The position numbers and the translations under genes are program-made. Positions 1 through 42,856 of a stretch of DNA of 42,856 bases are shown in pieces. The stretch is taken from IMG/VR virus record IMGVR_UViG_3300027734_000123, positions 1 to 42,856 of that record; one strand, 5' to 3'. Position 1 is the stretch's first letter. Each line of letters begins with the position of its first letter. Below the pieces are notes generated by a model, which did no database searches, had not been told where the DNA came from, and saw only the letters and a list, made by a program, of their open reading frames with translations. Source of the stretch: a virus.

Positions 1-1249
1 TAACATTATTGGTTCTGATCTTTATTACTGGGCTTACGATCCTTCATTTACAACTCGCGCTGTTTTACTAAGTTCTATCGGAGGCGCTGTTGCCGTTCCT
101 CAACAAGTTACTTATTCTTTATTTGCATCTAGTGGTCACTACGTGGCACTGGGTTGTACTAATTATGATGCCGCGGGTTCAGCTCCAGATTACTTAGGTA
201 CTTATGATGCACTACTTATTCGTTGGGCTAACGTGGATGCAACCATTGGTCCAGAACCTGAAAACTGGAAACCTGAAGTCACTAATACCGCTGGGTTCTT
301 AAGAATACAATCAGGCTCACGTATTATTTCTGCAATTAATTCAAGACAAGAGATGTTAATCTTTACTGATACATCTGTAACTTCTATGCAGTTCTTAGGT
401 ACGGCTGAAGTATTTGGCTTACAAGAGTTATCACATAACATATCGATTGCAGGACCTAATGCTGTGACAGGTATTAACAACGTCGTTTACTGGATGGGAC
501 GAGATAAGTTCTATACATACTCTGGTCGTGTAGATACATTACCTTGTACACTACGTCAATACATATTTGGTGACATCAATAACCAACAACAACAAATATT
601 CTTTGCAGGTACTAATAACCAGTTTAATGAAATCATTTGGTTCTATTGTTCAGCGGCATCTAATGAGATTGATCGTTATGTTATTTATAACTATTCAGAA
701 AGTATTTGGTATTATGGTGACTTAAGTAGAACCGCTTGGATTGATTCAGGCGACTTCACTAATCCTCTTGCTGTAGCTCATGATCTAATTGGCGATGGCT
801 GGGTATATAATCATGAAACAGGTGTAGATGATGGTCAACCTTTAGGGGCTCCTCCGTTACCTATAGCGGCTCATATTCAGTCTGCTACTGTGGATATTGA
901 TGACGGAGATAAATATATGTTAGTGCGTCGTATTATTCCTGACGTTAACTTTACACAGTCTCAACAAACTAATCCTGTTACAGGGGCTACTAATACTATT
1001 CAAGCTACAATTACTGTAGGGGTTCAAAACTTCCCAGGTGCAGCGCAAGCTACTACAAATGCATCAGGTGTTACAACCGCCCGTAACATAGTCACTTCAA
1101 CAGCCACAGTGGATCAATATACAAACCAAGTATTCGTAAGATGTCGTGGTCGTCAGATGAGCTTTAGAATTGAATCAAACGATGTGGGAACTCAGTGGCA
1201 ACTTGGTATGCCTAGAGTTGATGCACGTCCAGATGGAATGAGGAACTAA
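1..1249 (+). CDS. Phage tail hub / DNA stabilisation protein, P22 gp10-like (5' partial)
   Basis: The frame is open from the first base of the window, so the true start lies upstream; the GTG at 143 is internal. About 415 residues are visible. The sequence looks like the family of P22 gp10-type packaged-DNA stabilisation proteins that form the nozzle or hub of short tails. It has beta-propeller-like segments such as RQEMLIFTDTSV and NNVVYWMGRDKFY. The family's characteristic end is present: an RGRQMSFRIES stretch followed by PRVDARPDGMRN. It is followed after one base by a small gene, and the rest of the virion operon continues downstream. The role in closing the head and forming the tail tip is inferred from family and position. 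Confidence in a tail role is high; the exact family label is from memory. Confidence 0.8.
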   Translation, partial: NIIGSDLYYWAYDPSFTTRAVLLSSIGGAVAVPQQVTYSLFASSGHYVALGCTNYDAAGSAPDYLGTYDALLIRWANVDATIGPEPENWKPEVTNTAGFLRIQSGSRIISAINSRQEMLIFTDTSVTSMQFLGTAEVFGLQELSHNISIAGPNAVTGINNVVYWMGRDKFYTYSGRVDTLPCTLRQYIFGDINNQQQQIFFAGTNNQFNEIIWFYCSAASNEIDRYVIYNYSESIWYYGDLSRTAWIDSGDFTNPLAVAHDLIGDGWVYNHETGVDDGQPLGAPPLPIAAHIQSATVDIDDGDKYMLVRRIIPDVNFTQSQQTNPVTGATNTIQATITVGVQNFPGAAQATTNASGVTTARNIVTSTATVDQYTNQVFVRCRGRQMSFRIESNDVGTQWQLGMPRVDARPDGMRN

Positions 1250-1250
1250 T

Positions 1251-1436
1251 ATGGCAAATTATATTACCAATGTAAAAGCACCTGCGTTAGCGTTAACACC
1301 TACACAGTTTTCTCAAATACACTTTGACTTATATAATGCTCAACTTCGTGTTTACTTTAATACAGTCGATGCAGCTAATGCACAAACACAACAAGCAGTT
1401 AACAGTCTTAATACTATGATTTGGTTAGGATTATAA
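1251..1436 (+). CDS. Small conserved virion-operon protein
   Basis: A 61-residue protein starting one base after the tail hub stop and ending directly before the next ATG, so it is tightly coupled in the virion operon. It has no cysteine, signal peptide or membrane segment. It is predicted mostly helical in the middle (AANAQTQQAVNSL) and ends in a hydrophobic tail, MIWLGL. Small proteins like this sit next to gp10-like hubs in related phages, but I do not recognise a function. It may be a minor structural or assembly protein. Confidence 0.65.
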   Translation: MANYITNVKAPALALTPTQFSQIHFDLYNAQLRVYFNTVDAANAQTQQAVNSLNTMIWLGL

Positions 1437-1772
1437 ATGGCATATCAAAATATAACAGGAATACAATTAGGTCAAGCTGAAATTACAACGGGGTATACTA
1501 CTATTTATACTACGCCTGCAACTTCAAGAACCTATGTCAAAGACATTAATATATGTAATACAACCGGAATATCTTGTACTGTAACTGTTTGTTTAGTGCC
1601 TAATACAGACTCAGCAGGACCAGAAAATGCGTTAATATATAACTTAACACTCTTTGGTAGTGACTTATATAGATGGCAAGGTGTTCAAATTATGAATGCT
1701 GGAGATACCATACAAGTTAAAGCTTCTGCAACCGGTGCTACAATTACCATTTCTGGTGGTGAAGCTGTATAA
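1437..1772 (+). CDS. Small beta-rich putative virion protein
   Basis: A 111-residue protein whose ATG follows the previous stop immediately. The composition is Thr/Ile/Val/Gly-rich with alternating hydrophobic residues (TTGYTTIYTTPATS, CTVTVCLVP, ATGATITISGG), typical of a compact beta sandwich. This is the pattern of small phage decoration or fibre-associated proteins that pack around a hub. There is no signal peptide or catalytic motif. Its place between the tail hub and the internal virion proteins supports a structural role, but the exact position in the particle is not known. Confidence 0.65.
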   Translation: MAYQNITGIQLGQAEITTGYTTIYTTPATSRTYVKDINICNTTGISCTVTVCLVPNTDSAGPENALIYNLTLFGSDLYRWQGVQIMNAGDTIQVKASATGATITISGGEAV

Positions 1773-1810
1773 ATCATGTTAATATTACACTATCTTAAAA
1801 AGGACTTTTT

Positions 1811-3511
1811 ATGGCAACACATCAACTAGCTAAAGGCTTAGCTTCCCTAGGTAAACATGGCGACTCTATGCTTATGCATGTTAGCCCCTCTGAAGTAGCG
1901 GGTTTACAACAATTAGGCAAAATGACAGGTCATAAACTACACACTAATCCTCATACAGGTATGCCTGAAGCTTTTGATTTTGGTGACTTTTTATCTAATT
2001 TATTACCCACTGCTGTAGCTATTGCATTAGCTCCTGAAACAGGTGGCGCTTCTTTAACTACTCTTCCTGAAACTATGGCTGCTAATGTGGCAACGACTGC
2101 GGCAACAAATGCTGCGACTAATATAGCAATGGCTCCGATTATTGGTGGTATGGCAACGGGTGCTGCGGTAGCAGGTGCTAAAGGTCAAGATCCTTTAATG
2201 GGCGGTTTGATGGGTGGCATAAGTGGTTATGGTGCACAGGGTTTATCTAAAGCATTTAATAATATGGCGGGTATGACCCCAACAGCTGATATGGGTACTA
2301 CTGCATTAAAAGATTCTGCAGGTAATGTAGTAGAGCAAATTAAATCAGCCGGTATGGATGCAATTCCACAAGGCGCTTCCACTGAGTTATACTCTGCTCC
2401 AGGCGTAGTAGGAGACGTAGTACGAACAGGCGTTCCAAATCAAGCATTAGCTGCAAATTCTGGTGTATCTAATTTATTAGGTAGCGCAGGTACGAATTTA
2501 GGTAACGTAGCATCAGGTTTAGGTGACTTTGCTAAAAACCCTTTTGATACTTATAGTAAGTTTACTTCACCTGCTGTAGGTGGATCTGGTATGCAATTGG
2601 CAACAACCTTTGGTCTTCCTGCATTATCTGCTATGCAACCTGAACCGTTCGACATGGCTGCGGAAGAAGAAAAACGTAAGGCAGAAGAAAACAAATACAG
2701 AGATCCAATTACAGGCAAACTTAATTTATTACAAGCATCTCCTGGTTTAAGACTTGCTACAGGTGGTACAATAAATACAAATCAAAGTACTGTGTCAAAT
2801 GGCGGGCTTCAAGATTTATATGGCTCTAATGATAATACAACAGGTTCCGCATTAAGCCAAGATGGTTATGGTATTGGTAGATTAAATGCACTAGCTGCTG
2901 CAGGTTCTAAAGCTAAAGCTGCAGATACATTCTATGCTGCTGGTGGTCCAATTGCTTTTGCAGAGGGCGGTAGTTCATATATCCATATTCCGGGCTATAA
3001 TGACCCAGTAGTTAGCCAAGGTTCTTTAGGTAATCTTGGTCCGATGGGTTTACTTGCTGTACTTTTCGGACGTAACCCTGCTTTACTTAATACCCTTATG
3101 AATAAATCAACTCCAACTACAGCTGCGCCTGCAGCGAGACCGGCTGCGCCAACAACTATAGATCCTTTAAATGCGCCTGGCATGTACCCACAAGCCGCAG
3201 ATAATTATATGGCTTCTAAACCTACAGATAAAGGTACATTTGCTTTACAAGCAGCTAAGGGTGGTTATTTAGATGGTGCTGGCGATGGTATGAGTGATTC
3301 AATTCCTGGTACAATAGAAGGAAAACAACCTGCTCGTTTAGCGGACGGTGAATTTGTAATCCCTGCAGATGTTGTAAGTCATTTAGGTAATGGCTCTTCT
3401 AAAGCAGGCTCGCAAAGACTATATTCAATGCTAGATAAAGTAAGAAAAGCAAGAACGGGTCATACTAAACAAGGTAAAGAAATCAACCCTAATAAATACA
3501 TGCCTGCATGA
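1811..3511 (+). CDS. Large internal virion protein, Ala/Gly-rich
   Basis: 566 residues; the ATG is preceded by AAAAAGGACTTTTT, a good ribosome site. The N-terminus (about 1-60) contains SEVAGLQQLGKMTG and NPHTGMPEAFDFG, a signature I recall at the start of a common phage virion protein. The middle (about 60-270) is a low-complexity Ala/Gly/Met/Thr region with membrane-active-looking helices. Around residues 375-390 there is a GGPIAFAEGG motif like the GGIVAFAKGG of the 5013 gene. The C-terminal 80 residues (DGMSDSIPGTIEGKQPARLADGEFVIP) are strongly conserved in such proteins. The likely role is an ejected internal protein that forms part of the DNA delivery channel; this is inferred. The stop overlaps the next gene by 4 bases. 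Confidence 0.72.
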   Translation: MATHQLAKGLASLGKHGDSMLMHVSPSEVAGLQQLGKMTGHKLHTNPHTGMPEAFDFGDFLSNLLPTAVAIALAPETGGASLTTLPETMAANVATTAATNAATNIAMAPIIGGMATGAAVAGAKGQDPLMGGLMGGISGYGAQGLSKAFNNMAGMTPTADMGTTALKDSAGNVVEQIKSAGMDAIPQGASTELYSAPGVVGDVVRTGVPNQALAANSGVSNLLGSAGTNLGNVASGLGDFAKNPFDTYSKFTSPAVGGSGMQLATTFGLPALSAMQPEPFDMAAEEEKRKAEENKYRDPITGKLNLLQASPGLRLATGGTINTNQSTVSNGGLQDLYGSNDNTTGSALSQDGYGIGRLNALAAAGSKAKAADTFYAAGGPIAFAEGGSSYIHIPGYNDPVVSQGSLGNLGPMGLLAVLFGRNPALLNTLMNKSTPTTAAPAARPAAPTTIDPLNAPGMYPQAADNYMASKPTDKGTFALQAAKGGYLDGAGDGMSDSIPGTIEGKQPARLADGEFVIPADVVSHLGNGSSKAGSQRLYSMLDKVRKARTGHTKQGKEINPNKYMPA

Positions 3512-3918
3512 AACAACTACACATAGTTAATCCCGACTATATGTATCAAATATGGGATAAGATAGAACCGTTTTTTGATAGAGCTATGCTAGCTGGTACA
3601 GACGATTACAATGTTGACCAGTTAAAAATGTTGCTCGTTGAAGGTAAACAAGTTTTATTTGTAGTTGTTGAAAATGAACAGATTATTGGCGCGTTAGCAG
3701 TAGAGCTTATTAATTACCCAAATCATAGAGTAGCATATACATCAGCAATAGGCGGCAAAGATTTATTTGATGAAGATACTACTAAGCAATATGAAGATTG
3801 GGCTAGATCTCAAGGCGCAACTAAAATTAGAGCATTTGCAAAAGATGCACAAGCAAGATTATATAAAATGAAAATGGGATTTGACATTGTAACGCACGTT
3901 GTGGAGAAAAAATTATGA
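3508..3918 (+). CDS. GNAT-fold acetyltransferase-like protein
   Basis: 136 residues, starting with ATGA overlapping the stop of the previous gene and itself overlapped by the next start. The order of elements fits a short GNAT domain: an N-terminal helix pair, strands LFVVVENEQIIGALAVELI (about 51-69), a central loop, a helix with QYEDWARSQGATKIRAF (about 95-111), and a final RLYKMKMGFDIVTHVVEKKL, the usual 'Y.k.GF' end of GNAT proteins. A clear RxxGxG/A acetyl-CoA loop is not visible, so it may be a degenerate or purely structural member. Such proteins recur between internal virion genes in related phages. Substrate unknown; enzymatic activity is uncertain. Confidence 0.65.
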   Translation: MKQLHIVNPDYMYQIWDKIEPFFDRAMLAGTDDYNVDQLKMLLVEGKQVLFVVVENEQIIGALAVELINYPNHRVAYTSAIGGKDLFDEDTTKQYEDWARSQGATKIRAFAKDAQARLYKMKMGFDIVTHVVEKKL

Positions 3919-5009
3919 TTAATATGTTTAACTGGGTAGATAAATTAGTAGGCTACTTCACACTTAATTTTGGCGGTGGAGGTGGAGGTTCACAAACTTC
4001 TACAGGTACTACTTATACTTCTAATATTCCTGAATACGCTAAGCCGTTCTATGAACAGGCTATGGTTGAGTCAGCTAAGAATGTATTTAATACAGATTCA
4101 ACAGGCGCTGTTACAGGTGTTAAAGGAATGCCTACTTATACAGGCGAAAGAGTTGCAGGATTTACTCCAGGTCAAGTTGGTGTTCAAAGAGATATAGCAG
4201 GTCTTACACAACCAGGCGGTTTTGCAGATGCTACTCGTGGATTAGGTATAGGTTCAGGCATGGGGTATACTACCGCTGGTACAGGGCTATCAAAAGCATT
4301 AGGCTATACACCTTCTTCAATTTATGGTGGTACATTTACTCCAGGTATGGCCTCATATTATGGTGATCCGTATCAACAAAATGTTACAGATATTGCATTA
4401 AGAGAAGGTCGTCGTCAAGGTGACATCGCTAAATCAGAAGGTGCATTAGGTGCTATTAAGCGTGGTACATTTGGTGGCGCTAGAAATACTTTAATGCAAG
4501 CTGAACAAGAAAGAAACCTGCAACAAAACTTAGCTGACATTCAAGCTAAAGGAAGTCAAGCTGGATTCCAATCAGCACAACAACAATTTAATGCAGATGC
4601 TGCAAGACAATTACAAGCACAACAAGCTAATGTGCAAGCACAACAAGCGGCGGCACAACTTGCAGGTCAAACAGGTCTTGGTGGACTTACTGCGGGTCTT
4701 GAAGCTTCACATCAACAAGCAGTTACAGCAGCAGCACAACAAACATCTAATCTTGAAAGACTTAAAACACAAGCTGCAAGTGAAGGTGAAAAACAAGCGC
4801 TGCAACAAAAAATTGATGATCTTCAATATCAAACAGCTATGGAACAAAGAGATTGGGAAAAGAAACAACTCGAGTTTTACAATGCTATGTTACACGGTAC
4901 AGCTGGTTTGGCACAAACACAAGTCAACTATGCTCCTCAAGCTTCTGGGGTTCAACAAGCTCTTGGTGGTGGATTAGGTTTACTTGGTCTTTCTAAAGCT
5001 TTAGGATAA
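3915..5009 (+). CDS. Internal virion protein, Gln/Ala/Gly-rich
   Basis: 364 residues, ATGA overlap with the GNAT-like gene. It begins with a hydrophobic turn and a Gly tract (GGGGGG at about 21-26). A conserved central block follows (PYQQNVTDIALREGRRQ, about 154-170), then a long glutamine/alanine-rich helical region (about 185-320) that would form coiled coils. The C-terminus is a glycine/leucine hydrophobic tail (GGGLGLLGLSKALG). This architecture suits a protein stored in the head and ejected with the DNA. No enzymatic motif is seen. Function is inferred from composition and from position in the ejection-protein block. Confidence 0.68.
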   Translation: MINMFNWVDKLVGYFTLNFGGGGGGSQTSTGTTYTSNIPEYAKPFYEQAMVESAKNVFNTDSTGAVTGVKGMPTYTGERVAGFTPGQVGVQRDIAGLTQPGGFADATRGLGIGSGMGYTTAGTGLSKALGYTPSSIYGGTFTPGMASYYGDPYQQNVTDIALREGRRQGDIAKSEGALGAIKRGTFGGARNTLMQAEQERNLQQNLADIQAKGSQAGFQSAQQQFNADAARQLQAQQANVQAQQAAAQLAGQTGLGGLTAGLEASHQQAVTAAAQQTSNLERLKTQAASEGEKQALQQKIDDLQYQTAMEQRDWEKKQLEFYNAMLHGTAGLAQTQVNYAPQASGVQQALGGGLGLLGLSKALG

Positions 5010-5012
5010 AAC

Positions 5013-6305
5013 ATGAACATTATTAAAATACAAAATCAGCTAAAAGGTGTTCCAGATAATACACTAGTAGGATATGTACAGAACCCTACAGGGCAGGTGC
5101 CTACCTATTTAGCTTTAAGTGAATTACAACGCAGAAAAGAAATGCGTAGTAGTTATCAAGCTAATAAACCTGAAGATAAAACTGTTGCAGAAGATTTAGT
5201 TCAAGAAGCTCAACCACAACCAGGTATAGCTGGATTGCCAGAAGGTCAATCTATGCAACAAGCTATGGCTCCACAACCTGAAATGCCTGTCCAACAAATG
5301 GCACAAGGTGGACTAGCTGATTTAAGTATGGATAATCAAATGTTTAATGAAGAAAACTTTGCTACAGGCGGTATTGTTGCGTTTGCTAAAGGTGGTTCTC
5401 CTGATGAGTATGGAGTAATTATGCCTATTGTTCCAACAATGGATGATATGTCTATGCAAACACTTGCAGCTCAACAAGCTTTTGGTGTTGATCCAGATTT
5501 CTATAAAAAGACTTTAGAAGAAAGTAAAACAGAAAGACTTAAAGATTTAGAAGAATCTAAAAAAATGGATCAAGCACAATTACTATTAGCTATGGGAAGT
5601 GCTTTTGCTGGTACTCCTACTTTTGGTAAAGCTTTAAGTGTTGCAGGTGAAAAAGCTGCACCTATTATTGGAGCTATGGGTAAAAATCAAAGAGATATTA
5701 ATAACATGTATAAAATGGCTGATAGAAAATCTCTTGAAGCTCAATATGCACAATCTCGTGGTGATGCTGCAGGAGCACAAAAAGCTATCAATGAAAAAGA
5801 AGGTTTATTACTTACTGCTCAACTTAAAGAAGCTGAACTTAAATCTGCTGAAGGTATTGCATCTACAAAAGCTAAAGCTACAATTGCAGGTAAAGAAGGT
5901 GATTTAAATTCTAAAATCTATGATAAAGCACAAAAAGACTTTGCTGCTACCTTCCCTTCAGGATCAGCATCTGGTGTATTCCGTGACAACCCAGGTTTTA
6001 TTCAATTTGTTAAAAATCAATATCTTAAAAACGCGCAAGACTATATTAGGAATGGCACTATGCCTTCTATTCCTAGTGAATCACAATTATTAGATATGTT
6101 TAATAAAGGTAAAAGTAAATCTGCTGCTCCTATAAAACCTGCTTCAAAATTAAGTGGAGAAGACAGTCCATTAGCTGTAACGCGTCCTAAAAATATTCAA
6201 AGTATTTTAGATAAGTATCCTAAAACAGGATCTCGTTCTACAAATACACAAGAAGAGCTTGACACAGATTGGGCTAGTGCAGGCACGGGACTAGACGACC
6301 AATAA
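5013..6305 (+). CDS. Internal virion protein with glycine motifs and coiled coil
   Basis: 430 residues, starting 4 bases after the preceding stop. The N-terminal 45 residues resemble a repeated short domain (DNTLVGYVQNPTGQVPTYLALSELQRRKEMR). A Pro/Gln/Met-rich linker follows, then the motif ATGGIVAFAKGG (about 117-128), also seen in variant form in the 1811 gene. Residues about 165-310 are Ala/Lys/Glu-rich and predicted alpha-helical (AQLKEAELKSAEGIASTKAKA). The C-terminus is Ser/Lys-rich and disordered. The shared glycine motif suggests that the two proteins touch the same partner in the particle. An ejection or internal core role is inferred. Confidence 0.68.
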   Translation: MNIIKIQNQLKGVPDNTLVGYVQNPTGQVPTYLALSELQRRKEMRSSYQANKPEDKTVAEDLVQEAQPQPGIAGLPEGQSMQQAMAPQPEMPVQQMAQGGLADLSMDNQMFNEENFATGGIVAFAKGGSPDEYGVIMPIVPTMDDMSMQTLAAQQAFGVDPDFYKKTLEESKTERLKDLEESKKMDQAQLLLAMGSAFAGTPTFGKALSVAGEKAAPIIGAMGKNQRDINNMYKMADRKSLEAQYAQSRGDAAGAQKAINEKEGLLLTAQLKEAELKSAEGIASTKAKATIAGKEGDLNSKIYDKAQKDFAATFPSGSASGVFRDNPGFIQFVKNQYLKNAQDYIRNGTMPSIPSESQLLDMFNKGKSKSAAPIKPASKLSGEDSPLAVTRPKNIQSILDKYPKTGSRSTNTQEELDTDWASAGTGLDDQ

Positions 6306-6309
6306 AAAA

Positions 6310-9300
6310 ATGGAAGATATAAACGCCCTTTATAAGGCACTCGAACAAGCTGATGCTGCTGGTGACAAAGAGTCTGCTCAAGAACTTGCAAATTACATCA
6401 GATCATTACCTACTGAAGAACCTACTATTGAACAACCAGTAGTGGATGTTACACAACCTCCTACAATTAAACCCCCTGCAGTAAAACCTGTTACCCCAAC
6501 AGCGCCTATTGATGTTATGGGACAACAATTTACAGCTGAAGATTATGCAAAATATTCTGGCATGCCTATAGCTGCTAAACCAGGTGAACAAGCTAAAGGT
6601 GAGTTTTCAGGAAACTTTGGAACAAGTCTTTATAATTTAGCTGCGGAGCTTGCATTAGCTCAAGGTAAAGTTACAGGTAATTATAAAGAAGCTGAAGAAA
6701 CAGCTAAACGATTACGTGAGTATGGAGAAAAAACATACACTGCTGCTGATACTACTTGGAAAGAAGATCCTATAGCTAAAATACAGCAACTGGCTGGTGG
6801 TTCAGCTCCTTATATGATTGCTCCTATTGCTGCCGCTATGGCTAGTTCTGGTATAGGACTTACTGGTTTAGCAGCAGCAGCGCTTCCTTTCTTAACATCA
6901 ACAGGTCAATTTGTAGGTTCTAATCTTCAACGTCAAATGGGCACGGATAAAACTTTAGAAGAAACTAAATTAAGTACAGCCTTACCTGCCGCGGCATTTC
7001 AAGGCGCATTAGATCAAATAGGTCTTCGATATTTTCCGTTTGTTAAAAATTTATTTAAAGCTGGTGGTAAAGAAATTACTGATGAAGCTGCTAAACAAAT
7101 TGTAAAAAAATCATTAGCAAGAAAAGTTGGTGATAAAATTATAGATGTAAATAAAGGTATGGTTATTGAAGGTGGTACTGAAGGCGGTCAACAATTTTTA
7201 GAAAGATTACAAGCGGGATTAGATATTAAAAGTCCTGAAGCTATGCAAGAATACTTTGATAGCTTTATTGGTGGCTATGCATTAGCAGGAACTATGGGAA
7301 TATCTGGTCATGCTATTGAAGCTATGCTGCCTAAAGAACAACCACAAAAAGAAGCTGAAATTAAAAAAGAAGCTGAACCCGAACCGACTGATGAAGAACA
7401 ACGTCCATCTAGAGAAACATTAAAAAAAGAATATTTAGCCGAGTTAGAAGCAGAAGCTAACGAAATTAACAGAGTTAAAGCAGAGGAAGCAGCTAAACTT
7501 AAAGCCGCTCAAACCAAACAAGTGGTTACTGAGGCCGCTGATCTCGAATCTATGCCACCTGTTAATCCTATGGAACTTACTGATACTACGTTAACTTCGT
7601 GGGGATTGAATAAAAATTCTAAAGCTTATAAAACACTTATTGGTAAAGATGTATCACTACCCGAAAACAGAATCTTACTTGATGATGCGTTAGAGGCACA
7701 TCCTGGTAAAATAAATGAAAAAGCCGTTGATACATATAAATCCTTAATTGATCAACCGAAAGTAGAGGCAGATAATGGAAGACCTATCAGTGGAACAACT
7801 ACAATTAGCGATGCAGTACCTGGAGGACTTGACGATGGAACTACCCAAGGAACTCAAGGACGTTTCGGAACTCCAGTTGATTTCAGTGGAAATATTGCTG
7901 GACTCCCTCAAACAGGAGAAGCGCCACTCAACGCTCCACTAGCACCAGTTACTCCTACCATACAACCAGAAGCGGCGCCTGTTGAAGAAGCTCCTGTTGA
8001 AGAAGCTCCTGTTGAAGAAGCTCCTGTTGAAACGCAACCTTTAACTCCTGAATTACAAGAAGCTAAAAAACTTATAGGGCAGCTTAATACACTAGACCCA
8101 GGTAATGAACTTATTCAAGACCTATCAGAATTAAGTGTAGATCAACCTACTATTAATAGAGCTCGTCAAACAGTTAACCAATTAATAACAGCTCGTAAAG
8201 CTAAAGCGGGTAAGACTTTAACCCCTGCAGAGAAGGCAGATCTTACGCCAGATGAATTTAATATTGAAGATGTTAAAGGCACCGTTGCAGAAGATCAACC
8301 TGAAGTTATTGCTACTACAACCAAAGCTAAAAATTTAGGACAGGTTCTTAATATACTACAAACAGAACATGCAGATAAAACAAGTGATGCAGAAAAAGCA
8401 CTCATTAAAAAATTAATAAATGTTCCTAATTTAAATACTACTAAGTACCAAGTTGATACAGTTAACAAAGCAAAAAATACTACTTTTAGAGGTACCTTTA
8501 ATAGCCTCTTAAATAAAGTTCGTATAGATAAGTCTATTGGTAATATTAAATCTATTCTTCATGAAGCTGTGCATTCTGCTACAGTAGCAGCCCTACGTAA
8601 AGCTGTATTTACTAAACATTCTGTAAACAAACAATTAAAAAATGCTGGTCTTCAACCTCATGAATATACTATGTCAGAACATGTGGGTAGAACTGAAGCT
8701 GGTAAACGTATGGTTAAAATATATAACACTGCTTATAAAGCATGGTCTGATACTGTATTTACAGATAAGCCTAAGGATAAACCATATGGTTTAAAAGATG
8801 TATTCGAGTTTACTTCAGAAGCATTATCAAATCCTGACTTCCAAAAGTTCTTAGCGGGTCTTCCAAGTATAGAAGGCGGTAAAGCTAAAGTATCTTCTCT
8901 ATGGGATGATTTTGTAGAAGGCATTAAAAAGCTACTTAACTTAGGCGATATATCAGATACATTATTAAATGATCTTATTTCTGTAGTCCCTGAATTAATG
9001 GAAGGTCCTAAGACAGGTATTTTTGAAAGAATTAAAGATGAAGCTTCATCTGCAGAAAAATATATATTTGAACAACGTACTCCTAAAGCTAAACTAGATG
9101 ATGACTTAAAAAAATCAGGTACAGTAGGTAAAGAAAAAGAACCTGAACCTACTACCTTTGATAGATTTAAAGAAGCTCCTATAAAAACTATTGATGAAAT
9201 AGTTGCTGACTTCAGAAAAAATTTCTTTTCATTTGATGCTTCAATCAATAATAAAATTCTCATAGCTATGAGAAAAGAAGGCATTTCAGAAAAAGAAGTA

Positions 9301-11814
9301 GCTAAAAGTTTCTATGAAATACAAGTAGGTCAAGCACTTCATGCAGATCAATTAGCAGATATGTGGATGGTTCATGGAGGTATTAAATATAATCCTGAAT
9401 CATTTAGTTTTATGATTGAAGACCTTGCTAATAGTATGTCTACTATTAGAGACGATTTAAAAGAATTAGCTAAACAATATAATGTATCTGAATATGAAAT
9501 GTATCAATATGGTAATGCTGCTTTTGTGGCAAGTAGATCAGAAAGTTTAAAAAAGCATAATGATGATCTTAAAGATAAAATACGTAATTTATTGTTAAGA
9601 GGTAAAAAAGCAGATGCTGCAAAGGCCACTGAAAAGGGATTTAAGCTTGTTCACTTAACGCCTGCTGAAATTGCACACGGTATGAATTTTTTCAAAACTG
9701 TTCCTGAACTAGCAAAAATAAAAGAAACTTGGAATATAAATCGAGAACGCTTATTAAAGTTTGCGGTTGATCATGGACTTTATACTGCAGAACAAGCTGA
9801 AGAACTTTTAGATGTTATTGACTTTGTACCTTTCTACAGAGAACAACAAGCTGAAGCTAATAAAGTTCCTAAACCATTTACTCGTGGAATAATTGATACT
9901 GCAATAGATAAACGTTTAAAAGGTAGCTATAGACCTGTTCATAATGTGTTTGATAACATGGAACGTTGGTCTAAATATATTTTAAAAAAATCTATTAACA
10001 ATCAAGCAGCTCAATCAAAAATTAAATTTTATTCTCAGTATATACCTGATGATATTAAAATTATTTCAGGAACTTCTACAACAGGAAACACTGTAGGTGT
10101 TTGGTACGATGGTAAAGTAGTTAAATACGAATTCCAAGGTTATGATGGCAAAAGCATGGTAGACGGCTTTACAGGACTTGAGCCTGTTGTTAATTTAGTA
10201 GTTCCTAAAATTCTTAATAAGTATGCTGCTTTTCAAAGAGCGCAGATTGTACTAGAACCATTATTTAATGCTGCCCAAATAACCATGGATTCATTTGATG
10301 CTTTAATTGCATCTGGTATTGAGTTTCCTATATTATTACCCTTGCAAGTAGCTAAAGAAATTCTTTTATCTCCTGTAGGTTTAAGTAAAGCTAGAACATA
10401 TCTTAAAAAAACAGGTGATGTAGGTAAACGTGATTGGGCTTCTGAATATAGCAATGTTGATCTTGAAGCTATGAAGCAACTTAAAGAAATGAAATCTTCA
10501 GATAAAATGATTAAAGCTATTTTATCTCCAGTTACATATACTTATAAATCTTTAAAATTTATTGGTATGGCTGCGGACAATGTTATTCGTCAAGCTCTAT
10601 GGTCTCAAATAATGTTAGAAACAGGTGACGTAGCTAGAGCTACTCATGTAGCACGAGAAATTATTAATTTCCGTAGAACAGGTGCTAATGCGTATATTAG
10701 TGCTGCTCGTCAAATGGCTCCATTTGTTAATGCTAACTTACAATCATCTAATGTTGCCTTTGGAACTATGTTACTTAGTGGTATAACTCCAGATTCAAAA
10801 TGGGTTCAATTTAGAAGATTACTTACTAGTGGTGCTCAAGTAGCTACTGCTATTTTAATATTGACTGCACTTAATTCTGATGATGATGACTATACAAAAT
10901 TAGATCCTAAAGATCGCGATAGATTACTTATTATTCCAGGAAGTGGTGGTTATTCATTACCTGTTCGCGGTAGTATTATTACTGCAATCTTTAAAAATAT
11001 TCCTGAACATTTATATAATCGATATATTGCAGAAAGCGAAGATTCTGAAAAACTTAGAAAAGGTTTAGTAGAAGCATTTAAACGTTCTATTGCTATGCCT
11101 ACAGGATTCCCTACTTTATTTACACCTATATTAGAAACGGCTTTAAATTTAGATACTGTAACAGGACTACCTTTACGTGGACAAAGTCAAAAAGATTTAG
11201 AAGCAGACTTACAGTATAGTAATAAGTATACTTCTCAACTAGCACGTTGGGCTAATGATGCATCTGGTGTATCTCCAATTGTAGTTCAAAACTTTATGAA
11301 TCGTTGGTTAGCATCTACTAGTATGGTTATAAGTATGTTTACTAATAAATTAATTGCTGATATGAGGGGTGAAATATTACCTGAAAAGACAATAAAAGAA
11401 AAATTATTGCAATTACCTAATGCTAATAAGTTTATAACTAAACAACAAAACACACGTAATATTAATGATTACTATGAACTCAATGATATTGTAAATTCAA
11501 TTGTAGATTCGGCTAATAAATATAAAGATATTGATTATGATAAATTTACAGAATATCAAGCTAAAGATAATAATGCAGCTATTATAGACATGCGTTCAGA
11601 GTTAGCCACTATTAGTAGAGACTTAGGAAATCTTAGAAAATGGGAAAATAAAATCTATTCTTCTAAAGACAAAGGTCAATGGACTGCTCAAACTAAAAAA
11701 CAAGAACTTGATCGTATTGAACAATCACGTCAAGACCTTTTAGGCCATCAACAAAATGTTAAAGATAAATTAGATAGACGTATTCAAAATTTAAGAAAAC
11801 AAGCTGGACTATAA
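6310..11814 (+). CDS. Giant internal virion / large polyvalent protein (1834 aa)
   Basis: The N-terminal part (about 80-340) has Ala/Gly-rich hydrophobic helices. A Glu/Lys-rich linker follows (about 345-410), then a four-fold PVEEA repeat (about 556-575). Around 751-755 there is HEAVH in ILHEAVHSATV, an HExxH zinc-peptidase-like motif. The last 600 residues (KYAAFQRAQIVLEPLFNAAQ, then ARATHVAREIINFRR and FVNANLQSSN) match what I remember of the LPD38-type domain of large polyvalent proteins. The C-terminus is coiled coil (about 1690-1834). This size and mix of domains is typical of phage proteins injected with the genome. The peptidase activity is not proven: a third zinc ligand was not located. 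The gene ends the rightward operon and overlaps the converging minus-strand gene by 6 bases. Confidence 0.72.
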   Translation: MEDINALYKALEQADAAGDKESAQELANYIRSLPTEEPTIEQPVVDVTQPPTIKPPAVKPVTPTAPIDVMGQQFTAEDYAKYSGMPIAAKPGEQAKGEFSGNFGTSLYNLAAELALAQGKVTGNYKEAEETAKRLREYGEKTYTAADTTWKEDPIAKIQQLAGGSAPYMIAPIAAAMASSGIGLTGLAAAALPFLTSTGQFVGSNLQRQMGTDKTLEETKLSTALPAAAFQGALDQIGLRYFPFVKNLFKAGGKEITDEAAKQIVKKSLARKVGDKIIDVNKGMVIEGGTEGGQQFLERLQAGLDIKSPEAMQEYFDSFIGGYALAGTMGISGHAIEAMLPKEQPQKEAEIKKEAEPEPTDEEQRPSRETLKKEYLAELEAEANEINRVKAEEAAKLKAAQTKQVVTEAADLESMPPVNPMELTDTTLTSWGLNKNSKAYKTLIGKDVSLPENRILLDDALEAHPGKINEKAVDTYKSLIDQPKVEADNGRPISGTTTISDAVPGGLDDGTTQGTQGRFGTPVDFSGNIAGLPQTGEAPLNAPLAPVTPTIQPEAAPVEEAPVEEAPVEEAPVETQPLTPELQEAKKLIGQLNTLDPGNELIQDLSELSVDQPTINRARQTVNQLITARKAKAGKTLTPAEKADLTPDEFNIEDVKGTVAEDQPEVIATTTKAKNLGQVLNILQTEHADKTSDAEKALIKKLINVPNLNTTKYQVDTVNKAKNTTFRGTFNSLLNKVRIDKSIGNIKSILHEAVHSATVAALRKAVFTKHSVNKQLKNAGLQPHEYTMSEHVGRTEAGKRMVKIYNTAYKAWSDTVFTDKPKDKPYGLKDVFEFTSEALSNPDFQKFLAGLPSIEGGKAKVSSLWDDFVEGIKKLLNLGDISDTLLNDLISVVPELMEGPKTGIFERIKDEASSAEKYIFEQRTPKAKLDDDLKKSGTVGKEKEPEPTTFDRFKEAPIKTIDEIVADFRKNFFSFDASINNKILIAMRKEGISEKEVAKSFYEIQVGQALHADQLADMWMVHGGIKYNPESFSFMIEDLANSMSTIRDDLKELAKQYNVSEYEMYQYGNAAFVASRSESLKKHNDDLKDKIRNLLLRGKKADAAKATEKGFKLVHLTPAEIAHGMNFFKTVPELAKIKETWNINRERLLKFAVDHGLYTAEQAEELLDVIDFVPFYREQQAEANKVPKPFTRGIIDTAIDKRLKGSYRPVHNVFDNMERWSKYILKKSINNQAAQSKIKFYSQYIPDDIKIISGTSTTGNTVGVWYDGKVVKYEFQGYDGKSMVDGFTGLEPVVNLVVPKILNKYAAFQRAQIVLEPLFNAAQITMDSFDALIASGIEFPILLPLQVAKEILLSPVGLSKARTYLKKTGDVGKRDWASEYSNVDLEAMKQLKEMKSSDKMIKAILSPVTYTYKSLKFIGMAADNVIRQALWSQIMLETGDVARATHVAREIINFRRTGANAYISAARQMAPFVNANLQSSNVAFGTMLLSGITPDSKWVQFRRLLTSGAQVATAILILTALNSDDDDYTKLDPKDRDRLLIIPGSGGYSLPVRGSIITAIFKNIPEHLYNRYIAESEDSEKLRKGLVEAFKRSIAMPTGFPTLFTPILETALNLDTVTGLPLRGQSQKDLEADLQYSNKYTSQLARWANDASGVSPIVVQNFMNRWLASTSMVISMFTNKLIADMRGEILPEKTIKEKLLQLPNANKFITKQQNTRNINDYYELNDIVNSIVDSANKYKDIDYDKFTEYQAKDNNAAIIDMRSELATISRDLGNLRKWENKIYSSKDKGQWTAQTKKQELDRIEQSRQDLLGHQQNVKDKLDRRIQNLRKQAGL

Positions 11815-12003
11815 TCGCCAGACTCGTATACCTTTAACATGGTCTTCTATAACAACTTTGTGAACAAACTGAAACTCTAGTCGTTCACTTTCTTTTTGTA
11901 TAGCTTTGATAGCTGACTCAGTATCGATAGCAGGTATAAAGATAGACGAGCCTGGTAAAAACGTAGGCCAATCAATCTGATAATTTACGCCGTTAGTGAA
12001 CAC
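11809..12003 (-). CDS. Small conserved phage protein next to primase
   Basis: The open frame extends upstream to 12081, but the best start is a GTG at 12003 that overlaps the primase stop (GTGTTCACTAAC), giving 64 residues. The sequence has WPTFLPGSSIFIPAID followed by a helix and a strand pair ending in HVKGIRVWRL. This looks like a small alpha/beta domain I recall beside phage primases, though I cannot name it. It is the last gene of the leftward operon and its stop overlaps the converging virion gene by 6 bases. Function unknown; a DNA-binding or primase-accessory role is only inferred from position. Confidence 0.6.
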   Translation of the reverse strand: MFTNGVNYQIDWPTFLPGSSIFIPAIDTESAIKAIQKESERLEFQFVHKVVIEDHVKGIRVWRL

Positions 12004-14839
12004 TTCGTGGTATATCCAATGGTAAGTCGTTAGTCTTAAGTCCTTCAAAGCTAGAGTTATCGATCCATATGCATCGAACACCTGAGCCGCTAATATCTAA
12101 TCCTTTTTGTAGCACTTTAGAATCTCCTGATTTATACTTCAAAACATTATTATCTTTAAGTTTTTTAATAAAATCCTCGTAATCTACGTTACCAAGATCC
12201 TTTAAGTATGAGCGCATTATACCTACAGGAATGTATATTGTGTTAGTATCTGGTTCAATTCTTACACGTAATTCATTGATTGGCTTTAATAAAGGGGCTT
12301 CTTGCAACCCTGTTCGTGAATCTATGACACTATTAATAACTAAAGTGTTCTTTAAATTTTCATGTAAGAACGTAGTTAATGTTTCCATAGCATCGAAATC
12401 ACGAGCCTTAAGTTCTATTCTAGATTTATCTAACTCTAGTTTAATAGCATGTTTAACAGGTTCTAAGTTTATATTATGAATACCTAATTGCTTAGCAATC
12501 TGAGCGCCTAAAAATACTGCAGCTAATGTAGCAGAATACTTGCGGTCTTCTCCCGCTATGTTCCATGCCTTATCAATTTTTTCTTGAGTTTGTTTTAAAG
12601 CTATTTTTACAGATTCAAGATTAGATATAATCCATTGAGCATATATTTCCCCTGCATGTCCATAGTTATCAAACAGTCTACCAAAGTAATCATCAGCTTC
12701 TTTCTTTGTTAAGCTTGTATCTTTATCAATACGTAATTGTAAGAAGCGAGCCATCTCACCTGAAGCTTTGGCATTTGATGAAAACATAACTGTTCTAAAG
12801 TCTGTATTAGAAGATACAACACATATCAAATTAAAGACAGTATCATTTTGTCTTTCTTTATTTGTGCCACCACTACCCATACGATTTCTACCACGACCTG
12901 TTGACATGAACTTTAAAAACTCATGTAATTGATCAGGTGTTACTTTAGTAAATTCATCTACTGCCGCAGGTAAGTTATTCATGTAACCCATACGATTAAT
13001 TACTGAGTTACCTGTATCACCCCATACTTGAATAAGTTTAGCTGATAGTTCAGGATTACCATATACACTAGTCATAGCTTGTAATACAGTAGACTTACCT
13101 TGTCCTGATTCAGGATTGTATAAATTAATTACTGCTGATTTTTCTTTTGTTTTAAAGAAGGGCATGAGTAAAGAACCAAATGCACAGAAGAAACCAAACG
13201 CACGTAACTCCATACCAGGTCTTTCATAAACTGATATAGCTTTCTTCCATTCTTCATAGGTCCCTTTCTTTTGTAATGCTGGGTTAACATCATTTAAATC
13301 TTCAGATACAGGAACATACTTAATACCAAAAGCACTAATCTCACGATTACCTATAACAACTTTGTTATATAAAGCATTCCAACCATATTGTTTATACATA
13401 GGGGTTGATGGCTTTTGTTTTTGATCAGCATCTACTACAGCTATGATGTAATCAATAACGTTATCTAACTTCTTACCATTTCTAACAATACCTTTAGCTA
13501 CTAAAATCTTTCTAGCTTCATCACGAGATAGTAATTGTGTTAGAGGTGCTATGAATTCTTGAACACCTTCATGAGGTAAATGTAATTTAAACCATGCACA
13601 GAAACCTATAGCGTGATCATTTAATATTTCAACAAGATAAAAGTCATAGTCATACACCATGATAGCTTCTTCATCTTCATCAGCTACAGTTTTATATACA
13701 CCACCATTCTTTCCTCTGAAATATGGAAATGGATAGTCAGGTATTTGGTATGTGACAACTTTACCTAGTTCTTCTGACTTAGCTTGTATAACATTATCTG
13801 CACCTTTAGAACGTAGAATAACTCTACCTAATTCTATAGGAGATGTAATCTTACCTTTATGTTTACATCCGTCACAACCTTCAGGACGTAAGCCTTCAAA
13901 TTGTCTACATGTATGTGGACCTGGAATAGCACTAGCTTTAGCTTCTGTTCTAGCATAGTCATAATCAGGGTGATGTTTAGATATGTTGTGGATTGCTGAT
14001 TCAGAGTCTTCACAGTATGCTGCAATAGATAAACCTGATCTCCATAGTGGTTCTTCTACTGTTGCTTGTTTAGTCATGATATGAACTAATTGAGCGCAGC
14101 CATCATCTTTACGGCAGCGTTCAATAATCTTCATAAATTTAGATGAGTTGTTTCCTAGTATAGCTTTTGTAGCTTCATCTAGTGGACGTTTAGTTTTAGG
14201 TTTATCTGTTAAATGTATAGGGATAAGACTTGCTAGTTCATCAAAAGCAGTGGGTGTGCCAACATTAAGCACAATAACATCTTCAGGTTTAGCTACATCT
14301 TTATAATTCTTTGTGCCTGGAACTCGTAAAATACGAGCCATGTCAGCAGTGCAAGCACCGTCAGCTTTGAGTCCATGTTTAGCACACAGGAACTTTAAAC
14401 CTTCAGCAACAGGTTGCCATATAACTTTATCGACAGGTTCAGTAAAAGACCAATAACAATGGATACCTCTACCTGAGTCTACAATTGTAGGAGCAGGGAG
14501 TTGTGTAGTATCTGTAAAAGAACGTAACGCTACAAGTGCAGCATCTTTAGTTTCGTAGTCTTTCCATTTACGTTTCTTTGTATCAAACCCACAGTCTATA
14601 TCTAACCATAGAATACGTTGTTCTTTTGCATTTATTTTCTTTCGTTCAGTCGGCTCAACATAAGTTGAACATGCAAAGTAAACGTCTTGCTTATCGCTTA
14701 GTAATTTATTTACTACTTCAATTGCTTCATCTATGGAATTTATAAACTTGGGAACTACTACATTTTGTTGGTCTTTGCCTAGGACACAATAATATCCTTG
14801 ATCAGGCCATACTTGTTGTAAAAATTCTTTTGTTTGCAT
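11993..14839 (-). CDS. Primase-helicase (AEP-type primase plus DUF927-like P-loop domain)
   Basis: 948 residues. The N-terminal domain has the order of an archaeo-eukaryotic-type primase: WLDIDCG with D80 and D82, SGRGIHCYW with H127, then ADMARILRVPGTKN (about 165-178). A cysteine cluster (C311, C322, C325) may bind zinc. The C-terminal half has a P-loop ESGQGKST (577-584) and a Walker B-like AAVDEF (D628, E629), as in DUF927/superfamily 3-like helicases. The protein should make primers and unwind DNA at the fork. It is followed by a small gene with overlapping stop and start, and preceded by a 60-base leader with a hairpin. The ribosome site is weak (GAGAGA). Confidence 0.85.
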   Translation of the reverse strand: MQTKEFLQQVWPDQGYYCVLGKDQQNVVVPKFINSIDEAIEVVNKLLSDKQDVYFACSTYVEPTERKKINAKEQRILWLDIDCGFDTKKRKWKDYETKDAALVALRSFTDTTQLPAPTIVDSGRGIHCYWSFTEPVDKVIWQPVAEGLKFLCAKHGLKADGACTADMARILRVPGTKNYKDVAKPEDVIVLNVGTPTAFDELASLIPIHLTDKPKTKRPLDEATKAILGNNSSKFMKIIERCRKDDGCAQLVHIMTKQATVEEPLWRSGLSIAAYCEDSESAIHNISKHHPDYDYARTEAKASAIPGPHTCRQFEGLRPEGCDGCKHKGKITSPIELGRVILRSKGADNVIQAKSEELGKVVTYQIPDYPFPYFRGKNGGVYKTVADEDEEAIMVYDYDFYLVEILNDHAIGFCAWFKLHLPHEGVQEFIAPLTQLLSRDEARKILVAKGIVRNGKKLDNVIDYIIAVVDADQKQKPSTPMYKQYGWNALYNKVVIGNREISAFGIKYVPVSEDLNDVNPALQKKGTYEEWKKAISVYERPGMELRAFGFFCAFGSLLMPFFKTKEKSAVINLYNPESGQGKSTVLQAMTSVYGNPELSAKLIQVWGDTGNSVINRMGYMNNLPAAVDEFTKVTPDQLHEFLKFMSTGRGRNRMGSGGTNKERQNDTVFNLICVVSSNTDFRTVMFSSNAKASGEMARFLQLRIDKDTSLTKKEADDYFGRLFDNYGHAGEIYAQWIISNLESVKIALKQTQEKIDKAWNIAGEDRKYSATLAAVFLGAQIAKQLGIHNINLEPVKHAIKLELDKSRIELKARDFDAMETLTTFLHENLKNTLVINSVIDSRTGLQEAPLLKPINELRVRIEPDTNTIYIPVGIMRSYLKDLGNVDYEDFIKKLKDNNVLKYKSGDSKVLQKGLDISGSGVRCIWIDNSSFEGLKTNDLPLDIPRSVH

Positions 14840-14873
14840 TTATCTCTCAAAATGTTGTGTTGCTAAAATAAGT

Positions 14874-14893
14874 GGGGCAGTATTATTTGCCCC
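14874..14893 (-). other. Intergenic hairpin before primase
   Basis: Inverted repeat GGGGCA / TGCCCC with an 8-base loop, lying between the stop of the HTH gene (14900) and the primase start (14839). It is not followed by a T-run on the minus strand, so it is a poor terminator. It more likely acts as an mRNA stabiliser or attenuator between the two genes. Confidence 0.5.
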
Positions 14894-14899
14894 TAGGTA

Positions 14900-15127
14900 T
14901 TACTTGTTAAGATTAACGATTAATTCCTTAATCTTTTGGTCAAGTTTTCTTGATGGCTTTGCTTTACCCGAAAACCAATCATACACCGTTTGCCTTGAAA
15001 CGTTAAGCGCTTTCGCTACTTGACTAGCAGGGTGTTTTAGTGATATGCAGACCGCACCTAAAAGTGTCCCTGTAGTTTCTTTAGCTTTAGCGTTTGCTTC
15101 GATTACTACTTGGGAGTAACCACGCAT
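14900..15127 (-). CDS. Small helix-turn-helix protein
   Basis: 75 residues from the ATG at 15127, two bases after the upstream stop. A longer TTG-started frame to 15139 exists but is less likely. A helix-turn-helix lies at about residues 35-58: ASQVAKALNVSRQTVYDWFSG, in the pattern of Cro/C1 or resolvase-type HTH. It is followed by a basic tail (KAKPSRKLDQKIKELIV). It is the only obvious small DNA-binding regulator in the window and sits between the ssDNA-binding-like gene and the primase. It is a reasonable candidate for the protein that recognises the palindromic operators at the leftward promoters, but this is inference. Confidence 0.72.
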   Translation of the reverse strand: MRGYSQVVIEANAKAKETTGTLLGAVCISLKHPASQVAKALNVSRQTVYDWFSGKAKPSRKLDQKIKELIVNLNK

Positions 15128-15129
15128 GA

Positions 15130-16047
15130 TTACGCCCAATCTGATACTAGATCATCTAAACTTACATCACCTTGGTCTGCTTTAGGTGCCGCTGGTTTAG
15201 GAGGAGGTGGTGGCACAGGTTTTTCTGCTGCACGAACTGTAGGTTCAGGAATATCATCTTCTACTTTAGGTGCGGCTACTTGTGGACGTTGAATAGGTTG
15301 TTGTTTCTTTGTTTCAAACTCTTCACCATCTTCTTTATTAATATTTACTGATAATGTAATAGCACGTTTAGCTTCTTCTGAAGTTGACTTCGTGGCACAT
15401 ACTGCATACTCGTCATCATTAAGAACACGAATAGCTTTAAAGCCAATCTTAGTGCTTGATGAATCTTCATCGAAACTTACACGTGATACAACCGACATTA
15501 AGTTTTGACCATTTGCACGAACATAATCTGTGTATTCATGTAGTGGTTTACAATCTTTTGTACCATTACCAAATATTGATTGTGCAGGTAAAGTCATTTG
15601 ATATACATCACCATTCAAATCATCAGCACGAACAACAGCAATACGTCTACTAAAACGACATGCTTTAGTTCCATTAGCGCCTGAACCTTTAATATTTTGT
15701 GGACATGATAAACAATTTTCTGCTTGCTTTTCTACAACTGCTTCATCAGGTTTTTGGCTATCAGATGTCCAACATGTTGGTGGTGGCATTTTTTCACCTG
15801 GTACATAAGCTTTAGAAAAATACATTCTATGTACATGTGGTGATGCATTAACAATAATTACTTCGAGAGCGTCTTGGTTAGACTTCTCAATCTCTTTACC
15901 ATTAACCATTAATCTAAACTTACCACCACGTATTGATATACGTTTAGCAGTTGATGTGCTTCCTGTAATGTTTGCGGTGAAGCCGTCATCTCTACGTGAA
16001 ACTGTTGATACTGCGGTATTTCCAAATACATCTAATTCTGTACTCAT
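15130..16047 (-). CDS. Putative single-stranded DNA-binding protein with zinc site
   Basis: 305 residues, overlapping the upstream gene by 4 bases (ATGA). The body is predicted beta-rich, and residues about 92-132 hold a cysteine set (CWTSD, CLSC, later KACRF) that could bind zinc, as T4 gp32 does. A proline-rich linker (PVPPPPPKPAAP, about 276-287) leads to an acidic, hydrophobic tip (DVSLDDLVSDWA) like the C-terminal tails of ssDNA-binding proteins that recruit polymerase and primase. The genes around it are primase, helicase and polymerase. No single-domain match can be confirmed by eye; the call rests on the tail, zinc site and context. Confidence 0.6.
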   Translation of the reverse strand: MSTELDVFGNTAVSTVSRRDDGFTANITGSTSTAKRISIRGGKFRLMVNGKEIEKSNQDALEVIIVNASPHVHRMYFSKAYVPGEKMPPPTCWTSDSQKPDEAVVEKQAENCLSCPQNIKGSGANGTKACRFSRRIAVVRADDLNGDVYQMTLPAQSIFGNGTKDCKPLHEYTDYVRANGQNLMSVVSRVSFDEDSSSTKIGFKAIRVLNDDEYAVCATKSTSEEAKRAITLSVNINKEDGEEFETKKQQPIQRPQVAAPKVEDDIPEPTVRAAEKPVPPPPPKPAAPKADQGDVSLDDLVSDWA

Positions 16048-16448
16048 ACTTCCTCCTTAGTTCTACTTTTAGTTATTCTTACTGTATATTCACTTGTTGC
16101 TTGTAAACCTGGTGGTGCTTTGTCAGGGTTTTGTTCTAAAAACTCTTTAACTGTCGATTGAACTAATCTCTTTTCAAAGAACTCAGGCATATCATTTTCT
16201 TTTATAAACTTGTACATTTCAGGCCAATCGCTTGTCCAATATCTTGTACGTAAAGTTCTTGATAATGTTCCAACTTTAGTTTTCAAACTAGTTACATTTA
16301 ATGTCCTACATGCTTCATTCAAAGCTAGATCAACTTTGTCTTTCTGAGTTTTAATTTCAGTGATTTGATTTTCTAATTCATCAATCTTATCTCTCATATT
16401 GACAGAAGCCTGCATCATCTTCTCTATCTTATTGTCATCTAATTCCAT
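16044..16448 (-). CDS. Coiled-coil conserved phage protein in replication operon
   Basis: 134 residues. The start chosen is the ATG at 16448 because a strong ribosome site (AAAGGAGAG) lies just before it; the longer TTG-started version would place that site inside the gene. Residues about 8-45 form a coiled coil (KMMQASVNMRDKIDELENQI). The C-terminal part has TRTRYWTSDWPEMYKFIK followed by FLEQNPDKAPPGL, a pattern I recall in phage replication regions without a known job. It is the first gene after a consensus promoter at 16478-16505 and is overlapped by the ssDNA-binding-like gene, so the two are probably made together. Confidence 0.65.
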   Translation of the reverse strand: MELDDNKIEKMMQASVNMRDKIDELENQITEIKTQKDKVDLALNEACRTLNVTSLKTKVGTLSRTLRTRYWTSDWPEMYKFIKENDMPEFFEKRLVQSTVKEFLEQNPDKAPPGLQATSEYTVRITKSRTKEEV

Positions 16449-16477
16449 ATTCTCTCCTTTCAAACATTAAGGATAAC

Positions 16478-16505
16478 AGTATATCACAACTATTTACTTT
16501 GTCAA
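16478..16505 (-). promoter_or_regulatory. Sigma-70 promoter for ssDNA-binding/primase operon
   Basis: On the minus strand TTGACA (16505-16500), 16-base spacer, TATACT (16483-16478). The -35 box overlaps the stop codon of the upstream HNH gene. It drives the genes at 16448 and downstream. Unlike the three rightmost promoters, its leader has no 32-bp hairpin. Confidence 0.75.
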
Positions 16506-16930
16506 CTATCTTTATCAATTAAATCTTCATAAGTAAGTAGTACCCAATATGCAAATTGCAATAATTGTTTTGGGGAAGCACTATTTTTCATACTATTAGC
16601 TTTATTACTTATTACTTGTACATTACCTTTAACATACCCTTTAGTATTATCAATTCTATCTAATGAAGGTGAGCCTTCACAAGCACCTCTTTTACCACTA
16701 GGACTAAATACTTTTTCTATAGGAATTCCTAATACAGGACAAGTAGTAGGTATATGTATATCTTCTTCAGATATTGTAAAAGGCACTCCTTTTTTTATTG
16801 ATCTATGTTTAGCACTTAATAACAATATTTTTTGTGGGTTTTTTTGACTATACTCATACCCGTATAGTCTTAGTTTGTCTCTATTTTTTTCTCGCCATGT
16901 TTTCTTCCACGCTTTCACATCAAACATCAT
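16502..16930 (-). CDS. HNH endonuclease
   Basis: 142 residues; ATGATGTTTGA overlaps the helicase stop, with AGAGGAG just upstream. The N-terminus is basic (KAWKKTWREKNRDKLRLYG). The HNH-like core includes CPVLGIPI (about 64-71), then PSLDRIDNTKGYVKGNVQVIS (about 88-108) and NKANSMKNSAS. This D-R-I-D...G-Y...G-N-V order is typical of a phage HNH group that includes free-standing homing nucleases. It lies immediately downstream of the SNF2 helicase while another HNH gene lies upstream, so a mobile origin is plausible. Activity is inferred from the motif. Confidence 0.78.
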   Translation of the reverse strand: MMFDVKAWKKTWREKNRDKLRLYGYEYSQKNPQKILLLSAKHRSIKKGVPFTISEEDIHIPTTCPVLGIPIEKVFSPSGKRGACEGSPSLDRIDNTKGYVKGNVQVISNKANSMKNSASPKQLLQFAYWVLLTYEDLIDKDS

Positions 16931-18479
16931 TAAACTCCTCTTTATAAAGGTCTACTAATTTAATATGGTGATCAATTTTTCCCTGCAACATCTTATAAAT
17001 TTTTTGTTCAACGGGGGAGCCTTGTAGGTGAACTACGGTCATCTTGTTTTTTTGTCCCGCTCTATCTACACGAGCGCAACATTGTATGTATGTTTCAACA
17101 GACATTACAGGCGACCAAAACACAACTACGTTAGCTGCGTGGAGGGTAACACCATGTGATGCAGCTTGAGGTTGGATCACTAATACTTGAGGGTCTTTTC
17201 TTTCTTGAAAGTTTTTAAATATCTCTGAACGATTATTCATAGACACATCTCCATGTATAGCCGAGCATGTGATATGGTCTTTGTTTAATTCACCCATAAT
17301 CTTTTCTATGCTATGGCGAAAAGGACAAAAGATTAAAACTTTGTGGCTGGCTTCTTCAATGATTTCTTTGAGGGCAGTCATACGATTAGATATATCAAAC
17401 TCTATAACTTCTGATTTATCTGAATAGATAGCACCTGCACTTACTTGTAATAGTTTAGTGAGCATAACCCCTGCATTGACCACAGTAATTTCTTCACCTG
17501 AAGCTTCCATATACATATCTTTTTTAAGCTTCTTGTAATACTTATCTTGTTGTGGTGTGAGGGGAACTTCACGAGTGGTATAAAGAACGTCAGGTAAATC
17601 TAAACATTCTTCTTTAGTATATCGAATGGCAGGTTGTAATGTTTTAAATACAATATCCTGTGCATTAAATCTAGGCACCCAGGTGAACTGGCTGACTTTC
17701 TGCATAACCATATCCTTAAACGTTCCTGCATATTTAGGTACGGATGCGGGGTTCACAAGTCTAGCCAGTCCATATGCGTCAGCTGGTGATTGAGCAGCGG
17801 GTGTTCCTGTCATAAGCCATAACCATGTCTGAGGTGTTACTACACGATTTAATGACTTCCAGCGACGTGTCGTGACAGTCTTGACATAGTTGGCTTCATC
17901 GACAACTATTAAATCAAAACCGCCAGATTTAATTTCTTTCTCTACAATTTCTATGCCGTCATAATTAATTATAACTACATCGGTATTTTCTGCAAATACT
18001 TTTTTTCTTTTCTCAGCACTACCATGAGCAATACCTACTGATCTATGCATAGCAGTTTTAAAGAAGTCTGCTTGCCATGCAGCTTGCATAATAGATAGTG
18101 GGCATACCACTAACATACGTCTAACTTTACCTTGGTTCATTAGGTAATCAGCCGCCCATATGATAGCCGAGGTTTTACCTGTGCCTGCTTCACTTAAACA
18201 ATAGGCACGTCTATGGGCTGATAGAAACTCAGCCGTTGTTCTTTGATGATCAAAGGGTTTATGAATACCTGGAAAGTTATAGTCACGTGTTATAGGTGAC
18301 GGAGGGTTTTTAACTTTCATGTCTGATAAGGTAAGCACTTCATCTAGTCCCCAATTTACAGCTACTTGGGTGACACCATTATCATATGATTTAAGTACCT
18401 TACTTTTAGGTATCTTATCTAATATTAAATCGGGGCGTTTTGTGTTTACAATCAACGCTTTATCTTTATATACTTCCAA
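16920..18479 (-). CDS. SNF2/DEAD-type superfamily 2 helicase
   Basis: 519 residues. Motif I is SEAGTGKTS (Walker A at 97-103), motif II VVDEANY (D194-N197), motif III LMTGTPA. The C-terminal helicase lobe shows KVLIFCPFRHS, IHGDVS, QPQAASHGVTLHAAN and ARVDRAGQKNKM, the typical end of SNF2-family enzymes. It should use ATP to move along or remodel DNA, for example in replication, repair or recombination. A 145-base leader with unusual inverted repeats separates it from the upstream HNH gene. Start at 18479 is preceded by CACTAGGAGATTGC, a good ribosome site. Confidence 0.88.
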   Translation of the reverse strand: MEVYKDKALIVNTKRPDLILDKIPKSKVLKSYDNGVTQVAVNWGLDEVLTLSDMKVKNPPSPITRDYNFPGIHKPFDHQRTTAEFLSAHRRAYCLSEAGTGKTSAIIWAADYLMNQGKVRRMLVVCPLSIMQAAWQADFFKTAMHRSVGIAHGSAEKRKKVFAENTDVVIINYDGIEIVEKEIKSGGFDLIVVDEANYVKTVTTRRWKSLNRVVTPQTWLWLMTGTPAAQSPADAYGLARLVNPASVPKYAGTFKDMVMQKVSQFTWVPRFNAQDIVFKTLQPAIRYTKEECLDLPDVLYTTREVPLTPQQDKYYKKLKKDMYMEASGEEITVVNAGVMLTKLLQVSAGAIYSDKSEVIEFDISNRMTALKEIIEEASHKVLIFCPFRHSIEKIMGELNKDHITCSAIHGDVSMNNRSEIFKNFQERKDPQVLVIQPQAASHGVTLHAANVVVFWSPVMSVETYIQCCARVDRAGQKNKMTVVHLQGSPVEQKIYKMLQGKIDHHIKLVDLYKEEFNDV

Positions 18480-18624
18480 TGCAATCTCCTAGTGATAAAA
18501 ATAGACGCGCCACCGAGAGAGGTAGTGACGCGCCTACACTGCTAACACACAAAGTTTTTTATTATCATGAGGTCTTTGCTGTTAACTGACGTGGTTTTAC
18601 CGCACTCACGTCTAGCGGGAAAAC
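18480..18624 (-). other. Structured leader between HNH gene and helicase
   Basis: This 145-base gap contains no gene. Two inverted repeats interlock: GACGTG (18588-18593) with CACGTC (18607-18612), and GTTTTACCGC (18594-18603) with GCGGGAAAAC (18615-18624). They cannot form at the same time. Closer to the helicase there is a direct repeat GACGCGCC (18504-18511 and 18527-18534), which is GC-rich against an AT-rich background. It may be an attenuator-like leader or the scar of an inserted HNH gene. Confidence 0.5.
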
Positions 18625-18936
18625 TTATGTCTTGTTTCGTTTACCCTCTTTAGCTTCTTTAAGCTTAATCTTTTTACTAGGAACATTTCTCTTCAACGAA
18701 TGGTCGCTGTTCCTGTCATATGAATCATTTATATTTGCATCTACAACTCGCATATTACTTGGTGTATTCTTACCGCCTTTACTTAAAGGGACGATATGAT
18801 CTACTGCTAATCCATCACCCTTATGTACTTTACCAGCTTTTAGCATCATTCGTCTAGCTTTATTTCTAGCTACCCGTTTAGCTATCTGATCAGGTTGTGC
18901 TTTATATAGGTTTTCTTTCTTGTAATCTCTTGCCAT
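18625..18936 (-). CDS. HNH endonuclease (small, basic)
   Basis: 103 residues from the ATG at 18936, which overlaps the upstream stop as TAATG; a longer frame to 18957 is less likely. The core is a classic HNH: LAVDHIVPLSKGGKNTPSNM (about 43-62), with the D-H of the first motif and the N of the third. The N-terminus and tail are strongly basic (VARNKARRMM, SKKIKLKEAKEGKRNKT). It could be a homing endonuclease or a packaging-type HNH, but it lies far from the terminase, so a homing or general nuclease role is favoured. Confidence 0.8.
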   Translation of the reverse strand: MARDYKKENLYKAQPDQIAKRVARNKARRMMLKAGKVHKGDGLAVDHIVPLSKGGKNTPSNMRVVDANINDSYDRNSDHSLKRNVPSKKIKLKEAKEGKRNKT

Positions 18937-19610
18937 TATTTTCCCCAATGTGAACATGATTGAACAGGGCAGAACTTCCTACATGCGAAGTTAGGGCTTG
19001 CATTGAAAACCCCTGTCTGATGGGCAGTATCTATCCTATGTGTTATTTTACCCCATTCAGCAAACATTTCGTCAACTTTGTCAATACTATAATCTTCCTT
19101 CAATATCTCTTTACTTACCAAAAATACCAATCCAGACTTGACTTTTAACATATCTGGGAAGTGTTTAAATATAGCTACACTAAACAAAGATAGCTGTCTA
19201 GTATCTGCATACTGACTTGACTTGCCTGTTTTATAGTCAATCAAGGTAGCTAACTTAGTTTCGGAGTTAATAACTAATAAGTCAACAACACCACGCCACC
19301 ATACATTCGATGCAAAGAAGTCACAAGGTTCAAGGTCTTTGGTTAAGCCTAACTTATACTCACAATACTTATCCCCTGGAATTGCGATTAACTTATCAAG
19401 GGTTGGCTGAAACATATTAAACTTCTCAGGTAACGGTTTAGCTTTACTTACATATAACTCGCAAGCTTTGTGAACTTCGTTGCCATAAAGAAAATGTTCT
19501 GTGTTCGGGTCTTGCTTAATATCTTTTGCTACATACAGATGATAGTATTGCTTAGGACATTTTTCAAATGTGGTAGCACTTGAATAAGACCACGTTTTAA
19601 ATTCAGCCAT
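18936..19610 (-). CDS. PD-(D/E)XK nuclease, Cas4/RecB-like
   Basis: 224 residues. The N-terminus has YSSATTFEKCPKQYY, the usual opening of the RecB/AddB/Cas4 nuclease family. H47 in YGNEVHKAC, D in WRGVVDLLV (about 112) and DYKTGKSS (about 131-138) give the H...D...D/E-x-K active site. The C-terminus has CRKFCPVQSC; with the cysteine near residue 18 this would make a four-cysteine iron-sulphur cluster as in Cas4. The enzyme probably trims DNA ends in replication or recombination. No CRISPR array or Cas1 is nearby. It is coupled to the HNH gene by TAATG. Confidence 0.82.
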   Translation of the reverse strand: MAEFKTWSYSSATTFEKCPKQYYHLYVAKDIKQDPNTEHFLYGNEVHKACELYVSKAKPLPEKFNMFQPTLDKLIAIPGDKYCEYKLGLTKDLEPCDFFASNVWWRGVVDLLVINSETKLATLIDYKTGKSSQYADTRQLSLFSVAIFKHFPDMLKVKSGLVFLVSKEILKEDYSIDKVDEMFAEWGKITHRIDTAHQTGVFNASPNFACRKFCPVQSCSHWGK

Positions 19611-19612
19611 TG

Positions 19613-19783
19613 TTAGTCTTCTTTCTTTTGGACTTCGCCTGTTGATTTATTAAGTTCATACTCTGCTAAGGGTTCTTTCTTTTTCTTACCAAAAATCAAA
19701 TCCCAATTCTTTTCAAACTGTTCATTGTTTGGTTTTGATTGTAACCAATCGCCTGTTACATCATTACGTGCAGTCTTCTTCAT
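19613..19783 (-). CDS. Small conserved phage protein
   Basis: 56 residues from the ATG at 19783, which overlaps the stop of the preceding oxygenase gene (TAATG); an ATG at 19795 is possible. It starts MKKTARNDVTGDWLQSK and continues NWDLIFGKKKKE. This 'RNDVTGD...NWDLIFG' pattern is one I recall in many unrelated phage genomes as a short protein of unknown function. It is charged, with no membrane segment. Its function is not known. Confidence 0.68.
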   Translation of the reverse strand: MKKTARNDVTGDWLQSKPNNEQFEKNWDLIFGKKKKEPLAEYELNKSTGEVQKKED

Positions 19784-20343
19784 TACCATACCCATGATAC
19801 GAAACTATCTCGTATCCCTTTCGTTACAGGATTAACTTTATGTGGATATAAAAAGTTAGACGGGAATATTAATACATCCCCTTGTTTTAATTTAATTTCC
19901 ATGTCGTCAAACATAATAAATTCCCCACCTTCATAATCGTCATTAAGAAAGCCTACGATAGATAATGTCGGTATGCCTTTCATTTTACCATCAAACATGT
20001 CATGAATATGATCACAATGTTTAGCCATAGTCTTGCCTTCTCTATACCGATTAAATCTTATATGGGTAAAGCCTTGCCACCCATTAAAGTATTCATTCTT
20101 AAAATCAGTAAGTATATATTGACTGATAGCTTCCCATACTTTTTGTGTAAGCTTATCACGTGTTGCTATGTTATCCCACGATACATCAAGTTCTTGATCG
20201 CCACTTTGAGTTACATACTTACCATCAGCATTATAAAAGACATGTTGTTTCCATGTAGCTTCATCTATTTCTTTTCTTACTTGATCGCACAATTCTTTAT
20301 CAAGCCAAGGATATACTTTGATATAGTCTGTAAGTTTATCCAT
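19783..20343 (-). CDS. 2-oxoglutarate/Fe(II) oxygenase, prolyl-4-hydroxylase type
   Basis: 186 residues. The metal and cosubstrate residues can be placed: H109-x-D111 in AKHCDHIHD, H168 in FLYPHKV, and R178 in TKGIRDS. Family strands such as LSIVGFLNDDYEGGEFIMF and the end RDSFVSWVW fit the phage and bacterial P4H-like group. Such enzymes hydroxylate a protein side chain, a nucleic acid or a small molecule using oxygen and 2-oxoglutarate; the substrate is unknown. It is the last of three consecutive oxygenase-like genes, each overlapping the next by about 8 bases. Confidence 0.85.
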   Translation of the reverse strand: MDKLTDYIKVYPWLDKELCDQVRKEIDEATWKQHVFYNADGKYVTQSGDQELDVSWDNIATRDKLTQKVWEAISQYILTDFKNEYFNGWQGFTHIRFNRYREGKTMAKHCDHIHDMFDGKMKGIPTLSIVGFLNDDYEGGEFIMFDDMEIKLKQGDVLIFPSNFLYPHKVNPVTKGIRDSFVSWVW

Positions 20344-20953
20344 TCTTAAACTCCGTCAATGATCGGTTATCACCAAGTGTTCCTTTAATGAATGAATTAA
20401 ATGCAAGGCTAACTCTTACATCATCTACTACTACATCTTCTACATGATGCGTTAAGCTTGAAGGAAACATAACTATGCCCCCTGTCTTAACATTGAACCA
20501 CCACGAGTCAGAGTTGTATACGTCAAAGGTATCACTAACTAATTGTAATTGTTTATAACCTGCTCTATGAAAGGTAATCTTATCTTTGGTAGAGTCAGTA
20601 GATATATAAAGCACACCTGATATAAAACTATTAGGATGTTCGTGCTTATGATGAAACTCACCCTTCTTAGTCCAATTAAGCCATGACTGCGTAACAAAAG
20701 CTTCAGCAGGAACCTTAGGTTTGTATACACGTTTGACATATTCATTAAGTTGTTCAGTAACAAACTTATTTAAGTCTGCCATCTCAGGCTCGTTAAGTAT
20801 ATAGTTGTTGTTAGATGTTACGTTACCTACGTTACGATTGGTAGATGTTGAGTGGCTTTCTATGTATGCAAGTTCTTCTTTAGTAAAGTCTCTGCCAATG
20901 CTATTAAACATGACAGGGGTAGGAAATAATAATTCAAAGTTTGGTTCATTCAT
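20336..20953 (-). CDS. 2-oxoglutarate/Fe(II) oxygenase-like protein (Oxy_5 type)
   Basis: 205 residues. The pattern TQSWLNWTKKGEFHHKHEHPNS (about 88-109) is the opening of the 2OG-FeII_Oxy_5 group. The second metal His and the cosubstrate Arg are in MFPSSLTHHVED (H169/H170) and DDVRVSLAFN (R180). The first motif has His-rich HKHEH rather than a plain HxD, as is common in this group. It lies between two other oxygenase-like genes. It differs from its neighbours in sequence, so this is not a recent tandem duplication. Substrate not known. Confidence 0.8.
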   Translation of the reverse strand: MNEPNFELLFPTPVMFNSIGRDFTKEELAYIESHSTSTNRNVGNVTSNNNYILNEPEMADLNKFVTEQLNEYVKRVYKPKVPAEAFVTQSWLNWTKKGEFHHKHEHPNSFISGVLYISTDSTKDKITFHRAGYKQLQLVSDTFDVYNSDSWWFNVKTGGIVMFPSSLTHHVEDVVVDDVRVSLAFNSFIKGTLGDNRSLTEFKNG

Positions 20954-21437
20954 AATTAGTCTGTATGTCCTTTAATAAGTCATTGAAGCTTAACTCATCT
21001 TTATCTTTAGCAAATTCAACACTTAATAAATATCTAGTAGCTTCAAAGTTATATACCGTATGAGGTGACTGAGTATTAAATAAATAGTATGTGTTAGGTT
21101 TATATTTTAACTCTTCTATTTTAAATACTAATTGACTTGGGTCAACTCCGAACGCACAAAAACTTCTAGTGTTAGGGGTCAATAACATATTAATACCTAC
21201 GCCACGTCTTGTATCTGTATGCCAATTGTAGCAAGTGTAGGGGTCTAGCTTTAATACACCTACTATAAAGTCATAACGTTGTGATAACCACACAAAGAAG
21301 TTATCTTTTAAAACTATATCAGCAGGTAACGGTTTAGCCTCAAAATTATAGTAAGGCATCCATTCTGTAGGAGATATAGCAAAGTCAAACACTTCATTTT
21401 TAATAGTCGATTTAGTATTGACTTCGTAATAGTTCAT
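20946..21437 (-). CDS. 2-oxoglutarate/Fe(II) oxygenase-like protein (aspartyl-hydroxylase type)
   Basis: 163 residues. It carries NWHTDTRRGVGINMLL, giving H73-x-D75, then FNTQSPHTVYNFEATRYLLSVEF with H126 and R135. This HxD...H...R order on a double-stranded beta-helix resembles aspartyl/asparaginyl hydroxylase-type enzymes. It is the first of the three oxygenases after the DNA polymerase and shares a base with the polymerase stop. Which molecule it modifies is unknown; a role on phage DNA, on host proteins or on a metabolite are all open. Confidence 0.7.
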   Translation of the reverse strand: MNYYEVNTKSTIKNEVFDFAISPTEWMPYYNFEAKPLPADIVLKDNFFVWLSQRYDFIVGVLKLDPYTCYNWHTDTRRGVGINMLLTPNTRSFCAFGVDPSQLVFKIEELKYKPNTYYLFNTQSPHTVYNFEATRYLLSVEFAKDKDELSFNDLLKDIQTNYE

Positions 21438-23263
21438 TACTTAGCATCCATATAGTTATCACCTACACCTAATTCACAACCTAGTGGTAAGTCACTACAC
21501 CAATAAGGTGCGGTAGTCATACACTTCTCAACATATGCTTTACAGTCATCTACTTCTTCATCTTTACATAGCATGACTAATTCATCATGGACTGTCATAA
21601 CGACAGGATACCTTTTCGCTACTTGTATTAACTGTTCTGCAATTATATCACGCGCCAACGACTGTATGCAACGTTGAAAGGTTTTAGATGGGTGTATATA
21701 TTCGGGGATTAAGGTTCTTCCCATTAACTTGTCATATACCCATGACTCTCCTGTATCTGTCTTTAGTTTACGAAGATTAGGTAAGCCTAACAACATACCA
21801 TTAGGTTTCATCATGCCTTCATAAGGGACACTCGATATAATCCCACCACTACCCATTGTATAATGTTGCCCTGCACGAACCGACTCTAACATCGTACCTG
21901 CATCTTGCCACGCCTCAACCAACTCGGGATTAGCTTTGCGATACGCATACACAATGTTCTTAACTTCTTGTAGGTCTTTCTCTACACCGCCTTGTTTTAG
22001 AATAGAGTGCATCTTAGCCGCACCTACACCATAGATACCCGATAAGTTTACTACCTTAAAGATAAACCTAAGGTCTTTGTTAACTTCGTTGTAGGGTGTT
22101 CCTGTTATGTCTGCGGCTGATTGTTTATACAAGTCAATACCATCTTTAATCTGTTGTATCTTACTATGTGATTGAGCAAACCAATAGGCTAACCTTAACT
22201 CAATATTACTTAGATCAGATGCTACTAACTTATAACCTTTAGGCGCACACATAGCTCGTCTTAGCTCTGATGTTCTTGGTAAGTTCTGTAAGTTAATACC
22301 ATCGACACCACTCCATCGATGTGATACCACAGCACCCGCATACTTTAACGGGACAGGTAGTTTACCCCTGTTGGCTATTTGAATAAAGTTTTCTGTGCGC
22401 GTCTCTTCAATTGTCGACTTGTTACCGATACGAGCAGCAGCCAAAGCTTGAACGTATGGATTTTCATGCTCAAGTAAAGCTTTAAATTCTTCATCAGTCT
22501 TAGCGAACGCATAGGTTTCCTTTCCTGTTGTCTGACTTATTTTCATGGGGGGTGTAACACCTTGTTCAATAAGTAACTCAGCAAACTTAGGGTTACTCAT
22601 GAGTAGTTCTTTATCTACGGCTACTGATGTTAGTAGTTTTTCTTTAGCTTCTTTAACTTTGTGAAGGTGACGTAGTAGTAAACCTTTATTAAGTTCTATC
22701 TTAGGTTCTGTAAACATACGGATAGTTAAATCAATAAGCTTCATCTCAGGTGCAGTGAATCTATCTTTTAACTCGGTGAATAATTCATAGGTGAGTTCTA
22801 CGTCATTGATACAATAACTACCATACTTAGCTAAGTCATTATGGGTAAAGTCTAATCGCTTCTTACCTAAAGCATCTAATACTTCTGTGCCTTTCTCACC
22901 TAACTCATATAACTTAGATAGGTTAGCTAAAGATACTGACTCAGTTAAGCCATGTAAAATTTGAGCCATACTCATGGTATCGAATAAACCTAGTGGGTGT
23001 ATATCAAATATCCATGACAGGATAGACGCATCAAACCTCATGTTATGTCCTAACACAAAGTGTTCATGCATATTGTATGAGTCTAGGAAAGCTTTGGTCT
23101 CAGCATGTGTTCCTGTAAACCATTTAGTAATACCTTTATCCTTAACAGCTACACCTATAACTTCAAACTTCTCATCACGTATATACTGCTCCGTAGTAAA
23201 CTTCTTTAACCCATACTCTTTATCGTAATAGGTTTCGAAGTCAATCGTTATTAGATTAGGCAT
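21437..23263 (-). CDS. polA: DNA polymerase, family A, with 3'-5' exonuclease
   Basis: 608 residues. The exonuclease domain has IDFETY (D8, E10), a GHNMRFDAS motif and YCINDVELTYEL (D154). The polymerase has motif A VASDLSNIELR (D350, E355), the O-helix R399-xxx-K403-xxx-L407-xxx-Y411, and motif C VMTVHDELV (H559, D560, E561). It lacks the 5'-3' exonuclease domain, as is usual for phage enzymes. L407 is at the position of E. coli Pol I Phe762; leucine here is a known variant in environmental phages. It is the replicative polymerase. The start is at the end of a small overlapping gene. Confidence 0.93.
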   Translation of the reverse strand: MPNLITIDFETYYDKEYGLKKFTTEQYIRDEKFEVIGVAVKDKGITKWFTGTHAETKAFLDSYNMHEHFVLGHNMRFDASILSWIFDIHPLGLFDTMSMAQILHGLTESVSLANLSKLYELGEKGTEVLDALGKKRLDFTHNDLAKYGSYCINDVELTYELFTELKDRFTAPEMKLIDLTIRMFTEPKIELNKGLLLRHLHKVKEAKEKLLTSVAVDKELLMSNPKFAELLIEQGVTPPMKISQTTGKETYAFAKTDEEFKALLEHENPYVQALAAARIGNKSTIEETRTENFIQIANRGKLPVPLKYAGAVVSHRWSGVDGINLQNLPRTSELRRAMCAPKGYKLVASDLSNIELRLAYWFAQSHSKIQQIKDGIDLYKQSAADITGTPYNEVNKDLRFIFKVVNLSGIYGVGAAKMHSILKQGGVEKDLQEVKNIVYAYRKANPELVEAWQDAGTMLESVRAGQHYTMGSGGIISSVPYEGMMKPNGMLLGLPNLRKLKTDTGESWVYDKLMGRTLIPEYIHPSKTFQRCIQSLARDIIAEQLIQVAKRYPVVMTVHDELVMLCKDEEVDDCKAYVEKCMTTAPYWCSDLPLGCELGVGDNYMDAK

Positions 23264-23457
23264 TACTTACCCCTAACGCGGGCTTTGACTGCATGCTCAT
23301 AGATAGCAGCGATGTCAATAATTTCCTCTGACTTTAATCCTTTAGGTCTGATTTTAATAACACCATGATGAATGGTGACGATTAGATTACGTTCGCCACG
23401 ATCAAAAGTCGTAGCAGATGTTTCCCTAGTAGTAGGTTTAATTGATCTTGTAGCCAT
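23263..23457 (-). CDS. Small hypothetical protein before DNA polymerase
   Basis: 64 residues from the ATG at 23457, chosen because AAAGGAGAG lies directly upstream; a longer frame to 23511 would bury that site. It begins MATRSIKPTTRETSA, a basic Thr-rich start, and then has a beta-like segment, NLIVTIHHGVIKIRPKG, followed by a helix. Its stop shares a base with the polymerase start (translational coupling). The compact beta/alpha pattern could bind nucleic acid, but I do not recognise it. Confidence 0.65.
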   Translation of the reverse strand: MATRSIKPTTRETSATTFDRGERNLIVTIHHGVIKIRPKGLKSEEIIDIAAIYEHAVKARVRGK

Positions 23458-23468
23458 TTCTCTCTCCT

Positions 23469-23666
23469 TTATTTGCGTCTGTTGACGTGATAGTCCCAAT
23501 CTTCGGCGCAATCTTTATCGCACCATCGTCTTGAGTCATTAAGTTTCGTGCCACAATTTAAGCAGTGACCTGTCCCTTGTAAATACTTAATACCATCCAT
23601 TTCTTTACGGCGAATGGCATCTTCAAGTTCTAATCTATCTTGCGTTTTATCTGCATCATCTGACAT
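23469..23666 (-). CDS. Small zinc-finger protein
   Basis: 65 residues. A charged N-terminal helix (about 1-28) is followed by a four-cysteine zinc-binding pattern: GHCLNCG, then RRWCDKDCAEDW (about 34-55). This is the layout of small phage zinc-ribbon proteins, which may bind DNA or a host protein. The gene overlaps a 49-residue membrane ORF upstream by 11 bases. Confidence 0.72.
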   Translation of the reverse strand: MSDDADKTQDRLELEDAIRRKEMDGIKYLQGTGHCLNCGTKLNDSRRWCDKDCAEDWDYHVNRRK

Positions 23667-23805
23667 GTTTTAGCTTTTGCAATACCAATCTAATTATTAA
23701 TAGGTCAATGACTAAAGAAAAATGATAGGGTTCATCATCTTCTAAGTATCTAAGTTCTAAGCCTATCATAACTCCTGATATTAACGCAAGCTGAAATATC
23801 CACAT
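23656..23805 (-). CDS. Short membrane-protein ORF (49 aa)
   Basis: It starts with an ATG that overlaps the preceding stop as TAATG and ends inside the next gene by 11 bases, the same coupling used by neighbouring genes. The translation begins MWIFQLALISGVMIGLEL and continues through a charged turn to a second hydrophobic segment, LVIDLLIIRLVLQ. This suggests one or two membrane helices. It fills a gap that would otherwise be non-coding. Function unknown. Confidence 0.55.
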   Translation of the reverse strand: MWIFQLALISGVMIGLELRYLEDDEPYHFSLVIDLLIIRLVLQKLKHVR

Positions 23806-24041
23806 TATTTAGAATTCACAGTTTGTTTCTCTACAAATGTTACTAACTCATTAACATACCATTGAGCTTTTTTCAAGTCCATAAGTGTTGACTCTTTTAA
23901 TCCTGCCCTTGACAAATACTTAATAGCAGTTAAGCGTAAGTGTCCAGCAAACTCTTCGGGTGTTGACTTAGCCTCCATGTAATCTATTGTTTCGATACCT
24001 CCATGTGTATAATGAGGTGGGTTATTAACCATATCTTTCAT
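23805..24041 (-). CDS. DUF3310 (SaV-like) protein
   Basis: 78 residues from the ATG at 24041, chosen because a strong ribosome site (CAGGAGAAAAC) precedes it and the domain begins right after it. A longer frame reaches 24122, overlapping the upstream nuclease gene, and could be a second start. The body reads VNNPPHYTHGGIETIDYM, then KYLSRAGLKES and DLKKAQWYV, the standard DUF3310 pattern seen in many phages near replication genes. Members are sometimes labelled nucleotide kinases, but no P-loop is present. Function unknown. Confidence 0.8.
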   Translation of the reverse strand: MKDMVNNPPHYTHGGIETIDYMEAKSTPEEFAGHLRLTAIKYLSRAGLKESTLMDLKKAQWYVNELVTFVEKQTVNSK

Positions 24042-24112
24042 GTTTTCTCCTGCTCCTGTGAATTTAACTGCACTTGAACCTGTATAGTTGTTTAAGATAG
24101 TTTTCATTCTTG

Positions 24113-24421
24113 TCATTTCCATTTCCCCATTTCATCTAAAAAGTTTTGAAAGGCTAGTAGGTTATCTTCATTAACTACCATAGCTATACCTTCATTATCT
24201 TGTATGTGTTGTAGGTTTTTTTCTTGTAGTACGCTAGGTTTATTTTTCCCTGCTTTACATTCAATACCCATGAATGAGCCTTTGTAACATGCCACAATAT
24301 CAGGCACACCAATACTCATGTAGCCACTTGCTACGGGATAGAAGTGATATGCCCCCCTATCCTTTAGCATCTTAACTACTTGTTGTTTAACCCACTTTTC
24401 TTTTACAGGTTCTTTTTTCAT
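24113..24421 (-). CDS. VRR-NUC domain nuclease
   Basis: 102 residues, ATGA-linked to the upstream gene. It has the short VRR-NUC fold: N-terminal helix (WVKQQVVKMLKDRG), then GVPDIVACYKG with the catalytic Asp, then MGIECKAGKNKPSVLQ with the E-x-K pair. In the family these are Holliday-junction or flap-type nucleases, and stand-alone phage versions accompany helicases. Together with the SNF2 helicase and Cas4-like nuclease it gives the phage a DNA-end and junction processing set. Confidence 0.85.
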   Translation of the reverse strand: MKKEPVKEKWVKQQVVKMLKDRGAYHFYPVASGYMSIGVPDIVACYKGSFMGIECKAGKNKPSVLQEKNLQHIQDNEGIAMVVNEDNLLAFQNFLDEMGKWK

Positions 24422-24726
24422 TTAGGCATTTCCATAAACTTTTGCATAGCATTAAGTCTCTTGTTATGAAACTCTCTATTCTTTTGTTCAAACAATCTAA
24501 AGTCCATCTTAGTATTCATAAGAGCCTGTATATTCTGCATAGCTACTTTATATTCAAGATAAACTTCGTCTGTATCGTTCTCTGCAATCACATAGAATTG
24601 ACCATCTCTAATGCCAACGTTCTTAATATACTTACCTACATCTACAAGTTTAAGGATAGCCATCTTCTCCTTATCTTCTATTGATATGTCGGGTGAGTCT
24701 TCATGCATCGCATGATATACTTTCAT
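24418..24726 (-). CDS. Hypothetical protein
   Basis: 102 residues, overlapping both neighbours by 4 bases. It has a central beta-like part (VGIRDGQFYVIAEND) and a long C-terminal helix (QALMNTKMDFRLFEQKNREF) likely to form a coiled coil. It has no cysteines or membrane segment. It lies between DUF3150 and the VRR-NUC gene, within the same translationally coupled chain. Not recognised. Confidence 0.62.
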   Translation of the reverse strand: MKVYHAMHEDSPDISIEDKEKMAILKLVDVGKYIKNVGIRDGQFYVIAENDTDEVYLEYKVAMQNIQALMNTKMDFRLFEQKNREFHNKRLNAMQKFMEMPK

Positions 24727-25565
24727 ATGGTCTCCATAATTTGATTTACCTTGTTTAATACTGCTGTTCTAGCACCTTGACTTTCTCTCAAGTCATCGGC
24801 TGATACCCCTACTAGCAATCGTTCTAACTCTTGTCTAGCATTCTCTAGTTTAGGGTCGTTTGTTACATTAAGCCTAGTTAATAGATTTGTCAACTCTAAT
24901 GCATTATCTACTAGACTATCTCTAAATATTTTCTTTTCCTCACCACTTAATCTATCAACCATATGCTCTAAGGTATTGTGTAGCCTAGACCATGCATCAC
25001 TCATAGCAACTTCGACACGACCTTCATATGCTTTTTGATACTCTTGTTTCATCTCATTACGAATATCATCAGCGATGTCTACACGAAAGTCATTAGTTTC
25101 GGGAACAGGCATAATAGTATATTTGAGATTGAACTTATTTGCAATCTTATAAGCATCGGGATACTCATCTCTACTAAATAACTTACCTAGTTTAAATGCC
25201 ATACCTTGAATGATGTTAGGATACTCTTGTATAAATGTATTTACACGAGATTGAAACTCTGCCTCATACTCTCCAAGTTGTTGTTTATAATCAAAGAAGT
25301 TACTCATAGGTAATAACCTTGTGCCTGTGTCTGACCAAGGTAGCGTTTGCCTACCATGCCACTCTCGTATTTCACTAGACAGTTTGGTAATCTTATCTAA
25401 TTGGTCTGACCCTGCAAGGATATGTTTGTTATAGTTACCTGCCTTAATGGTTGTGTTTTTGTTTACATCAATCTCTTTGGACACATTCTTATCTAGTTTC
25501 CTAGCTGTCCATACTGATATGTTTAAGTCAATTAAGACTGCACTGCTCGCTATACTGATACTCAT
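24723..25565 (-). CDS. DUF3150 family protein
   Basis: 280 residues. The opening LIDLNISVWTARKLDKNVSKE, then GRQTLPWSDTGTRLLPMSNF (about 71-90) and a long helical C-terminal half match my memory of DUF3150 proteins in phages. Members commonly occur with a MoxR/CobS-like AAA ATPase and a CobT-like or VWA metallopeptidase-like protein, and both partners are here (27857 and 26585). The three may form a chaperone-like machine that remodels or inserts cofactors into a target. Actual target not known. It shares ATGA with a small zinc-ribbon gene upstream. Confidence 0.78.
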   Translation of the reverse strand: MSISIASSAVLIDLNISVWTARKLDKNVSKEIDVNKNTTIKAGNYNKHILAGSDQLDKITKLSSEIREWHGRQTLPWSDTGTRLLPMSNFFDYKQQLGEYEAEFQSRVNTFIQEYPNIIQGMAFKLGKLFSRDEYPDAYKIANKFNLKYTIMPVPETNDFRVDIADDIRNEMKQEYQKAYEGRVEVAMSDAWSRLHNTLEHMVDRLSGEEKKIFRDSLVDNALELTNLLTRLNVTNDPKLENARQELERLLVGVSADDLRESQGARTAVLNKVNQIMETI

Positions 25566-25729
25566 TTTATTTCCTCCTTAGTTTCGTCATATTCTTTTCC
25601 GTTTAGTAAATCTTCATAACTTAAATCTTGTTCATACGCATTGAGACATGCACCACATAGTTTGTCTTCCATTTTACCTCGTTCTTTTATGTAGTCCTCG
25701 TTCTCGCCACACCAATTACATGCACTCAT
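25562..25729 (-). CDS. Small zinc-ribbon protein (55 aa)
   Basis: It starts with ATGA overlapping the preceding stop and ends with ATGA into the DUF3150 gene. The translation begins MSACNWCGENEDYIKER and continues LCGACLNAYEQD, giving a CxxC...CxxC zinc ribbon in 55 residues. A strong site (GAGGAGGAAATAAA) precedes the start. It was too short for ordinary gene finding but is supported by the zinc motif and both overlaps. Probably a small accessory to the ATPase-VWA module. Confidence 0.7.
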   Translation of the reverse strand: MSACNWCGENEDYIKERGKMEDKLCGACLNAYEQDLSYEDLLNGKEYDETKEEIK

Positions 25730-25986
25730 TTTATTTCCTCCTCTACGTTGATAATTTTATGTAATGCAGGGTGATACAATAAATGCTTATATGTTTCTTC
25801 AAAATCTAAACGCTTGTATTTCCATTTCACTTTCCTATCTTTAAACCAATCTGTATCTACTAACTGCATCAATACATGATGCAAAGCCCAATAGTCCATA
25901 CGATATTCTTCACCATTATGGTCTCGAACCGATATTACTGTCCCCCATTTACAAGATAATAGTGATACGCTTTTAGGTTTAGCCAT
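25726..25986 (-). CDS. Hypothetical protein in ATPase-VWA module
   Basis: 86 residues with a good ribosome site (TAAGGAGTAAATC). It begins with a Lys-rich start, then a beta segment (LLSCKWGTVISVRDHNGEEY), aromatic residues (MDYWALHHVLM) and a Lys/Trp-rich region (KDRKVKWKYKRLDF). It lies between the 25997 gene and the small zinc-ribbon gene. No family recognised; the charged aromatic makeup would suit nucleic-acid or protein binding. Confidence 0.62.
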   Translation of the reverse strand: MAKPKSVSLLSCKWGTVISVRDHNGEEYRMDYWALHHVLMQLVDTDWFKDRKVKWKYKRLDFEETYKHLLYHPALHKIINVEEEIK

Positions 25987-25996
25987 GATTTACTCC

Positions 25997-26527
25997 TTAA
26001 TTATATGACAAGATTTCGTAAACTTTTACAGGCACTACACCTAGCGTTCTATTTTGTAACCCTGTTAAAAAGTCTTCTACTTCTTTGGGTAATTCTTGAT
26101 CTACTTTCATAGCTTTTTTAACGATCTTTTTGTAATCTTTTAATCTATACGACGACATACTTCCGTTAGGCTTTTGTTCTTCTGCCGCTTTAATTGTTTC
26201 ATCGAGCGCTTGCATAGTCCATGAGGCTTGTTCAGCATCTAATTTAAGCATTGACGCGGCTTCTTTTATGGTTGTAAAAAAAGAATGACCGTTGGGAATG
26301 TCTCTCCATCTAAACTCATAGCTATCATAAACAAAGTGGGGAAAATCATGCCCTTTCCTAATCCATCTAGCTAAGTGTGCAGTCATAGAGTTACCCCTAG
26401 AAATACACCCTGTTCTTAATTGCTTAACTACATTCTTAATCTGTCTATCTGTAAACTTATTAAAGTCAATGTTCATGACTATACTTTCTGCGTAGTTCGT
26501 TAGTTCATTTGAAATATTTAATGACAT
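25997..26527 (-). CDS. Hypothetical protein after leader hairpin
   Basis: 176 residues from the ATG at 26527; the site GAGGAGAAAAGAA precedes it, so the in-frame ATG at 26542 is less likely. Helical N-terminus (TDRQIKNVVKQLRTG), a central aromatic part (GHDFPHFVYDSYEFRWRD), and a Lys-rich helix (LKDYKKIVKKAMK). The 32-bp leader hairpin shared by five genes lies 21 bases upstream. It sits between the VWA gene and the small genes that lead to DUF3150. Not recognised. Confidence 0.62.
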   Translation of the reverse strand: MSLNISNELTNYAESIVMNIDFNKFTDRQIKNVVKQLRTGCISRGNSMTAHLARWIRKGHDFPHFVYDSYEFRWRDIPNGHSFFTTIKEAASMLKLDAEQASWTMQALDETIKAAEEQKPNGSMSSYRLKDYKKIVKKAMKVDQELPKEVEDFLTGLQNRTLGVVPVKVYEILSYN

Positions 26528-26548
26528 TTCTTTTCTCCTCATAAGTGA

Positions 26549-26580
26549 ACGACAAACGTATAATGTTATACGCTTGTCGC
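26549..26580 (-). promoter_or_regulatory. Leader hairpin copy 1 (32 bp)
   Basis: On the minus strand GCGACAA ... CGTATAA CA TTATACG ... TTGTCGT. It is 32 bases long with one internal mismatch, lies 21 bases before the start at 26527 and just after the stop of the VWA gene. It is one of five leaders of the same length and outer arms. Confidence 0.75.
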
Positions 26581-26584
26581 TTGG

Positions 26585-27742
26585 TTAGTCTTGTATATGT
26601 ATTGTCTTACCATGTGGTGATGTATTGTGACGTGATGTGACTGCCCATAGTGTAGGGTAATCCCAATTACCACCCCAATCATTCTCCACATAACCATCTG
26701 TTAATACAATGATAGCCTCGGGTTCGAGTCGTTTATCTTTGATATACTCATTGACGCATCCGACACGAGTGCCACCACCTCCTGCAGGTTTTGTTGTTTG
26801 AACCAAGGCATTGTAATCACCTTGATTGTATGTTTCATGTCCTGCAACATGAGAATCCCAATACAATAACTCTATACTTGATGGGGATACATCATCACAT
26901 ATAGCTACCACTTCGGTTAAGAATTCATTAAGTTCCTTGTTACCAATAGAACCTGATGTATCTATACCTACTACAACTTTACCTATTGATTCACCTATCA
27001 TGCTAGGCATGTAGATGTCTTGACCTAAGAATCTTTTGTGTGGTCGTTTCCATGAGGTCTTATCTTTGTTCTTACATGTAGCATTGACAAACTCACGCAA
27101 CTGTTCACGCCAATCTACCTTAGGTTCAAGTAACTCACTAATACTTCTATTCTTATTACCATTCATCTTGCCACGAATAATCTCACCTTGTCGCAAGGCT
27201 TGATCTATCTGCTTAACAGTCTCTTTAACTTCTTCATCAGACAAAGCCTCAGCACCTTCCCAATCATGGCTATCGTGACCTTCTTGACCACTACCTCCAT
27301 TCTGCTCGTTATCTTTCTTAAGCAGATCAAAGATTTGTTTGGTCGTCATGTTTTTATATTGTGGGTCAAACAATGCTGACTGTGGCTTGATAGCTACTTG
27401 TTGCGTACCATCAGCTTCATGTATCGCATTGTTCACAACAAAGTCAGCCGCCATGTTTGCAAGCATGGGATTTTCTTTCCATAGCTTTTTCCATAGGTGC
27501 ATATGTTGATACACTTTATGTAAGGCTTCATGTAGCACGACAAAGTTTAACTCCTTATCAGTCAATGACTTAATAAACTCGGGGTTATACATGACATCAC
27601 GACCATTGGTGCAAGCCGTAGGTATATCCTCTGTAAAGTTTACCTTGCCCACCGATAACACGCCTGCAAACATACAGAATTCCTTGCTACGCATTATCGC
27701 TATGTGGGACTTCGTTACTCTTTGTTCACTCGTTAGTGCCAT
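26585..27742 (-). CDS. VWA / metallopeptidase-like protein (DUF2201-type)
   Basis: 385 residues. The N-terminal half has a zinc-peptidase-like FVVLHEALHKVYQH (H71, E72, H75), as in the DUF2201 N-terminal domain. The C-terminal half is a von Willebrand A domain with metal-binding DTSGS (261-265), the TRVG region near 325, and LTDG (347-350). A charged linker (about 140-200) joins them. VWA proteins of this kind act with MoxR/CobS-type AAA ATPases, here the gene at 27857. AAGGAGAGACGAG precedes the start. The small gene upstream overlaps this one by 17 bases. Confidence 0.87.
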   Translation of the reverse strand: MALTSEQRVTKSHIAIMRSKEFCMFAGVLSVGKVNFTEDIPTACTNGRDVMYNPEFIKSLTDKELNFVVLHEALHKVYQHMHLWKKLWKENPMLANMAADFVVNNAIHEADGTQQVAIKPQSALFDPQYKNMTTKQIFDLLKKDNEQNGGSGQEGHDSHDWEGAEALSDEEVKETVKQIDQALRQGEIIRGKMNGNKNRSISELLEPKVDWREQLREFVNATCKNKDKTSWKRPHKRFLGQDIYMPSMIGESIGKVVVGIDTSGSIGNKELNEFLTEVVAICDDVSPSSIELLYWDSHVAGHETYNQGDYNALVQTTKPAGGGGTRVGCVNEYIKDKRLEPEAIIVLTDGYVENDWGGNWDYPTLWAVTSRHNTSPHGKTIHIQD

Positions 27743-27848
27743 CTCGTCTCTCCTTATAAAATTTATAAGTTACGCTATCATCTGACTCTTCTTGTCGCAA
27801 CCATAGGTATGGACATTGGTTCAGCCATTCTAAAAATTCATCAGTCAT
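27726..27848 (-). CDS. Short conserved ORF (40 aa)
   Basis: Preceded by a very strong ribosome site (CTAGGAGGATAT). The translation begins MTDEFLEWLNQCPYLWLRQ and ends ...YKERRDGTNE, overlapping the VWA gene by 17 bases. The 'FLEWLNQCP' start is a pattern I recall in other phage micro-proteins near replication genes. It lies between the ATPase and VWA genes and fills the gap. Function unknown. Confidence 0.65.
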   Translation of the reverse strand: MTDEFLEWLNQCPYLWLRQEESDDSVTYKFYKERRDGTNE

Positions 27849-27856
27849 ATATCCTC

Positions 27857-28903
27857 CTAGAAGTATTGGTTATTCTTAACTGCCCAATCAATGAATGTCT
27901 TATTGGTTGCGGCTACTTGCTTACGAGACGATGCCATGATGTTAACTGCAAACAATGCTTGTATCTCCATAGGTAGTCGTTGTAAATATGTAAGCCACGC
28001 GTCCATGTGTTGATCTGTAATCGTCATGAGTTCTCGCATGACTAAGATGACACGAGCCGCAGGGTCGCTTGGTAAGTTAGCTTTCTCAGGTTCTTTGTAT
28101 ATACTTTCCTTGGTCGGTAGACCATCAGCCAAACTAAAGTAAGCCGACATATCTCGTGCCGCTGACTCACCTAGTGTGCCTGTCAATGCAACCATCGTGG
28201 TATCTTCACCGAGTGTTACTCTGTTCTTAACGATATGCGATGCTTTCTCTAACGAACGAGGGGATACAAACGCCTCTTGTTGTTTCCTAGGATTGTATAT
28301 ATACATGTTCTCTTTCTGAGAGTCATCTGTATAACACGCTAGTGCATGGGGAAATTGTTTAACCCACGCTACAACTTCGGGTGCTAGGTTGTTATCGATA
28401 GCCCAATTAATCCACTCATCATCGTTTGGATTGCGAACGACAACTGCCGTCAATCTATTCTTGGCATGGGCTTTCATGGTATCACCTACACCATCTGTTG
28501 TTAGGTTGCCTGTTGAATACACGATGCTATCGGGGTGAAACTTCGTGGCACCTAGTCGTCTCTCTAACATGACGGGCAATAACATATTCTTAACGGGTTC
28601 ACTAGCCTTAGTGATCTCATCTAACATAATGATGACAGGCTTGTTGTCATGAATAGCAAAGCGTTCATTCGGATAGAATGTGGTTGTCTTTGTTTCATGG
28701 TTCATGGCAGGCATAGCTAAGTCACCTAAGTCTAAGTCTGCACAATCAATATACACAGGTGTGTGGTCGGGAAACCTAGCACTCAGTGATTTAAGTATTG
28801 ATGACTTACCAATCCCAGGTTGACCTTTGAGATGGACTGTGACATCACGACCTACTGTTGCAATTAATTCTTCTGCTTGTTTCAAACTGATTTCTTGTTG
28901 CAT
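27857..28903 (-). CDS. AAA+ ATPase, MoxR/CobS-like
   Basis: 348 residues. Walker A is GQPGIGKSS (27-35) and Walker B VIIMLDEITKA (D95, E96). A sensor-like STGN lies at about 128-131. The order of the arm segments and length fit MoxR/CobS-type AAA ATPases. These form hexamers that, with a VWA partner, remodel a target protein or insert metal ions. The partner VWA gene is immediately downstream. The leader contains hairpin copy 2 and AAGGAGAGAG before the ATG. Target in this phage is unknown. Confidence 0.88.
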   Translation of the reverse strand: MQQEISLKQAEELIATVGRDVTVHLKGQPGIGKSSILKSLSARFPDHTPVYIDCADLDLGDLAMPAMNHETKTTTFYPNERFAIHDNKPVIIMLDEITKASEPVKNMLLPVMLERRLGATKFHPDSIVYSTGNLTTDGVGDTMKAHAKNRLTAVVVRNPNDDEWINWAIDNNLAPEVVAWVKQFPHALACYTDDSQKENMYIYNPRKQQEAFVSPRSLEKASHIVKNRVTLGEDTTMVALTGTLGESAARDMSAYFSLADGLPTKESIYKEPEKANLPSDPAARVILVMRELMTITDQHMDAWLTYLQRLPMEIQALFAVNIMASSRKQVAATNKTFIDWAVKNNQYF

Positions 28904-28925
28904 GATACTCTCTCCTTAATGTTAA

Positions 28926-28957
28926 GCGACATGGGTATATTTCTATACGCTTGTCGC
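28926..28957 (-). promoter_or_regulatory. Leader hairpin copy 2 (32 bp)
   Basis: Outer arms GCGACA / TGTCGC and an inner GTATA / TATAC. It lies 22 bases before the AAA ATPase start. The last five codons of the upstream gene and its TAG stop (28943) lie inside the hairpin, so this copy overlaps coding sequence. Confidence 0.7.
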
Positions 28958-29806
28958 AGGTTGAACTTCTACTAAAACTTGTGGGTTTTCTAACTTAATT
29001 AACTTATCTAAAAATCTTTTAATCATACCTATGTTGACGTAGTGTATGTATTTATTACTACTACCACCATAAGACCATCGTCTGTGTTGTGTCTGCCTTA
29101 CTAAATGATAATAGGATAGATAAGTTTTATCTTCATCGGCAAACATACTAAGCACACCTTCACCCCCTTTATACTGAGTGAATGGTAATACTTGTTTTTG
29201 TAACTCTTCATCTACTTCAACACCTTCATCATTTAATTTCAACATAGTGTCTGCATACTTCAATAACTTCTTGTATGGCTTACGCAACTCACGCATCTGA
29301 CTTGCATCAAACTTATACTTAACAGGTGTTTCAAATTGTGTTTCGTCTAATGGTTTACCCTCATAATCAAACTTATACCAATCGTAAGCGTTCAGGTCAT
29401 ACCGACCATACCTATTATTTATATAACATTCTATTTGATTGTTTTTTACCATTGGACTTCTTGTAAATGGCGCAGGCACATACTTCTTATGTTCAAACGG
29501 ATACAAGGCTACCCCACCCATATAACTTACAAAATATTCTGTGCTTGTAGATGGATAACCACCTAGCGTTATCTCTTTGTGTGTTGGATAGTATCTAACC
29601 AAGTCGGTGTCATAATATCCTGCAACATAAACTTCAACGCCATCTTTGATCTCTTGTCTTAACCATTTCTCTTTCTCGTATCTATCACCCAATCTACGAA
29701 CTGATTGGTTCTCACCACGAACTGCTTTAGTATTTTTAAAATACTCTTGCGCTTCAGTATAGTTTCCTATACGGCGCATGTTATAAACATTAATATGAAA
29801 TCCCAC
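28943..29806 (-). CDS. Hypothetical protein, first gene after promoter
   Basis: 287 residues from a GTG at 29806, chosen because GAGGAG lies 7 bases upstream; the ATG at 29821 overlaps that site. The protein is rich in Tyr, Lys and Arg (DTDLVRYYPTHKEITLGGYP, EHKKYVPAPFTRSP) and has a helical block near 170-200 (MRELRKPYKKLLKYADTM). No known motif is seen. It is the first gene of the transcript that starts at the 29901-29929 promoter. The C-terminus reads into leader hairpin copy 2. Not recognised; a DNA- or RNA-binding role is possible from its charge. Confidence 0.62.
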   Translation of the reverse strand: MGFHINVYNMRRIGNYTEAQEYFKNTKAVRGENQSVRRLGDRYEKEKWLRQEIKDGVEVYVAGYYDTDLVRYYPTHKEITLGGYPSTSTEYFVSYMGGVALYPFEHKKYVPAPFTRSPMVKNNQIECYINNRYGRYDLNAYDWYKFDYEGKPLDETQFETPVKYKFDASQMRELRKPYKKLLKYADTMLKLNDEGVEVDEELQKQVLPFTQYKGGEGVLSMFADEDKTYLSYYHLVRQTQHRRWSYGGSSNKYIHYVNIGMIKRFLDKLIKLENPQVLVEVQPATSV

Positions 29807-29831
29807 GATAATTCTCCTCATTAAAATATAA

Positions 29832-29863
29832 ACGACAAGGGTATAAAGTTATACGATTGTCGC
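29832..29863 (-). promoter_or_regulatory. Leader hairpin copy 3 (32 bp)
   Basis: Arms ACGACAA / TTGTCGC and GTATAA / TTATAC with a 2-base loop AG. It lies 25 bases before the GTG at 29806 and about 30 bases downstream of the expected transcription start. Confidence 0.78.
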
Positions 29864-29900
29864 TTGGTTGATAAAGCACTACTCTTACTACTTAAATAAT

Positions 29901-29929
29901 AGTATAGCATACTTACTTGACATTGTCAA
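29901..29929 (-). promoter_or_regulatory. Strong sigma-70 promoter with palindromic operator
   Basis: Minus strand TTGACA (29929-29924), spacer of 17, TATACT (29906-29901). A perfect 15-bp palindrome CTTGACATTGTCAAG (29916-29930) covers the -35 box. This is a likely repressor or activator site. It drives the 29806 gene and the AAA-VWA module downstream. Confidence 0.8.
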
Positions 29930-29947
29930 GTCATTAGTCAAATTTTT

Positions 29948-30145
29948 TTACCTACTTTTATGTGATGAATTCAGTCCTTTCAATAGTTCTAAATCAGTCA
30001 CAACAATATAGTTTGACTTCGGCATAGGCACAATACAATGTTTATAATTGAGTGCGTTCTTCTCACCACAACTTAAACATGTTTTATATCCTAGCTTATA
30101 CCTACCATCAGCTATATCACCACCACATTCACATTGATAACTCAT
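29948..30145 (-). CDS. Small zinc-ribbon protein
   Basis: 65 residues from the ATG at 30145, which overlaps the stop of the membrane-tailed gene as ATGA and has GAGGGA before it. The translation starts MSYQCECGGDIADGRYKL and continues YKTCLSCGEKNA, giving a C-C...C-C zinc ribbon. It then has VPMPKSNYIVVTDLELL. The 'KSNY...VTDLELL' end recurs in small phage zinc-ribbon proteins. It is the last gene of the transcription unit before the promoter region at 29.9 kb. Function unknown. Confidence 0.72.
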   Translation of the reverse strand: MSYQCECGGDIADGRYKLGYKTCLSCGEKNALNYKHCIVPMPKSNYIVVTDLELLKGLNSSHKSR

Positions 30146-30405
30146 GGGAATTCCCTCCAAATCAAAAACGCAATGTAAAAAACAATGAACGCATAGATTG
30201 TCCACGACATGTATGTTTCTTGTCTACGGTCATCTCCCGACTGTGGCGTATATGTCCCGCCCCAAGCATCACGAGCAGACCTAGGCGTAGGTAACGATAC
30301 ACTATCAGGTTGAAAGAAACGCCAACCCTTTTTTGCGTTACGCGCAAATACTTTATCTTGCCACGCGTTATATTTGCGTATGGCTCGTCTTTGTTCTTTG
30401 TTCAT
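30142..30405 (-). CDS. Small protein with C-terminal membrane helix
   Basis: 87 residues, AAAGGAAAGTAA upstream. A basic N-terminus (KEQRRAIRKYNAWQDK) and Arg-rich middle (TPRSARDAWGGTY) lead to one C-terminal helix, WTIYAFIVFYIAFLIW (about 68-83). It overlaps the wHTH-like gene upstream by 38 bases. It may be a tail-anchored inner membrane protein. The lysis cassette is nearby, so an accessory lysis role is possible. Confidence 0.6.
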   Translation of the reverse strand: MNKEQRRAIRKYNAWQDKVFARNAKKGWRFFQPDSVSLPTPRSARDAWGGTYTPQSGDDRRQETYMSWTIYAFIVFYIAFLIWREFP

Positions 30406-30580
30406 TTACTTTCCTTTTAGTATGTTCTATGTTAATAAGTCCTACCTTGTGTAGATAGTTTAGTCGCGCATCACAAAGTCCTAACTTGCTACTAATATAT
30501 ATCTTGGTAGCGTTAGGTTTATCTTGTAGTAATTCGTTAACTTTGTGGGCATGACGCCAATCATCTAGCTTGGTATACAT
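30368..30580 (-). CDS. Small winged-helix-like protein
   Basis: 70 residues from the ATG at 30580, which overlaps the preceding stop (TAATG). It begins MYTKLDDWRHAHKVNELL and has a helix-turn-helix-like segment, YISSKLGLCDARLNYLHKVGL (about 31-51), followed by a charged strand and a basic tail (TKRKVNEQRTK). This resembles a small winged-helix DNA-binding domain. The same AHKVNE hexapeptide occurs in the 32065 protein. A transcription regulator is possible but not proven. Confidence 0.6.
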   Translation of the reverse strand: MYTKLDDWRHAHKVNELLQDKPNATKIYISSKLGLCDARLNYLHKVGLINIEHTKRKVNEQRTKTSHTQI

Positions 30581-30759
30581 TAGAATAAACATTCCCCCAC
30601 TAATGACATAACATCTTCTTTAGTTTCTTTAACTACTTCTAGCTTAATGACATTACTCCCTTGATCTTTATGCCATTTGGCTTCACGCACGTTCCACCTA
30701 TGTTTACGTATGATTTCGCCGTCATCATCTACAACTGCATAAGTAAAAGGTAAAGACAT
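30580..30759 (-). CDS. Small hypothetical protein
   Basis: 59 residues from the ATG at 30759, with GGAGGGG eight bases upstream; the longer frame to 30783 is less likely. The sequence (LPFTYAVVDDDGEIIRKH, then WNVREAKWHKDQGSNVIKL) is a compact beta/alpha pattern with a basic middle. It is coupled to the next gene by TAATG. I do not recognise it. Confidence 0.62.
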   Translation of the reverse strand: MSLPFTYAVVDDDGEIIRKHRWNVREAKWHKDQGSNVIKLEVVKETKEDVMSLVGECLF

Positions 30760-30893
30760 TTGATCACCCCTCCAATAAAGCATAGTGATGTAGCTACAAT
30801 TATCCCTAAGACAACTGCCTCTAATTTAGTAGGTGCGTTGTTCAAAGCATTCGAGATGTGATTTAACAAACATGTTATCCCTAACTTCTTCAT
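30729..30893 (-). CDS. Short membrane protein, possible holin-type
   Basis: 54 residues from the ATG at 30893, with AAGGGGAATTGT upstream. It starts MKKLGITCLLNHISN and has a C-terminal hydrophobic helix, VVLGIIVATSLCFIGGVIKC (about 29-48). It overlaps its upstream neighbour by 68 bases, which is unusual, so only one of the two may be expressed in full. Its place near the SleB-type lysin makes a holin or accessory lysis role possible. Confidence 0.42.
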   Translation of the reverse strand: MKKLGITCLLNHISNALNNAPTKLEAVVLGIIVATSLCFIGGVIKCLYLLLMQL

Positions 30894-31020
30894 ACAATTC
30901 CCCTTGCACACACTTTAAGTTCATACTATATTTCTTTTTGGTGCATTTATAAACGCTTGTTGCCATGCCTATACATATACCTAATACAAATACACCTATC
31001 AATACTTTTTTATTTTCCAT
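30826..31020 (-). CDS. Short membrane protein near lysis genes
   Basis: 64 residues from the ATG at 31020, preceded by a strong AAGGAGGAAGAG. An N-terminal helix, VLIGVFVLGICIGMATSVY (about 6-24), is followed by a basic KCTKKKYS and a hydrophilic tail. This is the layout of an inner-membrane anchored protein such as a holin, antiholin or spanin subunit. It follows the lipoprotein gene with an 11-base overlap. The exact role is not clear. Confidence 0.58.
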   Translation of the reverse strand: MENKKVLIGVFVLGICIGMATSVYKCTKKKYSMNLKCVQGELYEEVRDNMFVKSHLECFEQRTY

Positions 31021-31147
31021 CTCTTCCTCCTTGATTTGCATTATCAATGACTGTTTTAATGCCTGCCTGTATCGCTATGTTAGTAGCAACTTCGGCACAC
31101 CCACTACAAACCACTATGAGCATCAGCAAGACACTTGGCAGTATCAT
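31010..31147 (-). CDS. Very short lipoprotein-like ORF (45 aa)
   Basis: An ATG at 31147 opens a frame ending at 31010. It begins MILPSVLLMLIVVCSGCAEV: a hydrophobic signal segment followed by a CSGC site that could be a lipobox. The mature part would be only about 29 residues (VATNIAIQAGIKTVIDNANQ). It overlaps the end of the 31104 gene by 44 bases and the next gene by 11. Such small lipoproteins in lysis cassettes can be outer-membrane spanin subunits (Rz1-like). The ribosome site is weak (AAGGTTCGTAAGA). The lipobox has Cys at -3, which is unusual. Confidence 0.5.
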   Translation of the reverse strand: MILPSVLLMLIVVCSGCAEVATNIAIQAGIKTVIDNANQGGRDGK

Positions 31148-31352
31148 TCTTACGAACCTTAGCAATTTTATGCATATATTTTGCATACTCTTTATCTCCC
31201 ATGTAGTAAGCGAGCAAAGTTCTGAACGCTTGGTTTATCTCATAAAAGTTTGGCTCATCGGGAAAGTTACGGTTTACTATATACCCACTCTTCAACGCTT
31301 CTACCATTACTTCATCTGCTTGGTCATCATTTAATTCAATTAATACTTGCAT
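31104..31352 (-). CDS. Small conserved protein after lysin
   Basis: 82 residues, AAGGAGAGAGAT before the ATG. The sequence begins MQVLIELNDDQADEVMVEAL and continues with a helical part (EINQAFRTLLAYYM, then EYAKYMHKIAKVRKND). It has no membrane segment. It overlaps the SleB-type lysin at its start by 17 bases and hides most of the small lipoprotein's signal segment in another frame. Position beside the lysin is the only hint about function. Confidence 0.65.
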   Translation of the reverse strand: MQVLIELNDDQADEVMVEALKSGYIVNRNFPDEPNFYEINQAFRTLLAYYMGDKEYAKYMHKIAKVRKNDTAKCLADAHSGL

Positions 31353-31719
31353 ATCTCTCTCCTTGTTTATAAAAAATTAAGTTAGACCATTTAACTACGG
31401 GTTCTAGTCTAACCCATGACTTCGGTTTCTTTATAGATGTATCGTGGAAGTTCGTTGCACCATAGCTATAATCTACCTCTAGCCTATGCAATACACGATA
31501 CGCTATATCAAAGTAATGTTGTCTAATTACCGAAGGTGGTTGCGTATTCCCATACCAACTGAATTGATATGGTCGCTTCATTTCAATACACACATTCTTT
31601 TTGTTAAAGTCGGCTCGCCTCATTAATACATAGCCCACTGCTACTTGCGCCTGATGTGGCTCATGAGCAGACTCCATGTATATGGTCGTGGCGAGACAAA
31701 GTAGGGCTTGGTCAATCAT
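31336..31719 (-). CDS. Cell-wall hydrolase, SleB-type endolysin
   Basis: 127 residues with AAAGGAGGTCAGT before the ATG. It carries the Hydrolase_2/SleB pattern: CLATTIYMESAHEPHQAQ with catalytic Glu16, then AVGYVLMRRAD, VCIEMKRPYQFSWYG, GATNFHDTSIKKPKSWV. In the family this is a lytic transglycosylase/amidase-type enzyme that cuts peptidoglycan. There is no clear signal peptide, so a holin is expected, and several small membrane proteins lie just downstream. It should be the main lysin that releases progeny. Confidence 0.83.
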   Translation of the reverse strand: MIDQALLCLATTIYMESAHEPHQAQVAVGYVLMRRADFNKKNVCIEMKRPYQFSWYGNTQPPSVIRQHYFDIAYRVLHRLEVDYSYGATNFHDTSIKKPKSWVRLEPVVKWSNLIFYKQGERYASIN

Positions 31720-31772
31720 ACTGACCTCCTTTATATTTGTTTTTACGAGTTAAATTTAGTCTGTGAAAAGAC

Positions 31773-31814
31773 TTAGAATGTGACGATGCTCACGATGATA
31801 TTGATTTGTTTCAT
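31773..31814 (-). CDS. Possible 13-residue leader peptide
   Basis: A strong ribosome site (AAAGGAGAAATAT) precedes an ATG whose frame encodes only MKQINIIVSIVTF before a stop. A small inverted repeat (AGTCTgtgaaAAGACT) overlaps the stop and follows it. Either it is a leader peptide for the lysin gene or a remnant gene. Low confidence, as 13 codons is little evidence. Confidence 0.25.
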   Translation of the reverse strand: MKQINIIVSIVTF

Positions 31815-31829
31815 ATATTTCTCCTTTGA

Positions 31830-32075
31830 TTAGTCTTCGCAACTGCCATTGACACAGGCTACGTTGTTTAAGATTTCTTCTTCAAGCGAGGCAAGTGCCT
31901 CTTGTTTCTCAATGTCAAGGGCTTTGTCATTGAGTTCGGCATACATATCTGATGTATACGGCTCATACCTTACCACTAACCCTGCCTCAACACAAGCATT
32001 TATGTAGTCATCAAACAAAAACCTTGACACAGTATCCGAGTTAATACTTACTACTAAAGTTATCTTATTGCTCAT
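31830..32075 (-). CDS. Hypothetical protein
   Basis: 81 residues, CAAAGGAGAAAAGA before the ATG, overlapping the upstream gene by 11 bases. A beta start (NKITLVVSINSDTV) is followed by a helix (DYINACVEAGLVVRYE) and an acidic tail with two cysteines (CVNGSC). Not recognised. It lies upstream of the lysin. Confidence 0.62.
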   Translation of the reverse strand: MSNKITLVVSINSDTVSRFLFDDYINACVEAGLVVRYEPYTSDMYAELNDKALDIEKQEALASLEEEILNNVACVNGSCED

Positions 32076-32382
32076 TCTTTTCTCCTTTGTTTAAAAATTC
32101 TACTCCATCATTAAGTAATTTATATTTTTTGCGTGTTATACCATAACCTTTTTCTTCTTCTATCTTATCTATGTATCCTGCTTCACAACATTCATTTAAG
32201 GTTGCATTAATATCATAGTTAAGATTGGCATTATCTACTAAATAATCCCACGCAGTATTTTGAGGTATAGCTTCATGCCCAAACTTAAATAACCAAGTTA
32301 TAAGTAAGTCTTTAAGCTCACTCGGCAATACTTCCATATCTTCCATACGGGTATCTTCGTTAACTTTGTGGGCGTCTGACAT
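32065..32382 (-). CDS. Winged-helix-like protein
   Basis: 105 residues from the ATG at 32382, with AAAGGAAGTATT upstream. It begins MSDAHKVNEDTRMEDMEV. The central part has ELKDLLITWLFKFGHEAIP, INATLNECCEAGYIDKIEEE and YGITRKKYKLLNDG, a pattern of helix-helix-wing as in small transcription or replication regulators. The N-terminal AHKVNE coincides with a DNA motif shared with the origin-like region. Function is not known. Confidence 0.58.
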   Translation of the reverse strand: MSDAHKVNEDTRMEDMEVLPSELKDLLITWLFKFGHEAIPQNTAWDYLVDNANLNYDINATLNECCEAGYIDKIEEEKGYGITRKKYKLLNDGVEFLNKGEKNEQ

Positions 32383-32671
32383 AATACTTCCTTTCTTTAA
32401 TAGAAGTATCCTCACATTTTAAACAGTCTATACACGCATGATCGATTAACAAATCAACATAGTGTCTCTCTTTATACAACACATAACGGAAAAACTCAAG
32501 TTCATGCCTTGCCCAATCTATTAAACGCCGTTCAACTTCGTGGGGCTTGGTCGGTGAGATCTGTTTATACATACGCAACCATTCATTATCGTCAAAGTTA
32601 TCTAGGATAGTTTTAACCCTATACGACTTTAACTGCGTGGTGACATACTCTTTTACTTGGTCTATATTCAT
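32360..32671 (-). CDS. Hypothetical protein
   Basis: 103 residues from the ATG at 32671, which forms an ATGA overlap with the upstream small gene; a TTG start at 32728 is unlikely. It is helical, with VKEYVTTQLKSYRVKTIL and WARHELEFFRYVLYKERHY, and ends with CIDCLKCED, a possible zinc site. It overlaps the 32065 gene by 23 bases. Not recognised. Confidence 0.6.
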   Translation of the reverse strand: MNIDQVKEYVTTQLKSYRVKTILDNFDDNEWLRMYKQISPTKPHEVERRLIDWARHELEFFRYVLYKERHYVDLLIDHACIDCLKCEDTSIKERKYYVRRPQS

Positions 32672-32823
32672 CTTAAAACCATAACTAATAGTAAAAAGAT
32701 ATTGATGCCCACAGATACGACTGTGCAAAATCTTAGTCGTCTGTAGTGCTCTCTTGGTATTGTTGTATATTCTGACATATATATTTCCCTGTCATAACCT
32801 TTATATATTGCTTTTGTTTTCAT
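32668..32823 (-). CDS. Short membrane-tailed ORF (51 aa)
   Basis: AAAAAAGGAGAAATAAA precedes the ATG, which overlaps the stop of the previous small gene as ATGA; its own stop overlaps the next start the same way. The translation begins MKTKAIYKGYDREIYMSEY, has a basic middle (PREHYRRLRFC) and ends with a hydrophobic segment, VSVGINIFLLLVMVLR. This suggests a C-terminal membrane helix. It fills a gap that has no listed gene. Function unknown. Confidence 0.58.
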   Translation of the reverse strand: MKTKAIYKGYDREIYMSEYTTIPREHYRRLRFCTVVSVGINIFLLLVMVLR

Positions 32824-32990
32824 TTTATTTCTCCTTTTTTAATTAATTCTATTGCTTCTTCTTGATACTCTAATATAGTGTCGGTGTCTGCCCACTGAAC
32901 AAGCATTTCTAAGTGCATGCCATAGGCTTCTTCATCACCTTTAGCTTCAGCTAACATTGCTTTACCTAAATGTTCTACTATCGGGTTCAT
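32820..32990 (-). CDS. Short acidic ORF (56 aa)
   Basis: Linked by ATGA on both sides. The translation begins MNPIVEHLGKAMLAEAKGDE and continues with an acidic helix, AYGMHLEMLVQWADTDT, ending EEAIELIKKGEIK. It is soluble and helical, with AAAAGGGGAACAAA before the ATG. Function unknown, but the unbroken overlap chain argues it is translated. Confidence 0.6.
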   Translation of the reverse strand: MNPIVEHLGKAMLAEAKGDEEAYGMHLEMLVQWADTDTILEYQEEAIELIKKGEIK

Positions 32991-33139
32991 TTTGTTCCCC
33001 TTTTATTAATAGCGACTTTAGTATTAAAATATTCCAATGTCGTCTGACTGCCTTTCTGATAACCTACACGATAGGCAACATAACAACCATAAGCCAACAA
33101 CAATAACATTTGCAAAAAGATATAAGTAATATCACTCAT
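32987..33139 (-). CDS. Short membrane ORF (50 aa)
   Basis: Starts with ATGA after GGGAGGAAACACA. The translation begins MSDITYIFLQMLLLLAYGCY, one N-terminal membrane helix, followed by VAYRVGYQKGSQTTLEYF and a basic end. It could be an inner-membrane phage protein. Both ends are ATGA overlaps. Confidence 0.58.
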   Translation of the reverse strand: MSDITYIFLQMLLLLAYGCYVAYRVGYQKGSQTTLEYFNTKVAINKRGTK

Positions 33140-33312
33140 TGTGTTTCCTCCCAAATTGATTTGAATTCATAATTCTTTTTATCGTCATACGATAAACTAT
33201 CAAAGGCTAAATCAATAGCCGTTTCTTTTGTACTAGCTTCTTCTTTAGGTATAGCCACATTGATTGTGACTGTCTTTTCAAACTCTACAACCCAAACTTT
33301 AATATCACTCAT
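33136..33312 (-). CDS. Short hypothetical ORF (58 aa)
   Basis: Begins MSDIKVWVVEFEKTVTINV after AGAGAGGACTCAAA and overlaps both neighbours as ATGA. It has a beta-strand pair at the N-terminus and an acidic helix with EEASTKETAIDLAF. It is a soluble small protein. Not recognised; expression is supported by the overlaps and the ribosome site. Confidence 0.6.
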   Translation of the reverse strand: MSDIKVWVVEFEKTVTINVAIPKEEASTKETAIDLAFDSLSYDDKKNYEFKSIWEETQ

Positions 33313-33407
33313 TTTGAGTCCTCTCTATCAAACCAAATTAATAAAATGTAACCTGCCAATAGTCCTATACAGGCACCGATAATATACCAATCATAAATAC
33401 TAACCAT
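33309..33407 (-). CDS. Very short membrane ORF (32 aa)
   Basis: An ATG at 33407 overlaps the end of the first gene of this transcript. The translation is MVSIYDWYIIGACIGLL followed by AGYILLIWFDREDSK: a single membrane helix with a charged end. Its stop forms ATGA with the next gene. The short length lowers confidence, but it fills the chain exactly. Confidence 0.5.
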   Translation of the reverse strand: MVSIYDWYIIGACIGLLAGYILLIWFDREDSK

Positions 33408-33603
33408 TATTATTCTCCCATTTATTTTTATTACTAACTGCTCTCATTAGAAAGTCTGTTGCAACGCTAAAATCAACATTGAGGGTTTTGGCTTCATCTC
33501 TATCCCATTCATCGCTAATATAAAACTTGCCGTCAGACTCTTTAATATAACTATCAACTGCATGAGATACATAATTTATATCTCTGATTGATTGGCTGTT
33601 CAT
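33400..33603 (-). CDS. Hypothetical protein, first gene after promoter
   Basis: 67 residues, GAGGAGAAAATA before the ATG. It begins MNSQSIRDINYVSHAVDSY, then has a short aromatic/acidic stretch, KFYISDEWDRDEA, and a helix, ATDFLMRAVSNK. It is the first gene of the transcript from the 33691-33719 promoter and follows leader hairpin copy 4. Being first and strongly led, it is probably made early and in quantity. Function unknown. Confidence 0.65.
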   Translation of the reverse strand: MNSQSIRDINYVSHAVDSYIKESDGKFYISDEWDRDEAKTLNVDFSVATDFLMRAVSNKNKWENNNG

Positions 33604-33622
33604 TATTTTCTCCTCATAAAAA

Positions 33623-33654
33623 GCGACAAGGGTATAAAGTTATACGAATGTCGC
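33623..33654 (-). promoter_or_regulatory. Leader hairpin copy 4 (32 bp)
   Basis: Outer GCGACAA ... TGTCGC and inner GTATAA AG TTATAC. It lies 19 bases before the start at 33603 and 36 bases downstream of the -10 box. Same length and arms as copies 1, 2, 3 and 5. Confidence 0.78.
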
Positions 33655-33690
33655 ATGGTTAATACTGCTTATTTTTCTAGCAGTTTTATA

Positions 33691-33719
33691 AGTATAGCAT
33701 GGGTAACTTACATTGTCAA
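33691..33719 (-). promoter_or_regulatory. Strong sigma-70 promoter for small-gene operon
   Basis: Minus strand TTGACA (33719-33714), 17-base spacer, TATACT (33696-33691). The sequence from -35 to -10 closely matches the 29901-29929 promoter (TTGACAATGT ... ATGCTATACT). The palindrome over the -35 box is only partly kept here (CTTACATTGTCAAG). Confidence 0.8.
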
Positions 33720-33749
33720 GTCATTGTCCACCTTAAAAAGCACCTCTTT

Positions 33750-33969
33750 TATACCCACGAAGTTAACTAAATAGACCTAAAAACAGAGTAACCTTTTTGC
33801 GTTTAGGGAAATCCTCGCCGACTACTCACGAACGAATGGTCATTTTTTATTTTATTAGGGTTTGTCGCCTTGATATTGTCAAGTGTATTCTTGACATTGT
33901 CATGTAATTTTATTAAGTGCTTGATTTTATTGATTTTAGAGAGTGGACTTTGTTAACTTTGTGGGTATA
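33750..33969. repeat. 18-bp inverted repeat pair
   Basis: TATACCCACGAAGTTAAC at 33750-33767 and GTTAACTTTGTGGGTATA at 33952-33969 are inverted copies with one mismatch, 184 bases apart. The enclosed stretch carries two tandem operator-like palindromes. It may form a loop boundary or protein-binding pair. Confidence 0.7.
33869..33904. promoter_or_regulatory. Two tandem operator-like palindromes
   Basis: CTTGATATTGTCAAG (33869-33883) and CTTGACATTGTCATG (33890-33904) each match the 15-bp palindrome over the 29.9-kb promoter with one change. Their centres are 21 bp apart, two turns of DNA, as expected for cooperative dimers. Confidence 0.6.
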
Positions 33970-34469
33970 AAATTACACGATAAGTCTTTGATTATTAAGT
34001 AAAATTACAAGGGTATTTACTTTGTCAAGTATAAAATTACAAGCTAAGTCATTGATTATTCAGTAATAATACAAAATTACATCAAAAACGGCATTGCGCG
34101 AGGCTGGGGAACGAGCAGAGAAAAAATAAAAATCAGTCTAGCCACGAAGTTAAATAAGCTAAAACTAATTTTCCAGACGGGGATACAATTTTACGTGTAA
34201 TAATGTAATTTTATAAAAACTATATATAAATCAATGACTTGTATTTTTATGCTCTTTTTGCTAAGTGCTTGATTATATTATTTAATTACACTAGGCAGAC
34301 AATGTCAACTTTCCTAAGTCATTGATTATATTATTTTAATACACACTGTCCAGTCCTGTTGTAATTTTATAAGACAGTCGTGTAATTTTATAACACGCAT
34401 AAACATGTAGCCACGAAGTTAACTTAGTTAAACAATCCCTCACCCACCCACCTTTTCTATACGGTCATA

Positions 34470-34486
34470 ATTCGGTGGGTCCGAAT
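34470..34486. repeat. Short hairpin near end of repeat region
   Basis: ATTCGG (34470-34475), loop TGGGT, CCGAAT (34481-34486). It competes with a longer pairing of ACCCACC (34446-34452) and GGTGGGT (34474-34480). It lies just beyond the leftward terminator. Confidence 0.5.
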
Positions 34487-34508
34487 ATGTCGCCACGAAA
34501 TTGAGACG

Positions 34509-34540
34509 AAAAAAAAAGGGCTTGAAATTAATCAAGCCCT
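34509..34540 (-). terminator. Rho-independent terminator of the 34570 gene
   Basis: On the minus strand AGGGCTTGA, loop TTAATT, TCAAGCCCT followed directly by eight T. A 9-bp perfect stem with a T-run, 30 bases after the stop of the 34570 gene. It isolates that gene from the origin-like region. Confidence 0.9.
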
Positions 34541-34569
34541 TAACCCTTGTAAAAACTAAGTTAACTTAG

Positions 34570-35190
34570 TTAACTTTGTGATGATTTAAAATCATCTCTG
34601 ATTTTATTGATATTGCTATCAATATACATGGCAAAATCAAGTTCATTTTTTGCTAGATTTTCCATGCTAGTTTTAAAATCTTTTATAAAGTTTTTAGCGT
34701 CTTGCTTTTCTAACTTTTCGGCATTTTTGAGACGTTTTTCTTCACGCTTTGCTAACTCTACAATTTTCCCTTGCGCTTTCAGTTCAGCGTCAGTCATAGC
34801 GTCAATTTTTGCCCTTTGCTCTGATTTTTGCTCTGATTTTACATTAGGGCTTTTTGGTTTTGTCAATTCGTAAGATTTTTCTAGGCATGATGTAATATGC
34901 GTCCAGATATTCTTATCAAAACTCACTTCGTCCATGCCTGTAGCATCACAAACCCCTGCTTTGATAAGTCCATGAATATAGTTCCACGAAGTATAACTAG
35001 GGCTATCAGTCAACGCTAGGGCTACATTTTCAACCAATAACTTAACTAGGTTTCCTCTAGTTTCGTTATAAACATTGTCCATGCTTATAACTTCTAATTG
35101 ATAACCGATAGCGTTGTCAATGTATTCTGATTGAGCCGTTGATAATTCTACAGCATCAATTACAGCACTATTTAAAGTTTTCTTTTTCAT
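34570..35190 (-). CDS. Hypothetical protein, isolated gene beside origin-like region
   Basis: 206 residues; TGAGGATTAAACAAA gives the ribosome site. The N-terminal part (about 1-100) is mixed helical with ALTDSPSYTSWNYIHGLIKAG. The C-terminal half is Lys/Glu-rich and should form a long coiled coil (ELAKREEKRLKNAEKLEKQD, about 142-161). It has its own promoter (35286-35313), leader hairpin copy 5 and terminator (34509-34540), so it is made from a single-gene transcript. This layout next to the repeat region suggests a replication or transcription regulator, but no DNA-binding motif is visible. Not recognised. Confidence 0.65.
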   Translation of the reverse strand: MKKKTLNSAVIDAVELSTAQSEYIDNAIGYQLEVISMDNVYNETRGNLVKLLVENVALALTDSPSYTSWNYIHGLIKAGVCDATGMDEVSFDKNIWTHITSCLEKSYELTKPKSPNVKSEQKSEQRAKIDAMTDAELKAQGKIVELAKREEKRLKNAEKLEKQDAKNFIKDFKTSMENLAKNELDFAMYIDSNINKIRDDFKSSQS

Positions 35191-35220
35191 TTTGTTTAAT
35201 CCTCATGTTATTTAAAAAAA

Positions 35221-35252
35221 GCGACAAAGGTATTAATTAATTCGGTTGTCGC
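35221..35252 (-). promoter_or_regulatory. Leader hairpin copy 5 (32 bp)
   Basis: GCGACAA at 35221-35227 and TTGTCGC at 35246-35252, with an inner TTAATTAA palindrome in place of GTATAA/TTATAC. It lies 30 bases before the 34570 gene. Outer arms and total length match the other copies; the inner stem differs. Confidence 0.72.
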
Positions 35253-35285
35253 TATGAATTAGTTAATAACTAACTCATGTCAATC

Positions 35286-35313
35286 ATTATACAGGAATTC
35301 TAGACATTGTCAA
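35286..35313 (-). promoter_or_regulatory. Sigma-70 promoter of the 34570 gene
   Basis: Minus strand TTGACA (35313-35308), 16-base spacer, TATAAT (35291-35286). A partial operator half (TTGACAATGTC) follows the -35 box as in the other leftward promoters. Confidence 0.78.
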
Positions 35314-35460
35314 CTTTAATGACCTACCCGTACCCCATACCCCATTTTATATATAAGGTACACGCACGCACGTATACATTGGAATGGCCATAAACGATAT
35401 GATATTTGTATAAAATTGGAATAGCGGAACCCACCCCCTATCAAAAGAAAAAGGCAGTTT

Positions 35461-35483
35461 AAAAAAATTTTTATAAAAAATTT
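35461..35483 (-). terminator. Possible AT-only terminator after SprT-like gene
   Basis: Within a run of 33 pure A/T bases (35458-35490), AAATTTTT and AAAAATTT pair around a 3-base loop, followed on the minus strand by TTTT. It begins 12 bases after the stop at 35495. A weak stem, so low confidence; it could also be an easily melted DNA stretch. The rest of this 304-base gap holds the promoter and hairpin. Confidence 0.35.
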
Positions 35484-35494
35484 AAAAAAACGGG

Positions 35495-35866
35495 TTAGAT
35501 TGCTTTAGGATCGAAGTTGTATAACTCGGAGTAGACGTTTTTGATACGGAGGAATTTCTCACCATGTAAATGGAAGTCATCATCACCCCGAACATATAGG
35601 GCTAAATGCACCATCTCATGGAGAAGGGTCTGAAATATAGTTGTGAAGTGTCCACATGCATTAGAACTTATTTGAATTTCCATTTCATGCTCATCAAAAC
35701 AACCATAGATATCAGGATTCTTAATGACTTTGAACTTAACTTTGCATGACTTAGGCATAGGAAGGGTATTGAACGGCGCCATCTGACACGCCATGTTATA
35801 AAGGATCTCTAAATTCTTTTTTGTTAGAGTAGTTTTCAAAATGAAAAGAGAGTTACATAAAACCAT
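35495..35866 (-). CDS. SprT-like zinc metalloprotease
   Basis: 123 residues. The zinc-binding motif is in TLLHEMVHLALY (about 83-94), with a later HGEKFLRIK that may give the third ligand. The order of strands before it (CKVKFKVIKNPDIYGCFDEHEMEIQIS) fits a SprT/Spartan-type domain. Cellular relatives cut DNA-protein crosslinks; phage versions are common and their targets are largely unknown. No clear ribosome site precedes the ATG at 35866. The upstream 44-residue ORF overlaps by 31 bases, so translation may be coupled. An internal start near residue 14 is possible. Confidence 0.8.
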   Translation of the reverse strand: MVLCNSLFILKTTLTKKNLEILYNMACQMAPFNTLPMPKSCKVKFKVIKNPDIYGCFDEHEMEIQISSNACGHFTTIFQTLLHEMVHLALYVRGDDDFHLHGEKFLRIKNVYSELYNFDPKAI

Positions 35867-35970
35867 GCTGTATTATTAGTAAAAGCAACATCAGCATATG
35901 CAGAATCAACCCATGAAGTTACCCACCATAGAGTTAGTCCAGCAATTGTTAAAGTAAAGAGGTCTTTCAT
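35836..35970 (-). CDS. Short membrane or secreted ORF (44 aa)
   Basis: The translation starts MKDLFTLTIAGLTLWWVTSW and continues VDSAYADVAFTNN to a hydrophobic end, WFYVTLFSF. It resembles a signal-like segment with a possible AYA cleavage site, or two short membrane helices. A TATAAT sequence lies 6 bases before the ATG and no ribosome site is seen, so it may be leaderless or not expressed. It is the first leftward gene of the divergent region. Confidence 0.42.
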   Translation of the reverse strand: MKDLFTLTIAGLTLWWVTSWVDSAYADVAFTNNTAWFYVTLFSF

Positions 35971-36072
35971 AGGTTCATTATACTAAAAATATGCTTGATT
36001 AATATAACAAATTCATATATATTGGCCGCAATAGCTGCAAATAAATTTCTAGGATGTAAACAGCGACATTTT

Positions 36073-36657
36073 ATGGCATTAAAAATCATACCAGACACTA
36101 ATAAACCCCTGCCCGATGACTTTGAGGCAGAAGAACCTACGACTTTAGATGGAAAAATTAAGGTTGTAACCGCAACTGCTAAGGTTTTAGTAGAAGGAGG
36201 CGCAGAAATCCCTGTTTCCTCACAAGAAAAGCAAGAAGCTGCAGATATATTCAAACAATACACAGATCCTGAAGGTAAAAACACATTAAATGCTTCGGTT
36301 AATAAAGCATTAGCTACTCCAGCTACAGTTCAGCATTTGTTTTTGATGTTATCGGACTATGATCATCAAGTTGTACAAGAAGCCGTCCAGTTGAGACGGT
36401 TTGTTACAAATAAACTGATAGAAGATGCAGGATTATCAGATCCAAGACACAGATTAAAAGCATTAGAGCTACTAGGTAAGATAAGTGATGTAGGTTTATT
36501 CTCAGAGAAAACAGAAATTACTGTTAAGAACTTAAGCCCAGAAGATTTGCAAACACAAATTAAAAATAAACTGTTTAAAATTCTTGGTAAGACAGCAGCT
36601 ATTGATACATCATTTGAAATTATCGATGCAATTAATGTAACAGAATCAAAAGAATAA
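36073..36657 (+). CDS. Terminase small subunit (putative)
   Basis: 194 residues from the ATG at 36073; a TTG-started frame to 35995 would add 26 hydrophobic residues that look out of place. The gene precedes the large terminase by one base. The N-terminal 50 residues are Pro/Asp-rich. The centre has EKQEAADIFKQYTDPEGK and a helical block, VVQEAVQLRRFVTNKLIED, followed by DPRHRLKALELLGKISDVGLF, a pattern I link to phage small terminases. It should recognise phage DNA and load the large subunit. The call rests on position and these motifs. Confidence 0.7.
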   Translation: MALKIIPDTNKPLPDDFEAEEPTTLDGKIKVVTATAKVLVEGGAEIPVSSQEKQEAADIFKQYTDPEGKNTLNASVNKALATPATVQHLFLMLSDYDHQVVQEAVQLRRFVTNKLIEDAGLSDPRHRLKALELLGKISDVGLFSEKTEITVKNLSPEDLQTQIKNKLFKILGKTAAIDTSFEIIDAINVTESKE

Positions 36658-36658
36658 T

Positions 36659-38200
36659 ATGCCTATAGATATATCAGGCATCACTGATGCTGACTTAGAT
36701 ACAGCGTTAGCTAATATAGGAGTATTACCTCAGAGGGAACAACAACAGTTACTTGCTGAATTAGATGAGTTAGAAAAAACTCAAGCAATAGAAAAAAGAC
36801 AAGGAACATTTTTAGAATTTATTGACCATGTATATCCAGGGTATAAGGTAGGTAATCATCATCGTAGACTTGCTAAAATATTTGAAGATATTGCAAACGG
36901 AAAAAAGAAACGAGTTATTGTTAATATTGCTCCGAGGCACGGGAAGAGTGAGCTTATCTCTTATCTTGCTCCAGCCTGGTTCCTTGGGAAATACCCTAAT
37001 AAGAAAATTATTATGGCATCGCATACAGCCGACTTGGCAGTTAATTTTGGACGTAGGGTACGTAACCTTGTTGGGTCTGATGCTTATAAAGATGTATTCC
37101 CTGATGTAGAATTACAAGCAGATAGTAAATCTGCAAGTAGATGGGGAACAAATTATAATGGAGAATACTTTGCTATTGGTGTTGGTGGTGCCCTCGCTGG
37201 TCGCGGGGCTGATTTGTTTATCATTGATGATCCACATTCCGAGCAAGACGCCAAGTTGGGACGAGCGGATGTTTTTTTGCCTGCTTGGGAGTGGTTTCAG
37301 TCTGGTCCAATTCAACGTCTTATGCCTGGGGGCGCGATCATTGTTGTAATGACTAGGTGGTCTAAGCTAGACTTGACCGGCCAAATAGTTAACCAAATGA
37401 TAAAGCAAGACGGCGTTGATGATTGGGAAGTCGTTGAATTTCCAGCAATTATTGAAAACAAAGCAGGAGAAGAAGAAAGTCTTTGGCCTGAGTTCTGGCC
37501 ACTAGAAGAACTACAATCTAAGAAAGCTTCACTAGATGTACGATACTGGAACGCTCAATACTTACAGAACCCAGTCTCAGAAGAAGGTGCCCTTATCAAG
37601 CGAGAGTGGTGGAAGATATGGGAGGACGAAGTGCCACCAAGTTGTGAGTTTACAATCATGTCTCTTGATGCTGCACAAGAAGCCAATACGAGAGCCGATT
37701 ATAATTCGTTAACTACGTGGGGTGTCTTTTTTAACGAAGAGACCAATAATTATAATATAATACTATTAAATGCTATTAAGGAAAGACTAGAGTTCCCTGA
37801 GTTAAAAGAGTTAGTCTTACGTGAGTATAAGGAATGGGAACCCGACGCACTCATAGTAGAAAAGAAATCTAACGGAGCCGCACTCTATCAGGAGATGAGG
37901 AGGATGGGTATTCCGCTAGGGGAATTTACACCTGGAAAAGGTCAAGATAAGATTAGCCGCGTTAACTCCGTGGCAGATCTCTTCAGATCTGGTATAGTAT
38001 GGGCTCCTGATAAACGTTGGGCTCACGAGTTGATTGAGGAATGTAATGACTTCCCATCAGGTGCAAACGATGACCAAGTGGACTCAACCACTATGGCGTT
38101 AATGAGATTTAGACAAGGTGGGTTCATAAGATTACCTAATGATGAGCCTGAAGATATACCAGGGTTTAGAAGTTCTAGAAATAAGTTGTATTTAGTTTAA
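36659..38200 (+). CDS. terL: Terminase large subunit
   Basis: 513 residues. The ATPase has Walker A APRHGKSE (91-98) and Walker B LFIIDDP (186-192) with a C-motif-like VVMTRW near 229-234. The nuclease domain of RNase H type has D337 in MSLDAAQ, E401 in IVEKKSNGAA and D475 in NDDQVDSTTMAL. The P-R-H-G-K-S loop is typical of a large group of tailed phages. The enzyme cuts and pumps DNA into the head. Start is one base after the small subunit stop; there is no strong ribosome site, so coupling is likely. Confidence 0.95.
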   Translation: MPIDISGITDADLDTALANIGVLPQREQQQLLAELDELEKTQAIEKRQGTFLEFIDHVYPGYKVGNHHRRLAKIFEDIANGKKKRVIVNIAPRHGKSELISYLAPAWFLGKYPNKKIIMASHTADLAVNFGRRVRNLVGSDAYKDVFPDVELQADSKSASRWGTNYNGEYFAIGVGGALAGRGADLFIIDDPHSEQDAKLGRADVFLPAWEWFQSGPIQRLMPGGAIIVVMTRWSKLDLTGQIVNQMIKQDGVDDWEVVEFPAIIENKAGEEESLWPEFWPLEELQSKKASLDVRYWNAQYLQNPVSEEGALIKREWWKIWEDEVPPSCEFTIMSLDAAQEANTRADYNSLTTWGVFFNEETNNYNIILLNAIKERLEFPELKELVLREYKEWEPDALIVEKKSNGAALYQEMRRMGIPLGEFTPGKGQDKISRVNSVADLFRSGIVWAPDKRWAHELIEECNDFPSGANDDQVDSTTMALMRFRQGGFIRLPNDEPEDIPGFRSSRNKLYLV

Positions 38201-38210
38201 GGATAAACAT

Positions 38211-40736
38211 ATGGCAATAGAAAAAGGTTTAAGTCAAGCTCCTCAAGGATTACAAGAATTAGCTGCAGATCAAAGCGCACTTGCCATTGAGATTGAGAAT
38301 CCAGATTCAGTTACATTAGATGATGGCAGCATGGAGATTACCATTACTCCAGGTAAAGAAGTTGATGATGAGTTTAATGCCAACTTAGCAGAAGATATGG
38401 ATGATGGTCAGTTGACAGAGTTGTCAGGTGATTTGATTGGTGAATTTGATGCAGATATTAATTCAAGAAAAGATTGGCTTACTACCTATGTAGATGGTCT
38501 AGAACTATTAGGTCTTAAAGTAGAAGATAGAACAGAACCATGGCCAGGTGCATGTAATGTGTACCATCCACTCATGACTGAAGCGCTAGTGAAGTTCCAA
38601 GCAGAAACGATGATGGAAACTTTCCCAGCTGCAGGTCCTGTCAAAACAATTATCGTAGGTAAACAAACTCCAGAAAAAGATGCAGCAGCATTAAGAGTTA
38701 AAGAGGATATGAACTATCAGCTTACTGACTTCATGCCTGAGTATCGTCCTGAACATGAAAGAATGTTGTGGGGACTAGGGCTTGCTGGTAATGCGTTCAA
38801 GAAAGTATATTACGATCCGAACTTAGCACGTCAAGTGTCTATGTATGTTCCAGCAGAAGATATTGTAGTTCCATATGGTGCGTCATCATTAGAAATGGCA
38901 GAACGTGTAACTCACGTCATGCGTAAGACTAAAAATGAGTTACGTAAACTTATGGTGGCTGGCTTCTACAAAGATGTAGATTTAGGTGAACCGTTCCTAG
39001 ATGTTGATGAAGCAGAGAAAAAGATTGCTGAGAAGATGGGCTTCAACCCAACGGAAGATGATCGCTATAAGATTTTAGAAATGCATGTTAACTTGGATCT
39101 TGAAAATGGAGATTCAGAAGACGGCATAGCATTACCATATATTGTAACCATTGAAAAAGGTACAGGTACCATACTTGCTATTAGACGCAACTGGAATCCT
39201 GATGATAAGTTAAAAGCTAAACGCCAACACTTTGTTCATTATGGTTACATTCCAGGCTTTGGCTTTTATTGCTTTGGCTTAATCCATTTGATAGGTGCCT
39301 TCGCAAAATCAGGTACTATGATCTTACGTCAACTTGTAGACGCAGGTACTCTATCGAACTTACCAGGCGGTATGAAGTCAAGAGGACTTCGTATCAAAGG
39401 TGATGATACTCCTATTGCTCCAGGTGAATGGCGTGACGTTGATGTACCATCAGGTGCTATCCGCGATAACATCTTACCGTTGCCATATAAAGAGCCTTCA
39501 CAAGTTCTTAATCAGTTAATGAATCAAATCATTGAAGAAGGTAGAAGATTTGCTTCTGCTGCAGATATGAAAGTATCTGATATGAGTGCAAACTCACCAG
39601 TAGGTACTACATTAGCAATTCTTGAAAGAACTCTAAAAGTAATGTCAGCTGTTCAAGCGCGTATCTACTATGCGATGAAACAAGAGTTTAAATTACTTAA
39701 AGGCATTATTAGAGACTACACTCCAAAAGAATATTCATATGAACCAGATATTGGTGACAGACGTGCTAAACAATCAGATTATGATAACTGTGATGTTATA
39801 CCTGTATCAGATCCTAACGCAGCTACCATGTCACAAAAAGTTGTGCAGTATCAAGCAGTTATGCAAATGGCACAACAATATCCACAAATCTATGATTTAC
39901 CAGAATTAAATCGTCAAATGCTTGAAGTATTAGGCATTAAGAATATTGGTAAATTAGTTCCGACAGCAGAAGATAAGAAACCTAAAGATCCTGTTTCAGA
40001 AAATATGGATATTATTAATATGAAACCGGTTAAAGCATTTATATATCAAGATCATCAAGCTCACTTAGCTGTTCATATGGCTGCCATGCAGGATCCAAAA
40101 CTTATGCAAATGATGAGTCAAAATCCTCAAGCACAAACAATTCAAGCTGCAGCATTAGCTCATATTAATGAACATATTGCGTTTGAATATAGAAAACAAA
40201 TAGAAGAGCAATTAGGTGTTCCATTACCACCACCTGATGAAACGCTTCCTGAAGATGTTGAAGTAGAGTTATCTAGATTGACTGCTGCTGCAGCTCAAAA
40301 ACTTTTACAAAAAGATCAATCAGAAATGCAACAGCAACAAGCGCAACAACAACAGCAAGATCCGTTGGTTCAAATGCAACAACAAGAACTACAACTTAAA
40401 GCGCAAGACTTACAAATTAAAGCTCAAAAAAATCAAGCAGATATTCAACTTGAACAACAAAAACTTGAACTTGAAAAAGAAAAGCTTGCATCTCATGAAA
40501 GAATTGCTGGAGCACAAATTGGGGCTAAATCAACTCTTGATAAAGAAAAATTGCAGACAGATCAAACATTACAAGGTGCACGTATTGGAATGGAAGCAAC
40601 CTTTAAGAAGAAAGAAATGGAACATAGAAAACAAGAAATGGCTATAAATGCTGTTGATAAATTGATGGACCATGGACATAAACATGCAGATAGACAAGTA
40701 CAAAAGGAACTAAGTCAACTAAAACCACAGGAGTAA
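38211..40736 (+). CDS. Portal protein (P22-like)
   Basis: 841 residues, AAGGATAAACAT before the ATG. Conserved segments include EPWPGACNVYHPLMTEALVK (about 107-126), SLEMAERVTHVMRKTKNELRKL (about 225-246), YIPGFGFYCFGLIHLIGAFAKS (about 346-367) and PVGTTLAILERTLKVMSAVQ. These match what I know of large portal proteins in P22-like and environmental podoviruses. The last 150 residues are Gln/Lys-rich coiled coil (QQQAQQQQQDPLVQMQQQEL), forming the long barrel of the portal. It sits directly after the terminase, as expected. The ring forms the DNA channel at one head vertex. Confidence 0.9.
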   Translation: MAIEKGLSQAPQGLQELAADQSALAIEIENPDSVTLDDGSMEITITPGKEVDDEFNANLAEDMDDGQLTELSGDLIGEFDADINSRKDWLTTYVDGLELLGLKVEDRTEPWPGACNVYHPLMTEALVKFQAETMMETFPAAGPVKTIIVGKQTPEKDAAALRVKEDMNYQLTDFMPEYRPEHERMLWGLGLAGNAFKKVYYDPNLARQVSMYVPAEDIVVPYGASSLEMAERVTHVMRKTKNELRKLMVAGFYKDVDLGEPFLDVDEAEKKIAEKMGFNPTEDDRYKILEMHVNLDLENGDSEDGIALPYIVTIEKGTGTILAIRRNWNPDDKLKAKRQHFVHYGYIPGFGFYCFGLIHLIGAFAKSGTMILRQLVDAGTLSNLPGGMKSRGLRIKGDDTPIAPGEWRDVDVPSGAIRDNILPLPYKEPSQVLNQLMNQIIEEGRRFASAADMKVSDMSANSPVGTTLAILERTLKVMSAVQARIYYAMKQEFKLLKGIIRDYTPKEYSYEPDIGDRRAKQSDYDNCDVIPVSDPNAATMSQKVVQYQAVMQMAQQYPQIYDLPELNRQMLEVLGIKNIGKLVPTAEDKKPKDPVSENMDIINMKPVKAFIYQDHQAHLAVHMAAMQDPKLMQMMSQNPQAQTIQAAALAHINEHIAFEYRKQIEEQLGVPLPPPDETLPEDVEVELSRLTAAAAQKLLQKDQSEMQQQQAQQQQQDPLVQMQQQELQLKAQDLQIKAQKNQADIQLEQQKLELEKEKLASHERIAGAQIGAKSTLDKEKLQTDQTLQGARIGMEATFKKKEMEHRKQEMAINAVDKLMDHGHKHADRQVQKELSQLKPQE

Positions 40737-40742
40737 TAAATC

Positions 40743-40937
40743 ATGGATCAAACGCTAGAGCTATTATTGTCTCGAATAGAGGATCAGCGCAAAACAGTTT
40801 TAAATAATTTAGGAGACGGAGCAGCAAAAGATTTTGCTTCGTACCAAAATATGGCAGGATATATTCGAGGTCTATCCGTTGCTGAAGGCTTAATAAAAGA
40901 CCTTGCACAAAGAATGGAGACATACGACGATGAGTGA
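40743..40937 (+). CDS. Small conserved protein between portal and chaperonin
   Basis: 64 residues, ACAGGAGTAATAAATC upstream. It begins MDQTLELLLSRIEDQRKTVL and has SYQNMAGYIRGLSVAEGLI, two helices that could form a coiled coil. Small proteins with the 'IRGL..A..LI' pattern recur after portal genes in related phages and may bind the portal or scaffold. Its end overlaps the next gene by 8 bases. Confidence 0.68.
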   Translation: MDQTLELLLSRIEDQRKTVLNNLGDGAAKDFASYQNMAGYIRGLSVAEGLIKDLAQRMETYDDE

Positions 40938-41376
40938 TCAAATACTCACAATGAATAAAAATCTGTTAGATGCAAATGGTCGACCGATTGTTATTCCAAC
41001 GCTAGACGCAGTAGACGCAGAAGATATACCAATTGAAGAAAGAGGCTTACAGCTTCCAGAACCAAAAGGATATAAAATTTTATGTGCTATTCCTGACGCT
41101 TCAGAAACATATAAAGGCGGTATTGTAAAAGCAGATTCAACTAAAACTGTAGAAGAACATTCAACTGTAGTTTTATTTGTAGTTAAAGTAGGTGATTTAG
41201 CTTATAAAGATGAGACTAGATTTCCTACAGGTCCATGGTGTAAAGAGGGTGATTTTGTTCTAACACGTGCATATGCAGGTACTAGATTTAAAATCCACGG
41301 AAGAGAATTCCGCATTATTAACGACGATACAGTTGAGGGGGTTGTTCAAGATCCTCGCGGCTACACTCGCGCATAA
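40930..41376 (+). CDS. GroES-like co-chaperonin
   Basis: 148 residues from the ATG at 40930, inside the end of the previous gene. After a 40-residue lead, the sequence follows the GroES fold: LPEPKGYKILCAIPDASETYKGGI, TVVLFVVKVGDLAYKDE, and GDFVLTRAYAGTRFKIHGREFRII. The mobile-loop region (DASETYKGGIVKAD) is in the right place. Phage co-chaperonins such as T4 gp31 replace host GroES to fold the capsid protein. Here it lies between portal and scaffold, which supports a capsid-folding job. No GroEL gene is in the window. Confidence 0.75.
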   Translation: MSDQILTMNKNLLDANGRPIVIPTLDAVDAEDIPIEERGLQLPEPKGYKILCAIPDASETYKGGIVKADSTKTVEEHSTVVLFVVKVGDLAYKDETRFPTGPWCKEGDFVLTRAYAGTRFKIHGREFRIINDDTVEGVVQDPRGYTRA

Positions 41377-41386
41377 GGAGTAATAT

Positions 41387-42424
41387 ATGGCTGAGCAAAA
41401 AGAAACAGAGATAGTATTTGAATATCCTGATGATATGGATATACCAGGCACTACAGGTAATAAACTTACTGATGAAAAAGAAGTAACACTAAAAGAAGCT
41501 GAACCTAAAAAAGAAGTTAAAGTACAAGCAAAAGAAGATGACTTTGATCTTGAAATTGAAGACGATACTCCAGTTGCTGATAAAGGTAAAGAACCCTTAC
41601 CTAAAGAAAAAGTAGAAGAATTAGAAAATGACAATTTAGAAGATTATTCTGAAAGAGTCAAACAACGTATGGCTCAGCTTAAAAAAGTTTGGCATGACGA
41701 AAGACGTGCTAAAGAAGCTGCTGACCGCGAACGTGAAGAAGCAATTAAGTATGCAAAACAAATTACCGATGAGAACAAAAAGTTAAAATCAACTTTAAGT
41801 TCAGGTGAAGAAGAATATGTTAAGGCAGTAAGTAATTCATTAGAACATCAGTTGTCTATTGCTAAACGTGATTATCGTGAAGCATATGATGCTGGCGATA
41901 CTGATAAAATTATTGAAGCTCAATCTAAGATGAACGATGCTCAAATGCGTTTATCTCAAATGCAACATTATAAGCCTCAGTATAAAAATACTTTACAAGA
42001 ACCTGAAAAAGATGTATATATACAAGAAACTAGACCTCAAGTACCAAAGCCAGATTTAAGAGCTTTAAATTGGCAAGAAAAAAATGACTGGTTTGGTAAA
42101 GACGAAGAAATGACTAGTCTTGCTTTAGGGGTACATGAAAAATTAGTTAGGAGTGGGATTGATCCTTCTTCTGACGAATATTATCGTCGTATTGATAGTA
42201 CGATGCAGAAACGATTCCCAGAAAACTTTGGGGATGCAACGCTAGACGAGGACCAACCCGCCCAGCGCACTAAACCTTCGAATGTTGTTGCTCCGGCCAC
42301 GCGTAGTACCGCGCCTAAAAAAGTACGATTGACGAAGACACAAGTAGCGTTAGCTAAGAAATTTGGGCTAACACCGGAACAATATGCAAGAGAAACTTTA
42401 AAATTGGAGAACGCAAATGGATAA
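41387..42424 (+). CDS. Head scaffold protein (putative)
   Basis: 345 residues, AAGGAGTAATAT before the ATG. It is highly acidic at the N-terminus (PDDMDIPGT, KEDDFDLEIEDDTP) and has a long charged coiled coil from about 85 to 200 (QRMAQLKKVWHDERRAKEAA, KYAKQITDENKKL). The C-terminus is basic (KKVRLTKTQVALAKKFGLTP), as needed to bind the capsid protein. Position between chaperonin and the pre-capsid gene is that of a scaffold. The end overlaps the next ATG by 8 bases. Confidence 0.78.
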   Translation: MAEQKETEIVFEYPDDMDIPGTTGNKLTDEKEVTLKEAEPKKEVKVQAKEDDFDLEIEDDTPVADKGKEPLPKEKVEELENDNLEDYSERVKQRMAQLKKVWHDERRAKEAADREREEAIKYAKQITDENKKLKSTLSSGEEEYVKAVSNSLEHQLSIAKRDYREAYDAGDTDKIIEAQSKMNDAQMRLSQMQHYKPQYKNTLQEPEKDVYIQETRPQVPKPDLRALNWQEKNDWFGKDEEMTSLALGVHEKLVRSGIDPSSDEYYRRIDSTMQKRFPENFGDATLDEDQPAQRTKPSNVVAPATRSTAPKKVRLTKTQVALAKKFGLTPEQYARETLKLENANG

Positions 42425-42856
42425 TAATAGAATAGATCGTGAACAAGATACAAGAGATGATTTTCAAAGACCTGATAGCTGGAAACCTGCATCATTACTA
42501 CCTGAGTTTAAAAAGGTACCTGGTTGGGCTTATCGATGGATTCGTACTAGTGTCATGAACGAGGCTGATAATCTAAATGTATCCTCCAAAATGCGTGAAG
42601 GATGGGAACCCGTTAAATTAGCGGACCACCCTGAAATGAAATTAATGGTCGACCAAAACTCTCGCTTCAAAGAAGGCGTTGAAATTGGTGGATTATTACT
42701 TTGCAAGATCCCAGAGGAGTTTGTTGCACAACGTAAGGCTCATTATGCTACACAAGCAAAACAACAAGCCGATGCAGTTGATAACAGCTTCTTAAAACAA
42801 AGTGATGCTCGTATGCCTCTGTTCGCAGAGTCAAAATCTACGACATCCTTTGGTAA
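42417..42856 (+). CDS. Conserved virion-operon protein before capsid gene (3' partial)
   Basis: An ATG at 42417 with GGAGAACGCAA before it opens a frame that runs off the window end with no stop (146 codons visible). The translation includes WAYRWIRTSVMNEADNLNVS, REGWEPVKLADHPEM and FKEGVEIGGLLLCKIPEEFV, a pattern I recall in a small protein coded just before the major capsid gene in podovirus-like genomes. The major capsid gene would lie just past the window. Function probably structural or assembly. Confidence 0.72.
   Translation, partial: MDNNRIDREQDTRDDFQRPDSWKPASLLPEFKKVPGWAYRWIRTSVMNEADNLNVSSKMREGWEPVKLADHPEMKLMVDQNSRFKEGVEIGGLLLCKIPEEFVAQRKAHYATQAKQQADAVDNSFLKQSDARMPLFAESKSTTSFG

Follow-up and report, generated by a model that had tools for sequence, protein, structure and literature searches.

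Genome-specific palindromes in early-gene leaders of uncultivated phages covary with a 206-aa protein, their putative regulator

Introduction

Cluster A mycobacteriophages such as L5, Bxb1 and TipsytheTRex carry a stoperator/immunity-repressor system with 13-bp asymmetric sites, 20-30 per genome (PMC6550527, PMC9283540). The site motif and the repressor of these phages diverge together into specificity groups, and one site lies at the repressor's own gene (PMC6550527, PMC9283540). Upon searching the open-access literature for a described system of the kind reported here, we found only stoperator work. Dispersed repressor operators are also familiar from phage phiC31, whose repressor sites (CIBs) are inverted repeats, and from phage P1 (c1 operators). 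The PeSL cassettes of T4-type phages reportedly consist of an early promoter and a stem-loop that resembles the others of its phage but not those of other phages; a regulator covarying with PeSLs is not known to us.

Here, we describe a computational analysis of a 42,856-nt stretch of phage DNA (the window; IMG/VR record IMGVR_UViG_3300027734_000123) and of its relatives, in which palindromes ahead of genes change in concert with a putative regulator of 206 amino acids. Like the stoperators of Cluster A, they are several genome-specific sites of one consensus, mostly off promoters and in short gaps before genes, with a site at the regulator's own gene, and the site motif and the regulator sequence diverge together. 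Unlike the 13-bp asymmetric sites, 20-30 per genome, of Cluster A, they are palindromes of 28-34 bp, about 3-9 of which were found per record; also unlike Cluster A, the regulator has no detectable helix-turn-helix (HTH) or homology, and searches of 17 records detected neither an integrase nor a resolvase domain. The stoperator system is the closest known, and the palindromes were not filed as a member of it because the site and repressor features that define stoperators were not found here. With phiC31 CIBs and P1 c1 operators they share their dispersal over the phage genome, but those sites are shorter and belong to well-known repressors of temperate phages, whereas the 206-aa family matches no described family. 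As in PeSLs, an early promoter precedes stem-loops that resemble one another in a single phage and differ among phages; unlike in PeSLs, many copies are intercistronic and promoterless (58 of 146 with only a Shine-Dalgarno [SD] sequence), and the arms behave as DNA half-sites.

Results

The initial annotation of the window had placed five 32-nt hairpins ahead of leftward genes, and all five are present as described (Table 1). The outer arms that it had assigned to every copy, GCGACAA and TTGTCGC, are both exact in copy 5, but copies 1-4 each carry one arm mismatch. When up to 3 mismatches were allowed, the arm pattern matched the window 6 times, compared to 0.75 times expected from dinucleotide shuffles, and 6 matches were reached in 0 of 100 shuffles of the window; the matches were the five copies and an unrelated one at 17316. 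The five 32-bp palindromes are genuine features that chance does not explain. On the minus strand, which is the coding strand of the genes downstream, their consensus is GCGACAA-NN-GTATAA-NN-TTATAC-NN-TTGTCGC, with small changes in each copy. Copies 1 and 2 are both intercistronic. A degenerate sixth copy, absent from the initial annotation, occupies a position that is conserved in relatives. The inner stems of copy 5 and of the sixth copy are mismatched, and the mismatch is kept in relatives. A role of the palindromes as terminators was rejected, since a long T run follows only copies 4 and 5, and an Rfam scan of the window matched no RNA family.

Table 1. Coordinates of the palindromes and of associated features in the window.
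Feature	Position	Strand	Context
Palindrome copy 1	26549..26580	-	Intercistronic, VWA gene / gene 25997-26527; conserved position; class K in G006
Palindrome copy 2	28926..28957	-	Ahead of MoxR-like ATPase gene; overlaps end of gene 28943-29806
Palindrome copy 3	29832..29863	-	Leader of gene 28943-29806; class K in G006
Promoter TTGACA-17-TATACT, copy 3 leader	29901..29929	-	
Degenerate sixth copy	33012..33043	-	Ahead of gene 32820-32990; same position in G006, G016, G036, G037
Palindrome copy 4	33623..33654	-	Leader of gene 33400-33603
Promoter TTGACA-17-TATACT, copy 4 leader	33691..33719	-	
Intrinsic-terminator-like hairpin + T run	34516..34541	-	3' of putative regulator gene
206-aa orphan protein, putative palindrome-reading regulator	34570..35190	-	Only strongly covarying family of 37; all-helical model
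Palindrome copy 5	35221..35252	-	Leader of putative regulator gene; putative autoregulatory site
Promoter TTGACA-16-TATAAT, putative regulator gene	35286..35313	-	

With SD-consistent starts (26527, 28903, 29806, 33603 and 35190 for copies 1-5), the distances from palindrome to start codon are 21, 22, 25, 19 and 30 nt, within the 19-30 nt proposed earlier. Copies 3, 4 and 5 also lie just below a consensus promoter as proposed, 37, 36 and 33 nt after the -10 box; these minus-strand promoters (29929, 33719, 35313) are near-perfect and within the best four of the region.

Relatives were collected by scanning viral contigs with the VWA protein (26585-27742; 70 found) and the MoxR-like ATPase (66 found), and 36 related uncultivated phage records were taken whole or nearly whole. 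These yielded 182 palindrome copies (154 unique), which we sorted into 18 classes, the classes and thresholds being defined by the analyst from the same data that were tested. A scan of viral contigs with the exact arm pattern gave mostly unrelated single matches and was informative for class A relatives only. The initial annotation had named absence of the hairpins from homologous leaders as evidence against its reading. Homologous leaders carry palindromes of 28-34 bp in most of the 36 relatives, but their sequence is genome-specific, which it had not foreseen. Class A palindromes, those of the window, are limited to its close relatives, and the other relatives mostly have, in the homologous leader, a palindrome of different sequence that is common to the other leaders of that genome, such as class B (GTGACAAAGTTATNNNNTTATAACNNTGTCAC), class C (GAACANTCTTACTNNNNAGTAAGANTGTTC), class J (GAACAAATGGCTANNNTAGCCATTTGTTC; 29 bp) or class K (TGTGAATANCTCACGCAATCGTGAGGTNTTCACA; 34 bp). 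At least 6 further classes beyond the 18 tabulated bring the number to at least 24. The class-by-genome matrix is almost diagonal: palindromes are 80% identical among unrelated leaders within a genome, compared to 43% for homologous leaders between genomes, and over the first 60 nt of the neighbouring MoxR gene identity is 83% between genomes whose leader palindromes match at 43%. Palindrome length is constant per genome and varies between classes, one of which has an odd length. No palindromes were found in G020, G024 and G034, whose contigs stop short of the regulator region. The terminase of the window shares about 50% identity with its counterparts in Pelagibacter phages HTVC027P and HTVC023P and in phage DSL-LC04, and a DNA similarity search against phage isolates gave no match to the window. 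The first 50 kb of each of DSL-LC04, HTVC027P, HTVC023P, 023Pt_psg01 and Pag-Yong1, which have related terminases, contained no comparable family of pre-gene palindromes; these five isolates therefore serve as a negative control, but leave no cultured phage for tests.

Among the unique copies, relatives included, 112 of 154 are followed within 45 nt by an SD sequence and a start codon, typically 7-8 nt and 18-22 nt after the palindrome, respectively. A good upstream promoter was found for about 55 of the 146 promoter-scored sites, with the palindrome most often 36-38 nt after the -10 box, and 58 of the 146 have an SD sequence but no upstream promoter. Whatever the class, the 5' flank has few G residues and terminates with a TAACC-like motif; only the flanks (TAACC-like motif, SD) are oriented with transcription, the sites themselves being palindromic. 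The same leaders in relatives, the constant length per genome and the narrow SD spacing support the earlier suggestions that something measures the sites and that they mark an early-gene regulon.

The gene directly behind copy 5 encodes a protein of 206 amino acids with family members in 20 records; a site of the record's own class almost always stands at the 5' end of the gene, and no record with the large terminase gene lacks it (18 of 18). Distances between 206-aa proteins follow the distances between operators (partial Mantel r 0.54, p 0.0005, with core-gene distances controlled and the protein's own site excluded), also on between-class pairs only (0.46, p 0.0005), and the next best of the 37 gene families reached 0.31. 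The N-terminal 112 residues carry most of this covariation, and with the inner boxes the N-terminal domain covaries at 0.42, compared to 0.18 for the C-terminal part. The gene at 25997-26527 was rejected as a covarying partner (39% identity in the class A phage G014; partial Mantel about 0). The 206-aa gene stands alone as a transcription unit, equipped with a near-perfect promoter and a site (copy 5) of its own and with a terminator, a placement that points to self-control.

In one relative, G006, the VWA, MoxR and HTH proteins are 97-99% identical to those of the window, and four sites belong to class K instead of class A between largely conserved leader flanks. In the DNA alignment of the two genomes, the 206-aa gene lies within a gap, and the 206-aa protein of G006 is 25% identical to that of the window, compared to 61-70% for class A phages. 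G006 amounts to a natural experiment in which the sites and the version of the 206-aa protein differ together. It also keeps two class A-like sites alongside those of class K; the concerted change of its sites is incomplete, and old and new sites coexist in one hybrid phage.

The AlphaFold model of the full-length 206-aa protein is all-helical (pLDDT 84, pTM 0.52), and that of the N-terminal domain has four helices (pLDDT 89, pTM 0.81). Searches of Pfam and PHROG gave no match of note for the protein, a PDB search by sequence gave none, and structure searches with the full and N-terminal models returned no match at E < 0.001; none of these Pfam, PHROG, PDB sequence or structure searches revealed an L5 gp71-type repressor with an N-terminal HTH. 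The putative regulator belongs to no described family, and to the analyst's eye helices 3 and 4 of certain members (LPSTASNYSKEVVAILK, for instance) resemble an HTH, a resemblance that no tool result backs.

Within classes, 132 stem pairs were changed on one side and 21 on both sides. Watson-Crick pairing was restored in 13 of the both-sided changes, compared to 8.7 ± 2.3 expected when the right-hand letters were redealt among copies, a slight excess that counts against a DNA reading. The one-sided changes comprise 87 transversion mismatches, 25 A-C and 20 G-U; that G-U does not exceed A-C argues against RNA pairing, which should favour G-U. Predicted transcript hairpins are stable (-6 to -18 kcal/mol; fold z-scores -3 to -7.5), which cannot discriminate between DNA and RNA since the transcripts would fold either way. 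In G028, G033 and G022 (classes J and M), 12-13 bp separate the site of the regulator gene from the -35 box downstream of it, and other sites sit behind the regulator stop codon or within the coding region. Because the arms vary independently without a G-U preference, and because sites lie upstream of the regulator's -35 box in two classes, DNA operators are clearly favoured over RNA hairpins. Among the roles that the initial annotation had offered, DNA operators thus gain from the one-sided arm changes (132, compared to 13 compensated) and from the sites upstream of a -35 box, and RNase sites and translation switches found no support, though the hairpins would fold in RNA.

Discussion

We consider it reasonably probable that the palindromes serve as DNA operators, scattered over the genome, of a self-regulating 206-aa phage protein that acts by stoperator-like repression in leaders. 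A symmetric form of the protein, presumably a dimer, would read two half-sites, each made of an outer and an inner box; the length spread of 28-34 bp between classes exceeds what a rigid dimer would suggest. We infer that the protein would bind the DNA directly, a property to which Pfam, PHROG, PDB and structure searches lend no independent support, and it would control its own gene through copy 5. Most sites lie within the transcribed part of the leader, roughly 30 bp beyond the transcription start or between genes that are cotranscribed, immediately ahead of the ribosome-binding site. From this position, the likeliest action would be to obstruct RNA polymerase as stoperators do and so repress the early genes, with both the sign of regulation and the roadblock being predictions. 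On this reading, regulator and operators have diverged jointly into at least 24 classes. The reading accounts for the findings described here, the joint replacement of sites and the mixed site set of G006 among them.

An RNA operator, with the 206-aa protein or another factor binding the leader mRNA hairpin to control translation or mRNA decay and with RNA specificity coevolving, is in our judgement unlikely, though it deserves some weight. The leader position of the sites, the narrow SD distance and the TAACC-like flanks also suit an RNA target, and sites 7-8 nt before the SD, intercistronic promoterless copies included, stand at the edge of the ribosome footprint; but the stem sequence itself is conserved within a genome beyond what pairing demands. 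Although the transcripts fold, the arm changes are mostly one-sided and pair-breaking, with G-U no commoner than A-C, and copy 5 and the sixth copy keep mismatched inner stems in relatives. The flanks are G-poor and oriented, and covariation with the 206-aa protein fits an RNA target equally well, yet classes J and M have a site upstream of the regulator's -35 box and others after its stop codon.

It is improbable that the palindromes are recombination cassettes, that is, PeSL-like promoter-hairpin units homogenised by gene conversion that provide homology for module shuffling, with the 206-aa gene merely linked. Many copies do follow near-consensus promoters at similar spacing, but the 58 promoterless sites with an SD sequence do not fit such units. 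Similarity within a genome is high, but the arms alone are common, and spacer, loop and flanks differ among copies of one genome. G006 shows exchanged leaders at different genes, as shuffling would allow, but cassettes do not predict that a regulator covaries with distant sites, its own site excluded. Finally, a different reader, a host or other phage protein for which the 206-aa protein would be one regulated, fast-evolving target, has very little probability: the 206-aa protein lacks a recognised DNA-binding domain and a conserved phage HTH protein (14900-15139) is available, but a host factor would not force different sequences on near-identical phages, the HTH protein was rejected as site reader because it is 98-99% identical in G006 although the sites are swapped, and none of the others in the 37-family set covaries comparably.

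If the palindromes are indeed DNA operators of the 206-aa protein, an attractive, putative reason for their diversification is cross-repression of co-infecting phages (homo-immunity). Tyrosine and serine recombinase domains (PF00589, PF00239) were found in none of 17 records, some of about 66 kb and of uncertified completeness, and no relatives were found in bacterial genome contigs, so that no host was identified in that way. Since neither a recombinase domain nor a relative in bacterial contigs was found, the phage group looks lytic. A bolder conjecture, which we offer tentatively and regard as doubtful, is that a new all-helical family of DNA-binding regulators would define dozens of immunity-like groups in apparently strictly lytic phages, limiting their own early genes and those of like-coded competitors, and that frequency-dependent selection would diversify both regulator and operators.

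Entire operator sets that have changed specificity along with their regulator are seldom observed in such a range of states. Here there are at least 24 operator classes, for 13 of which the cognate protein is available, and a hybrid phage that carries old and new sites at once. Short DNAs and small proteins suffice for direct tests of how transcription-factor specificity evolves in this system. If immunity is conferred in phages without lysogeny genes, repressor-based immunity would reach beyond temperate phages.

Gene starts and a conserved small protein

Behind palindrome copies 1 and 3, starts consistent with a Shine-Dalgarno (SD) sequence were observed at 26527 and 29806, downstream of the longest-ORF starts at 26542 and 29821, respectively, whose reading frames would pass through the SD. 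The window also encodes a 79-aa HTH protein (14900-15139), whose conservation extends to 30 of the 37 related records.

Repeats beside the gene of the putative regulator

The ~800 bp next to the gene of the putative regulator, the proposed reader of the palindromes, are non-coding and rich in repeats, and possibly serve as a replication origin. Similar repeats lie after the regulator in the related phage G031 (64070-64200). In two other relatives, G021 and G022, the class M palindrome is TAACATTGTGGCAAGTTTGCCACGAAGTTA, and one of its halves is similar to the GCCACGAAGTTAA repeats of the window.

Palindromes and hairpins in other phages

Single near-perfect 32-bp hairpins, with outer arms as in the window, occur in viral contigs L009, L032, L071, L079, L105, and L118. 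The regulator gene of class J and class F phages has, within its opening codons, a palindrome of the phage's own class. We also observed a hybrid phage, G006 (IMGVR_UViG_3300032216_000564; L136, L269, L270), carrying class K sites (n = 4) together with class A-like sites (n = 2), a mixed set that may represent a specificity switch caught midway.

Positions of repeats, palindromes, and an example hairpin
Feature	Record	Position	Sequence
Repeats, non-coding stretch	window	33700-34515	GTAATTTTATAA / ATTTTACAAG, AAGTCATTGATTATATTATT, GCCACGAAGTTAACTTAG
Repeats	window	33750, 34137, 34406	GCCACGAAGTTAA
Palindrome within first codons of regulator gene (RNA-sense coordinates)	G028	2211	
Same	G033	about 512	
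Same	G019	15238	
Single hairpin, example	other viral contigs		GCGACAAGCTAGACGGCCGTCTAGCTTGTCGC

Follow-up and report, generated by a model that had tools for sequence, protein, structure and literature searches.

Results

A repeat-rich, gene-free gap in an uncultured phage genome

The window analysed here is the whole of IMG/VR virus record IMGVR_UViG_3300027734_000123 (42,856 bases), from an uncultured water phage. Its structural and terminase genes point rightward, and its replication genes leftward, from ~35.9 kb down to 12 kb. None of 50,697 named phage records is a near match to this DNA, and megablast of positions 20000-42856 together with blastn of the gap described below returned only short, weak matches to named phages and no near relative. 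An Rfam search of the window gave no match and a tRNA search of it found none.

Between the minus-strand open reading frames 33400-33603 and 34570-35190 lies a gap of 966 bases (33604-34569) that is filled with repeats, is kept in relatives and is proposed here as the replication origin region. In a sliding scan of the whole record this was the most repeat-rich stretch; the second most repeat-rich, 7201-8300, lies within an 1834-aa gene. Repeated 12-mers of any kind numbered 37 in the gap, compared to a mean of 0.53 and a maximum of 5 in 500 shuffles. A sequence-only reading of this DNA had placed three repeat families here, and all three were present at the positions given. With at most one mismatch, the gap contains seven copies of family A (TATAAAATTACA; mean 0.07 and maximum 1 in 500 shuffles), three of family B (TAAGTCATTGATTAT; four at two mismatches, shuffle mean 0.008) and four of family C (CCACGAAGTTAAC; shuffle mean 0.000). 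The count of at least 15 copies in that reading holds when two mismatches are allowed (19 copies, 11+4+4) but not at one or fewer (14 copies). The 64-base step that it described is exact (33965/34029 and 33981/34045), as is the 53-base step (34262/34315), and its finding of no credible gene was borne out in that no open reading frame of at least 60 aa lies wholly inside 33604-34569, where the longest stop-free stretch is 56 codons.

Inspection of the sequence shows a sigma-70-like promoter (TTGACA-17-TATACT, minus strand, 33691-33719) for 33400-33603, the next gene leftward. TTGACA-like boxes had been suggested as promoters for RNA primers; the boxes are there, but such a role is not needed, and the best of them (33719-33714, minus strand, 17-base spacer, TATACT) resembles an ordinary promoter for 33400-33603. 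On the other side of the gap, gene 34570-35190 is swapped for unrelated genes in relatives that keep the gap. This gene was considered as an initiator beside its origin and rejected, given that relatives with GTTC-type repeats (see below) have unrelated genes in its place.

Leaders of several leftward genes contain a GCGACA...TGTCGC hairpin with similar flanks (33624-33653, 29812-29935, 26528-26587 and 35216-35252; 75-82% matches), possibly a shared 5' RNA element. Genes for a DUF3150-like protein, a DUF2201 metallopeptidase/VWA protein and a MoxR-like AAA ATPase form one leftward cluster (24723-28903), and the ATPase and metallopeptidase genes are neighbours in Rhizobium phage RHph_TM3_14A also.

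Cumulative GC skew, which had been proposed as a check, reaches its minimum at 35442, ~0.9 kb from the gap. This position is close to where transcription changes direction at the terminase genes, and in the large records the minima fall 1-4 kb from the cluster of sites, close to where the genes change strand. Because the minimum sits near this transcription divergence, skew does not discriminate and neither supports nor refutes an origin in the gap. The longest A/T-only run of the record, 33 bases at 35458-35490 between genes 34570-35190 and 35495-35866, is also near the skew minimum.

Family B repeats fit the consensus of a host DNA-bending protein

Family B copies fit YAANNNNTTGATW, the reverse of WATCAANNNNTTR, which we take to be the consensus of the host DNA-bending protein IHF. 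Seven matches to this consensus begin in the gap, at 33914, 33981, 34045, 34229 (inverted), 34262, 34315 and 34530. None of 2000 dinucleotide shuffles reached seven (mean 0.12), and outside the gap the genome averages 0.14 matches per 966 bases, but the copies in the gap are related by duplication, so that the shuffle figure overstates their independence and comparison between phages is the stronger test. Five of the sites are on the minus strand: TAAGTGCTTGATT at 33914-33926 and again at 34262-34274, TAAGTCTTTGATT at 33981-33993, and TAAGTCATTGATT at 34045-34057 and 34315-34327, 64 and 53 bases, respectively, from the site before. The inverted site, AATCAATGACTTG, is on the plus strand at 34229-34241. 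The match at 34530 falls in a terminator-like hairpin of gene 34570-35190 (34510-34545, minus strand), read from the sequence, and is probably incidental.

The first loci supplied 95 copies, in which both positions left free vary, and the G and T of positions 4-5 are retained in 89 and 93 of them; the pattern used to collect these copies, TAA[GC][TC]NNTTGATT, already fixes nine other positions. At 111 of 155 distinct sites the DNA following TTGATT has more A and T than the DNA preceding it, with the reverse at 25, and AT content is 0.80 on the WATCAA side compared to 0.66 on the other. IHF sites such as lambda H' have their AT-rich flank on that side too. Judged by consensus, the family B copies are candidate IHF sites rather than iterons.

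GT at positions 4-5 is nearly fixed, tighter than this consensus demands, and the TTGTTT forms found in one relative (G006) and in Pseudomonas phage KPP25 fall outside it. Both observations would suit another conserved protein, of host or phage, as the binder of the 13-mer, with the rest of the origin model the same. The remaining fixed positions coincide with the IHF consensus, however, and the AT-rich flank is on the IHF side; we therefore consider a binder other than IHF unlikely.

Iteron pairs converge around a spacer next to the most AT-rich DNA of the genome

The proposed core occupies 197 bases (34045-34241) and consists, in order, of an IHF site, an iteron pair, a spacer, an inverted iteron pair, an AT stretch and an inverted IHF site. 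The direct pair, AATACA/ATTACA with an 8-base step (34068/34076; plus strand, 34068-34081), starts 10 bases after the IHF 13-mer. The inverted pair, TGTAAT..TGTAAT, also with an 8-base step (34196/34204; minus strand, 34196-34209), was recognized from sequence and alignment. A spacer motif, GGCATTGCGCG (plus strand, 34085-34105), was found by alignment and corresponds to CA[CT]TGC in relatives, whose sequences were compared by eye. Repeat searching placed further family A iterons at 33966-33977 and 34030-34041 (TATAAAATTACA, plus strand), at 33903-33914 (minus strand, one mismatch) and, as two inverted copies (34360-34371 and 34381-34392), at 34360-34392 on the minus strand. Tandem short repeats at about helical steps thus occupy a noncoding stretch, as in iteron-type origins. 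Such origins also have an AT-rich unwinding element beside the repeats, and the most AT-rich 100 bases of the genome (AT 0.82, a maximum reached by the stretches starting at 34187 and 34189) fall where the core layout predicts a melting element; we propose 34187-34289 as this element.

Family C copies lie at 33755-33767, 34142-34154 and 34411-34423 (plus strand) and, inverted, at 33952-33964 (minus strand), as located by repeat search. The family C word AACTTYGTGG occurs six more times outside the gap (7593, 17337, 28539, 30539, 32362 and 32534; 0.09 expected), always on the plus strand whatever the direction of the gene. It occurs five times on the plus strand and never on the minus strand of another genome, G020, and was absent from the GTTC-type genomes G001-G004, G007 and G008. 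It looks like a polarised, genome-wide word.

This scatter of family C, the good promoter at 33719-33691 and a 79-aa HTH protein at 14900-15139 could all be accommodated if the gap were an array of operators, bound by a repressor or activator of the phage, in which IHF shapes the promoters of the early operon that runs leftward. Most of the array, however, lies 200-600 bases upstream of the promoter and is kept in relatives where neighbouring genes are swapped, and transcription control leaves the converging iteron arrays and the AT element unexplained. We regard this explanation as very improbable.

Relatives keep the IHF-type word and the layout while the iterons drift

Of the 80 loci from a terminase search, seven have DNA that aligns with the gap, L050 among them with just a short stretch; L059, with 46 bases, was left out of the count. 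Gap DNA also aligns in L087-L089, which were found via the neighbouring gene. The gap alignment comprised nine sequences. Steps of 64 and 52-53 bases recur in the relatives, and GTT-word repeats there are mostly 8-9 or 11-12 bases apart. Distant loci keep the 13-mer and little else, and the sequence after the 13-mer differs by phage. In 23 loci the terminase gene is preceded by 4.5 kb or more of sequence. Of these, 21 (all except L052 and L073) have a cluster of at least two relaxed sites within 800 bases in this upstream DNA; the strict word gives such a cluster in 12, and the reversed strict word in none. Across 40 viral records the strict word was found 86 times (35 + 51), compared to six (1 + 5) for the reversed control.

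A phage-specific repeat begins 10 bases after the 13-mer. It is ATTACA-like at 50 of 155 distinct sites (the group of the window) and GTTC-like at 17 of 155. TAAGTNNTTGATT is fixed while the short repeats 10 bases away vary among phages (ATTACA, GTTACA, GTTCCA). G006, with GTTACA and sites of the form TAAGTNNTTGTTT, is intermediate between the A and GTTC forms, and words within the A group vary too (AATTACA, ATAACA, AATTACG, TTTTACA, AATATTACA). These sequence comparisons suggest one protein partner for the constant word and a different one for the drifting word.

The order of elements is also kept. Six GTTC-type relatives (G001, G002, G003, G004, G007 and G008) and L068, compared by eye, have an IHF-type site, a long A/T run, an iteron pair, a CACTGC-like spacer, an inverted iteron pair, an inverted IHF site and then more iterons, with the first IHF-type copy degenerate in some of them. 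On the opposite strand this corresponds to the arrangement of the window between 34045 and 34241. In seven of seven GTTC-type records with a cluster (G001-G004, G007, G008 and G011) the cluster contains the longest A/T-only run of the whole record, as does the equivalent gap in G006; in all four A-type records (the window, G005, G009 and G010) that run is elsewhere. Several relatives contain (TAA)n triplet runs, which recall DnaA-trios.

Proximity to the terminase genes raises an alternative, that the gap is a cosB- or pac-like recognition site for DNA packaging, where TerS would bind the phage-specific repeats and IHF would bend the DNA. A distance of 2.1 kb separates the gap from the gene for the terminase large subunit, and in relatives the clusters lie upstream of that gene. 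Iteron type covaries with the TerS-like protein at 35995-36657, and equally with the Rep protein described below; the TerS-like protein of the window has 63-73% identity to those of A-type G005 and G009 and 21-27% to others. In lambda cosB, too, an IHF site occurs together with phage-specific R sites near the terminase genes. It is much smaller, though, and lacks an AT element and converging arrays, unlike the two converging arrays over ~200 bases seen here. Nor is a long A/T run next to the site a feature of packaging, and in different relatives unrelated genes stand between gap and terminase, at distances of ~1.5 to 6.6 kb. A packaging site is therefore improbable in our view, and an origin remains the reading that we prefer.

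A SaPI/SCCmec-type primase-helicase is the candidate initiator

As the iteron-binding initiator we propose Rep, a 948-aa primase-helicase encoded on the minus strand at 11993-14839. Its N-terminus is primase-like (phrog_10514, phrog_2478), and it contains DUF927. The protein matches the NCBIfam model of the SCCmec Cch helicase (E 6e-15; 54.7 bits, below the curated cut-off of 700) and, by sequence, 5dgk (E 3e-9). A structure model of residues 420-948 (mean pLDDT 77, pTM 0.65) was most similar in fold to 5dgk (Z 29.0 over 398 residues) and to 8tch, the SaPIbov1 Rep (Z 26.0 over 411), followed at a wide margin by an MCM at Z 11.8, the best of the MCMs, and the match to 5dgk and 8tch extends into the C-terminal domain. 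DUF927 Cch is related to SaPIbov1 Rep, and SaPI Rep recognises its iteron origin via the C-terminal domain, as described in PMC7581432. The phage thus has the Rep/Cch helicase homologue of a SaPI/SCCmec DUF927 replicon.

Between G023 and G027 the C-terminal end of Rep shows extra divergence, a weak signal as this end is variable in general. In G020 and G025, which have a close Rep and were considered for iteron-Rep pairing, neither terminase nor origin was found.

Converging sites occur across IMG/VR, and similar gaps in some named phages

Scanning IMG/VR for the converging pair TAAGTNNTTGATT-N185-212-AATCAANNACTTA returned 94 stretches, compared to eight for the reversed control, seven of which have one shared spacing. 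Among the 80 scan loci listed, terminase was matched at 70% or more in 22, at 50-60% in 14 and below 40% in four, with none in the flank covered in 40. The spacers of these 80 listed loci fall into 44 mutually unalignable groups. GC content across the loci spans 0.26-0.61, and an A/T run of at least 18 bases lies beside the site in 40 of the 80 (1.4 expected). Megablast of one high-GC locus, L281, found no match among named phages. A scan for tandem sites gave more than 120 stretches with a spread of spacings; having no control, it was kept out of the evidence.

Seven named phages were covered in part (the first 30 kb of L090 and L091, the first 50 kb of L434-L438). In the 50 kb covered of Rhizobium phage RHph_TM3_14A there are two IHF-consensus sites, and they share a single 770-base gap with the longest A/T run of that phage. 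One gap of Pseudomonas phage Rollin brings together its one strict site, its longest A/T run (19 bases) and TTTGCATAC repeats. In Pseudomonas phage KPP25 the longest A/T run shares a gap with TAAGTGGTTGTTT and with repeats of GTTACGA. The candidate origins in these three phages are RHph_TM3_14A 19355-20125, KPP25 26218-26895 and, in Rollin, ~300-600. Rep-like DUF927 proteins are encoded by Rollin (26.6% over 907 columns) and RHph_TM3_14A (24.4% over 909), and KPP25 has a DUF5906 protein instead. The cluster was absent from the covered parts of the other four of the seven (HTVC023P, HTVC027P, 023Pt_psg01 and DSL-LC04).

DSL-LC04 has a single IHF-consensus site in its first 30 kb, which lies in a 644-base gap (L090:20474-21118) together with inverted repeats. 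The DUF927 Rep homologue of RHph_TM3_14A (L434:42239-45322) is annotated as a putative integrase. A terminase search of genome contigs gave two MAG contigs, binned as Rhodocyclaceae and Geobacteraceae, which is no more than a hint of the host; the hosts are presumably Gram-negative.

Discussion

The gap at 33604-34569 is likely the replication origin of this phage, opened by Rep together with host IHF, as read from sequence and predicted structure. An iteron-type origin had been suggested from the repeats, and it is now the best-supported reading, made stronger because the relatives, the AT-rich element and a SaPI/SCCmec-type Rep agree; one part of that suggestion that does not stand is family B, which fits the IHF consensus and not an iteron. 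We infer that host IHF would bind the TAAGTNNTTGATT sites and bend the DNA, and that Rep, with its N-terminal primase-like part, MCM-like DUF927 helicase and C-terminal DNA-binding domain (residues ~815-948), would bind the short repeats one helical turn from the IHF sites. Its targets, ATTACA in the window and paired 8 bases apart, would form two converging arrays ~115 bases apart, perhaps for two hexamers. Bending and Rep assembly would then melt the AT-rich 34187-34289, and Rep could load on the single strands, unwind and prime, with the phage PolA extending.

A broader proposal, to which we give slightly less than an even chance, is that one architecture, two converging pairs of drifting iterons clamped by invariant IHF-type TAAGTNNTTGATT around an AT element, serves a wide range of tailed phages whose initiator helicases differ: DUF927 in the clade of the window, Rollin and RHph_TM3_14A, and DUF5906 in KPP25. 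The host-facing word would be frozen and the phage-facing word free to evolve, making origins readable from metagenomic contigs. Few replication origins are known for uncultured phages, and searches of open-access papers listed no description of this origin type. If the proposal is true, a 13-base word and its spacing mark the origin in a large phage group of 26-61% GC, and the word shows which initiator pairs with which repeats. It would also tie lytic phage replication to host IHF and link it to the self-loading helicases of staphylococcal islands. The named Pseudomonas and Rhizobium isolates make this reading testable in the laboratory.

The phage P4 ori, with its alpha primase-helicase, resembles the proposed origin in having short iterons and an initiator that fuses primase and helicase. 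On the other strand, iterons of the GTTC type read TGAACA, which we take to resemble the P4 type I iterons. P4 differs in helicase family, in the IHF array and in spacing. SaPIbov1 Rep and SCCmec Cch replicons are similar in having short iterons and a Rep with a DUF927 helicase and a C-terminal domain of the same fold. They differ from the window, where the N-terminal primase-like part is fused, IHF sites stand at a fixed distance and the host is presumably Gram-negative. SaPI origins sit just downstream of rep, according to PMC7581432, whereas here the gap (33.6-34.6 kb) and rep (12-14.8 kb) are ~19 kb apart; because the origin is not beside rep, we do not class the gap as a SaPI-type replicon. 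The pSC101 and R6K gamma origins share iterons, an AT-rich element, IHF and an own initiator with the gap, and IHF and initiator together open the pSC101 and R6K origins, as set out in PMC5043065. The window differs from them in having six or more IHF sites, converging iteron pairs and an initiator that is itself a helicase. Taken together, these comparisons suggest that the gap most likely works like SaPI and plasmid iteron origins.
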